From contig CM037870.1 in assembly GCA_021292105.1 (NCBI GenBank), positions 46,456,576 to 46,520,575 of the forward strand: a stretch of 64,000 nt of DNA, read 5' to 3'. The notes under the pieces are model-generated. The model did no database searches and was not told where the DNA came from. It saw only the letters and a list, made by a program, of their open reading frames with translations. The DNA is from Anadara kagoshimensis (Eukaryota; Mollusca; Bivalvia; Arcoida; Arcidae). Made by a program: the position numbers and the translations under genes. Positions within the stretch are counted from its first letter, which is position 1. The number at the start of each line of letters is the position of its first letter. Positions 1-64,000 of this stretch are shown here, one piece after another.

Positions 1-267
1 TTGTTGCTGATAGTGATAACACTGAAATGTAGGTTGACATAGTCCTTAATACTCTCCAAGTTAAACAACAAATGACTTTTGTTTAGCATGACCTTCAGTG
101 GATATTGCTACTTCTGTTGTGTTAACTGAAGGAGTTGAATCCATCAAAACGGATAGATCAGAAATGTACTGATTGGCTTTAGTTTACCACATTTCCATAA
201 CAAAACTTCTGAATAATAATAATAGGGTAAAAAAGAATTATTACATCAAAATTTGTTTTATTTTCAG

Positions 268-354
268 CAAAAGCAGAGCTTTACAGTAGATATTAGAGCT
301 AAACCAGAGTATCATAGATTTTTGATTGGTAGAGCAGGCAGCAACATTAGAAAG
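268..354 (+). CDS. HDLBP: Vigilin exon A: first half of a KH domain
   Basis: This is 29 codons between a ttttcag acceptor and a gtaaat donor, in phase 0 at both ends. It encodes the beta1-alpha1 part and the GRAG loop of a KH domain that exon 788-922 completes. Confidence 0.93.
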
Positions 355-3300
355 GTAAATCTTAACTTTTTGTTTTACCAGATAGATGCATTCTTGACCT
401 TTTGATTTCTTAAAAATAAAAAACAAACATATCAGTCCATGTCCATATCACAATCTCAAAACAAAAGCTACATGTATGAAAACTGGAAAATGAAGTTAAA
501 CATGCATGTGAACTTACAGGGAAGTGAAGCCAAGTGCTTCTAAACCGTAATCACCTTTCTAGCTACCTACACTCATCACATGTAAAATCAAAATTGGGAA
601 TGAAAGACACAGAATTAAGGGATGCCATTTGGAATGGACTTCTGATTTTACAGTCAAAAATTGATCATTACCGAGAGCAGGCAGTCTTAAATAGGTACAT
701 GTAAATAGACAAAGTTATATAATAGATTGACTTTTAATATAAAAAGCATTGGCAAAATTTATAATCAATAAAAATTTCTTATTTCAGGTTAGAGAAAAAA
801 CTGGAGCTCGTGTTATATTCCCTAGTGAAGACGATGCTGATCAGGAAATAATTACCATTATTGGAAAGAAGGAATCTGTAGAACAAGCCAAAGTTGAACT
901 AGAATCACTTATCAAAAACCTAGTAAGTCACCATTTGTTGTTTTGATATCCATAATGTTAAGATACAAGTTTTTAGTTGTTTTTTTTTCAGACTCATAAG
1001 AGGTGGCACCTTTGGGTCAAAAAAATTCCAAAGTGGTAACTTATGAAAAACAATCAGTTAAAATTTCACTCATGTAGTTTCTATATAAAGTTAAGTTTGC
1101 ATGTTTTGCTACTCTTCAAAGTTACATGCAAATAATAGGACATTTACAGTTAAGTGAAAGAATCTCGACTAGGGTGTAAAATGTCACTGCTTCACAACAC
1201 TTTCAAGAGAACGCTTATTCAATTAGGCATTTGTTAAAATACAATTTACAAGGAGATGTTTTGCTAAAAATTAAATAATAAAGATTTAAATACAGGTGTC
1301 TATTTCCACATGCCTTTCTTTGTATTTCATGACTTGCCATTAAAATTTTCTTGATGTTTGACATACTAAAATTAATTCTAAGTAAATAAAGTATGGCACT
1401 TAACACTAGTCCTGATGGCAGCAGCCTAGCTGTCGAAACATATTGACACAATAAAAGTATAACCATTATTTATCCTAAGTGTTGAGCGCCATACTTTATT
1501 TAATTATTTATAATTGAATTATGGAACTCTGTTGAATACCACAAGGTATCCACTTAGAATAATTATTAGCCACAATTTGTACCTAAGGGGTGTTGGTTTC
1601 CTTTCCTACAATATACTTAAAATTAATTCTGGAATTTATTTGAATGGAAACAGATCCCATAATTTCCACGTAGGTCTACATTTTATCTGATACGTATAAT
1701 AATAATATTTTATACTCTTTTTTTTCTCTAGGACAATGTAGTAGAAGGTGAAATGAATGTAGACCCTAAACACCACCGATACTTTGTTGCAAGACGCGGT
1801 GAAGTTTTGCGTCAAATAGCTGATGAGTATGGAGGAGTCACAGTTAGTTTTCCACGTAGTGGTGTTAAAAGTGATAAAGTTGTCATTAAAGGATCCAAAG
1901 ACTGTGTTGAAGGAGCTAAAAGAAGAATACAGGAAATTGTCACCGATTTGGTAAGTTGTGTGATTAATTTACATGTATATCACAATATAAGTAAGTCTAT
2001 TTAAATGGAGAATCTCCGGAGGAATTTGGATACATTTCCTGCCTACCATGTAAATCTTTTTCTATGGGATTATACTGCAGAATGGTAGCCAAATTGTTTA
2101 TGGCTGGTAAATGTAAAGAAGCCATCATGATCTTTATAATTAATGCGGGCTTGAGTTGCTACCTAGTGTAGTTGTGAGAAAATCTGGTAGAATATTACAT
2201 GTAGTACATTAGAGTACATTGTAGAGATAAAATTGTAAAAAAAAAATATCTTTTTTAGGATTCTAATCAAACAATATTCAGTTGAGTACATGTACTTGCA
2301 TCTTTGTTTAGATATTTAATATAAATATAAAAAATTATCTTTTATTTAGGATTCTCAAGTGACAGTTGAATGCATAATCTCCCAGCAGTATCACCGTACT
2401 GTAATGGGAACCAGAGGTGCCAATGTACAAGAAATAACCAAGGTTCATGAAGTTGGTATCAAGTTTCCAGACAGACCCATGAATAATGCTAATAATACAG
2501 GTTAGTACTATAAATACATTTATCTTATCTGGAATACTACAAATATTTGTCGTAATTCTGCATTCTATGTAAGAATTTCACTAGAATAGAGCACAAGTGA
2601 CTAGTCATCAAGAAATTAAGCTTTTAACAAAGTACAATACCAAATTGCATATGTGTATATATAGCTCTTTCGCATGGATTTAAACTTTAAAGTACTCTTA
2701 AAATTCATTCTAAATGAACATAAGAGGTTTTTATAGATCACCAAATCTGCTTTATCTATTTGACAGAAAGAGTAGGGTCACTAGAAAACAAGTGCATCTT
2801 GACTTCTTAAAGACAAACAAGAACTTGCACTAGAACCAAAGTTGTTGAATATGAGTTCAATAACCATTTAATGATGAAAATGAATTTGTGAATCAGTATT
2901 AACTACCCGGTACAGTTATTTATTTATTGGATTTATTGCAACCATTTGTTCAGTCAGATTTTGGTGTTATTTAGGGGTTTGGTGATAATAAAGGGAGACT
3001 TGTAACCAAAAACTTAAGTGAGGAGGTTGCTAAGTCACCAAGGTGCATTATCATGAGGTTTCACTGTATTCATGTATATTTTAAAAAATTTAAAGTTTAT
3101 TTTTAAAGAAACAAATTTTTTATATTGACAGAAAACCAAGAGCCAGTAGTGAATGGTGATGTAAATGGAGAGGCTGTAGACAAGTCACCAAAGAAGGTTG
3201 ACATTATTATAATTACCGGTAAACCAGAAAATTGTCAAGCTGCTAAAGAGGCTTTACAAGTAAGTACTTCATTTACATTATATGATATACAAGATCAGAA

Positions 3301-6300
3301 GAGGTCTTATCATTATTTGTTATTGAAAAGTTAAACAAAATTTCCTGTTTTACTTTATAATAAAGGGTCTAAGAGGCAGTTTTAAAAGTATAGATGTTAA
3401 GAAACTTTTCTTTCTGTTTTCAGATTATTCGTTGTCTTCTCAAACTTTGCTATGTTTCTATTCCTATTAGCAAATATTGCCATTGAGTACTAATTTTCTG
3501 AGAAATGCTTTCAAAAAGTAACTTTTTTAGCAAATTGAAAAAAAAACTTTTAAAGGACTGCTTTTCACAAATTTTGGAATTTTGGCTTTTTACAGTTTTA
3601 AATTTATTGAAACCTAGACTGTATTTTACATATTAAATAAATATTAAGAATAATCTACATGCATATTTGTTTCATTTGCAATATACAATCTATATTTGAT
3701 GTTTATTTTAGGCCTTGGTGCCAATTACTGAGGAGATAACCATTCCATATGACTTCCATCGCTTCATCATCGGACAACAGGGTAAAGATGTACGCAAAAT
3801 GATGAGAGAACATGATGTAAATATATCTGTACCCCCAGCAGATGAACACAGTGACATAGTCAAAGTAACTGGACCACCAGCTAATGTCAGAAATGCTCTG
3901 TTAGCATTGACAGAAAAATGTGATCAGCTGGAAAAAGAAAAGGAGGATAGGGTATGTTCAAAGCACTTTATGATATCATAGATATTGGACTTTTAATATT
4001 TTAAATCTTTCCAGAGTTGTAATTCTTCAGTATGGAGATATTTATTACACATTCCATTTAAGTGTGACCTGTTGTTAATCCATAGTGCGATTCACTTGTT
4101 TAGTCATTGTATTGTCATATTATTGCGAAGTTTTAAATGGATCACTTGCAAATCCTATATATACATTTCAGTGATGTAGCGCCTTCTGGGCTGGATAAAT
4201 CTGAAGGTATCTTAATGGTTATGAATACTTACCTATGTAATAAATATGTGTATGCGTAAAGTCATCTTATATGGCTATGAGTTATCCAGTTCTGTCTGGG
4301 AAAAGAAGCATGATTATCTGTTTGTGATCTTTATTATAAATGGGGTTAATTATTTTAATAAATTTGGAATTATTTCAGAAATGTATCCAAAGCGAATGTA
4401 AGAGTTATTTCCCTTGACCTGATTTTTTGAAATCTAAATACATGTATTAAACCAACAAGTAATATTATTCTCAGAAAGACAATTCTAGTTGAATACAAAA
4501 CTTATCTACTGTTGTTGTTGTTCGTTTAGGTTCTGAAGAGTTTCCAAGTTACAGTTGAAGTGGATTCTCAGTACCATCCCAAGATCATAGGACGTAAAGG
4601 AAATGTTGTTGGTAAAATCCGCACTAAACACGGTGTTAACATACAGTTCCCATCCAGAGAAGGCCAAGATCAGAACACCATCGTCATCACTGGATACGAG
4701 AAGGATGCCAATGCTGCCAAGGATGAAATATTGAAAATTGTTCAGGAATTTGTAATACTCTGTCCATACGGTTTATGCTTAGTGAGATACACACATTACA
4801 CATGACCAGTGATGTCATAATCAAAAGACAGTAACATGATGTCATTTTGCAGAAACATGACACCTAAATCTCCAACATATATATATATATATATAAATTA
4901 TGTGTTTTAAATGTTAATTCTGGGACTTTAGAATAAATAATTTTGTTTCTTAGTTTTCTATATATTTTGTATAGATCAAAATAAGGTACGTTTTTTCCAA
5001 TGGTCACATTTATTTTAATATAAACATTGAATAACAAAGTTGTATTACAAACATTTATTTTTTCTCAATAAAATTGTAAAAGGTATTAAAATTTATTAGT
5101 TGTCCACTGGTTCTTAACACGAGAGGACTTTTGGTTTGCTCTTCTTCTGTCTCAGTCACACTTAGACAAATAAAATTGTAAAAGGTATTAAAATTTATTA
5201 GTTGTCCACTGGTTCCTAACACGAGAGGACTTTTGGTTTGCTCTTCTTCTGTCCATCAGTCACAGACAAATAAAATTGTAAAAGTATTAAAATTTATTAG
5301 TCGTCCGCTGGTTCCTAAACGAGAGGACTATTGGTTTGCTCTTCTGCCCATCGGTCACACTTTGACAGTAAAAGTGTTGTCTTGGGAATATGTATTACCT
5401 GCAAATACTGACTTAAAAAGTTAAAAGTTTTATAAATTGAAGTTTTAAGAGTTTCAATTTTTATTCTCTATATAGGAGGATATGTTAACATTAGAAGTAA
5501 AGATAGACCACCGTATCCATCCAAGGATCATCGGACAGAAAGGACGAAATATTAAAAGGATTATGGAACAGTTCAAAGTTGACATCCGTTTCCCCCGTGA
5601 AAATGATGAGGATAAAGATATCATATTTATCTCTGGAGCTGAGGATGATATTGAAGATTGTAAAGATCACCTGTTGAATATAGAGGAGGAATTTGTAAGT
5701 AAAATAAATTTTGTAGCTATACCAATTAAATATCTATTTCAAGACTTAAAAAGTTTAATTTGCTGCTCACTATTTTCAATACACACACAAAGAAGAAGCA
5801 GTTATATATATTCTTTTCTCGCCCCTATGCATATGTATATATACACGCTGAATATACATTTAAAAAAAACCCAGTGATTTTTAGTTAGGGAAGACGGTTT
5901 GTTTCAGCTATATTTTATTCAGAAAGAGTGAAGTGATGTTGTTGCACCCTAATCAAGATTTTTCTTTTCTGAGAAGGATACCAGAGTGCATGGAGAAAAT
6001 TTGGGACATACAGCGAACAGCTGACAAAACTTCTCACCCTTGATGTCTGCCAGAAAAAAGGTGAAATGCATCCATCATGTGTCTGCTTAAGCCACTTAAC
6101 CACTAATATTCATCATTTACAAATAAAAGCTAATTTCAAATTTAAATGTTATACTTCTTTTGTTACAGCTCCAGGATATCATTGATAATGAGTACATGCG
6201 TGAGCTTCAGCAGCCACCAAGCAGAGCAGAAGGTGGACGCTATAATAAAGGGCCGAAAGACCATGGATTTGTTGTCAAAGATGCACCATGGGATGTTCCA

Positions 6301-6387
6301 GACACCAATAGTACAGATGATTTCCCATCATTTGGAGCAGTTGTTGCACCTAAACCAAACCAGGCCTGGGGACCATATAAGAAATAA
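268..6387 (+). CDS. HDLBP: Vigilin, multi-KH RNA-binding protein (3' part of gene, nine exons)
   Basis: Vigilin is a cytoplasmic and ER-associated RNA-binding protein made of about 14 KH domains. Joining the nine exons 268-354, 788-922, 1732-1950, 2350-2500, 3132-3259, 3712-3951, 4530-4751, 5476-5694 and 6169-6387 gives one open frame of 539 residues, with GT-AG introns and matching phases throughout. Six KH modules are visible, with GXXG loops at residues 21-24 (GRAG), 94-97 (ARRG, degenerate), 167-170 (GTRG), 261-264 (GQQG), 341-344 (GRKG) and 414-417 (GQKG). They are followed by a vigilin-type tail with DAPWD and FPSFGA motifs near the stop. By order these should be the last six KH domains (about KH9-KH14). 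The start and the earlier KH domains lie left of the window. The match to vertebrate vigilin is recalled family knowledge; the exon joins are read directly. Confidence 0.95.
421..608 (+). repeat. Interspersed repeat family R190, copy in vigilin intron
   Basis: An older, diverged copy of the ~190-bp family that recurs about 19 times in the window. The hallmark order is aaacaaacat, ccatgtcc, aatcacaat, gttaaaca, gggaagtga, tgctccgg (here degraded), agctac, then aatcaaaattgggaatgaaag. Confidence 0.75.
788..922 (+). CDS. HDLBP: Vigilin exon B: second half of the same KH domain
   Basis: 45 codons, phase 0 to phase 0, atttcag acceptor and gtaagt donor. It supplies the VREKTGARVIFP strand-helix and the ITIIGKKE strand that completes the KH fold. 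Confidence 0.93.
1383..1502. repeat. Foldback element (~26-bp arms)
   Basis: Arms 1383-1408 and 1477-1502 are inverted copies (about 22 of 26 bases pair; taaataaagtatggc reads outward from both). The ~68-base centre contains CTGATG and GAAAC flanking a GC-rich hairpin. It lies in the vigilin intron between exons B and C. Confidence 0.65.
1732..1950 (+). CDS. HDLBP: Vigilin exon C: KH domain with degenerate loop
   Basis: 73 codons encode a whole KH module, preceded by VDPKHHRYFVARRGEVL. The first glycine of GXXG is replaced (ARRG). As I recall, the vertebrate protein also lacks it at this position, so this is probably an old family feature rather than damage here. Confidence 0.94.
2350..2500 (+). 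CDS. HDLBP: Vigilin exon D: KH domain, first part
   Basis: 151 bases with phase 0 entry and phase 1 exit. It encodes a KH start with GTRG and an IKFPD strand, ending in an Asn-rich stretch that opens the acidic insert carried by the next exon. Donor gttagt. Confidence 0.93.
2913..3066. mobile_element. Diverged TA-flanked MITE in vigilin intron
   Basis: An older copy of the element at 29803-29989. The shared interior includes accatttgttcagt, aggggtttgg and aagggagac, and the right end is gaggtttcactg. TA flanks both sides (2911-2912, 3067-3068). The left end has decayed to CAGTTATT. Confidence 0.7.
3132..3259 (+). CDS. HDLBP: Vigilin exon E: acidic insert and KH end
   Basis: 128 bases, phase 1 entry, phase 0 exit. 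It encodes a variable Glu/Asp/Asn-rich insert followed by the KH-closing strand VDIIIITG and helix. A long insert within this KH domain is also known in vertebrate vigilin. Confidence 0.92.
3712..3951 (+). CDS. HDLBP: Vigilin exon F: complete KH domain (GQQG)
   Basis: 80 codons between ttttag and gtatgt. A full KH domain with HRFIIGQQGKDVRKMM, followed by a charged Glu/Lys linker. Confidence 0.94.
4530..4751 (+). CDS. HDLBP: Vigilin exon G: complete KH domain (GRKG)
   Basis: 74 codons with HPKIIGRKG, VNIQFP and an ITGYEK strand, all standard vigilin motifs. The donor reads gtaata, weaker than consensus, but the frame and homology both end here. Confidence 0.93.
4875..4897. repeat. (AT)n microsatellite
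   Basis: A short run of about 10 AT dinucleotides in a vigilin intron. Confidence 0.85.
5068..5367. repeat. Tandem repeat, three ~100-bp copies
   Basis: Units 5068-5169, 5170-5269 and 5270-5367 each begin ATAAAATTGTAAAAG and carry TTATTAGT, TGGTTC and AGAGGACT. They are 90-95% alike by eye with small indels. They lie inside the vigilin intron between exons G and H. Confidence 0.92.
5476..5694 (+). CDS. HDLBP: Vigilin exon H: last KH domain (GQKG)
   Basis: 73 codons, tatag acceptor and gtaagt donor. It encodes the final KH domain with HPRIIGQKG and VDIRFP. Confidence 0.94.
6169..6387 (+). CDS. HDLBP: Vigilin exon I: C-terminal tail and stop codon
   Basis: 71 sense codons and TAA at 6385-6387, after a ttacag acceptor. 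The tail is basic and Gly-rich, then carries DAPWDVPD, DDFPSFGA and the closing WGPYKK, the typical vigilin ending. Confidence 0.95.
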   Translation, partial: LQDIIDNEYMRELQQPPSRAEGGRYNKGPKDHGFVVKDAPWDVPDTNSTDDFPSFGAVVAPKPNQAWGPYKK

Positions 6388-6765
6388 AAAATTATGAAAA
6401 ACCATTGACCACATAAAACTTAAATTTCTTTTAAAAGTGTATTCAACATATCGTCTCTGCAATATTTTAAGGACATGTTGAAAAAGAGAGCAGAATGATA
6501 CAAAATTGATAATTACGTGACCACTTACAGTTTCTGTAAAAGTTGAAACTGCCATTACTGTTTGTTGTATATATTTGTTGTTGAGATGCATGTCAGGGAT
6601 CTTTTCAAAATCATATATGGTATCATGACACCACATATCCCAGCTCCCATGTAGGTGCTTGCATTAAAAGATAATCATTGTTTTTCATTTTTACTGCTTC
6701 TATAAAATTGTTAAGTTTACCTATGCCTAAGTTAATGGATACTGCTTGAATTGTTTTTATATAGC

Positions 6766-6771
6766 AATAAA
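6766..6771 (+). terminator. HDLBP: Proximal poly(A) signal of vigilin
   Basis: AATAAA about 380 bases after the stop, followed at 6780-6810 by a T/GT-rich stretch typical of a downstream element. It would give a short 3' UTR. Confidence 0.55.
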
Positions 6772-7944
6772 ATATTATATATGCTTTTTGTTGACTTTGT
6801 CATGGTAGCAAAATTTTGGTTGGGCATTAATTTGTTTGACATTAATTTGTTTTGGGGTTTTTCATTCGTAAATCAGTTCTGCAAATAGGTTTTATATTGT
6901 CGTGTAGATTTTTTTTAATTATTATTGTTATTATTTTTAATTTTATTTATTTTTTTTTTTCAAAAAAATTTAATTGCTAGAATCATTTTAAAGTGCAAAA
7001 TGAGAGTTGCAACAATTTTCAGGATATATTCGTTATCTGGAAATGTTTGTCATTTAGGTTGGCGTGATCATAAATTCTAACAAAACCATTGAAATATAGG
7101 TTTTAGGCTTGCATATTGTACTTGGTGTGCATGTGTTGATGTACGGTTGGTTCAATAACCATTTTTTGTTCAGATGTAAAAATTTAGTTTAATAACTGCA
7201 TGCTACACCAAAATAAATTTATTTTTTGCATGATGTATGAACCAAAATTATTTGTAAATAACTTGTTTGTATGTAAAACAATGAAATTGATAAATGGAAT
7301 TTTAGCATTGTAATATTTATCAAATTCAATTATTTATAGTAAAAAAATAGCAGCAAATATATTTTGCTTTCCAGATAGTTGATGGATTCCATTTTATTTT
7401 TGTTGATATTAAATATTAGATACAGTCAATATTATCAGACCAGCCAGTAAACATAATTTACATTTCAGTTATTTAGCAGGAAATAGATTATAAAAACATA
7501 TACCATACCCTTATATTACCATATCATTTTGTAGTATCGAGCCAAAGCTAAAATATATAAACTGCTTTTATATTCTTCATTTTGTGATGGAGGTGATGGA
7601 AAAAAAATTCCAGCTTAAAAATGTGAAGATACCTGATAAATTGTGTGAATGTTTTGTTTTTGAATACATGATTAATTATATATCGGATTTATTTTCTGAA
7701 AGAGAGAGGCGAGAGATTGTATCATAAACGCATTAAAAAAATTAAATATATAAATTGATTACGATTTCTCTCGTTGGTTTTGTGATAATTGATGAGGGTT
7801 GGTTCGTTAATATTTGTAAACTTTGATTGCAATAATTTCTTCATTCAGATGAATTTAATAATATGCAATAGTGATTTTTTTGTGTGTCATCAGTCATATG
7901 AAATATGTTCCCTTATATTTTGATTATGTTATTAGTCATTGTTG

Positions 7945-8058
7945 GAAAGATATGTTAGAATTATGTGTAAATATTATTATTACTTTTTACATGCTCATGC
8001 ATCTCTTGTTAATAAATGTTGATGTGGTAAAATTATCAGCATTGAGGAAAAAATAACC
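7945..8058 (+). repeat. Dispersed duplicate, copy 1
   Basis: About 110 bases starting agatatgttagaattatgtg recur at 9648-9765 with about 90% identity, including tgttgatgtggtaaaattat near the end. Confidence 0.85.
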
Positions 8059-8625
8059 GGCTTTTCCATATCAAACTGGTTGTGTAACAATTTACAAGAT
8101 TTTAACCAATTTTATTTTACAAAAAAATATATAAATAAAAATAAATTAAAAAAAGTAAACTTGGAAAAAATCATCAAACTTGTATGGCATGGTGGTTGTG
8201 GATGCGTGGTGTAAATCTGACCAATGGTGGTAATCATTGATGCATTTTCCTCATTTTATTTTGTTGAATTCAACTGACAATATAAAAACCATCATCAGCC
8301 AGGTTGGGGGCCACAAGCCATCTAGTTAGAGTGTCTGGTTAGGAAGGGTTGATGATCATTGTGTTATTTTTAAGATTGTTTACCTTGTTTTTTGTTTTAA
8401 TTAAGCAATCCACAGTGCTCCTATCATGTACAGTAATACAGCGACTGACACACACACACCATGGTGGTATTCATTATTATATATTGTTTACTATTTTATC
8501 AGGGTGAAAGAATTGAGTCAAAAGTTTTTTTTTTCTTTAAACCAGAAATATTTTTCAGATATTTATGAATATGAGAATTACAAAATATGTGCTAACGTAC
8601 ATTTTTGAAAATGTTACATAATATA

Positions 8626-8631
8626 AATAAA
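8626..8631 (+). terminator. Possible distal poly(A) signal
   Basis: AATAAA followed within 20-40 bases by a TGT/T-rich run (8650-8672). It may end a long vigilin 3' UTR isoform; RNA data would be needed to decide. Confidence 0.35.
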
Positions 8632-8686
8632 ACTGTACATGAAACAATTTTGTATGTTTTGCTTTTTTTTTAGATAAGGAATACTA

Positions 8687-8902
8687 TGTCAAATTTGACC
8701 TGGCCATTTGACCTTTAATTTGAATATTCAAACAGATATATCTATTGTGTAATTTAGGGGTTATAGACTTGTCATAGTAACATGATATAAAGTTGATATA
8801 CTGGGTACTGGGTGTTTATAGTAACCAAACCTGCTGTCTTACCTAAATCACACAATCCATTAGCCCAATCTAATATTCAATGTAAAGTTCAAATTTGACA
8901 CA
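8687..8902. repeat. Foldback element with ~75-bp degenerate arms
   Basis: tgtcaaatttga at the left and tcaaatttgaca at the right, with further inverted matches inward (attgtgtaatttagg against cctaaatcacacaat). This looks like a decayed MITE. No target duplication is clear. Confidence 0.6.
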
Positions 8903-9647
8903 CTATAAAATTAAATGTGAATTTTGTTTGTTGTTGAAAGTGGATGAGTTACTTGTTGGAATGATGTTTACACCTTTGGTGTTTGGTTTGGGTCAGTCAT
9001 CTTATTGTGATTTTAATTACTAGATAGTACATCCTACCATACCACTTGACCAATACTTCATTGTTTGTGCATAATCTTGGCAAAAATGTTAAATTGTAAT
9101 CATAAATGAGGTGAGAAGCAGAAAGACATCAACTTAGCATGTTGAATATCCTATGTATGATAACGTTATATGGTATTGTATAGTATACTGGTGTATGCCA
9201 TTATTATAAGTAGATTACAAAGGCAAATATTTAAATCTAAAAAAAGTGTAGCAAGGTGGGACACTTAAAATATTTGTCTCAAGTTGTCAATTTATGTTTA
9301 ATTGATTTTTCCTTTAAACTTGATTGTTTGCTACAACTGATCGTTGCTCAATATGACAAATCACGCTTAGCAGTTGGGGACATCGGTGCCATGGTGGTCC
9401 TCACATGCTTAAGTATTGGCTTGCCTATCGCCACGCTTCACTGCTTGCCCTAGGTTGCTTACTTCCCGATGCCAGGATAATGACTCAATGGGACAGTAAC
9501 CTCTGCAATTGCTGTCTTGGTGAATTCGCATTTTCCTATTTTACACCAATGGCGCAAAAAGACTATTGTAGCCAATCTGTGGAATAATAATGTTTGCTTT
9601 CTCCAGATTTATGATGGCTATGGATCAAAGGTTTGAGCAATATTGAA

Positions 9648-9765
9648 AGATATGTTAGAATTATGTGTAAATATTATTATTACTTTATACATGCTCTGCT
9701 CCTCCATCTCTTGTTAACAAATGTTGATGTGGTAAAATTATCAGCATGGTGGAAAAATAACCAAT
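9648..9765 (+). repeat. Dispersed duplicate, copy 2
   Basis: Direct-orientation partner of 7945-8058. Here it sits between two modules of the 9.6-17.4 kb array, which ties the vigilin 3' flank to that array. Confidence 0.85.
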
Positions 9766-10230
9766 GGCGCAAAAAAGTAAACAAACCGGTCTTATTAATG
9801 TTGCTGTAGTGAAGTAAAGTGTTCTAGGTCTATGAATTAATGACATAATAAATAACAGTTAATACTGGTTCCTGTTAAACATTACCGACTCTTTACGTCA
9901 ATAAAGACAACACGTTAAGACTGTTGTAGCCAATCTGTCGAATAATTATGTTTACTTTCTACAGATTTATGATGGCCATGGGTCAAAGGCTTAAGCAATA
10001 TTGTTTTGCAAATCTAATTACGACTGATGCATGATATAGAGTGAGCTGATGCATGATGTAGAGTGAGTTATAGAATTGTTGGATTGGTTTTCTGTTTTTA
10101 CAAGTTAAAATGAGAGAGAAATGCTGCAATGTATCACTGATGTTTCAATGAGGATAAACTTTACCAAATTGTCTAAAGATGTTAAAATCTGGATACCCCT
10201 TTTCAGTAACCATTCGTCTTGACATACGTG

Positions 10231-10350
10231 AAAAAATCTTAGACCGGGATGTAAAACAACGTAAAATCTTAGACCGGGATGTAAAACAACGTAAAATCTT
10301 AGACCGGGATGTAAAACAACGTAAAATCTTAGACCGGGATGTAAAACAAC
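10231..10350. repeat. 30-bp minisatellite, four copies
   Basis: Four head-to-tail 30-base units (agaccgggat plus gtaaaacaac and a cttaaaatc-like spacer); the last three are identical and the first differs by two bases. The open frame through it arises only because 30 is divisible by three. Confidence 0.97.
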
Positions 10351-11935
10351 GTTACTCCACTCTATTCGTTTTGCCTTTCTGAACCCTGCTTTATTCTGGA
10401 TGATATATGTATAAATAACCTCAATATCATTGAATTTAATGGACCTTCGTATTAGTATGAAGTTATGAAACTAGAAAATACCAAACGCTGAAACATACAT
10501 TGGTATCTATTAGAAACAATTCGACATGACTGAACACCAATTTGTCTTTATATTCAGTACTAGTCCAATACTAGTCATGGTATTAGTGTTTATTGTTCCT
10601 GAATAACAATCGCCCTGCAAACTTGTTACTTTTACGACTCTAAACTTAACCTATCTCAAAAATTATGCTGTAATAACTTGTATTGCTCTTATCAATGAAT
10701 TAATGACATAATAAAGTAGTCAATGTTTGGTTTTGGAGTGGTATATTGCCAATCTTAAACACCAACAATAAGTTAAGGTCATTGTACCCAATATATTGGA
10801 ATTGATATTGTTCTGTTGCAGATTTATGATGGCTATGTGTCAGAGAGCTGAGCAAAATTAATCTGTGTTGTAAATTGGAATTAAGACGGCTGTAGAGCGA
10901 GTTACAGAGCTATAGACTTTAGCATCGTTTTTAGAGAATAACTGCTTGTTTTACTGCGGATTACATATGCTAAATACTTTTGTCTAAGATACTACATGTA
11001 TAATGCACAAGAATAAAAAAAGTATATCAACTTGTAATACTAAAACAAAATTGACTGAGTTGCTGTAAAATTGGTTCCACCGGATACCAAACCATTTAGA
11101 ACTATACTGGACACCAAGTTGTCTCCGGTAACGGTCCAGTATCGAGAGTTTTGTAATCTGTGACGTCAGTATATGTTCATTTGTTTTTATATGGTTTGGT
11201 AACGCCGTCTTGATGAACAATCGTACACAATTTTAAATTCTATTTTTTAACAAAAATTGTTTAAAAAGTCAACAAAACTGTTTCTTTAAAAAGTTAGCAG
11301 AATGGTGTCATTAATGTTGGTGATGCAATGGACTAAATTGTTCTATCAATCCATGAGATAATACATTACAGTTCATGTTGATTTAAGTTAACCCATTCAT
11401 GAATAACATCAATACAAACGTAATTTTACATAAGTATGGACGAATGTTTCGTTTTTACATGTGTGTGGAACGAATATTTCGGAACGTCCGGCCATCCCGG
11501 TTATTTTATATAAAGGTTTCTTATTAAAATTTTTTATTAATTCAAAACAAACCTTATTATACCAAAGAGTTAACCAATACTACTAGACTGACTCACACTA
11601 TTACAGATTCACTATGCGATAATCCTAACTATCAAATGTCATTCAAAATGCTAGGGGTTATAAATGTAACGTTAAATGTGCATGTGATGGCAAAGTATAC
11701 AGTCGATTTTAATATTCTTCTGCTATTTTTTGCTTCTTATTATAAATGATTATGACAAGCCCTTAACACTTGTCCATTATTATGTCTGTTATACCTGATG
11801 TTTTGTCGATTAAAATTCTTGGAATGTACTTGGTTAATCTGTGTTATTACATAATGTTTATAAATCGCTTCACAGGACTTGAAGTACACTGTCCTATGCT
11901 AATTTAGTTGTTGTTTTCCTTTTTCCCACTACAAA

Positions 11936-14165
11936 TGATGTCTTAATGAACAATAGTACAGAAATTAATTTTCCTATTTAAAACAAACAATTTAAAAAGT
12001 AACCAACATTACATCATTGTGTCGCAATAAACTGAATTGCTTCAGGGCCATCAGTTAATACCATAATAAATTACAGCTAATGTAGTCTGTAGTTAAACAT
12101 TACCGACTTATTGTGTCAATAAACACAGCACGTAAAGGTCATTGTGGAGTAATAATGTTTACTTTCTTAAGATTTATGATGACCATGGGTCAAAGACTTA
12201 AGCAATACAGTATTGTGTACAATCGAATTAAGACTGATGTAGAGAGTGTGGTACAGAATTATTGGACTTAAGACGATTCAAAGCGACTTATACGTGGGTT
12301 GCCCTGGAGAAATGTGTACTTGGTATACCGCGCTGTCATGTGATACTTTTGGATTATGTTATTTCAAATTCAGAAGTAGCGCATGACAGCGCTGTTTACT
12401 TCCTGGTATTATGCTTATCTAACTATCTTAATATTGCAAGCACACGCTAATCAAGGCCCTTAAAAAGTTTTATGTCCTTCATCAAAATAATTTTGATAAG
12501 TATGATGGCTATGTATCTAAAAGTACCCTGGATATATTTGACGTCCAATAGTTCCATGTTTTTTCTTTCATTCTCAATTTCAATTTTACGCGTGGCGGGT
12601 GTAGCTACCTAAACAACAGATGCTTACCCATCCGGAGCATCCTGTTTCACTTCATTTGTGAACGTTCAAAGAATTTAACCTAATTTTCAAAGTTATAACT
12701 TTGCTTTTGGAATGGTGATTTTGACATAGAGCGGTATATATGTGTTTTTTATTGATTGATACAAAGATTGTACTTGTTTATTATAGCAGTAGAAGTTAAT
12801 TATGATCACGAATTATGTCACTTTTAAATAAGGTGCTTCTGTATAATTATGGTGGTTTGAAGTTCACTGATCGTTGCAAATTTATATTTTCATTGATTTA
12901 AATGTTATCCTAATGAACAATTATGTAGGATTATGTTTCCTTGTTTTTCGCTTACTGTATCATTAATTTTGCTGCGATGAACTAGATGACTCCAGGTCTG
13001 TACGTTATTACATTTAATGAAGATTCCAGATAAGCATTACAGAGGGTTAACGTCCATAAAGACAACAAGTTATGGTCTTTGTAGTCAACCTGTGGAATAC
13101 TTTTGTTTACTTTTTCACATTTATAATAACCATGAGTCAAATGATTGAGCAATATTGAGCTATAAAACAGAATTAAGACCGATGTAGTGTTGTGTTACAG
13201 AATCATTGGCCTAACTGTAGATTCCACACGACTTAAAGTTATCACTGCATTAAATTATATAAATTAGTCAGTAGAAATCTGCTATGATTCATTACTGCCG
13301 CTTTCTTCCTCGAAATAATGTTCGTTACATAATCTTCTCTTAAGATCCTTTTAAAGTATGATCAGTAGATAGTTGAATTTCAAGGAATCTGCGATGTCAC
13401 GTAAGGCGTATTACTGAACAAATAACAACACCCAGTCAGCAAACGCATTAAACTGCATCAAATGAATCATACCACGGCATCTCCTACCGCCTGGAGAAGA
13501 ATCTTACCGTTGATCCTAGTGCGAGAAAATGTTTTAGTTCACTTGGTGGAAATATGTTTTCTCTGATTTCCTCCATCATTCTAGAAATGTCTATACCAAT
13601 AACAAGTTAAAATAACCTTGACTAGAACTTCGGCGTACAACGCCATGAATTCACACCATATGAAGAGCGGGCATTTCACATATGGGAGCCATTTTGTCTG
13701 TTGACAGCACAATGTTAGTGTTATAACCAGTGTTCTCAATATGTTTTAGTGCCGCGTTGATTAGTTTGTTAATAAACATATTTTATTTCCCTATTTTATA
13801 CTGTTATTGCTCAAAAGTATACCAATTGTAACAATAATATCGATGTGATATTCTCAGGTCTATAAATTAATGACAGTATAAATTGAAGTTAATGATGATC
13901 ATGGGGCAATGACATCAGGAATTTTGTGTTGGAAGTCAAATTAAATCTAATTCGAGCAACGAATAGAACTGCTAAATCTACGACGGTTATTACTAGGTTA
14001 ACATGAATTGCCAGGAGAAAAGACCAGTCCCATTGATACAGGTTGCTCTTAGCAAGAGATACTAGTATACAACACGTAAAGGATATTTATATACACGAGA
14101 TACACAGCCTTTGATATCTATTTAATAACCAAAATCTAAAACAAAATCACTAAAAATAAAATATT
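11936..14165. repeat. Segmental duplication, copy A
   Basis: Matches 15283-17400 in the same order and orientation. Anchors are tgtcttaatgaacaata, gtagtctgtagttaaacatt, cagtagaaatctgctatga and gaattgccaggagaaaa. The offset declines from about 3330 to 3260 bases through indels. Identity by eye is 80-90% in blocks. Confidence 0.85.
12549..12744 (-). repeat. R190 repeat, reverse copy inside duplication A
   Basis: Reverse-orientation copy with gttccatg, gtggcgggtgtagctac, tgcttaccc, tccggagca, cacttc and ttgcttttgg. Its twin is at 15821-16023. Confidence 0.8.
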
Positions 14166-14607
14166 TAACAAAATTTACAACTGAGTAGAAGCAGAACAAT
14201 AGGAAATCAGTTTTTGGCCATCTTCTACTCGCATTGATATCGAGTTACTTGAAATACAAGTAATTGATATCAAAAGCTGAAATTCTCTAAAGCAGCTGGC
14301 TCTAGAAACGAATACTGTATAAATTAGCAATTGGTAGATAAAAAGTTAAAGTTTCATTTTGCCTTAAGGATACGTTTTTCTCGAGATTATTGTAAAGCTG
14401 ATTATGCTATATATATCTTTTCGTGAAAGCTGTTTCTCCGTCATTTTTTATCTGTTTTTAAAAACTAAATTACTACAGTTTAAATGTTTGAATTTTACGC
14501 ATTAGAAGTTCGAGGATGTTTGTACATCCTGTTGTATCTCGCTGTCGAAATTATATGATATTTCGTTTTGTTTATATAAATTTTTAACTCTTCTTTTAGA
14601 AATCAAA

Positions 14608-14796
14608 AGCAAACATACTAATACATGTCAAAACCATAATACCAAATCAAAGTAAAAACTTTGAAACTAACAAATTAAGTTAAACACATGAACATCCACC
14701 AGAGAAGTGAGGCCAGATGCTCCAGAAGGATAAGTGCCTACTGTTCCGCTAGCTAGGCCCGCCACGCATGTAATCAAAATTGGGAGTGAAAGTAAC
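14608..14796 (+). repeat. R190 repeat, near full length
   Basis: A well-kept copy: aaacatactaa, aagttaaacaca near 14680, gagaagtgaggccagatgct, ccgctagctag and aatcaaaattgggagtgaaag. Confidence 0.85.
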
Positions 14797-15282
14797 TTAA
14801 TTGAGAGACCATTTACAACGTCGTGCATTGCTTTTTTACAAACGCAAAGCACCAATTCACGCCGTCAACAACATGACACTGTTGTGACGCCATTTTTCAG
14901 TTATCAGTCTTTCAAGATCCTCTCAAGTTAATCGTAGGTAATCATTGTTACAACAGCATTCCACCTTTTTGAAATCTTGGATGGAACACTCAACAGTGAC
15001 ATATCATGTCATCTATTAAAAATAATGACTTTATAACCTATATTCACATGTTTAAAATATGTACACGTTGGTTTTTTGTTCTTTGAGAAGCACTGAGAAA
15101 AATTAGAACATCTTGGACTGATGTTAAAATTATATTGCCTTTCTTAGACTAAATACTTTAAAATTGCAGACAATGCAGTTTATTTTTAGTAAGACCAAGA
15201 GCATATTTTCCTGTTCGGTCAGCGCAGCGCTTTGATTTTTAAATTTAAAATTTCTATGTATTTATCTATTTTCTCAAAGTTG

Positions 15283-17400
15283 TCTTAATGAACAATAATA
15301 TAGTACAGAAATTAATTTAGCTATTTAAAAAGTACCAACATTATATCATTGTGTCGCAATAATCCGAATTGCTTTAGGACCATTAATGAATGCCATAATA
15401 AATTACAGCTAATGTAGTCTGTAGTTAAACATTACACATCATTGTGTCAATAAACACAACAAGTTAATATCATTGTCGGTAATAATGTTTTTTCTTAGGA
15501 TTTATGATGACCATGGGCCAAAGAGTTAAGCAATACAGTATATATGTTCAATCGAATTAAGCTTAATGTAGAGAAAGTGGTACAGAAGAATTAGATTACG
15601 GATGATACGTGGGTTGCTAATAAGAACTACCCTGAAGAAATATGTACGAAGTATAATGCGCTGCTTACTTCTTGGTATAATGCTTATCTACTGATCTTGA
15701 TATTGCAAACACAGTCTTATCAATACCCTCAAAAAGTTTTATGTCCGTCATCACAATATGTTGATAAGTATGATGTCTCTGTATCTACAATTACCCTGGA
15801 TATGATATATTTAACGTCCAATATTCCATGTTCTCTTCTTGCATTCTCATTTCAATTTCACGTGGCGGGTCTAGCTACCTTAAGAGCAGATGCTTACCCA
15901 TCCGGAGCACACTGCCTCATTTCATTGGCGAACGTTCAAAGAATTTAACATAATTTGCCAGTTTTCAAAGTTATAACTTTGCTTTTGGGATGATGATTTT
16001 GACATAGAGCGGTATGTTTGTGTTTTTTTATTAATTGATACAAAGAGTGTGTACTTGTTTTCTATAGCAGTAGAAGTTAATTATGACCACGAGTTATGTC
16101 ACTTTTAAATAATGTGTCTTGTATATAATTATGGTGGTTTGACGTTCACTGATCGTTGCAAATTAATATTTTCATTGATTTATTCTAATGAACAATTATG
16201 TAGGAATGTGTTTCCTTTTTTTCGCTTACTCTATCATTAATTTTGCTGCGATGAACTAGATGACTCCAGGTTATACGTTATTACATTCAATAAAGGATCC
16301 AGATAAGCATTACCGAGGATTAACATCCATAAAGACAACAAGTTATGGTCATTGTAGTCAATCTGGGGAATAACTATGTTTACTTTTTTCAGATTTATGA
16401 TAACCATTGGTCAAAGGCTTGAGCAATATTGAGCAATAAAACAGAATTAAAGTCGATGCAGTGTTGTGTTACACATTATTGGCCTAACTGTTGATTCCAT
16501 ACGACACGACTTTGAGTTATTGCTGGATTAAATTTAATGAATAAGTCAGTAGAAATCTGCTATGATTTATTACTGCCGCTTACTTCCTCGACATTATGTT
16601 TGTTACATAATCATCTCTTAAGACTCTACGAAAGTATGAGCAGTAGATAGTTGAATTTCAAGAAACTTGCGATGCTATGTAAGCCGTTATACTGAACAAG
16701 TCAACAAACGCAATAAATGGCATCAAATGACACGTATCATGACACCACGTAACGAAGAATCTTACTCTGGTAGATCCTAGTGTAAGTAAAGATTTTAGTT
16801 TGATTGCTTGAACTCGATGTCAGCGATTTTCTCATACTAGTGATGTCTGTACCGATAGCAAGTTGAAAGAATCATCTTGACTAGAACTTTGGCGTAAAAT
16901 TCCATGAATTCACACCACTCATTAAATGAAGAACGGACATTTCACTTATGGGAACCATTTTGTCTGTTGACAGCCCAATGTTAGTGTAAAAACCAGTGTT
17001 CTCAATTTGTTTAGTGACACATTGATTGGTTGCTTAATAAGCATATTTTAGTTCCCCTTTTTATACTGTTATTGCTCAAAAGTATACAAATTGTAACAAT
17101 ATACTCAATGTGTCCCAGGTCTATGAGTTAATGGCGGTAAAAGTTGAAGGTAATGATGATCAGGGGGCAATGGCATCGGGAATTTTGTGTTGGAAATCTA
17201 TTTTGAACAATGCATAGAACTGCTAAATGTACAACTTGAACAGTTATTACTAGGTTAACATGAATTGCCAGGAGAAAAAGATATATAAGATTGCCACAAG
17301 CAAGAGATACTAGTATGTAGCACGTAGTTTTTTTTAATACAAGGTACACATACATCAATATTTATTAAGTAACCAAAAACTAAGAAATACTAAAACAATT
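15283..17400. repeat. Segmental duplication, copy B
   Basis: Partner of 11936-14165. It includes an R190 repeat copy at the same relative place, so the duplication happened after that insertion. Confidence 0.85.
15821..16023 (-). repeat. R190 repeat, reverse copy inside duplication B
   Basis: Near-identical partner of the copy at 12549-12744, carried along by the segmental duplication. Confidence 0.8.
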
Positions 17401-18008
17401 TTACAATTGTATTGTTCGTAAATTGTTCGTAAAAGCGGTGTCTTCATTATTCTTTATCTGTTTTTAAAAACTAAATTTCAAAGTATAGATCTATTATTAT
17501 AATTGTTGAACTCGAATAGGGTAAATACATTAACTTCGTGTAAGTTAAGAATTGAAATGCATTTATTTGTCTTAATAATTAAAATAACGCTTCTTATTTT
17601 GACTGTAACTTTGTAGAGAATGCGAAACACATTTTGTCAGTTCTGTAGTCATATACCATTAAAACATTTTAAATATTCTTCCTTATGTTTTTTAAAAGTA
17701 TGACATAAAACTGTATGGAAAAATATGTTATCGCCCCAACAGACATAAAGGAAGTTTTGTATCTGTACAAGAATTTATCATGCGATTCAAATGTTTTACG
17801 ACATGATTATAGTCACATAATTATCTGACAAACACCCACATGTGTTTTTTAGTTTTCTTTTGTTGCTTATATGGACTGAACATGATCTGGTATGCTTGAG
17901 TTCCGTTATATATTTGAAATAGCAGTATATACTACATGTAATTTATTTCTTTGTTAGTTATATTTTGGGTTTTCGTAACTTTATTTTCATTTATATGTTG
18001 TATTATCA

Positions 18009-18128
18009 AACACAAACATACTAATCCATGTCCGAATCACAATCCAGAAGCAAAGTAAAAGCATTGAAACTGACAACATGGACAAGTCAAGTTAAACACG
18101 CGAACTCTAACGTGTTATATCCAGGAAG
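18009..18128 (+). repeat. R190 repeat, truncated
   Basis: Keeps the 5' half (acaaacatactaatccatgtc through gttaaacacgcgaac) and stops near 'ccaggaag'. Confidence 0.75.
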
Positions 18129-18132
18129 TTTA

Positions 18133-19885
18133 TACAACAATATCACACCCGTTTCGTCAAACCGATTAATACTTTCTCTAAGAAATTCCTGATTGCTGGT
18201 AAAAGCTCCTTAAATGGACCACACAACTTCATACATTTCAATTATATCCAGAGTCTGTTTTTACAGAGGGTTTACGTTTTATTCTTGCTTTATTCTTATC
18301 ATTAGGGTTTTTATTCCATCCAAAGTCAGAAGTTTTGTAACCAGTGGTTCCAATGAGTGTTTCTCATACCTTGATCGTTTTAAATTTCATCTGAGCCGTA
18401 CTGGACGCGGACGCTGGAAGGGTAATGGTGTTGAGCTGTAAACATAATTGAACCGGATTGAGTGTTTATACGCATGCATTGTTTGAGGATATTAGTACAC
18501 AATGTTGTATCTCGCTGTCGAAAATAAACACAATGGTTCGTTTTGTTTTTCTATTCTGTTTTTTTACTCTTCTCTTAGAAACTTAGTAAGTGGTCAAAAA
18601 ATAAACGTCGGTCATTTTTGTTTTACAAACGCAACAGACAAATACACAGTGAGGTAATTTTCAGTAATAATCTTGTTTTGTTTTTTAAATTAAAAAATAC
18701 ATTTTTTAAGTATAATAGGTTACCAAATTTCTTTTACAATTGGGTGTACGTTATAATTCTAGATAGCTTCTGAAAGGAGTGGGAATATTGCTTTAGTGAT
18801 TTTCTGTGAATGCGAACAAGTGTTTACCCCTGGAAGTGATGATCGGTAAAGATTAACATATTTGACATTTATTTCACACTGCTTTGTTGCAATCCTGTTT
18901 TTATAAAGAATTAAAATATCGTGACATGTTCATTGTTGCGTTGTCTGTTACCACGTGCATGTTGTTTTGTTGGAAGTTTCTATCTTCTATGATGATGTTT
19001 TCCTTTTAATTTGATTTATTCCATGCTGGAAAAGCACACTTGACAATAACAAATAGCCACTTCATGAAGAGCCGGTTTTTAAAAAGAACACTAAACAACA
19101 ATATTGACTACATATTTAGACAAAAGACCAACGTACTTTCTTCGAGCGTGCAACAGATGAAGTAATTAAATGATAATAATCATAATGAAGCAGTAGAGAG
19201 TGATCCTGTCATTCAAGTGTTTGTAGAATTCAAATTAAAACCGAATTTAAAAGGGTACCTTCTCCCACAGGCTCTGCTAAGAAAACTTTTGATAAATAGT
19301 TTGTGATTTTTATATTAAAATGGGAGGTTAATAGCTACAAATACTCGACAACATGTTTTATTAGGACTTCTGTGACACGAACGTTCTGACTTATATGTTT
19401 AAATATTTAATTTTCTTCCTGAAACAAAATCGCCCTATTACATCAGATATGTCGCAGCTTTGATTGATAATTAATTAAAGAGTTCTCCGGTATGTAATGG
19501 GATATTGTATTTGGACAAGTTAATCGAGTCTTAGTTATCAATGTTTACACGTATTCTTATTACACAAAGAAATAGACAATTAATTGGTCTGGCAAATACA
19601 CATCGGTCTATGTCGTCTGCTATCTCTTGTTCCAAATAGACATTACTAAACTGTCGGCCCATCAAGATCTACAAAAATGTGAAATGGAGAAATCACGGGA
19701 GTAATTACATTGTATATTAGACAATAGTTACAACAGATAAAATACCTGAGCAACTCAAATCACGTAGTTGTACTTGACGATAACAACGGCAATAACCAAC
19801 AAAACAATGAACACGTGGCAATACACGTATGACTAAACAGTCAAGCAAGACAAAAAACAAACAGATATTGGGGTTTCTGATTATA
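18133..19885. other. Intergenic, no recognised feature
   Basis: AT-rich single-copy-looking DNA. A short block at 18480-18590 resembles 14510-14600 (gttgtatctcgctgtcgaaa). No coding signal. Confidence 0.5.
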
Positions 19886-19887
19886 AA

Positions 19888-20034
19888 ACGTAGCTAGCTA
19901 AAGAAGCTATTTACCATTCCGGAGCATTTGGCTCCATTTCCCTAGTAGAAGTTGACATGTTTTATCTTATTTTTCAGTTTCATAGAGAGCTTACTTTGGG
20001 ATTGTGATTTAGACATGGATAAGTATGTTTGTTT
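19888..20034 (-). repeat. R190 repeat, reverse, 5'-shortened
   Basis: Contains gtagctagctaa, accattccggagcatttgg, tccctagtagaagttgaca and gggattgtgatttagacatg. Confidence 0.8.
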
Positions 20035-20168
20035 TTGATTGATCACAATAGATTAAATGAATCTGTAGCTGTAAAACATACACGGAAATGAAACTTTAAT
20101 CAACAGACACACTAAACAAATAGAAAATAATGACGACATAAAAATCATATTGGATATGTTTCATGTCG

Positions 20169-20364
20169 CATGGTTCTATGTTCCTTTCATTCCTAGTTTT
20201 GACTTTATATGTGGCGGGTTAAGCTAGCTAAACAAGAAGTGGTTAGCCTTGCCGGAGCACCCTGTATCACTTACCTATGAAAGTTAAACTTTACGTTCAA
20301 GTTTTAAAAGTTTTACTTTGCATTGTGATTGTGATTTGGACATGGATCTTTATGTATCTTATCA
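20169..20364 (-). repeat. R190 repeat, reverse, full length
   Basis: Contains ttctatgttcctttcattcc, gtggcgggttaagctagcta, gccggagcaccctg and gtgatttggacatggat. It lies downstream of the transporter gene. Confidence 0.85.
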
Positions 20365-20571
20365 AACGATTAAAACCATTCATTTTAAAACCCCTGAATT
20401 GAATCGCATAGACGTGGAAACATTACCTTCTGGGCAATATGTTTTGAAAGGTAGCAACACTGTTTAAAATAACCGTCATCGTCGCATTTTAACACTTACG
20501 GCAAACAAAAGCAAAAAATGAATAAAAATGAATAAAAAGAAACTGAAGAGATTAATTAATATTTTATATAT

Positions 20572-20577
20572 TTTATT
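20572..20577 (-). terminator. Candidate poly(A) signal of the transporter gene
   Basis: AATAAA on the minus strand, about 710 bases past the stop at 21286. It is the first AATAAA hexamer I see after the stop; a weaker ATTAAA lies at 21131-21136. Confidence 0.4.
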
Positions 20578-21285
20578 TTAGCCCTTGCAACCAACTATTT
20601 ATCATCATATACTGAACATTGATGATGTTGAGCATAGCGTATTAATTTAATCAGAAAGGTCTGTACTATAAAAGTATTTGTTAAACTTAAACAGGGATAC
20701 AGTCAATTTGAACATTTCCTGTGAATAGTATTTCAAAACTGTTACATAGAATTTTATGAGATTGATACAAAATGAAGTATGAACACAAAATGAAGCATTG
20801 CCGAATGAGCCCTACGGAGCACAAGCACATGGGCATTGTGTATGTATTTGCAAGGCCTTATATTGTATATTATCATTACAAATCAAATGCGTTTAAATAT
20901 TCTTGTCCTCAACTACTGTATTGTATTTTCAAAATATCGCTCGACATATTCTTAGTTTATCAATGTATTAAAATGTCTTATCTGTATACCATCCTGATGT
21001 CATACATTATATGGACAGGGTTTAAAAATACTGCGTTCTATTGTCGTCATATTGTTCCAGTTTTTACATGCTACAAATTAATGTTTCAAAAATGTAGAGT
21101 TTTTGTGAATGGATCGATTTTAAATTGAATTTTAATTATAATAGCAAAATACGTGTAATACACATAATTGAATAATTATAAAGACATTTTGTAGAAAATG
21201 CATTTTTTCTAAATCCTGGATGAGTTGTTTGAGTTGTACTATGATATGGAATGAATATGAAAACTAATTTGGACGTTTGACTTGA

Positions 21286-21392
21286 TTATTTATCAGCATG
21301 TGATTCATTTATTTCATATAAAACAACTTCTTGTTCGTCGAGCTCCCTTTCCACACTATGGCTGAATCCATAACCGAAGTAAACTAATAGAC
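21286..21392 (-). CDS. Transporter exon 7 (C-terminus and stop)
   Basis: 107 bases after a T-rich tttcag acceptor, entering in phase 1. It encodes LLVYFGYGFSHS, the CAT signature at the end of the last membrane segment, then an acidic tail with VVLYEINESH and TAA at 21288-21286. Confidence 0.92.
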
Positions 21393-24300
21393 CTGAAAAA
21401 AAATTGAAACAAATTTTAGATTGATATTAAAATAAGAAAATAGCAGTTAACGGTCGAATAACGCATACTGAGTGGGGCAAAAGGCGGATCAATTTGTTTA
21501 ATTCTTAATCATTCATTTTCAATTTCAATTGTAAACTTGGCGTGTTCTGCTAGCTAGACACGAGATGAATACCCTTCCAAAACACCCAGCCTCACTTCTC
21601 CAGTGAAATCGTAATAAAATTTAATGTGCCAGTTTTATTTTTACTTTTGAATTGTGGTTTGAACATGGGCGGCTATGTTCGTTCTTGATTAATAAAGCTT
21701 TTATTACTATATATTACTATACAACGTAAAACTAAGGAATGATGCTTTAACAAGAATTAGCTATACATAGGATGAATATTTCTTGATATATTGTTCTTAA
21801 TTGCTATTGTCTTCAATAAACCCGGCTCTTTGTCGCTTGTGCAACATATCAATATCGACATGTTGCAAAAGTTTTGCTAAGATCTATGTTGTCTTCTGAC
21901 AACTCTTGCTAAAGTAGTGAATGCCCCTGACTATTGTACAGATCATTATATGAAGTCATACTGTCATATTAAGGTTTATGTAACCGCAACTAAAAGGTCA
22001 TAAACTAAGCAAGAGCTTTGCTCCTGAAATACACATATTTTAAGTTCAATCAAAGTGTGTAAGTGTCCATATGTTAATCCCCATAAACGTGACGAGATTG
22101 AAGAAGTATATTTACCATTGTTTACTTGTTTCACATTTAAAGAATCAATGCTTAATTTGCATTAGTAATTGGAGCTAGTATCTTATTTTGAATTCTATTT
22201 GCTATGAAATGTAAATAACACCGTTCGTCGACTCTTGGGATTTATAATCCTGAACAGAATTAAAACAAAACGATTGCTTTAACAGACAGCTACTGATCGA
22301 CAAATTGATAATTGTACTTTTCACTTTCAGCACACTCCCTTGAGGATTTTTTAACATTCAAAGTACAGTTTTTATTACAGTTTCCATGACGTCAATTAAA
22401 CCCATGACATTTCGTTGATTTAATAGAGGCATTATACGATGTCGGTGTTGGTAGGTTAAAATATAAGATAGTCGTTGTGATTTTATGCCACACAATTTAT
22501 TTGGTCGGGAAATAATGAACTTTCTATAGGAGATATCTGCCAATACATCCCTCACCCAAGTGCACTATGTGTATAGTGTAATAGTTCATTTAAAGCACGT
22601 GGCCTGAATTTTATCTTTGATCTCCTTCAAATTTGATTGGGATCTATACTGTTGAATGGCCCGAGTGACCTTTGAGTCCCTTTCTTTCACAGGTTAATAA
22701 ATTCCGTGAAATTTTATAATGCCTTGTTCTGCGCCTAGCATTGTGTCAACAACAATTGTGTGTAGTTTTCAGATATTTTAAAACAAAATAAAAAATTACC
22801 TAAAAGATTTAAATTGAAAATATATCCATGCCTTTGATGAGAAATTGCATTGCACTTTTCATATAATGGTACTCACCTAAAAAGATCCATATTGAAAAAC
22901 GTATCCATGCCTCTGAGGACAAAGATGACAGCATGAATATATTCATTAACAAGGCTAATAATGGTACGAATGGTAGGTATGGTGTCCCAAACAACAACTT
23001 TGTTTGGTTTTGTGGTTGCTTGAAGATTATTATCATTGTACTTGTTAAGATTATCACAGACAAAACTAATAATGATATAGCCCACCAGGCTCCTTCTATT
23101 ATATAACAGCCTCCAAATATAGTCAATAACGATAGTAAAACAGACGATATTAAATACGTCACTAATGCCACTGACGTAGTCAACCAAGATGTCTGACTTG
23201 GTTCCTGAACTATCTCGGGAGGTAACTGGAATAGACTACTAATACTGCCAGCAGACGTGCTACTGATTACACTGTCCATCTTCTGATACGTACTTCCTCT
23301 AGGAATTTGGCACTTAAGCGGTCTAGTTTCTAATGAGCTATTACAATATCCGGTTGATGGATGTTTCATCACATCTGTCTTTTTACACTGATTTTCTGAA
23401 TTTACACGACCTGTTCTTTGAGTAGTCATAAAATTTGCATATACAAACTCTGTGCACTGAATAAATTTGTCATCTGGATCCTCGTATTCCTGGTACAGTC
23501 CAATATGTTGAGGTTGATACCTCAAACAGACAACACAAATTACAACTGTAGTTGACGCCGCTAAAGTACCGATTGAAAGCACGTCAATGAGAACATTAAA
23601 TTTAAAAATGGAGGATAAAAGTGCAGAAATAATTCCAGGTAAAAGAATGCTAGTTGCTGAAATATTTGTACAGTTGTTTGTGGTTCCAAAACATTTAAAG
23701 ATAAGGCGATCTCTTCCCATAGCATATACAGTTCTAGGAAGTGCATACAGTAACGCTATTAATGCTGCAGTTAAGGCTATCAGACCACCGACAGAAATAA
23801 CCTGTAAAGCACCATGGATTCCTCGCGCGTCATATGCTTTTGATATTGTGGCGTCATCAGAGAATTTATTCCATGAACATGCTAAGGTCACAGCAGATGT
23901 TACCCGAAGTAGAGAAGAAAACACGTGATAAGTGATGTAAATATAGCTGTTGGAATGTTTTTTATTGGTTCTTTGGTTTCTTCACTTGACAAGGCGACAG
24001 AGTCGAATCCGATAAAACCATAATATAGTGTAGCTGATGCACTGAGTACCTACAAAATACATGATTAAAATAATAATTTTGCGTTATTTATAATTCTTAT
24101 GTACTGTTTTACTATCAAAAACTTTTGGCTCAACTGAATATTAAATAGATATGTAAATTTTTTGAATGGAATTGAGCGGAGTGGAGTGAAGACACCTTGG
24201 CGGAGATGTGCTGGGATCGCTCACACGCCTATGATCGAATTCCACTCAAATCTTAATATAAGAACGTTTTAGTTCTATTGCAAAAGAAGGTTTTCTCTTG

Positions 24301-27300
24301 GCTCAGTGGTTTGATAAAAGATATTCATCAAGTCTGTCACTATGAACTCTTTAATACGCTAAGATATATTACAAAACAATTTGTATTTCCGTATTGGTTT
24401 CCTTTTTAGTTTAGTTACCACCCATTTTGCAAGGATTGGGTTCCTAATTGCATTTTTAAATAATGGATTCAATGGTTTATTGAAAACTTCATACCGAATG
24501 AAAAGTTACGAGGGGAAGTCAGAAAGTTCATAGAGCAGCGTATTCAGTCAAGCGTAACACACATTTTCTTTACTTATTTAGACAACACAACATTCCGCCA
24601 TTTTAAACATATCAAGTTTATTTGTCACAACATATTTGTGTAATTCTCAAAAGCATTTAAAGTTGGTGACCATCAAGCAATGATGGAAAATCAAGATGTT
24701 GAGTTTAGGACAGTAATAAAGTTCTTCACAGTAGAGGGATCAAACGCAAAAGAAATTCACCGGCGAATGGCCGAGGTGTACGGTGACAGTGGTCGTGCCT
24801 ATTCAACAGTGGCAAAATGGTCAGATGAATTTAAACGTGGGCGCACCTCACTGAAGGATGACCTACGGTCAAGTCGGCCAGCTGATGCCATCACAAAGGA
24901 AATTGTAACGTCTGTGGAGACCCTCATCATGAATGATCGTCGAATTAGGATTGATGACATAGCTAGGGAGTGTGACATTTTACGTGGAAGTGTATACACG
25001 GTTATCCACGAGCATCTTGGGATGTCAAAAGTATCCGCAAGATGGGTCCCTAGAAACCTTAATGTGCAGGATCGCTTCCAAAGACTCAAGTCAAGTCGGC
25101 AGCTTCTTGGCATTTATAATGATTACCCGGAGAGCTTCCATTTACGTTTAGTAACTGGTGATGAAACATGGATTCATCATTGGGACCCAGAAACCAAAAG
25201 AGTCCATGCAATGGAAACACCCTGGCTCACCCCCACCAAAGAAATTCAAAACCCAACCATCAGCTGGCAAAGTCATGGCCACAGTGTTTTGGGATTCTAA
25301 GGGTGTTCTGTTAATCAATAATAAACCTGCTGGAATCTTTATCACTGGGGCTTACTATGCTGATCTAATGAAGCAGCTGAAAACTGCTATTAAATTAAAA
25401 AGGAGGGGAGAGTTGAGCCGAGGGGTATTGCTTCTTCACGACAATCCTCCTGTGCACAGGTCAAGGATTTCACAAGCAGCCATTCGTGAATGCAAGTTCG
25501 AACAACTAAATCACCCACCCTACAGTCCCGATTTGGCACCCAGGGATTATTTCCTATTTAGAAATTTGAAATCCCATTTACGGGGAATCAGATTTCCTGA
25601 TGACGGTTGACTTAAGGCTGCCACAGAGGCATGGTTTCAGGACCAACCCGAAGACTTCTATTTCAAAGATATAGACAGTCTGAAAGAAAAGTGGGCTAAG
25701 TGCATTGGGGTAAATGTGTACTATATTGATAAATATCAATACAATGTATGGTTTGTTGCGGCAATATATACCACGTTCTATGAAGTTTTTAACCTCCCCT
25801 CGTAAATATCTCTATTCAAATTGGCGGTATGATATGGAATTATGTTTCATGCGCAGAAAAATAAAAAGTCACTTGTTTACGGTCAGGTTAAGTTTCTCTT
25901 AAAGATTTTTTTTGTACATTTGATAAGGAGCTTATCTCTATAAATTCGCAAACTATTTTTTACCAATATTGCAAATCTCATAAACGTTGGATATGTATTT
26001 CTTCTAATTGATCTGGTTATGGAGTAGAATGTAAATAAATCCCTTCGACTTAATAAGCTTAAGGAATCATATTTCTAAGATAAATGGTCTTTTCATATCT
26101 CGTTATTGGATTTGACATATAATATATATTTAATTAGATAATAAATCGTTAAATCACTTCAGATTATGCAGTATCGTTTAAGTAAATTACAAACGTCAAA
26201 TATGAAATACATTCTGTCAAATAGAATAGACTTAAGGGATAATTGACGTTGTGTATTGTGATGTGATTTTGTTATCTTGGTTAACCAGATCTTGTAATGT
26301 CATGACCAATTGACGTATAATCTCTGTTCAATTATGACCTACTAATGAGGCTATAATAGTTTTTTTCAAAGAATGGCTTCAGTAATCGACATTTTCTAGA
26401 TTATAAAATCGACTTATGTTACATATTTTTCTCGAGGTTTTAAAGTCGCAAATCATGATTGTTTAAATTTGCTCATGTTTTATTCAGCAATCGCAAACCA
26501 TTATTATTTAAATTTTACCTAATTCTTAGGATCTTTGAGAAAGTAACGTAGCTTACATTATGCTAAAATACTAATAATCAAATAACAATATAAAATATAC
26601 AAAGTATTTGAAATTTTTATTGATATATATATGCATACAAGTATTGTTTGAAGGTCTAATTTCTAAATGATTATTTTTCAATTTAAATGCCACTGATTGT
26701 AATTACATATTATACCAGTTTCAATTTTACAGCACTAGACGGCCGTTTCGAATACAATTCCTCATCAGTAGTGCTTGGACCAAAATTCTGAAACCAAAAT
26801 CATTTTGAAGATGTTGAAAAGCTACCCAAAGGACCAAAATATATTTTACCAAATTAAGCTAAGGAAATACTTTGCATGAGGAAGTATACCTTAGTTTTTG
26901 AGAAATTTCAAATTTTAACTTGCAAGGAAATTTAGACAATTATAGTATATTTCTGACAATAATACGAAATTATTGCCTACTGAGTTTGTTATATCCTCTT
27001 GGCACCAGCCACCAGCTGAGATATAAATGACCAAAATGGCCACCTAACTACACCCTTTCCGCAGTCTGGGTTTTGAATCATTGATTTTAGTACTATGTCT
27101 TTTTTGTCCTGTTTTGTTTGGTTGCATTTTTACTTGTGTTATTTTGTGTTCTAGATTGTATCGCATATTGCCAAGTACATGTTTTTTCCAGTTACAAATT
27201 TGTATGTTCTATTTTACAAACTTGTTCTTATTTTTTTCATAATGAGCTTAATGAAGTGCAGTAGAAGAAACCCTTTTAAATGAAAAAGTATACTTGTCAA

Positions 27301-30300
27301 TAAAACTAAACCTGATAACACTTCTTGGTATTTATAAACAAGAGTTCCAAAGGGTCTGTATCGCCCAACTGATGTTTATTTGCATTTGAATTATGGAAAA
27401 CCTTTTCAGAAACACTTATAGATGTGCATCAAGCACAGAATTTCTCAAAATGAATATCATTTATTGTTGTTTAATATTTTGAAGGACTTACAAATCTCAA
27501 AAGCATGATTCTTTATTGTTTGTTTTACAAACGGCTAAGACACTTGCTGCTAAGGAATTATGTAACTAAGAATTACCAAATGTATAAATGATTCTTTATT
27601 ATTTATTATCAAAATCTGATAAGAATGAAACTTAGTCTTTTAAAGCATGCAATCATGATTATATAACAAGATTCCATCTAGTATTATGCAACTTCAAATA
27701 AATAAGTGGAATAAAACTTTAATTTATATTATCTGGACCAATATTTTATTTATAATCAAGTCATTCAGAGGAAAATTAAATTATATTTAATTAAACATAT
27801 ATTATGATCTTATCTGACAAACATAGTCACTTGATTTATTTTCTAATTCTTGTCTGAACTTTTCTGTTATCTATTAAACACGATCTGCGGTTATAGCTAA
27901 CAATGTGTGATAAATATCAAATCCTTTATGTAATATCACTTTAATCTATGGTACCTCTACCAATTTACTTCAGTTTAACCTATTAATTAAGGGTAATTCG
28001 TAACAAAATGTGTTTTCTATTGACTTATTATGAAGGAAAGCTAATAAATAGTTTTGTTTAATATGAAAATATTAGATAGTGTGGCCAAATACTTATTGAA
28101 GTCTAATAAAAAGATAAGAATATAATATTTCCTAGTCTAAATATAAATTTAATTGGCCACACGATTATTATTTTGCTACATAAACTACATAACACCATTT
28201 GCAATATCAGATTCTACGTGATAAATCAAAAGCAATTGATGTTATAATAGTTTAAACAAGTTCTCAATTGCCTAGCAGGACTTGATAACCAAGTAATTGG
28301 AAATTCTAGAAATTGATGTGGATATAAATTTTGCAAATGGCAACTTATGAATGTGAAAAATACAAATGTCGTAAAATGCAATATAAAAGAAAAAAGGTTG
28401 TAAAATGCTTAATTTTAAGAAAAAAAGTTTTAATAGTTCAAAGGTCCAACATTCTCCAGCTTCAGAAATTAATTACAAGGTTTATTTTTTAAGCATCTTA
28501 ACAATACCACCCCCATATAATTGTACACATTTCATAACAAGCGACAGCATTTCTAAGTTGAGCAGTAACGGAAGCAAAAAATTGAAAATACATTTTTACT
28601 TGTATGCTAAGTCGTTCAAAATATTGCCTTAGGTATATTTGGTTAAACATTTTTCTCATTTAAACATCTGAAAAGTATTTGGATTTCCACAATTTTGGTC
28701 TGCGAACTACTGAAGGCGAAACTTTTTCGGAAACTATTTATTGATGTAAAACTAAAACAGTTCCAGTAATGTCTGAAAATACCTGAGCTTAATAAACATG
28801 GTTTGATGCGTTTGTTTTTGATTTGCGATATCCGTATGTTCAACATAACGATGTGGAAGTGAGAAGTAGTATTCCGTAATGAAACTTGCTATCACTAAAA
28901 CAAACAAGAGGAAAATCATATATTTTTGAGAACAGATACCATAGCAGGGTGCTGTAGGCACATCACCATCGTATCAAGAAAAAAATTAATTTTAAAATCC
29001 ATAATAATTTCTTTTAATGCAAATTTAATTTTCATCAATGTATATATTTTTATTTTAAGATCAGACTATAAAACAAGAACATCCGAATCGTTTCCTGATG
29101 GATTCAATGGAAGTATTTTCTAAATTTAAGGTTTTTAATATTTAGATATCACCAAAAGGTTCTTATAACGCATTCCAAATAACTAAGCCATTGTTCGTTC
29201 ACTGTTATCCCTATGCGTTGCTTTTAGCAATAAGTGATGTACAAGTAATTTTATTTCAGTATTTATGTGATAAAATGGAATACTATACTCGACAAATGTA
29301 TGTCTGAAAAATAATATACCGTTTGATGTTATAAATTATATTCTTCTTCAAGAAAAAAAAATGGTGTTAAAACTAGCAATTTGGAAAGCATATTTAAAGA
29401 AGATTAAATTTATCGGTAACGGTGACATTGTATTTCAAGGAATTTTATTAATGTAGCATTTCTTATAAAATGACAGCTCTTTCTGCGTCTGATTTGGATG
29501 GTCATTTTAATGTTTTAATGTCACTTCTATAAATTTATCTACACTTACATATATACAGTTTTGTTTTTATCACTATTTGACTGAAATTGTAATCTATATT
29601 TTTATGAGTTTTCTTTATTTTTCAACAGACCAGTCCATAATTTATATAGAATACCAATTTATACATTAAAACGTCGATGGCTCGAAGTCCGGGGTACTTG
29701 AAAACACATTTATTGATTAGCAACCAGTCATTTAGATAGAGATATAAGGCTAATCAATCAAGTTGATTAAATTTAATCAATGAATCTTTGATATATTTAA
29801 TACAGTAAAACCTCAGTTCATCGCCACCATTTGTTCAGTAAAATTTCGGCGTTATAAAGGGGTTTGGCAATAAATCGAGGGAGACCCATAAAGAAAAACT
29901 TAAACATAATGGATTTTGGGACTTAAAAATAGTGTGGCGATAAGCAAGGTGGCAAAGTTATCGAGGGGCATTATAACGAGGTTTTACTGTATCTTGTAGA
30001 ATACATACAATACGAAGCATTTCAGAATTACAATGATTAATCGAAATATTGAAGTAGTTGAATATCTAAATACATAATTTAATCTTCATTTGGAGAGAAC
30101 AAAAAAGTGATTATTGAATTTGGAGACGAAAATGCAAATAAAGATTCAGAGTTCATAATTGAAGTATTTTTGTGCTATGTAGAAATGAATTGAGAATTAT
30201 AAATAATAAAGAAACTGGATTCGACTGGTTTTTTTTTTCTTTCACATCGATCGTACGTAACATGCATTATCTTTTTATTTTTTTTAAAATATAAATCATC

Positions 30301-33300
30301 AACAACAAAGCTCTGTATTGGTGATTATCATAGAGCCCTTTGTTTAATATAGTTATGACCAATCTCTAAGTTTCCTAGCCAAGTAGCATAAATTCTATGA
30401 GAGGTATTTGCAGGTGGTAAAGTCTATTTACAGTAGACAAATTATGGATGAAGGAAACCAATAAATACATTTCATTTAGCTGATTAATATAGCAACGGAA
30501 TCAGTTGCAAGACACTTATTGACTGTAATTAAAGATAAGGATATATTCAATATTAGTCATTTACTCCGAATTTATCAATTGTATTGACACCATAATCAAT
30601 GGAGAACAAACTAATTACAACGATTTCTTGGTCGCAATAAAGATAAAGTTATAAGTCATAAGTAGTATCGACGTTGTCAAGGATCTCTATGAACTATTTA
30701 ATTACTTAACACTTTACACTACCATATGTTTTATTTACAACAAGATAGACCAGTTAAGGTGTTATTCGTTTCAACGCTAATCGTTCCATAATCAGAGGTC
30801 GTATTAAATATTATGATTGTATTATAACAAGATTGTCTAATATGATCTTTTGATTTCCATTCGGCGAATTCTTGATCTGTTGTATTAAAACCTAGCCTGG
30901 TTTGGTATAGTCCAAAATGAAAACAAATTTTTGCGCTGAGCACAGTTATATAAATAAAAGAATTGGTACCATTCGTTGACAAAGCCAATGTTTATATGTT
31001 TATGTTAACATTTCCTATCCACATGTGCTTATTTTGTCTTATGTTTCGTTTGATTTGTTTTGGATTTTGACAAATACAAGAATGTTTAAGCCTGATATTG
31101 AATATTGGTGATTTTATCTTAAACATTTTGTAATGTTTTTTAAATAGTTTTGGTTTTGAATCTTAATCTTTTGAAATAATGTTATCTAAAAAAAATTTTC
31201 TACAATTTTAATAAAACTGTTCCGAATGACTACATCCAATGGTACTCACCCCTGTAAAGCCATGTGGAAAAAATCCAGGCGGTTCAATCCAGTTTTCATG
31301 TTTTACATGAAAAAATCCAACGCAGATAATGCATATCATAATTAGGCCACTAAATATTGATAAAATGACACTAAGGGCAGCTGAAACCTGAAAAATATAA
31401 ACAAAAATAAAATAAAATATTTATTTTCCCTGGATAAATGAAATAGTAATTCTATAGACAAAGTAACAAAACTGAACAAGATTAGCCTATAATATTTTTT
31501 ACATGTTTGAATTTTCTCTAGATTAATACATGAGATTTTTCATTAATAAACGACTAAATTGTCTTTAAAGGTGTAACTTTCAATTCACACACATTGATAG
31601 TATGTTTGTTTTTGACAATGATACTTGGTACACAATAATCTGTTACCAATGTAAATGCATCTTTATTAGGAAAATTCGTTAAAAACTATATTTATTTGTG
31701 TTTCGCTGATGTAATTAAAACTGACTAAAGGATAAGCTGGCAAAAACAAGATGCGCTCTGTGATCATTATATGTATTGAGCTTTGAAATTTCAAATAAAA
31801 ACAAACATATCGGTCCATGTTCAAATAATAATCTAAAAAGTAAAATAAAAACAACAATACTAATCCGCATCCAAATCACAATTTCAAAGCATAATTGTTG
31901 CAAAACTAAATGGACTTTGAATGGTTGAATGGCTCATAAAAAGATTTATATTGCACACAAACAAATGCATGGAAAGCAAACAGGAACAACACGCATTGCC
32001 ATTTTTACATAAATCTGAAGATTTAAAGAATTACGTAACATCTGCTGTAATGAGCCTATGGAGATGACACGATACCTTATACAAATGTATTATTGACAAA
32101 AAGGATATTAACACCAACAAAGGTAAAAAAGCCATGGCGACTTAATCAATCAAATGAGTTGTATTAATTTATGTATCCATATCATGAATTGTCTAGATCT
32201 TACAAATATATCGACAATAAATTTTTTCTTGATTGAAATTCCTTCTATCTACTCGTAAGAATGAATGTAGTTCTGATGAAAAATTGAAAGGTTAACCCTG
32301 TATTTAAATAAAAATGATCTTTTCTCTGCCTTCATATATTGTGGTTTGACTAAGAGACGAATACCCATATATTTAACATTTTGTTCCTGATTCAAGCCTA
32401 ACCTTGAAAATGATTACTGTGTTACTGTGTATTTCCTTTTAGACAAGAAGAAAGATCATGTAAAGTATTGGAATTACAAGATATATCATGTAAGGTATAA
32501 TTAAGAACAAGGAAGGAGATTTACAGCAAAACGAAATAAAAAAGTGACGAAGAAAAATCCATAATGAAATGAATCAAAAGAGATAGTTACTGCTAAATTA
32601 ATATATTTTACTGTATGTATTCATGTCGTGATCTGTCTAGAGCCGGCTAATAAAACCCTAACAATATCTATATTATCCTCACGATGTCATTTCGATATCT
32701 TTCTTTTTCTTTCAACTCATAGGAGTAAAATGTATTGCTGAGAAAAGGTTAGTGAGAATCAATAAAATCAATGTTAATTACGGCGTTATAATACAGTAAG
32801 ATATTGCTTTATGTGCAATAATTGAGGGTCAAGCATTCATTGCGACAAGGAATAAAACAAAGTCGAACAAAGCATTTAAGCGACGTCTATCACAATAAAA
32901 CGTGATGTGTATTGAGAAACAGTAATATTGCTATAAATATATTTTGTAACTTCTTACAATACAGTCTATGTTATGGACGTTAGACATTCTGTAATATAAC
33001 TCTGAATGTTGAAAATTACAGTTTGTTGCAATAAATTGAGCTTTTGGATGGCTTGTAAATTATTTTCTACATCGTATATCAATAAATACGAGGACATCCG
33101 AGTCAAGAGCAAAACATAACACATAGAAAATGCCAACGTTAAAAATAAAATCTCATGATTTATAGGTGATAAGAAACGAACCAAATTAGTACCATGTTGC
33201 TTGTTATTTTGTAAATCCCAAACCTTCCACTAATTTTGCAAAGCTTGAATGTACGTGTTATTCAGTTTTATTCATTTATTCTGAACAAATAAATGTAGTT

Positions 33301-36300
33301 TTATTCTTTTTCGTTTCATTTCTTAAATGCAAGCTTAAAAGAAAAATTATTACAAAGAACATAAACCTCGCACTAATAAATGAAACAAAATTGAAGTACA
33401 ATTTTCAAAGACATATTACATATTATACCAGTTTTAATTTTACAGCACTAGACGGCCGTTTCGGAATACAATTCCTCATCAGTAGTGCTTGGACCAAAAT
33501 TATAAAACCAAAATTATTTTAAAGATGTTGAAAAGCTACCCAAAGGACCAAAATATATTTTACCAAATTAAGCTAAGGAAATACTTTGCATGAGGGAGTA
33601 TACCTTAGTTTTTAGAAATTTCAAATTTTAACTTGCAGGAAATTTAGACAATTATAGTATATTTCTGACAATAATACGAAATTATTGCCTACTGAGTTGG
33701 TGATATCCTCGGGGCACCAGCCACCAGCAGAGATATCTGTTGTTTTACATGAGAGTACATGCAGTACAGTGCGTCTATATTCAGAAAGAAGTCCCAAACA
33801 TTGTGGCAATACATTATCTTTTTACTAGTCAGCAAATGACTTTACATCGTTAAAACATTATTCTTTTTGCCACATTCCCCACGTTTAATGCGATAAAGCA
33901 TATGTAACACAATTTATTCTGGCAAGTTCTACATAAATCACACAGTAAGAAGGCTTTAGAAGTAATCAATTATCATGACAAATAATAACCAATTTCAGAA
34001 CAGTTAGAAGCATGTAGGAAATGTCCTTCCACAGAGGTAATTATTTCTTAGCCTGTTTAAATTTTGCACCAATAGACGGCTGTTTAGTAATAAAATCGTG
34101 GTATCTTGTCCAAAAATATTTATTTCTTAAACATGTTTTCATGTTAACATGTGTGCAATCTTAAATTCGATAGTAGCAATATATGTTAGGTATGCTGGAC
34201 ATCGAAACAAGGACAAAAATAAAACCAACTAACCTTATCACATCTTATCAGTATACTACTAATGGTCGCAGGGCTGATACTGATTTATTTTCATTTAGGT
34301 AAACCCAGTAAGGTTAATGACATCAGAATAATGGCGTCATACACTGATTTGATTGGATAATACTACAAATGAGGAATTGTATTTCGAAACGGTCGTCTAG
34401 TGCAGTAAAATTGAAACGGGTATAATATGTAATTGCAAAAGAATTTTCAATGACACATAGCAAATAATATATCTCTTGGAATTGTATCAAAGTTTATTCA
34501 AAATGACCAATAGTATAAAATAGGTGTGATTAATTAAAAATAGTGTAACGGCTTGTACAAAAGAATAAGGAAATTTGAAACAGATTCAAACGTGTTCTTG
34601 GCAAACGCATCATGAAACAATATAAGTTCAGAATGAAACACAGACGATGAACAAATATTTAGACCACTTATGGTAAATGTCTATTTCGGACAAAAAAAGT
34701 CATCACGTTTGCCATCTAGCTTTCATAAATAAAACAAAAAATATTTAAAACCTATACGATACATTTGACTTACTTTCAAGGGAAATATTATGAATTGCAT
34801 AAAAAGACTGATATATAAATATACATTTACTCTATTAAGTATCCTTTTATATACATACTGACATAATACGTGATTCTCACGTTATTTCCATCCATTGCAA
34901 TACCTTTTCAGTTGCAATATCCAATATGTCTTAATAATTTTTCCTCTCTCAAATAGTTTTTTCTTGAGCATACAAAATCATTGTCTTCGGAGGAGAGGAT
35001 AAATGTGCTGATGCAGCATTTTAAAGTATAAATCAGTAACCTTACTCAAAACGTTTAAGTGTTTAAACTGTACTTCTAACCAAAGTTCAGACTGTTATTG
35101 CATTAAAAAGGTAAAATAAAACTCTGGATGAAATTTATTGCGTTTCAGACGTCTGGGGTGTTTTTATCTATTATGATCGTACATTTGTAATAAATTTATT
35201 TATTTTTATAAACTTAAAACGTACGTAAATTTCTTGCATGTTCTACATTTGATACATCAAGAATTTAAACGGTCAAATCACCACTGGATCCATGTTTCAC
35301 TATTCAGTTACTGTCAACGCATACATTTAAGCCGTGTGCTACTTTAGCGATCATTAGATAACTGCCCATTATATAACTTACTGACAAGTTAAATACAATC
35401 AAGAGCACAGAGCGATTCCTGAGATTTACGCCGATTCATGTCAGTGTTGATTTACCACAATTATAATTTGCGCAAAAATTAATATATTTGCAGTTTATAG
35501 TTTGTGTTCAGTAATATATGAGTTATACCTTTATACCTAGAAACATTATCATGGTGCAAAGTATCACTATTCCAAACGCCACAAGATCGGGACCCTCAGA
35601 TAACATAGGCTCCGATGTCCAACGTAAACTGTCATTGAAATATCTGAAATACAATGAATTATTTAAACATTATCATTATATCAATATTTCTAATAAAAAT
35701 GGAAAGTGCCGAATGATAGTTCAAGTGCAACATTTTAGTAAATCGATTTATATTTACGAGCTTGTATTACAAAAAGTGATGTACCTTATGGTTTTTAGTC
35801 ACCCCAACATATTTGGAATGACTTATTGATTTATTTTTTTATGTTGTTCCATGGAATTGCTCCTATGTGGTATTACGCAATGAATTTTTAAGCAGATACA
35901 TCATATGTTTTTGATTTAGGTGCAGCACACCCAATCTGCACTAAAGCAGCTTCAGGGAACACGTTTTTGTTTACCACATATTACATTTTGTATTTTCTAA
36001 TAAAAAGATATTACTTCTCCCAGCCAACGGACATTATTCTAAGGATATTGTTATTTTGCACTGTAAAAAGTATTTATTAGTGCCATATTGAATTTTTCAT
36101 CTTGACTGATTAGACCATCTCCAATAAAATCGAAGATGATGAATTATTTGATCAATAGTTTTGTCTTAGAACCTGCTATATTCCTTTTAGAACATTTTCT
36201 GTCTATTTGTACATATGCCTCTCTTGTGTCTTGGAATTTCTTGAACAAATAAGCTGATATCTACTCTACATAATTAGGGAATACGGCTAACAAGAAAGTA

Positions 36301-39300
36301 CGTAAAACTTTATCAAATGACCTATTCTCCTATTTTCAAATTGGTAGAACAAATCAATTAATACGATGTCTACAGAATCTAGAAAAACAAGATTATTCCG
36401 TATGATGATGCTTGATACCATAGACCTAGGGCACTGGCGTGAAAACTTAGATATGAACAATTATCTGATATTTCTAAGAAATGACAGGCCCTCTATAATT
36501 TGTTATATGAGTGATGTCTAACTGTCATATAGTCAATAGTTAGAAAAACTTAAGCCTATATTTCTATTCAGTCAAGATTTGAAATATTCTGATTGAGCCA
36601 TGTTTTTTCTGATTGCTGAACATTTAATTAAAAATGTCAATATATGTTTCTCATGAAGCGTTTAGAAGAACTTCAAATCGAGAGAGCTTTTAATCTACAG
36701 ACCGTATTTCTCTGGATAGGATAGCACAAGATCAATACAAGATTTAAATTTGCTGAAAAATATCTCTTCATCTCTTTTTTTATGACGATATTAAAATAAT
36801 TCAGCTTATGCAATCACAGACATGGATGAACATTAGAATACCAAATGAAATAAACAAATTATATATAAAATTGTGCCTAAATAATATATATTCAGGTAAT
36901 AAAGCAGCCGATGCAACAAGGCATATTCTGAATGAAACACAAACATACGGGTTCACGTCCAAATCAGAATCCCAAATGCAAAACAAAAACTTTAAACAAT
37001 GACAAGTTAAACATGTAAACTTAAAATAGGAAAGTGAGACCGGGTGCTCCAGAAGGGTGATTACTCTCTGTCTAGTTAGCTACATCGGCTAAATAAAAAT
37101 TGAGGATGAAAGGAACATGAAACTATGCGAACAGATTTGTAGCTGAATAGTAAGTTTTTGGCAAATACATTCGTCAATGCGACCATAGACATTGTGAACA
37201 AACGAAGTCTTACTGAAACAAGTTATACAAATTTTGTTTTTGGCCATAGTTATAACACATCGATATTCTATAACAAAACGCATGGAATATTGATGACCGA
37301 TTTGAGAAAGTAGATGAACAAAACGACGAACCCTTGCTAATTTAAACATGGATTCAATGAATTCATACTAAATTAGAATTAGGCCTTTCAGTAAACATAT
37401 AAAAGTCTTATTCCAATCATTGTGTTTGATTAAATTACAAATATATGAGAGAATTTATCTGATGTGTAGCCATACCTATGGATACTTCCATTAAAGAACA
37501 CATCTATATACTGACTCCAGGCCTTGGCTGTAGCTGCCACACCTAGCATGTTTTCTAGAATCATACTCCAGCCAACGACAAAAGCACATAGTTCACCAAG
37601 TGTTGCATAGGTATAGACATAACACGAACCAGTTCTGGGTATCCTAGTAGAGCACTCAGCATAACACAATCCTGAAAACAAATAACAATAAATGGTCATG
37701 TATTTATTAGTATCTATCCAGAAAAAAATTAAATCTATTAAATGATCCTGATATGTTTCAGGTATCCTAGTAGAACACTTGTCATAACACAATCTTGAAA
37801 AGAAGAAACAATGAATGGTCATAAACATATCAGAACCTACCCATATGTATAACCTGCTGTATGTTCATTTTCTTCTACACTGATCCCGTTTATCCTTTCC
37901 TGTCTTGTTTGGCTATTTATCAAATTACAGTTGTGTGCTTCATTGTTTTAGATGTTCCAAGTACATTTTTTCAATTGCAAATTTATTTCTGCTACAATTT
38001 ATGTATTCTATAAATTTTTTCAAATCTTATAGAACGATACTTCTAATATACCACTTTACAAAAGTATTTTAAAATGCAAGAGGGTCTGACGTTTTTTGTT
38101 TTGTACCTGCATATGAAAATGTTCCTGACAAATTGATGTCACAGAACATTTGAGCCACCAAGAACATTATACAACAAATGCGCGTGAATTTAACAAAACA
38201 ATACTAAACAAGTGATAAATATATTCATACTTTTTATTATTAAATCTTCTAAACAATGTGAAAACTTAATGAATACATCTTAACGTACCTGCTAAAAATG
38301 CAGCAACACCAGCAAATAATACTGACAGGACAGTGGATGGTCCAGCATCGTTCTTTACTATATGTCCTATAATAACATATATACCTATACCAAGCGAGTT
38401 GCCAATTCCTGAATAATGAAAAAATAACGCTTTAAAATACAAATATTACAAAGAGGTAAAATACATAGAAGTCTTCTCGTTTACACGTTTGAGGTGCAAA
38501 TAGACGCCGAAGGCATATGTAGGCACCTCATTTGTGATCAGATGCTTTAGCTTTTTAAGATCAATGTAATGTTGATGACGGTTGAATCGGAGGGATATGA
38601 TTTTCACCCACAAGACTAGGGTGAAGTTATTGATTCTGAAGCCCTAGGTACAGTCGGAACGCCAACCCCGTCGGCGTAGGGATTCATTAAAATTTGTGAA
38701 CTTGCAAATGTGATGTAAAATTTGTCAAAAAATGGCGAACCTTTGAACGACACAAAATGAGGAACTGTGTTGAATGTATTACAGATTACCATAGATTGGG
38801 ATGCAAAATAAAAAATTCGGAATATTTGAAAACCGACAAAATCTATTTTTTATAATTCCGGTTACAGTTTAATTTCGTAATTTATAGTGAAACGTGAACC
38901 ACAGGCTAAAACTCAAAATGTTATCCGCCACAAGATTCCTTCTCATTTCTCACACAGCTCGTGCTCAGAAACAATATTTATACCAAGTGAAAGACCTTTT
39001 TACAAGGTATAATTCCATATATAATACATCAAATAATTTCCTGTACACAAAAAACGTCCAAGTTTTAAATGCGAAAAAAACGCCGCCGTCAATCCGGAAT
39101 CTTGGATGGGGTCGGTCCATTTTCCGTCTAATTTGACCTAGAAAGTTTGTTAGTACTGCTTCCTAACTATGTTCTATATTTAGTTTGGACACACAGAAGA
39201 CGCAGAATGGTATTTACGGCTGAAATAAAGTAAGTTTTGGCGATTATTAGCATCTATTTCGTCAGATTTCTCAAGATTTATGCCGAATTTTAGGACCTAC

Positions 39301-39653
39301 TTTCAGTCTCCATATTAAATTTGGCCATATGCCGCTTCGATCATTCATTTCACAAATCTGAATTTCACAGGCCAATCTCGTGCACAAATATTGTGTTGGT
39401 TGACCCCTTACGGTGTATATTAAGTATCAGTGAATTGGTGGTACACTTGAAAACATGCGCAACCGTTTATTAAGCGTGTGCGAGTTATAGGACTAGGATG
39501 CCAAAATGCCTTTAAATGGCTTGTCATGTTTTCTGTAACTTTTGTCTTGAAATTTATCATTATATGGTCTCAATATAATCACTCAGCCTGTGCCTTTCTG
39601 AAGATAGGCACAGCTCCCCATATCTGTTAAAAAAAACAGTGTCATTGCATGTC

Positions 39654-39697
<44 letters not shown>

Positions 39698-42600
39698 ATA
39701 GGCTGATAGGCCTAATGAAATTTAGAAATGTGCAACAGATATGGTTTTCAGTTGTTCTAAGCTTTAGTACTTGGTGTTGTTAAGAAATTATAAACAACCA
39801 TATGGAACTTACATTTGAATAAAAACTTTTTGCTAAATGAGGCATTATCTTTGGCAGAAAATTAAATGCCAATTTGGTTTTATGTTTTACAATGCAGTTT
39901 CACTGTCCAAAGTGTAAGTAGAACAAATTGTGCAAAATAGCAAGAACCAAGCAGAAGATTGATTACATCTGAATCTTCCTGGGTGAAGTTGTTATATGAC
40001 ACCATGCCAACTCTGTTCAAAAACTTTGTAAAGTTTGGTAATGCGTACAGTAAACACTTATCTCAAGCGACAAAAAACCCCTTTTGGGCCGAAGTATTTT
40101 CAGCACTATATAGTCTTAGACTTAATATTGACGAAGAAGTATATGAACATATCCCATTATGGTATAATGATATTATTGTTATTAATAATAAACCAGTTTT
40201 TTATAGCTCGTTTTTTAAACGTAACATACTATATATTGGTGATATACTAAGTGAAAATGGTGATTTACTCAGTTATGAGCTCTTATGCGAGAAATATAAT
40301 TTCTCTCCAGCCTTTACTATGTTCTTAGGTCTTAAAAAGTCAGTTGCCATGTTATATGACAAATTTGAACATATAAGATATGAATCTAACTTAGTGTCAG
40401 TAAAATTTGTAGAATTATTAACAAAAAATAACAAAGGCAGCAGAGATTTTTATGATATTTTTATTCAGAAACTTTACTCTCAGCCTAAGAGCGAAGTAAA
40501 ATGGGAAATTACCCTTGACACTCAGTTTAGTGCAAAATGGTGGAAACTTTGTAATTTTTACACTGTTAAACATGTAAAAGACACCAGATTAACATGGTTC
40601 CAATACAGAATTGTTCATAGAATATTATGTACAAATACATTTTTATACAAGATTGGTGTAAAAGACCATGATATATGTGATTTCTGTCATGAACAATCTG
40701 AAACACTGATACATATTTTTTGGGATTGTAAAATTACAACTATTTTCTGGAAAAATGTTGCCAAATGGATAAATGATAACTTAAATCTTGACATTGATTT
40801 CAATTTGTTAGATATTCTTTTTGGTTATTGTTGTAAAAACAGATATGCTCTTAACCTTATTATACTATTATGTAAAAATCATATATACAGAGCAAAAATG
40901 CAAAAAACACTGCCATTTTTTGAAACAGCTAGAAAAGAAATTTTATATTACAAAAAGATTGATGAATATATCCACAAGAAAAATTGTAACTCTTACCGTG
41001 AAAAGTGGGGCATATTTGATGCCCTTGTATAATCCTTTGTTATATATACAACATAAAATGAAAAATCAAATTACAACCTGGTGTAAATATGTGTGTAAAT
41101 GTGTGTATGAATGGTGTAACATTGATGTCTTTTTATGTCTATGTATATCATATAGAAATGAATAAAGATATAAATATAAAAAAAAAAAAGAACCAAGCTG
41201 AAACTCAATAAGAAGATTAGGTTTCACACCAGTAGTGTCACAAAACAAAACAGTGCAACTAGAAGGGTGGTATATAAAATCCTCATCCATATTCACTAAA
41301 AGTTTGTTTTAATAAACAATCAACACCTGAGTTATGCTGAACACAAATATCTAAAATAAAACTTGCTGCTTCCAAAATCAACAAATTAATAATCAGTCAG
41401 ATTACTGGTACTGAAAATTAGTAAATTCCATTAAATGGACATGTTTATCAATTATTTTTGTTTAAAGTGAGCATTCTTTAAATGTATAGTGTTTGATAAA
41501 CATATTTGGTTCCAGTTTTACAGTCATTCCTAAACTAAGATTTTCCTTAATTGAAATCTGACAACTTTTGAAACAATTTTATGCAACTGAAAATACAGTT
41601 TCAACAAAATTCCAATATAAATGTAAACAAATCCTCAAGAATGGTCTTCAAAATGTCCCCTTAAATTTATGAACATCTTGAATACAGAAAAAAGTATTCA
41701 GCTTTCAAATTTGCTAAATTCAAGTTGAGGAAAATCTCAAATAAGGAATGAATGTTAAACTGGAGTCAGCAGTCTTAAGACCATCACTTTTACAGAATAT
41801 TCATATCTAAAGGCATAGTACCAGGCAATAATAACCACTACCATTTCTCAGGTCTTTGTGTTCAAACCCATAACCCATTTACAGAACAAATCCTCTCCCA
41901 AAGGAGCTACTCTAACTGGACAGGCTGTAATGTGTCACAAAATACCAGCATATATGTATTTTATACAAAAAACATTGTATATAAGTACCATGAAGAATAG
42001 GCCTACATATTGTGTGACAGTAAAATTATGGACTAATAATAATGATGCAAATAATTTTAACAAAATTATGCACTGGGATAAAGCTATTGACCTGCCTATA
42101 TGTACACATCTTGAAGGGGCAGTATAAATACAGTCTAGCTTTGAGAGGTCAGTATATATACAGTTAAGCTTTGAGAAGCCAATATGTATACAGTATATAT
42201 CTTGACGGGCATGTATGTATACAGTATATATCTTGACAGGCCTGTATGTATACAGTATATATCTTGACGGGCCAGTATGTATACAGTATATATCTTGACG
42301 GGCATGTTTGTATACAGTATATATCTTGACGGGCTTGTACCTATACAGTATAGCTTTGACAGGCCAGTATGTATACAGTATATATCTTGACGGGCATGTA
42401 TGTATACAGTATATATATTGACGGGCATGTTTGTATACAGTATATATCTTGACGGGCATGTTTGTATACAGTATATATCTTGACGGGCCTGTATATATAC
42501 AGTATAGCTTTGACAGGCCAGTGTATACAGTATAAATCTTTATATGCCTGTATGTATACAGTATAGCTGTGATGGGCCAGTGCACAATTGTGCATTGATC

Positions 42601-43397
42601 TTGATGGACAAATGTAAACTTCACTAAATCTTGACAGAGAAGTGTCAGTATGGTTTAGCTTTATATTATACAGTATATATATTGGGGAGCAGTTGAGGTA
42701 TGATAAACATAAGTACATATAAGGCTACATAGATACTGCCATGCCAGAATAGGCTGGCTTGATGGGAATACATGATATGTATGGTATAGCTTTTGACAGC
42801 CCAACATTGGTTTAACATGTTAAAACAACAATTATAAAATTCAAACAATCCATAAGTTTACATGTAATGAATTTAAAGACATTAATTGATGAGAATTCTT
42901 GCTGCATCTGTAACTGAAACACTACTCATGTAGCTATTTAATTATGAAAATGCAAAACACAGTCATTTTTTCTTCAAATGTTAATAGAAATCCAATATAC
43001 AATGGCCATTCAGTTGTTATAAATATATTTGAAAATATAATATCCAATGAAATGCATGTTAGCAAGCTAAAAATTTAAAAATACACTTAATATTCCTAAT
43101 ATTTACAAAAAATTACTTTAATTATAGCAATAAATGTCTCTTTTTCTTTTGTAAATCCATCTTATTCTGTAATGAGATAGGCAAATATTAAATAAATAAA
43201 TAATCAATTAAATAAATAAATTTATTTTTATAAATAAATAAATAAATAACCATCAAATCTAAAATGTGTCAATATTAATGCACATGGAATTGGTTTTTTC
43301 ATTTCTTCAGTTTGTCAAACTGTGTCATATAGGCCTTGTCTTTGTTCACAATGCATAAAATCAATCCCATGTGTGATAATGGGAATTTTTTTGTCAT

Positions 43398-43435
<38 letters not shown>

Positions 43436-46400
43436 GGTGCTGAGAGAGAGAGAGAGAGAGAATATATGGTGCTCAAGTCAGGACCAGGCATTGAACTGGA
43501 ATAAAGATTTTAAACAAATTGGTGGGGCTTCAGTTAGGCAAGGCAAAGACTTCTAAAGACAGAAAGTTCTATGCAAGACAAGAGAGATAACTCTCATTTT
43601 CGTAAATGGCTCTTTGACACTGACCAATGGAATACGTAAATTAACCGTTTAGTTCGTCGAATGATTTATCAACATACAGTAAAATTTGATTATGTGTATT
43701 TTTATGAAAGAATTTGAAATCGTTATCACGTAAGTGTTATTAAAATTAGTTGCAACGTCATTTGAAACTTGATATTGAAGCATCGATCATCGCGGGGGCA
43801 GCCATATTTGTTTTCATTGACAACCAAATGTACTACCCAGTCTTTCGGGTTTTTAAGATATTAACAGGTCGTGCTCAGAAACCATTCTTAATTGAATTTA
43901 ATTCTAATTGTGTGATGTCGCATTCTACACAATATAAAGTGGTAATTTTGTGTACACAAAATTCGTCCAAGTTTTAAAGATTGTCGAAAATTTTGGGGCA
44001 ATTGCGAGAAGAAATTGGTTGTCATCAAGAAATCCGAAAAGTGTGTAAATAACAGTATCTTATCGCTAAATTGAAAATTAAATCTCAAACTGTTGTTTAT
44101 TCGGCATATAATTCAAAAGTTTCATCGATAAACTTTACTTCATTATGTCCCAATATAGGTTTAAAAACGGGTGTCTTTTCGCCCCTCAGACACTTGTCAA
44201 AAAGTAATCCAAAATTTCCATACGGCGGAAGGATACAAAATTTGTAAAGCCGAAACACAATTTGTGGAAATTGCCGACTTGGCGTTCCGAGTGGTAAGTA
44301 TCTTTCAATTATATCAAGCTGTTCAGATCTTTGATGATGCAAAAAAACGAAGTGTCAGTAGCAAACAAAAGATTTCCGGTAAGATAACTGACAAACTTTA
44401 CTGTATTAAGATCTGTCTCAAATGGGAGTCCATTACAGACAATTTTGAGAGACGATGTGATCCAGAACCTGTTTAGACCTCTCAACCACCCATCCCGGTA
44501 TTGATAGACATACACAGAATATACTTGGCAATACAAAATAATTTTGTAAGATTATGAATCCAGTATAGACACTGGAAAAAAGTGTGAAACGTAAATTACA
44601 TAAACATTAAACACAAAGGGAAATCTAAACGTTAAACAGTTCAAGTATACTCTTCATTCGATTTCAAGTTCATTTGAACCCTTTTGTCACACGCGCGGCT
44701 CTTTTAGACAATTAAAAACATAACACCAAGAAATAACTAAAATCATTACACAAACGTATAGAAACCCTTGAACTTGACTCGATGAGGTGTAATACTTAGT
44801 TAAATAAAATCAAATATAAATCTAAAATGGCTGATAATAATCATAAAATTTTTTATCTCACATTTCAATCGAATAAAACAAACATTGGCTTGCGACGCGT
44901 GAAATAAAATGTGGCTTTATTGTATATTTATGATCTTTTAACGCTGAATCTGGGAATCTTAAAGTTAAATTAAGCAAACTTTAATCCAATTAGCTGCTCG
45001 TGGTAAGTAGTTTTGACAATAAATCGCGTCTCTTGCCTCTTAATACATCTCCATGCCTTTCGATTTCATTCGCATTTATCGAGAGTTTTCTTACATTACG
45101 GTTTTTTTGTCTCCGTTATAGGTATTGCTTATCCTTTTACAAAGTACGGTTAATAGTCTGGCCGATCATTGTCAGTTGTAAACTTCCATTTAAAGCGCAT
45201 TTTAGAGATCTCACTAATATACGGGATTCAAATTGTTTCATCAGCTTAAAATTTAGTGGGCAATAGCTTTTTCTTTGCTGTTTGGATTAAATAAGGATGT
45301 GGTTATGAGAGACGATTCGAAAAATCTATTTTGAACCAAACTAATGATGTAAATCATATTGGCTACCACCTCTAGTTTGATCGGAGACATAAAACTAGTC
45401 GGCCAGTATAAAATTTTCAATACATCTTGCAAATAGATACAAATAAACGAATGTCAAAACAGTGAAATAAATTTCAGTACCTTCTAATAGCACATAGATA
45501 AAAGGAGGCTTGCACTGTTTTGTTATATGTGTTCGATGCATTCATTTGTGATGCTTGCTTTAAAACACATTATCCCTTACATTCTAAAACTGTATTAATC
45601 AAATCGTAAATGAACTAAACTTTTTAAAGTTTTATTCGTCTGATTTGCAAATCACCAGGGTATATTGTTTAGCTTACCATCAGACTAACGAGAATTGTGT
45701 AACGCTGAGATTTAATCAGATTGAAATAGAATGGAAACTTGTATTATTTATACAATTCTCCGTAAAACTGTGAAACCCATTAGACAACACTTTGTTAAAC
45801 AGGTCATTAAATATACAAGAATGTATTATCCGTTTTGTGATAGCATTTAATGTTCGTTGCACGATAATGAAGAACTGCATTTGTTTAATAGATAGTGTAC
45901 TTCGAGAGTAAAATACTGTAGTAAATGATTTTAAACTGATTAATTCGGCTTTATAGAAAAGCTCTAATCTCTGCATTTTATAGGTGCTCAAATAATTGAT
46001 TTTTTATATTAAAACATAACATCAGGACAGAATCACTCATCAAAGTATTGATGCGGGAAAATCACTGTCAGAATGACTGATTCTATGTTGTAGGGAATTA
46101 AAATAAATGAGATGACATTATTTATGGCACTCGTTGTACCGCATCATTACAAAAATTCTTTCTCCAATTGGAAAATAATTTAAAAAACGGTTAAAAACCT
46201 ATCAAGTATTTAAGAATTAAATGTGGTTATTTTGATTTTTGAATAGTGATTTGAACATTGACTTGCATATTTGTTTTTACTTCATCTGGGTCTTTTGAAA
46301 AACAAGTTGAATGAAAGTTGTGCACATGGTCAGTTCAAATTATTTCTCAATTGAGAATCGGATTTAAAGCTTTTTAAAGAGAGTACGCCTGGTTATGGGT

Positions 46401-49222
46401 TTTTTTAGTTGTTTGAAAATGTTCCCCGCAAATTGATGTAAGACAACATATATTACTGTCGGTGATACATCAAATGATCAATCGTTTAACTATTCGTCTT
46501 TTAATTATGAAACCGCAAATTTAGTCCAGTCATAAAGCAAGACTGGCAAACACTATTAGAACGAAAACTCCGGCTGTATAATAAAATTGAGACTCAAAAT
46601 GCCAATATCAAATCACAATCCCAAAGCAAAACTATCATACTGACAAAGTTAGATGACGTGAACTTCCATCACGGATGTAAGACCGGGTGCTCTAGATCTG
46701 GAACGGTAAGCACCTCTTTTATGCTAGCTATACCTGCTAAGTGCGCAATTGATAATAAAAATGAATGTAACATGGAACTTTGGATCGTCACAAATATCCA
46801 GGTTAATTTTTAAAACAGCGACTTCATACTTACTGCATATAACCATTGAGGATGTATGTAGTTTGCTCACTTGTTTTGTAAATACATTATTAACAGTAAC
46901 TAAGATTTATTATAGCACTAAATGGTATTCGATAATATATCGTGATTAACATCTATTATCAATATAACAATATAAGATTAGTCTGTATACTGTTTGGTGA
47001 TAATATAGTTGTTACTTCAGCTATTAACCATAATATATTGCTCACTTGAGAATATTTATCCTATTACTGGTAAATATATAACATGATCTGGCCGCTTTTA
47101 ATGTATTATTATTATATGTGTTATTTAAGAAAATATTTCAATATTGAAGCTAAGTTGAATGCCCACCAGAATTTGGAAATTTGTCAGTTTCGTTGATCAA
47201 CGTTGAAACATATTAGCTCGAATAAATAAGCAATTTTTTAAATAGTGATATTATTTATTATAGTTATGGCATAAATATAATATTCATATTCTTTTGTAAA
47301 AAAATGTGAATGTTTCACTAATGAGAGAATAAAACTGAGAGTAGGCCCAATAAAAAAAGTAAGGCAGTTTTGTTGATCTACTTTGAAACATATAAGCTCC
47401 ATAAATGAACCATTTTTAAAATATTGATATTATTTATGATAGTTATTGCATAATAATTTTTTTTAAATGAGAATGTTTTACTAATAGGAGAATGAAACTA
47501 ATTGAAGGCCTATTGGATAATGTTATTATGTAAAGGTAAGGAAGTTTAGTCTTTTGAGCATAATAATGCTTAATTAGCAAGGCTAGAAAGTGCCAATGGT
47601 TTCTTGCCATCAAATACATAGAACCCCGAGACTTCAAAAATACCCAGGGCAATTTTTTATACAGAGACATCCAACTTCATAAATTGAGAAATGATGTAGT
47701 TAGCTAGCTTTTTTGTAAATACATTATTAACAGTACCTATGATTTATTATATATTCGATAATATTTCGTGATTAACATCTATTATCAATATAACAATATA
47801 AGATTAGTCTTGGTGATAATATAGTTGTTACTTCATCTATTAACCATAATATATTGCTCACTTGAGAATATTTATCCTATTAGGGGTAAATATGTAACAT
47901 AATCTACCCGCATTATAGTATTATTATATGTGTTATGTAAAAAATATTGTAATATTGAAGCTAAGGTGAATGTCCACGAGATTGTTTTAACATGAAAAAA
48001 GTAGGGCAATTTGTTTGATCAACTTTGAAACAGCTTCATAAATAAAGAGTTTTTGAAATATTGATATTATATATGACAGTTATTGCATAAATATATTTTT
48101 TTAAATGTGAATGTTTCACTAATAAGAGAATGAAACTAAGGAATGACCCAATGGATAATGTTATTATGTAAAGATAAAGAAGTTTTGTTCATTCCAGCAT
48201 AATAATGCTTAATTTGCAAGGCTAGAAAGTGCAATTGGTTCCTTGCCGTCAAATACATAGAACTACGAAACTTCAATTATATATAGGGTAATTTTTTATA
48301 CAGAGACATCATACCTATTACATGCATATAACCATTTAGAATGTATTCACTCGTTTTATAAATGCATTCTTAACAGTAACTATGATTTATTATATCATAA
48401 AATGGTTATCGATAAATTGGATGTCTTGATTAACACGTTTAATCATCAATATTACAATACAAAATTAGCCTTTATAATGTTTGGTGATAATATAGGTGTT
48501 ACTTTAGATATAACCTATAACATATTGCTGACTTGAGAACATTAATCCTATTAGTGGTAAATATGTAACAGAATCTATCCGCATTTAATGTGTTTTATTA
48601 TTTATCATCATAATTTTGTTATATGTAAAGTAATTGATATAATATAAATGTACAATATCTCCTGGATGACATAATTTCGATGTTATAATTACATAATAGA
48701 GGAGTGACATTTGGAACTGAAACACATATACTTGCAAACTGATAAACAGACACAATATCATTTAAGAAAAAATATAGATAAAACACATTGTGGGACTAGT
48801 AATTATAAATAGCAAAGATGTTAGTAAGATTGAGGGTATGTCTCATGATTTTTATGCCTTCTACATAAACTTTTTTATACCCGAATCAAATACATTTAAC
48901 ACATAATAAGTTTACACGTAAACATATGGTCAACTCGGGAATTCCATAAATAAACCATTACTAAATCATTGATATTACTTATGGTTTTATGATATGTGTT
49001 ATTTTTTAAAATGTCGCACTATTTATAGAATGAGGCGAATGCCCAAAGGAAAGTGTTATTGTGTAATAGAAGGGAAGATCTATTCGTTAATTCACTTTGA
49101 AACATAGTTATCACTTTAATAAAAAGTGATATATCAGAATTATGCTATGTCTTGCAGTATTGGGAAAAATGTAACTAAGGCGAATAGTGTAATCATGTAA
49201 AAGTAGTTTGATTTAGGTCTTG

Positions 49223-49278
<56 letters not shown>

Positions 49279-52200
49279 CCGGATATATGGTGTACTTTTA
49301 GATTTCTTTTTGGATTTCAACCATTCCACTCATTTTATAACGAAGAAACTAGACGCGTCGAAAGTAAGCGAAAAATAGAAATAATTGTTCATGTCTTGCA
49401 CTTTTACGCATCTCCCGAATATTGAATCCTGCAGGCAAGATAGGTTTGAAACAGTTTATGGTGAACTGTTCAATACGCAAACTAAATGCGCAACGAATTC
49501 ATTTAGTGCTTAAACCCTAATCTTACCGGAAACGGCTCGTGGGATGCGGAATTGAATGATTTGAAATTTTGAAAATGTGTCAATTTATAAGGTAATAAAA
49601 TAGTTATTTCAGGGTGTTTTCAAAACAGTAAAATTTATTGTCCATTGGTATCAGGGATTGAATGTGTGGAACGGCTCCAAAAGTAATCCCTGATACCCCA
49701 GGACTTTAAATTTTTCTCTTCCCAAAATAACCATTAAATAAATGTATAGTGTTTATGCCCATTCAAAAGTCACTGAAAATCAAAACTTTCATGTTTCCTT
49801 AAACGGTGGGTTTTCAGATGTATTGAATGCTTTTTAAACTGTTATAAAATCGATTATCCCTGAATCCGAAAATACTTTATACTAACTATACTTATCAAGC
49901 ACTACATTAAACTCGGCTTTTAAAGGTATTTTGCAACCTATATACATATCTGTCTGATTTCTAATTCACTGGAGTATATTGTTTTGTTCATCATCAAACG
50001 ATAAGTCGCTTACAGCACTGGGATTTGATCAGATTGCTTTTTGAATGGAATCTGGCATTATATATAAATCTTTCCGTGAATCTGTAAAACACATTATACA
50101 ACACTTTGTAAATCAGGTCATTAAACATACAACGTTTCCTCTGATTGCAATAACATTCAGCGCGATTTGTAGATAAAAAAGAAAGAGTTCAACAAATACT
50201 TAGTGAGTAATTTGCTTTAGTAAAATATTTTAAGTTTATTAATTCTGCTTTGCAAAAAGCTCTCATCTCACAATATTTTTCTTGCATTTCATTTGGGCTT
50301 TAATAATTGATTTTTCATTTTAAAATATCTCATCGGATAATTACTCTTCAAAGTATTGATGCGGGAATATTCCTGACGGAATGACTGATATGATGGTTTA
50401 AAAAAAGAATAAAAAGGAATACTGAATAATAATGAGGAAGTTATTTAAATGAATGAAAAAAGTCACTTACACAAACCTCTATTTGTTTTATAGATCGTTG
50501 GTAGAGTACGTGTTTTTTTCAATATTTCATAAGTTACACTTGCTTTTCAGATTATTTTTTTTTCATTTTTCATATAATTTATTGCATTGGAATATGATTA
50601 TACGTTAACATTTTTTTGTTTTGTTTCTTGCTATGTGGTTGTTAGTGACGCCTACGTTAGAACTACGTATAATTTACTTATTGTTTACTTAAAAAAGTAA
50701 ACACTCCCAGAATAAAAAAAAACCATTACTTTGCCAGCTAACGGTTTGGTTTGATTTTTTTGGCGACGGTGAGCAAGATGTTTCCATTGCATGGACTTTT
50801 TTGGTTTTTAAATCTCAATGGTGAATCCGTGTGTTATCATCATTCACTAAGCTTACATAGAAACTCTCTTCTTTTCCATTATAAATGTTTTTGACTAAAA
50901 TCCTTGCAACCAATCTTTGGATGACCCTTCGACCTTTGGATCCTTGAGTTACCTTTGACATTCTAACATGTTCAATGTTAATTTGCAATACTTCCATGCC
51001 AAATATGACACACTAACTTTGACACCAACCTAATGCCTTCATTTATTAAACGGGTCATCATTTCATTGTATCAGCTGAACGACCTAAAAAAACGTCATCC
51101 TACAATATGCCACGCCCCTTTTAAAATTAAGCTGTGCGTTTTACCATTGTTGAATAAACAAAACCAGAACTACGAACTAGATCCCGCATCAAACAATTTC
51201 CCTGTGGATAAGCCAGCATATTAAATTGTGTAACTACACTTATTATGTTATTCCAAATCGGTCGTCTAGTGCTGCAAAATTAAAACTTGTTTAGTAATTT
51301 AATAGAAACCATAATGTATTGCTCTCTTGAGAATAATCACATTTGCGGTACAGATATAATAAGATGTAATATGTTTCATTATTTATGCTAATAGTTTTAT
51401 TACATATTGAGTAATTACTGTTATTTAGAATACCAGGTGTATAATGTCCGTCTTACATATTTTTACGGAAAGCGTTTTTTGTATTTTTTTAATTTTTTTA
51501 TTTTTGTGAAGCAAACATGAAATATCATAATATTACATAATGACAGTAATGTTATTGATGATAGTATAAAAATTTCATTGCATGATAATTTAAATAAAAG
51601 GCTTATAATACAAACTGATTAAGACATGAAATAAAACCAAGCTACTGCTTTTTCTTATGTTTTATGAAATGATCACATTAATTTAAACATATACCAAAAT
51701 CAAAAACAAACATATCAGTCCATCCAAAATCACAATTCCAAAGTAAAATAAAAAAAAACTTTAGAAACTGGCAAATTCACTTACACACGTAACTCTCAAC
51801 AGCGAAGTGAGGTCAGATGCTCCGGAAGGGTGAGCACTACCAACACTAACTACGTATGTTATTAAGAAGAGAATAAAGGAACCTGGAACGAAAGAACGTC
51901 AAATATGAATAGGATAACTTTCGATAAAGTCATCATATTTATCAACAATATTGCGATGACGGCAATGAAGCTTTTTGACGGCTTTGATAAGCTTAAGCTT
52001 GCAATATCCGTGCGCCAGTCATTGCCAATTAAGGCAACTGCATACACTACTAACTTGCTTGAATTTCTCTCTGCAATTATGTTATTTATTACTAAAGAAT
52101 GCTGTAAATATATTGCCAATCCTTTTCAAATATTTCTGGCTTTCCCATTTGTCGAATTTAATTTTTCAAATACCATTGACTGGTAGCATATTTATGGGTT

Positions 52201-55200
52201 GACATTAAATTTGTTATTATGAAGCTAGCGAAATGCAAGGACGTTTCAGCTTTCACTTTATGTTTAAAAATGTTTTGATTTTTTTAAACAAAAGTGACCA
52301 AATGTGTAACTGCACAGAATCTTACAAACATTTATGACATTAAAGAGAAATATACCAGTCCATGTTCAAATTACAATCCCCAAAAGCAAAGTAAATTTTG
52401 AAGCAGCAAATTCAATTAAACACACGAACCTTCCGCCAAGGAAGCGAGGTTGTAGTCACTTATTAATCGTAACAAATATTGAAAATTAAAACATTTGTGG
52501 CACGACGTTGAGAATGAAGAAACGGAAAACGTAAGAGGTATATATTAGGAAGTCTTTGTTCAAACGTTATTTTCCACTCTTCGTCGATTCAAATGTTGTA
52601 AAATATTTTGGTCGTTCTTATCATTCCTAAAGTACATATTTTAAGCTTGGTCATTATATATTCATATGATGAAAAATAAACTTGACATAATATAAATAAT
52701 CATAGATTTTGTTGTATTTTATAACTATTAACATTATGGATTGTTCATTTAAGAACATGTATTTCTGTTATTTTAAGTTATAGAATTTGAATTCTGCATT
52801 ATAAAGAAATGCAATCAGCTACCAACATGTAATTCATCTTAATGTATAGCTAATATCTAGAGTCATTTATAACAGATGATATAGCACCTATCAAATGCCA
52901 TACAACACACATGAATCCCCTGGTAGATAGTATTGTTTGAGCTGATATTATTTTCATGAACATTGATACAATAAACAGCGTTTCATTTTCAAAATATATA
53001 CTAGTATAAAACATTATCGCATCCTTTTCAGCCAAGAACAAATAATAAATGTACAATGGTCGATGTTCTCCTGCTTAATGTGATTATGACAAATACTTCA
53101 AGGTCTTTTATATTTATGACGAATATTAAAATACATTTATCATTTGGGAAAATAAATATCCGTAACATATTTCATTCATATTTTAATTGTAACGTTTCTT
53201 CGTGTAAAATTTCATAGTTCACTTACATACCAGTCTACACAATGACTACAAAAGTAAAGTAATAACTGCAAAAAACTGATATATTAGGTCAAACACGTGA
53301 TCTTCCATCAAGGAAGTAATGCTAAATTAAAATCATTTCACGGGTAACAAAAAGATTCCTTGATCTGTTTTGCCCTACAGATATAGAAGTAAAATGACAA
53401 AAACAACGATAAACAATTAATATTAAAAGGATAGACTTGTGTAAAGTTTCTAGATTTGAATCATTTTTAGATTGTTTACAGCAATTACATTGCTCCAGAA
53501 CATCTTAGTGAAAACTGATTTATTAAGAAAAAAACTTTCGTGCCAAAAATGATGAAATCCTTGTCCGAAAATCGCTGGCAAAACTTTTGTTGAAGTCAAT
53601 ATTGCTGGGGTGGATCTTGGAAGTAAAAACAAACCAAGACTGCATTTTTATAAAACTAAATGAGTTGAACAATTGTTAGAATATAATGATACTTGATATC
53701 ATAACAAGTGTCTTTTGAAGGGTTTTATCCATCATTAATACTCACTTAACACGTACATTTAACAATTATACTTGACCTGGAACATGCTTAAAACGCTGAT
53801 CAATTTTACTGGGTACCACTTTTTTCTTGAAACTGCTTCTTAAAAATGTAGCATATTAACATTTGCTCTCTCGATGTACTTATCTGTTTCGCAAGTCTTC
53901 GCCTGGGGTGATTGTAGTGTAGTGAAAAACAGTGTCAATATCTTATTTACCAATAAACTGGGTTGCCTTGCGTTCGTTGTTTTTGTTGTAACTTGTATTC
54001 GGATTTTGAAATAGCACCAGGTCTCACTTTCCTGGTGGAAGTTCATGTGTTTACCTAACTTGTCAGTTCCAAAGGTCTGGGTTGTGATTCGGGCATGGAT
54101 TAGTATATGTGTCTGTTATTTTTCACTGTTATTTAACTTTTTTACAGATAGTAGTTTTTATTACATTTCCTTATTTAGTGAGACACAAATAAGATGCCGT
54201 TGATTCCATTGATAAATGGAGCAGTGCTACTATTACGGTAAATGCGTAACTGAAATTAGAATGCTGATTTTAGATAATCCCTCATATAGTTTTTGTGTCA
54301 TCTTCGTTTGTAACTTCAGCTATAATTGTCAATTTATTGGTTACTTCGGGGCATTTATCTTAATCTTTGTAACATATCAGATAAAGAAAAATTTAAAAAG
54401 CCAAAAAATGTCGAAAATGTGAGCTATTATGATTACACAAGTGGTCCAAACTAAATAACGAAAAAACGAAACAACAACGCTTGCATTTGGTACAATTGAA
54501 TTGTACACCAGCACAACTACACAGTGTATACAATATAAATTAAATACAATTTTATAAAACCTTGTGTATAAATGAACTAAATTTACGTTTGAGTCGATCC
54601 ACTAGGATGTACATGATAATTGTTCCAAAACATCAGTGTCATTGTTTTGTTACTTCTTAAGCGTTTCTGACAGACTTGTAGAATATTTACACATGTACTT
54701 TGAACTGATTAATTTTCGTGGTGTCCAAATTTCAGATGTTTTCCGATATCTTGAACCAAGAATTATAAAAAGCACAAAAATATTACAAACTTGTTTTAAC
54801 TGAAAACACAAACCGCAAATTTTCTCCTCTCCCATTTTAACCAAACGAAAATTACACACTTGGAAAAAAATGACTTCAGAGTGTCATTTCTTGCCTATAG
54901 TTACACTTATCTTGAGAGTGTCTAGTTGCTTACAGTTGCTTAACCGTGAATTTTAATTAGGTACAACAGAAGACTCCATAACGAAAGACTGAGCATTTCC
55001 AATTTAACTGAACGACGTTTTGCTTTTTAGTTACTTAATTAGTTTGTAGTGGTTATCCATCAAACGTTGTCAGACAATTTTATTTTAATATCAAACATTC
55101 ACATAATTTCTAAAGAGATATTAGGTTTTTGTCTTTTAACATGTTTAATATTTTACACATTGACATGCAAGTTCCGTTGAAGCTTTTAATATTTAATTTA

Positions 55201-56217
55201 CTTTTAATTTACCTTAATTTGATGTAAACATTTTGACAGCTCAATTTAAGCTTCTAGAATACTGAATACTTAATTCTAATATGCAACAATTACTGAATGT
55301 AATCTAGTAATTAATTGAAACCATAGAATGTGAAGTAGTGTGAGTTAGATAGATTGAAGGAAATTGCTAGTTTTTGATTGCGTAATTGAACGTTAACTTT
55401 GTATTTACTTTATTTGGTAATATACTGTACATGTTTATTGCTTAATGAAATTATCTAAGTAGAAACAGATGTACCAATTCAATAGAGAAAATTCTACAAT
55501 ACATTGGTATTAACTGATGTTTTGATCGAAGGATTAAAAACGCAATTTTATTTATTTCTGTGCTTTGATCATTTAATGATTTAGAAAATTAAAGAGATTT
55601 ATATTAACAGGTTCTGCAAAGGTTTTCGATCAGAACCACAGTAAAAAATAAACCAAAATGTTAGCATCCTCTATTGCTTACCACAAGACGATATAAGCGT
55701 TGCAATTAGAAAATGATTGTAGGTGTAAATAGAAAATAATGATATAAATGAGTCATCGATGCTTATGAATATATCTTTGCACTTGTCAAATGTGCAAAAG
55801 TTTTATTGTTAAATGGGCCAAAAGGAAAAACTGTCTTAATAATGTTGCAATATAAAAAAAGATACAAATTTCCCAAGTTTCATTTTCGATTCGATTTATT
55901 TATCCTTCACAATAAAAACCAAACATACTAATCAATGTCCAAATCACAATAAAGTAAAAATTCTGGAACTGACAAGTTAGGTTAGACACGTAAATTTTTA
56001 CCAGGGGAGCGAGGTCTTTAATCATTCTTGACATCTTAGTACCATGCCTGTTCTCATTGATTGTATCAATATAGTGCAGTTTAATTGAAATATACTTACC
56101 AATTCCAATAAGGTCAACTAGATTCAAGCTTCTTTTTAATTTGGTCTGTAACAAAGTCCTTTCATCTATTGTTTTCCTGCGTGTTATGGCTTGACATATA
56201 GGATTACAAGCATTCAT
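21286..56217 (-). CDS. Cationic amino acid transporter-like protein (SLC7A/CAT family), seven exons, frameshifted
   Basis: CAT-family SLC7A proteins are plasma-membrane carriers, typically with 14 membrane segments, for arginine, lysine and ornithine; some paralogues are orphans. On the minus strand the exons are 56217-56100, 38408-38289, 37671-37476, 35643-35529, 31387-31250, 24049-22877 and 21392-21286, about 655 codons, within family range. Hallmarks in order: RRKTID and LKRSLNLVDLIGIGIG at residues 13-42, LGIGIYVIIG, LAGLCYAECSTRIPRTGS, GELCAFVVGW and AKAWS in exon 3, GFIGFDSVALSSEETKEP in exon 6, LRYQPQ, and a closing YFGYGFSHS motif. All phases fit except inside exon 6, where one base is missing (see 23903-23905). 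The likely start ATG (56215-56217, AACATGA) follows a pyrimidine-rich acceptor by nine bases, so an upstream non-coding exon is expected. I cannot choose between CAT1-like and SLC7A4/14-like. Confidence 0.9.
21508..21690 (-). repeat. R190 repeat in transporter intron 6
   Basis: Diverged reverse copy: ttggcgtgttctgctagct, acccttccaaaacaccc, cctcacttctccagtga and gtggtttgaacatggg. Confidence 0.75.
21691..22796. other. Transporter intron 6, no further feature
   Basis: AT-rich intron between exons 6 and 7. Beyond the R190 copy to its left I see nothing I can name. Confidence 0.5.
22797..22838 (-). pseudogene. Duplicated 3' edge of exon 6 with its donor
   Basis: About 42 bases repeat the real exon end at 22875-22917 with an offset of 79: ggcatggata, then tcaat, atctttt and tag|gta. 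The copy carries a donor-like gtaatt, but a stop codon sits just before it in the continuing frame. Confidence 0.75.
22877..24049 (-). pseudogene. Transporter exon 6, with one-base frameshift
   Basis: 1173 bases encoding more than half of the protein: GFIGFDSVALSSEETKEP, several membrane segments, LRYQPQ, a long polar cytoplasmic loop (with SSTSAGSISS), and the WIRFSIWIFLG segment before the gtgagt donor. Read literally, frame 0 meets TAA at 23902-23900, around codon 278. From there the homologous frame continues one base over. The exon length is 0 modulo 3, but the next exon's phase requires 1 modulo 3, so exactly one base is missing. This is either an assembly or sequencing error in the CCC run at 23903-23905 or a real null allele. 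Confidence 0.88.
24509..25802 (+). mobile_element. Mariner element, complete ends, dead transposase
   Basis: A Tc1/mariner-superfamily transposon in transporter intron 5, opposite in strand to the gene. Terminal inverted repeats of about 30 bases begin CGAGGGGAAGTCAG at left and end CTCCCCTCG at right, with matching inner TTCATAGA. TA duplications are at 24507-24508 and 25803-25804. Length about 1294 bases, the usual mariner size. Confidence 0.94.
24680..25805 (+). pseudogene. Mariner transposase (frameshift plus stop)
   Basis: It encodes a DDD-type transposase that would cut and paste the element. The paired helix-turn-helix half (residues 1 to about 120, with VAKWSDEFKRGRTSL and HEHLGMSKVSARWVP) is followed by VTGDETWIHHWDPE (first catalytic Asp), LLLHDNPPVH (second) and SPDLAPRDYFLF, whose RDYF Asp lies 34 residues on, the mariner D34D spacing. 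One frameshift occurs near 25195-25210: the frame after it starts at SMQWKHPGSPPPKK. A TGA at 25608-25610 interrupts the C-terminus, which then runs on to TAA at 25803. All three catalytic residues are still encoded, so decay is modest. Confidence 0.93.
26703..27024 (-). mobile_element. Hammerhead-bearing repeat, copy 1
   Basis: About 322 bases, roughly 95% identical to 33416-33736. On the minus strand it ends with the hammerhead at 26731-26775 and then the terminus ...ggtataatatgtaa. Such hammerhead-ended repeats are known for Penelope-like elements and small retrozymes. No protein is encoded. Confidence 0.8.
26731..26775 (-). ncRNA. Type I hammerhead ribozyme motif (copy 1)
   Basis: Minus-strand order: AGCACTA, CTGATGA, a 12-base stem II hairpin (GGAATTGTATTC), GAAA, short stem III CGGCC, GTC, TAGTGCT. 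Stem I (AGCACTA/TAGTGCT) pairs over 7 of 7 bases. All invariant core bases are present; predicted cleavage follows the C of GTC, between 26738 and 26737. Stem II has lost one C, leaving four pairs plus a bulged G. The tiny stem III is typical of retroelement hammerheads, which are thought to work best as dimers. Confidence 0.85.
27100..27215 (+). repeat. Repeat family T fragment
   Basis: tttgtcctgttttgtttggt and gccaagtacatg...ccagttacaaatttg recur at 37868-37998 and, reversed, at 57590-57690 and 63672-63790. I do not recognise the family. Confidence 0.5.
27216..29800. other. Transporter intron 5, no recognised feature
   Basis: Very AT-rich. Short frames here have no motifs. Confidence 0.5.
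29803..29989. mobile_element. 187-bp MITE with TA target duplication
   Basis: Perfect 12-base terminal inverted repeats, CAGTAAAACCTC at left and GAGGTTTTACTG at right, flanked by TA (29801-29802, 29990-29991). The ends resemble pogo/Tigger-type Tc1-mariner relatives. A diverged sister lies in a vigilin intron at 2913-3066. Confidence 0.92.
29992..31249. other. Transporter intron 5, right part
   Basis: AT-rich, no recognised feature. A minus-strand frame at 30731-30988 (85 codons) has no motif I know and is not supported. Confidence 0.5.
31250..31387 (-). CDS. Transporter exon 5
   Basis: 138 bases, phase 0 to phase 0: VSAALSVILSIFSGLIMICII membrane segment, then NWIEPPGFFPHGFTG, the CAT loop that normally reads like GFLPFGFSG. 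Two acceptors seven bases apart (exon starts 31387 or 31380). Donor gtgagt. Confidence 0.9.
31798..31892 (+). repeat. R190 repeat, two partial heads
   Basis: The 5' head motif appears twice in tandem (aaacaaacatatcggtccat, then aacaatactaatccgcatcc), followed by caaatcacaatttcaaagca. Confidence 0.65.
31893..33415. other. Transporter intron 4, no recognised feature
   Basis: AT-rich intron sequence without supported features. Confidence 0.5.
33444..33489 (-). ncRNA. Type I hammerhead ribozyme, intact (copy 2)
   Basis: Minus strand: AGCACTA, CTGATGA, GGAATTGTATTCC (five perfect pairs with a TGT loop), GAAA, CGGCC, GTC, TAGTGCT. Stem I has 7 pairs. Every invariant core position is kept. Predicted cleavage lies between 33451 and 33450. 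This is the best-preserved copy in the window. Confidence 0.9.
34055..34107 (-). ncRNA. Hammerhead relic
   Basis: Minus strand keeps AAAC, GCCGTC, TATTGGTGC and the AAAATTTAAAC tail, but the CTGATGA core has become CCACGAT-like. Not expected to be active. Confidence 0.45.
34359..34404 (+). ncRNA. Hammerhead motif with mutated core
   Basis: Plus strand: AATACTA, CAAATGA, GGAATTGTATTTC, GAAA, CGGTC, GTC, TAGTGCA. Stem II still pairs, but the core reads CAAATGA instead of CTGATGA. This loses the invariant G5, so it should be inactive. Confidence 0.75.
34433..35528. other. Transporter intron 4, left of exon 4
   Basis: AT-rich, nothing recognised. Confidence 0.5.
35529..35643 (-). CDS. Transporter exon 4
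   Basis: 115 bases, phase 2 in, phase 0 out: an extracellular loop, then a membrane segment ending FLGIK, which matches LGVK of other CATs. Two donor-like sites eight bases apart flank the end (exon ends 35537 or 35529). The longer form aligns without a gap. Confidence 0.88.
35644..36935. other. Transporter intron 3, no recognised feature
   Basis: AT-rich intron sequence. The plus-strand frame at 35518-35829 is a shadow of exon 4. Confidence 0.5.
36936..37127 (+). repeat. R190 repeat, full length
   Basis: Contains acacaaacatac, aatcccaaatgcaaaac, gaaagtgagaccgggtgctc, cagaagggtg and gaggatgaaaggaacatgaa. It lies in transporter intron 3. Confidence 0.85.
37476..37671 (-). CDS. Transporter exon 3
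   Basis: 196 bases, phase 1 in, phase 2 out. It encodes CYAECSTRIPRTGSCYVYTY, then GELCAFVVGWSMILENMLG and AKAWSQY, among the most conserved CAT segments. Acceptor ttttcag, donor gtatgg (weak). Confidence 0.94.
37761..37823 (-). pseudogene. Duplicated 5' edge of exon 3 with its acceptor
   Basis: 63 bases about 85% like 37639-37702, covering the acceptor, its pyrimidine tract and the first ~35 coding bases (LCYDKCSTRIP against LCYAECSTRIP). The copy reads cttttcaag|attg, so an AG remains but the frame would shift by one, and no donor follows the fragment. Confidence 0.8.
37868..37998 (+). repeat. Repeat family T fragment
   Basis: cctgtcttgtttggct and ccaagtacattttttcaatt match 27100-27215 in the same order. 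Confidence 0.5.
38289..38408 (-). CDS. Transporter exon 2
   Basis: 120 bases, phase 1 in and out, attcag acceptor and gtacgt donor. It encodes the glycine-rich motif of the first membrane segment (GIGIYVIIGH) and AGPSTVLSVLFAG of the second, both conserved in CAT proteins. Confidence 0.93.
38409..39640. other. Intron 1 start, relatively GC-richer unique DNA
   Basis: Less AT-rich than its surroundings, with CpGs around 38500-39120. It contains the exon-like frame at 38918. Confidence 0.4.
38918..39136 (+). other. Exon-like open frame with a mitochondrial-presequence look
   Basis: ATG at 38918 opens 72 codons rich in Arg, Ser and Leu without acidic residues at the start (MLSATRFLLISHTARAQ). 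A related module sits at 43828 with identical spacing between ATG and tcgtgctcagaaac (41 bases). It could be a first exon, a pseudogene or a repeat. No downstream exon is identified. Confidence 0.25.
39654..39697. repeat. (AC)22 microsatellite
   Basis: Uninterrupted CA/AC dinucleotide run in transporter intron 1. Confidence 0.98.
39953..41189 (+). mobile_element. 5'-truncated LINE insertion
   Basis: A non-LTR retrotransposon fragment ending in AATAAA-like sequence and a 12-base A tail (41178-41189). An 11-base direct repeat, AAGAACCAAGC, flanks it at 39942-39952 and 41188-41198, the signature of target-primed reverse transcription. It lies in transporter intron 1, antisense to the gene. Confidence 0.9.
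39959..41032 (+). pseudogene. C-terminal part of LINE ORF2 reverse transcriptase
   Basis: An unbroken frame of about 357 codons, open from 39941 and ending TAA at 41030-41032. The N-terminal part has WAEVFSALYSL and a NKPVFYSSFFKRNILYIGD-like stretch. The middle has TRLTWFQYRIVHRILCTN, followed by a zinc-binding CDFC...H...C knuckle (CDFCHEQSETLIHIFWDC). That order is the post-RT zf-RVT region of L1/Tx1-like LINEs. The endonuclease and catalytic RT core are absent because of 5' truncation. The lack of stops suggests a young insertion. Clade assignment is tentative. Confidence 0.85.
41199..42115. other. Transporter intron 1, no recognised feature
   Basis: AT-rich DNA between the LINE target duplication and the 31-bp satellite. 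Confidence 0.5.
42116..42585. repeat. 31-bp satellite, about 15 copies
   Basis: The unit reads approximately gggcatgtatgtatacag then tatatatcttgac, 29-31 bases long. Two variants alternate, one with tatatcttgac and one with tagctttgac. Three overlapping minus-strand open frames come from the repeat being stop-free and are not genes. Confidence 0.95.
43190..43250. repeat. (AAAT)n-like microsatellite
   Basis: Imperfect runs of aaat/aaata on either side of a short T-rich break. Confidence 0.8.
43401..43460. repeat. (AG)n microsatellite, two blocks
   Basis: (AG)16 at 43401-43432, a tatggtgctg spacer, then (AG)9 to 43460, followed by another tatggtgct. Confidence 0.97.
43780..44306 (+). promoter_or_regulatory. 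Possible promoter/first-exon island inside intron 1
   Basis: Unique, CpG-containing DNA (catcgcgggggcagccatat, tacggcggaagg) with a strong donor gtggtaagtatc after an open stretch at 44171-44294, and a module related to 38918 at 43828. This is weak evidence for a transcription start. Confidence 0.2.
44307..45639. other. Transporter intron 1, no recognised feature
   Basis: AT-rich, apparently unique DNA; nothing supported. Confidence 0.45.
45640..46095. repeat. Dispersed ~450-bp duplicate, copy 1
   Basis: Same order and orientation as 49952-50395: ttagacaacactttgt, aggtcattaaa, aaaagctct, aataattgattttt and aaagtattgatgcggga. About 75-80% alike by eye. Confidence 0.8.
46601..46780 (+). repeat. 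R190 repeat
   Basis: aatcacaatcccaaagcaaa, gacgtgaacttccatca, gaccgggtgctct, ggtaagcacctc, atgctagctat and taacatggaactt. Confidence 0.85.
46826..49215. repeat. Degenerate tandem array, 640-840-bp units
   Basis: Unit heads at about 46860, 47700 and 48345 share 'aatacattattaacagta', 'gtgattaacatctattatca' and 'gtgataatatagttgttact'. Between them 'ttgatcaactttgaaac', 'tccataaat' and 'gaatgtttcactaata' recur at about 47190, 47370, 48010, 48930 and 49090. It ends at the (AC)n tract. Non-coding. Confidence 0.8.
49224..49276. repeat. (AC)26 microsatellite
   Basis: Uninterrupted CA dinucleotide run following the tandem array. Confidence 0.98.
49630..49714. repeat. Hairpin with ~30-bp stem and 25-base loop
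   Basis: Arms 49630-49659 and 49685-49714 pair at about 24 of 30 positions, with 13 perfect pairs next to the loop (GGTATCAGGGATT/AATCCCTGATACC). The size fits a pre-miRNA or a tiny foldback element. Confidence 0.7.
49952..50395. repeat. Dispersed ~450-bp duplicate, copy 2
   Basis: Direct partner of 45640-46095, offset about 4.3 kb, so the two copies bracket the 46.8-49.2 kb tandem array. Confidence 0.8.
50396..51245. other. Transporter intron 1, no recognised feature
   Basis: AT-rich; nothing supported. Confidence 0.5.
51246..51290 (+). ncRNA. Hammerhead-repeat terminus, 5' part lost
   Basis: TTCCAAATCGGTCGTC then TAGTGCTGCAAAATTAAAAC matches the ribozyme 3' half and terminus of 34359-34432. 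The CTGATGA half is unrecognisable and GAAA is damaged. Confidence 0.55.
51704..51889 (+). repeat. R190 repeat, full length
   Basis: aaacaaacatatcagtccat, cagcgaagtgaggtcagatg, ctccggaagggtgagcac and aaaggaacctggaac. Confidence 0.85.
52344..52452 (+). repeat. R190 repeat, truncated
   Basis: The 5' half only: taccagtccatgttcaaatt through caaggaagcgaggtt. Confidence 0.75.
53221..53317 (+). repeat. R190 repeat, worn and truncated
   Basis: taccagtctacacaatgac, tattaggtcaaacacgtgat and cttccatcaaggaag. Confidence 0.55.
53979..54118 (-). repeat. R190 repeat, reverse, truncated
   Basis: gcaccaggtctcactttcct, ggtggaagttcatgtgttta and gcatggattagtatatgtgt. Confidence 0.8.
54119..55915. other. Transporter intron 1, no recognised feature
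   Basis: AT-rich; nothing supported. Confidence 0.5.
55916..56016 (+). repeat. R190 repeat beside transporter exon 1
   Basis: A truncated copy (accaaacatactaatcaatg to ccaggggagcgaggtc) ending 84 bases from the exon 1 donor. Confidence 0.75.
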
Positions 56218-56226
56218 GTTGATTAC
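56100..56226 (-). CDS. Transporter exon 1 (start codon)
   Basis: The acceptor ttcaccag at the 56227 edge leads into nine UTR bases, then ATG at 56217. It encodes the cytoplasmic N-terminus and the first part of the opening membrane segment; donor gtaagt, phase 1. The frame stays open upstream to 56340, so a longer N-terminus from an unspliced transcript cannot be excluded by sequence alone. Confidence 0.85.
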
Positions 56227-59138
56227 CTGGTGAAAAAACGACAAAGAAACAAATATGTAGCAATTAATGTAGCATATTATATAAGAATCATAAAAAGAGA
56301 AAAGTGTAACATAGACAAACCAAATCTTAGGAATTAACAACCGAAATTGCCACGTTGTTAATATTTATTTAGTATTATTTATAAAATGTATACATGTGTA
56401 TTATAATTATTTAATATGCAAATTAAGATTTGGTTCATCGCCAATTAACTTATATGCCGTATAATCGTACATAGGTGTGGCATGTTTGGAAACACTTACT
56501 GCTCTTTCTAGATCCTTATGACATTTTTTGTATCTATACATTGTAATTCAACTTTGTAACACGTATTTGTTTATAAATATAAACACAATGTAGCTCAAAA
56601 CTCATTTCAGAAGAAAAAAGATATTATATTGCGAAAATATTTACTCTTAAAGACAGTCAATGACATTTTGTAAGTTAATATGAATTAGTTATTTTGTTAG
56701 ATTCTTTTTAGAGCAGGGGACTACCCCGTATCATAGTTCTCACATTTAATTCATGGCACGTCAAATGTTGCTATTGATTTAAATAAGGATGAAGAATGTT
56801 TAATTATATCCTTATAATTACGGGTTGTTATACAATAAAATGTTTCATATTCATAAAATATTAAAAGATCAATTATTACAATCTAAAATACATGTAAATA
56901 GACGTATGAAAACTGAAAATATTTAAAATTTAGTTTGAACTTTTAGGACATTTAGGAAACTCAATCTTTTCTTTCCAATTATTACATATAACCCATATTG
57001 AACTAATATAGCGGTAAAACAAGGAAGTATTTCATTTGATTAATTGATTGTTTAGCTCACGCATGGCAACCATCTGCTAGAATGAACAATAAAGCTTAAA
57101 AGGAAGCTTGTTTTCATTGAACATGAAAGGATAATACTGATGTTGTTACAGAGACTTTAGACATAATTGGCAATCAAATTCTGAAGATGGTTCTGGTCGT
57201 AATTTAATTATCGTCATCACTGACCTAATGCCGATATATCATACAGCCACTAAACCCCTATATGGGAGTCTTATTACAACACAAATTGCTTATCTTCTTT
57301 TACATAAATAACGTTTTCTGTGGGGAAAAGCATATTGGTCAAATAAATCAATTCCGAAATCTAATCACAATAAATCACGTGACCTATTCATAACACCATT
57401 GCCAATATGCCGATTGTATTTTTCTGAGGAGATTTTCGAGTTAGTGGCATTGTCCTTTTTGCTGAAGCAATATAACACATGCTTAACTTTTTATCTGTAT
57501 TAAAAATAAAGAAAAATACTGATATTGAAAAGAGATGTATCTCACTTAATGATTTGTTTTATGATCTGTGCTATAAATTTAAGGCTAAGGATTATGAAAC
57601 AAAGAAATATATAAAACTGAAAAACAGGTACTTGACAACAACCAACGCGCAACCAACAATAGGAAACTATGTAAGTAAATGATGTAAATGACAATACCAA
57701 CCGCATTGGAACCACTGATTATAAAATGCACAATAAAGGATAATTAGAATAATGATTTGCAATGTGTGTAAACTATAACCATTTACGAGTTATTGCATCG
57801 TGACACATATACCCAGTTTAAACGGTGTTATTCTTCCATTCAGGCAGTTAGTAAAACAAAACATCACTTTATGTCTTTCATTACAACATAGGAACACAAT
57901 CATTTGTCAAAACGTCTTTTTCAGTGTCTGTTTTTTTTTAGCAAAAGTTTAACTTTTAAGAATTAAATCTTGTAATAAACAACACTCGGTGATTTTATTA
58001 CCTCAAACAACGTTTAATTAACAAAAAGTATATTTATTTCGGTTTCTTACATAATACTTCTTAACAAATCAATAAGATCCTTCACGGAATATAAAACATA
58101 ACCTAGATTATATACATGTATTGCTGTACCAGATCATTAAGTATATGTTATCAAGGATTGAATTACCACTCTTAAAGACAGTCAGTGACATTTTAATAGT
58201 TGTAATGCATGATCTATCATTTCATCTGGATTTAATTAGCCAGCCAGCTATTAAATCCATTGTTTTTTGTAATTAAATAGAACAATTTGGTGTGTACCGA
58301 CCTCAGCAAAAACAGGAAAAATATCAAGGACATTTTAAAATAATGAAAAAGTCTCAGTATAGATGTTACACTATACGGTGGTAGATTTAAAGTTACAGAT
58401 TATTTAGTAACAGATGTAAATTGTTATGGTTGCATTCTGTTTTACCATGTTTTACCGGCTATCGTTATGTTTAAATAATCAATGAAGTAAAATAATATCA
58501 GCAGAAATATAAAATTGTTCTAATGGATACAGGATGTATATTCCCTTTGGTATATTCCCTTTTGGTATCATGATTTCATAACTTTAATCCCATATTTCGA
58601 TATTCTACCATAACAATCCAAAAGAGCATGGGTCTTCATGTCTAAACACACATTTTAATAACCAATACTTCAGGAACGTTTTCTGTATCTAAATTTTCAT
58701 ATTTGCTGTTTCGCTATCAGCACAAAAAAGGCCAGCAGATTTTAATTATTAAAATGGAGAAAAATGACAGTTGCACATGACAAAAAGCACTCATGAACAA
58801 CCAAAGTAAATGAAAAGGTAATTAAACACAAAACAATTGAATAAAAACCAAGACGGCAAGTTAAAAAATATTAAAAACTACATCTCCTATTAAAGAGAGT
58901 AAAATTTTGTTTTTTAATCCATAATTAATAATAATGTTATAATTGAAATGATCTAAATCGATAAATATTTTAGAAAAAAACATACCAGTATTATAAATAT
59001 AATATTTTAAATATACAAGAAATTAATTTCCGTGAAACAAAGATAATTAAGATATAATGATAAGAAAAAAAATCGACATTTCCCGTGTCAAAATGGAATT
59101 ATTTCTGTTTTGTATTTTTTCAGTCATATTAAGTGGCT
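56227..59138. other. Upstream flank of the transporter start
   Basis: Presumably a 5' UTR intron, since exon 1 has an acceptor. No upstream exon can be placed from sequence. A family T fragment lies at 57590-57690. Confidence 0.4.
57590..57690 (-). repeat. Repeat family T, reversed
   Basis: aactgaaaaacaggtacttg then acaacaaccaacgcgcaacc matches 63672-63790. Confidence 0.5.
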
Positions 59139-59595
59139 TTAAAAAGACAAAAATGCATGACGAAAACCATTTAGGAAAGGTAAAATAAACAACAATACCA
59201 AATCTATCAGCAAATAAAGATATTTATTAGACATATTTGATTGATTTTGAAACCACCAGTAGATAACTATGTATACAGAGCAGACTAAAAAAGACATGAT
59301 GAAGGTAGATATGTAAATTATATATAACATTGATCAATATCATACAGAGAAATGGTAAATATTTGATAGAAAAGTACACAACAGACATGGATAATATCAA
59401 TATTGTTAGGAAAAAACATTTATAAACAGAGAAGTTCGTCACAGACACAAATGATGCACGACAAGATAACGAATCTATTGTTGAATAAGTAAAGACATAA
59501 TATCCGACAATTGTTCCAGAAACTATCGACATTCGTTTTTGAGCGTGTGTTCTAAACACCTGCTTATTCAAAATATAAAATGCTGTTAAACTCAC
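59139..59595 (-). pseudogene. Hydrophobic frames, possible membrane-protein relic
   Basis: Two overlapping minus-strand frames (59227-59595 and 59139-59330) together encode at least three hydrophobic 20-residue stretches. The second ends LPFLNGFRHAFLSF, faintly like the end of a class A GPCR seventh helix. A frameshift would be needed to join them. No other family motif is visible, so this may be AT-rich coincidence. Confidence 0.15.
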
Positions 59596-59737
59596 AAATA
59601 ATTATAATACAAATACCTTTATGACTAAAATCACTTTTATTTGATGATAACAAGTATGTGTATTGACTTTAAAACAAAATATTTTAAAAGAAAGTACATA
59701 ATAAACGAATCACACATTTTCAATATACATTATAGTA

Positions 59738-59754
59738 TGACGTAACGTCACGTG
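59738..59754. promoter_or_regulatory. CRE-like near-palindrome overlapping an E-box
   Basis: TGACGTAACGTCA at 59738-59750 holds two opposed TGACG half-sites and runs into CACGTG (59749-59754). A third TGACGT starts at about 59775. It lies 3.5 kb upstream of the transporter ATG. Confidence 0.35.
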
Positions 59755-60293
59755 TTTCAACAACAATTATACATGTGACGTTATCAAATCAATTTTCATA
59801 ACATACCAATCTACTTAAATCATTTATGATTTAATGATTTTTAACAATAATCCCCCCCTAAAAATGGAAACAAATATAGAAATCTGGCAAATAATGAAGA
59901 AACGTGAACTCCTATTTTGGAGTGTACAGATGGATAATGATTTTTAATCTGGTTACACTTGTAACATAAAATCTAAATTCAGAATAAATAACCGCATCTA
60001 TCAAAACATTTTTACATTAGTAGAATTATGAAATTAAGGGGGAAAGATCCAACCTCTTTATTATGAAATATGAAACAGTTTATTTTGAAACAGCTGTCTC
60101 CATTTAAGGGGTGTATTTATTCTGTTAATAACTGGAACAAATAAGTATTTAGTGAAGCAATAGTCATATATATAATTAAATAGTAAAATATTATTTGCTA
60201 TGCAATAATATCAAAGATACATTATGTGATTCATTACTGCATTGTATTATCAATAGTTTCTTTAGACACATTGCAACTATCTTGTATGGATCA

Positions 60294-60490
60294 AAAACAA
60301 ACATACTAATCTATGTGCGAATCACAATCCAGAAGCAAAGTAAAATCTTTGGAACTGACAAGTCAAGGTCACGTGAACTTCCACTAGGGAAGTGAGGCGG
60401 AGTGTTCCGGAAGGGTAAGCACCTCCTATTAAGCTAGCTACACCCGCTACGTGTGTAATCAAAATTTTATGAAAGGAACATGGAACTATG
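60294..60490 (+). repeat. R190 repeat, full length
   Basis: One of the best copies: aaacaaacatactaatct, cacgtgaacttccactaggg, agtgttccggaagggtaagc, ttaagctagctacacccgct and gaaaggaacatggaacta. Confidence 0.88.
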
Positions 60491-62261
60491 AACCGTCAAA
60501 TATATAGACTTATGCTTTCAAAGCTCATCTCATTAAGAAAACAAAAACGATTAAGAAAACCCAAGTGGTCAAGTTATGATAACATAATTATCAGTAAATG
60601 ATTCAAGATCTTTACGGCGATTTTCTTGAAATATGTAACAAAAGAGAGTGTCTAAAAATTGCATTTTGTAGAACGTGCTAAAACAATATGGATCAGCGAA
60701 ACACAAAACCTATTTATAATGATTCCTTTCCTTCAAACATCATTATGGCGCACAAATATAAACCAATCCAATGTTCAACAACAATGGAGATTAAAACCTT
60801 AACACATTAAACTAATTTAAGTTCATGGACATGGATCTCGGCGCCTCTTATGTTCCATAGGACAGGAACTAGTGAAAGAAAGTTCTATTGTCGAAGATTT
60901 TGCAATAACTCAAGCTCCCTCCATCATCAAAGAACTGGTCCTTTCGATATGTCTTTATAACAATTTATAATGGGCCGTTAAACATCACTACTTTTGATCC
61001 TAATTGTAAAACATAAAATGCTAAATAGTTTCTTTATCTTTTATCTTAATCTTTGCGAAACTGTCTTTTTTTGTGGATTTCTCTTATTACTGTAATTGGT
61101 TATACTGATGTCAACGAGTTCAGCCTTTTGACTGATCGTCTTGTCATTAATAGATATATTTTCAATAATTCAGTAGTGTGTCTATCAGTAATTAATCAAG
61201 AACAACTGAGTGTGTTGATAAGAAAACTGAACTTGTCTATATTGATTAGGTAACCCTGGCCTCAAGACAAATACAAATAGAGTGTATTTGTTGATTTTGA
61301 TTAAGAAATTCTGAAAGAACAAGAAATAATAATAGAATGAAAGTGATTCCTATAGAAGCACAACCTATATGACAAAAACATTGTTATTAATTATTAATTA
61401 ACTCTGAGGGTATTGTACATTCAAAATCATTCTATTTTGGTGTTCCTCTGTGACAAATATTGTGATAGCCATGATTTCGATCGAACAAATACCAAAATTG
61501 TAATGCAATATTATCAAAAATTATTTTTTGGCCAAGCAATGCAAAAATTGAAACGTACAAGCAAACTGAAACATCGTCATTTGTGAAGATTTTCGCCGTT
61601 GGTTTTTTAAAAGATAGATGCATGTTTCGAACAGTTGTGAACGCTAACAAATAACAATGCAAACATTGTTTGTCTATTAAATGGGTTTTCCAATATTGTA
61701 CTGCACCCAAAATCTTTATCCAAGGAAAGCAAATATTTCATTATTTACAGAGCTTGGTTAGTTTAAGGTTTAAATAAATGATTAAACAAATGTCTTAATT
61801 GCAAATATAAATGTGGATGTGGGAGATGTTGTATTTCTCGATACTCGTACAACGGCTATAACAGATGTGTTTATCCCATCTCGTTTAAGGAAAGAGGAGA
61901 CAACTTGATTTCGAATATCTGAAAACAGAATATAAATGAAGTTCAAATGTTATTAAAATGCCAATGTATGTCCAACTGAAAATTGTCTGGCTTTTAAAAA
62001 GTGCACTACTCGTATCTAATAACTATAGGTCAAAATACCATATCAAGATAAAAAGTCATAAATATATGAAACTGGAAACAAGTTAGTCCAATAAAGTTTT
62101 TGTCAACTAAGTTTTTCTCCCAGGCTTTCCGATAACGATTCTAAAATAAAATTTTGACTTTAAGTTTTTGTAAGCATATGTTTATCAAGGCCTTTAAAAC
62201 TATATGGTCGTCATCAAAATATTGATGGTAAGTATTTTGTCTCTATATCCTGCTTATGTTT
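60491..62261. other. No recognised feature
   Basis: AT-rich flank without supported genes. Confidence 0.5.
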
Positions 62262-62465
62262 TACATTCCACAATGCCATACTTTTTTATTCTCAATTTGA
62301 TTAACACACGTAGCAGTTTTAGGCAGATAGACAGGGGGTGCTCAGCCTTTGGAGCTCACTGTCTCACATCCTTGATCAAAGTTCATGTGTATATCTTAAT
62401 TTGCCAGTTTTCAGATTTTGCTGTGCTTTGATGTTTGTGATTTAAAAATGCATTGTTATCTTTGT
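62262..62465 (-). repeat. R190 repeat, reverse, diverged
   Basis: acacacgtagcagttttagg, gggtgctcagcctttggagc, gttcatgtgtatatcttaat and a degraded tail. Confidence 0.7.
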
Positions 62466-63671
62466 TGTTTTATTTCTCTAATCTTTACAAGATATTTTAC
62501 GGCAGTCAATTAGAGATGTCAAGATATACAATGTGTGATTAAAGAAAAACCATGTACCAAAAAAAACTATAATGAATTTAAGCTTTAGGGCTGTAGAAAA
62601 TGTCTGTATATGTACAGTAGCTTCAATTGTATTGGCAGCACTGGGATTTCAAACGTAGGTCTGTAGAATATATCTGAGCATGTGTAAACATTGACGTCTC
62701 TCTTGAGTGATCACAACTACTCTCCGAAGAAGATATACAGTCAAATACGTACTAATTATTCAGAAATGTATATAACCATCGGAATTAATGAAGATATATC
62801 CGGGATCCAGGACGTGTTATAGCAATTAAGTCAATTATTCATTTAATCCTTTGATTCTGGTATTTATCAAAATAAACAAGCAGGTGATTTATCGTTATTT
62901 ATGGAGCGATCATTTAATCACCCGCGAGCAATACAAATTATGGTACAGACAAATTATAGACTAATACAAATAAGAATAAAAATATGAGTAAATAAACTTA
63001 AAATTACGCATCGTTAAATATCATTTATAATTCAAAAAATCAATAAAATATCCATTAAAACAGATCATAAATAAAAACGCCAACCCTTGGGTACGACATT
63101 TGTATTGACCTTACACATAAATTTCTTCAAACTGACATTTTGATTGTAATTTGGGGAAAAAAGATATTTTTCCAATATGCCAATAATATCTAGAAAATGT
63201 AATCTATTATGAATTTTAAGTATAATTTTTATCATCAGGCATTATCGAACTTGGTGTCTTTGGTAGGTAATTGAAATAAATTCAATTTACTCTATATGAC
63301 ATGAGGTCATTAACAAAATTACAGGTTGTGCCATCAATACACATTCCATACCATTATTACAATACCAGCCTAAACATATATATTTTATTCTAACAAACAC
63401 ACTTATATATTCCATATATAACGAATGAGTTTCAGTCTGTGGAAGGAGACTCCAGAGGGAAACTGACGTCCAATTGTCTTCTTAATCAGCAACTCTTAGA
63501 GCGGTTTGTCTTGTTATATCGGCTTTAAAGAAAGTCACTGACACTTTGATCAATTATCGTTAATATTGCTGTCTGTAATAAACATGATGTATTTGTTTAT
63601 TACAATGTATATAATATAATAGAGGTCGTCTAAAAACACCACTTAAAAGGGTTAAATTGGCATAAACTTAA
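62466..63671. other. No recognised feature
   Basis: AT-rich; nothing supported. Confidence 0.5.
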
Positions 63672-63790
63672 ATAAAAAAGAAAGAAATTTGCAACTGAAA
63701 AACAAGTACTTGGCAACAGCCAACGCACCCACGAACACGAAACAATACAAGTAGGTACCAAAATGTCAAACAAGACAAGAATGCAATTGT
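63672..63790 (-). repeat. Repeat family T, reversed
   Basis: aactgaaaaacaagtacttg, gcaacagccaacgcaccc and caaacaagacaagaat; reverse of the 27.1 and 37.9 kb fragments. Confidence 0.55.
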
Positions 63791-63835
63791 CTGACACTAT
63801 TTTACGGTGAAGTGGCATACAAAAAAATAAATAAA

Positions 63836-63990
63836 TAAACATATCGATTCATGTCCAAACCTAAATTCCAAAGCAAAGCATAAACTTTTAAGCTGGTATA
63901 TTAGGTTGGACAGGAAAGTGAAGCTAGGTGCTCCGGAAGGTTAAGCACCAATGTTTTAGCTAGTAACATCCGTCACGTGTGTAATAATTT
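63836..63990 (+). repeat. R190 repeat at window end
   Basis: aaacatatcgattcatgtcc, ggaaagtgaagctaggtgct, ccggaaggttaagcacc and cgtcacgtgtgtaat; the 3' part is worn. Confidence 0.8.
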
Positions 63991-64000
63991 TTGAAATAAA

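Follow-up and report, generated by a model that had tools for sequence, protein, structure and literature searches.

Self-cleaving hammerhead motifs that lie on the sense strand of introns raise two linked questions: whether the motif is a ribozyme at all and, if so, whether it belongs to the gene in which it sits or to a repeat that has landed there. The case considered here comes from the bivalve Anadara kagoshimensis, in a stretch of 64,000 nucleotides of contig CM037870.1 (assembly GCA_021292105.1; positions 46,456,576 to 46,520,575), hereafter the window, where intron 4 of a transporter gene of the CAT/SLC7 type carries such a motif. We hold, with a probability of about 0.85, that this ribozyme belongs to a metazoan non-LTR retrozyme, a low-GC, non-coding unit of 338 nt present in thousands of copies. 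The family would be an abundant retrozyme of a known type of element, and the copy in intron 4 (c1) is an undecayed one. The interest of the family lies in its insertions, which record the way in which they arose (a fixed start 36 nt beyond the cleavage site, 5′ stops at random, and truncated units joined to full ones) and so bear on the question of which retrozyme RNA form becomes DNA.

The hammerhead motif in intron 4

The minus strand at 33444-33489 reads, in order, AGCACTA / CTGATGA / GGAAT-TGT-ATTCC / GAAA / CGGCC / GTC / TAGTGCT. An earlier note, made from the letters alone, had described a type I hammerhead with a short stem III at this position, and both its coordinates and its sequence were confirmed. 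Stem I is paired at 7 of 7 positions and stem II at 5 of 5 around a three-base UGU loop, every invariant catalytic base of the core is present, and the whole follows the type I layout, with the core CUGANGA ... GAAA ... UH and three helices in type I order. The predicted cleavage site is 33451/33450 on the minus strand.

The earlier note had also proposed a check against the Rfam covariance model, and this gave a mixed result: Hammerhead_1 (RF00163) aligns end to end (model positions 1-45 of 45) with zero non-standard pairs, but in a search of 54 nt it scores 28.1 bits (E 8.2e-6), short of the gathering threshold of 34 bits. Adjusting the E-value to a length of 64 kb would give about 0.01 over all families. 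Rfam reported the hammerhead only in searches of 53-57 nt, in a region chosen with the finding already known; searches of the whole window, and of 351 nt with E values up to 10, did not report it, presumably owing to the speed filters. Single-strand folding was considered as evidence and set aside as uninformative, the minimum free energy (MFE) of the c1 strand by itself being ordinary (z -1.03 and z -0.81).

We base the hammerhead call on the core, the helices and the family built around them, and not on the Rfam cut-off. A descriptor (stem I of at least 5 bp, CTGANGA, stem II of at least 3, GAAA, stem III of at least 2 counting A15.1-U16.1, G-U pairs allowed) matches the window twice, at 33444-33489 and 26731-26775, against one match in 150 random first-order Markov windows, and a plain pattern finds the same two places against 0.02 expected (100 shuffles). 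That the resemblance arose by chance has next to no probability: the score of c1 below the gathering level and the silence of the whole-window searches would fit it, but the rarity of descriptor matches in random sequence and a genome-wide head-to-tail family centred on the motif do not. Judged on its sequence, 33444-33489 is a real type I hammerhead, in a retrozyme copy that has escaped decay.

Copies in the window and the genome-wide family

The earlier note overlooked that the motif is part of a genome-wide repeat with at least six copies in the window, among them a near-intact second ribozyme in intron 5 (c2; Table 1). Copies c1 and c2 agree in 310 of 324 alignment columns, and c2 has its own predicted cleavage site at 26738/26737. 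The sequence GTATAATATGTAAT ends c1, c2 and c3 and occurs nowhere else in the window. Core and stems are whole in c1 only among the six copies, and the alignment shows no full core in c4, c5 or c6. Head-to-tail copies were looked for within the window and none were found; no clear target-site duplication flanks the five window copies examined for one. An open frame from the ATG in the core into the tail is present in c1 and c3 and broken in c2, and is likely due to chance.

Table 1. Coordinates of the retrozyme copies, their ribozymes and the surrounding transporter gene parts in the window.
Feature	Position	Strand	Description	Basis
Type I hammerhead ribozyme (copy c1)	33444..33489	-	in intron 4	sequence inspection, Rfam alignment, descriptor
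Retrozyme copy c1	33415..33736	-	322 bp; the 338-nt unit without the 16-nt link TTAAACCCCTGAGCCG	repeat alignment
Tail of c1	33415..33450	-	36 nt past the predicted c1 cut, up to the family's common 3′ end ...GTATAATATGTAAT	
Retrozyme copy c2	26702..27024	-	96% identical to c1; in intron 5	repeat alignment
Hammerhead of c2	26731..26775	-	core kept, stem II minus one base; 22.7 bits to RF00163	
Copy c3	34362..34433	+	truncated at 5′ side of ribozyme; CTGATGA changed to CAAATGA; 14.3 bits to RF00163	
Copy c4	51249..51304	+	older; starts inside ribozyme	
Copy c5	28602..28758	+	old and decayed; pieces about 67-74% identical	
Copy c6	34052..34096	-	old; starts inside ribozyme	
Transporter exon 5	31250..31387	-	138 nt, 46 codons, phase 0 at both ends; between the two ribozymes	tblastn and splice sites
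Intron 4	31388..35528	-	4141 bp, GT-AG	splice sites
Intron 5	24050..31249	-	7200 bp, GT-AG	splice sites

Across the 1,115,223,567 bases of the genome searched, there are 9884 matches to the core pattern (4941 forward and 4943 reverse), as against 725 (485 and 240) for the reversed pattern used as a control. The structure of the unit was read from a sample of loci on one contig, made up of eight loci and 60 further stretches taken in listed order to 6.34 Mb, with six places unlike the family omitted and a pair at 8.48 Mb (L068) added for its 338-bp spacing; L003-L006 overlap L002, leaving 64 loci counted. The array at L002 consists of five full units in head-to-tail order at a spacing of 338-339 bp, and the 16-nt TTAAACCCCTGAGCCG stands in front of every one. 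The corresponding junction, in which a 3′ end, a short link and a 5′ start follow one another, is present at 17 of the 64 loci (16 of 63 if the picked pair L068 is left out), in 23 matches, one of them being the boundary of the L002 array on its upstream side. The usual link is the same 16 nt, with diverged forms in older copies and longer links in L044 and L045. From this junction structure it follows that the unit is 338 nt long and that c1 and c2 stop 16 nt before a full lap; the 338-nt head-to-tail units rule out the reading of a 322-bp, non-tandem element whose 5′ end would be defined.

The genome-wide count and the tandem units of 338 nt raised our probability for the retrozyme reading from about 0.4 to the value given above, and they support the suggestion of the earlier note that the motif derives from a retrozyme or a Penelope-like element (PLE). 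Metazoan retrozymes are described as non-coding repeats of about 170-400 nt with a GC content below 45-50%, type I hammerheads and tandem arrangement, which are expressed in circular form and probably owe their movement to PLEs or LINEs (PMC7229834). The unit length here and the GC content of c1 (33%) fall within that range. The closest likeness is to the retrozyme of Mytilus galloprovincialis, with about 5000 hammerheads in repeats of 350-390 bp (PMC7229834): going by the published description, both have a non-coding, low-GC unit of a few hundred nucleotides with a type I hammerhead, in thousands of copies that are dispersed as well as head to tail, and they differ in unit length, 338 nt here against 350-390 there. 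The exact 46-nt ribozyme of c1 is present at 14 of the 64 loci (19 copies), all of them other than c1, which makes c1 simply an undecayed copy. A scan of viral-contig and genome-contig collections for the ribozyme with its flank gave 0 matches.

Several observations count against the retrozyme reading: the sub-threshold Rfam score, the shared start of c1 and c2, which random truncation does not account for, and, as detailed below, the lack of clear compensatory changes in the stems, the ordinary stability of the circle, the scarcity of target-site duplications, and the lack of any RT beyond a weak zf-RVT of LINE type among the 35 listed window ORFs. Other kinds of repeat were also considered. 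A SINE derived from tRNA or 5S RNA was rejected, as pol III A- and B-box patterns are unmatched in c1 and c2, and so was a DNA transposon or Helitron, for which no terminal inverted repeats or CTRR end were seen by eye and against which the 3′-anchored truncation speaks.

Among 54 distinct family ribozymes, no clear compensatory changes were found in the stems. Changes are nearly all one-sided, and pairing is kept in 45-54 of the 54 at each pair, a pattern that looks like the decay of one sequence and lends the helices no support by covariation. Some junctions (L018, L029, L034, L044, L045 and L064) are diverged, have other links, and start with GTATCTCT rather than ATATCTCT, pointing to older subfamilies. 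Several loci (L024/L026, L027/L031, L062/L063 and L044-L046) share, in pairs or trios, the same insertion with near-identical flanks, which suggests that contig C1 contains duplications of greater extent than the insertion.

What the insertion ends record

The two ends of the insertions behave differently. When alignments extend past the cut (unit position 286), 66 of 101 end at one base and 80 of 101 within 2 nt of it, so that copies of the family share one 3′ end, which lies 36 nt beyond the cleavage site. Their 5′ ends, by comparison, are scattered: in 60 insertions they fall at unit positions from 1 to 276. At 12 loci (L001, L017, L019, L034, L036, L038, L042, L048, L064, L066, L067 and L068; counted manually from the alignments) a 5′-truncated unit stands ahead of a full or nearly full one. 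Taken together, the fixed 3′ end, the scattered 5′ ends and the truncated-before-full units argue that an RNA in circular or multimeric form was reverse transcribed from a fixed starting point. Every truncated leading piece at the 12 loci starts upstream of the cut, from which it follows that the copied RNA was continuous across it. The template is therefore a circle or an uncut multimer, since a self-cleaved linear monomer cannot yield truncated-plus-full dimers.

We envisage that tandem transcripts would be cut by hammerheads paired through their palindromic stem III, that the unit RNAs would be closed into circles, and that the reverse transcriptase (RT) of another element, a PLE or a LINE, would start at a fixed point and run for less or more than one lap. 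With an RT start 36 nt beyond the hammerhead, a PLE would be a fitting candidate for mobilising the family, by analogy with the Poseidon element of Anolis. In the account given in PMC11167929, this PLE has an optional tail of 30-40 bp that corresponds to sites of internal RT starts, tandem and partial-tandem copies, and a hammerhead near the end that bears the tail; hammerhead cleavage is described there as unneeded for insertion in vitro, and RNA-seq ends as absent at the cut site.

These traits also suggest a different origin, in which the copies would be the pLTR-plus-tail ends of an autonomous PLE, reverse transcribed from uncut tandem transcripts with no circle involved. We regard this as unlikely, though the resemblance is real as far as the Poseidon description goes: both have a fixed 3′ end a few dozen nucleotides past the ribozyme (the 36 nt seen here lie within the 30-40 nt expected), partial tandems and 5′ truncation. 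Unlike Poseidon, as it is described, the present family has a short unit, and the 338-339-nt tandem spacing at L002 leaves no room between ribozymes for an RT open reading frame (ORF). Nor is a PLE protein (an RT with or without GIY-YIG) encoded by any of the 35 listed window ORFs of at least 90 aa, all 35 of which lack an RT signature beyond a weak zf-RVT of LINE type.

The retrozyme reading also carries expectations for the circle itself. Published retrozyme circles are described as highly self-paired, and the circle here is not unusually stable: 66 of 100 shuffles fold as stably as c1 and 41 as stably as c2, a 339-nt tandem unit folded as a circle is equalled by 64 of 100 shuffles, and 59-65% of the bases are paired at the MFE, short of that description. 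Target-site duplications of more than 4 bp, where present, are likewise associated with retrozymes, and L014:726-1032 has a perfect one of 29 bp abutting both ends of a copy truncated at unit position 17, which is probably a clean, young insertion. Beyond this locus the evidence for duplications is thin, with shared flanks of at least 8 nt at 7 of 60 insertions (against 4.4% of mismatched pairs) and of at least 10 nt at 1 of 60 (against 0.3% of mismatched pairs).

Copies c1 and c2 stop at an identical base (33736 and 27024), 16 nt before a full lap. Among the 60 sampled insertions, only the L002 array starts at this base, with the link upstream. This agreement may mark a favoured stopping point or a transcription start, or may be coincidental.

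Predicted folding and cleavage

The earlier note had called the ribozyme intact. Structurally it is, but beyond that the word is too strong in view of a catalytic fold 4.5 kcal/mol above the MFE, a triloop on stem II and the low Rfam score, which together make efficient cleavage as a monomer doubtful. For the c1 monomer the catalytic fold has -7.8 kcal/mol, as against -12.3 for an alternative in which part of the core is paired, and as loop II has only 3 nt, the usual loop-loop contacts are doubtful. Two c1 copies behave otherwise: their MFE is exactly the double hammerhead, at -34.5 against 2 x -12.3. Stem III and its loop together form the palindromic ACGGCCGU, and the Rfam consensus ACGcgCGU is likewise palindromic. 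When loop III was randomised, the double hammerhead remained the MFE in 22 of 300 variants, about the share of palindromic tetramers. On these energies, which come from a model without tertiary contacts or magnesium, we predict that c1 would cleave poorly as a monomer and well as a dimer.

Precedents for such behaviour are described. Cleavage that depends on a dimer, in hammerheads whose stem III is weak or palindromic, is documented in axolotl (PMC7229834), is reported for newt and avocado sunblotch viroid (ASBVd), and has been proposed for several repeat-type hammerheads (PMC6155905, PMC3088659). As these systems are described, the axolotl and newt retrozymes, ASBVd and the palindromic set of Perreault et al. 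2011 (PMC3088659) share with c1 a weak stem III that is fully paired only in the dimer; loop II here differs from theirs in having just 3 nt. Against the prediction of poor monomer cleavage, most tested invertebrate retrozyme hammerheads are said to be efficient as monomers (PMC7229834), and that of a mussel retrozyme is given a rate of about 0.1 per minute (PMC7761336).

The host gene and its two intronic copies

The host gene is a probable molluscan amino-acid transporter of the CAT/SLC7 type. With CAT proteins as queries, tblastn finds minus-strand exons at 56217-56098, 38409-38287, 37681-37472, 35666-35526, 31390-31247, 24049-22854 and 21393-21304, and among 8000 candidates scored the nearest named proteins, from Ylistrum, Mytilus and Mercenaria, are 39-43% identical, and an unnamed protein (P0001) is 97% identical. 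The location that the earlier note gave for the motif, on the sense strand of transporter intron 4, is borne out by these exons and by the GT-AG ends of the intron at 35528 and 31388. The large exon at 24049-22854 has a one-base frame change near 23903 (23900-23910, minus strand), beside a GGG run, through which P0001 reads on; this could be an assembly error, an allele or a decaying gene.

Both copies, c1 and c2, are in sense orientation, the former in intron 4 and the latter in intron 5, and they bracket exon 5. The earlier note had expected a cut at c1 to sever the intron and possibly to yield small or circular RNAs; a single ribozyme would indeed cut the intron, but a circle needs two. With two present, the pair could in principle act as an intramolecular double hammerhead on the pre-mRNA: cuts at 33451/33450 and 26738/26737 would free a 6713-nt RNA containing exon 5, and the outcome would be loss of exon 5 or, after ligation and splicing, an exon-5 circle formed without back-splicing. 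Such excision would be compatible with a retrozyme origin. The arrangement is suited to it, with both copies on the same strand, a single frame-neutral exon of 138 nt between them and canonical splice sites, and the c1:c2 double hammerhead (-30.4) comes within 1.5 kcal/mol of the cofold MFE (-31.9). We nevertheless consider it distinctly improbable, more so than the PLE origin discussed above. Stem II of c2 is weakened (22.7 bits), the copies lie 6.7 kb apart with splicing in competition, a pair of random insertions in these introns would have about a 16% chance of being both in sense and in separate introns, and the ribozyme is no better kept than the rest of the unit (differences in 1 of 46 columns against 13 of 278, p 0.70). 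The thousands of copies in the genome lowered this reading slightly further, as such pairs are expected elsewhere by chance. Were it true, it would amount to an accidental gene-sized retrozyme that could occur at many genes, and if many copies sit in sense in introns they would offer natural replicates for asking whether a pair of hammerheads can take out an exon; the sense copies bracketing exon 5 are worth a test.

The full core of c1 and its sense position in an intron also recall ribozymes proposed (RECK, C10orf118) or tested (Cpeb3) in connection with introns, and c1 might on this ground be a domesticated ribozyme that tunes splicing. This is very improbable. The intronic ribozymes of RECK and C10orf118 in amniotes and that of Cpeb3 resemble c1 in being self-cleaving motifs on the sense strand of introns, but they are described as conserved across species, and c1 is one copy of a dispersed repeat whose exact 46-nt ribozyme recurs at the 14 other loci noted above. 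The c1-c2 comparison detects no selection or constraint on the ribozyme (p 0.70). Work cited in PMC10919898 is summarised there as finding that splicing suffers from fast intronic ribozymes but not from slow ones. Under the retrozyme reading, c1 is most likely a passenger in its intron, where a lone monomer would cut slowly or never and leave splicing mostly unaffected.

Other features of the window

Intron 5 of the transporter also contains, in antisense, a transposase of Mariner type in two overlapping frames (24644-25610, plus strand; HTH_48 and Transposase_1, the latter at 73 bits). A 363-aa open frame at 39941-41032 (plus strand) matches zf-RVT weakly (27.2 bits against a cut-off of 27.5) and is perhaps the 3′ end of a LINE. 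A minisatellite of about 31 bp, with 12.5 copies at 42183-42565, is open in three minus-strand frames, and at 10233-10352 a 30-bp unit is repeated four times, perfectly and head to tail. Near the start of the window, KH_1 domains in three open frames of the plus strand within 1732-5877 (1732-2004, 4530-4805 and 5476-5877) resemble vigilin, and a tandem repeat of 102 bp (5067-5345) lies between the second and third of these.
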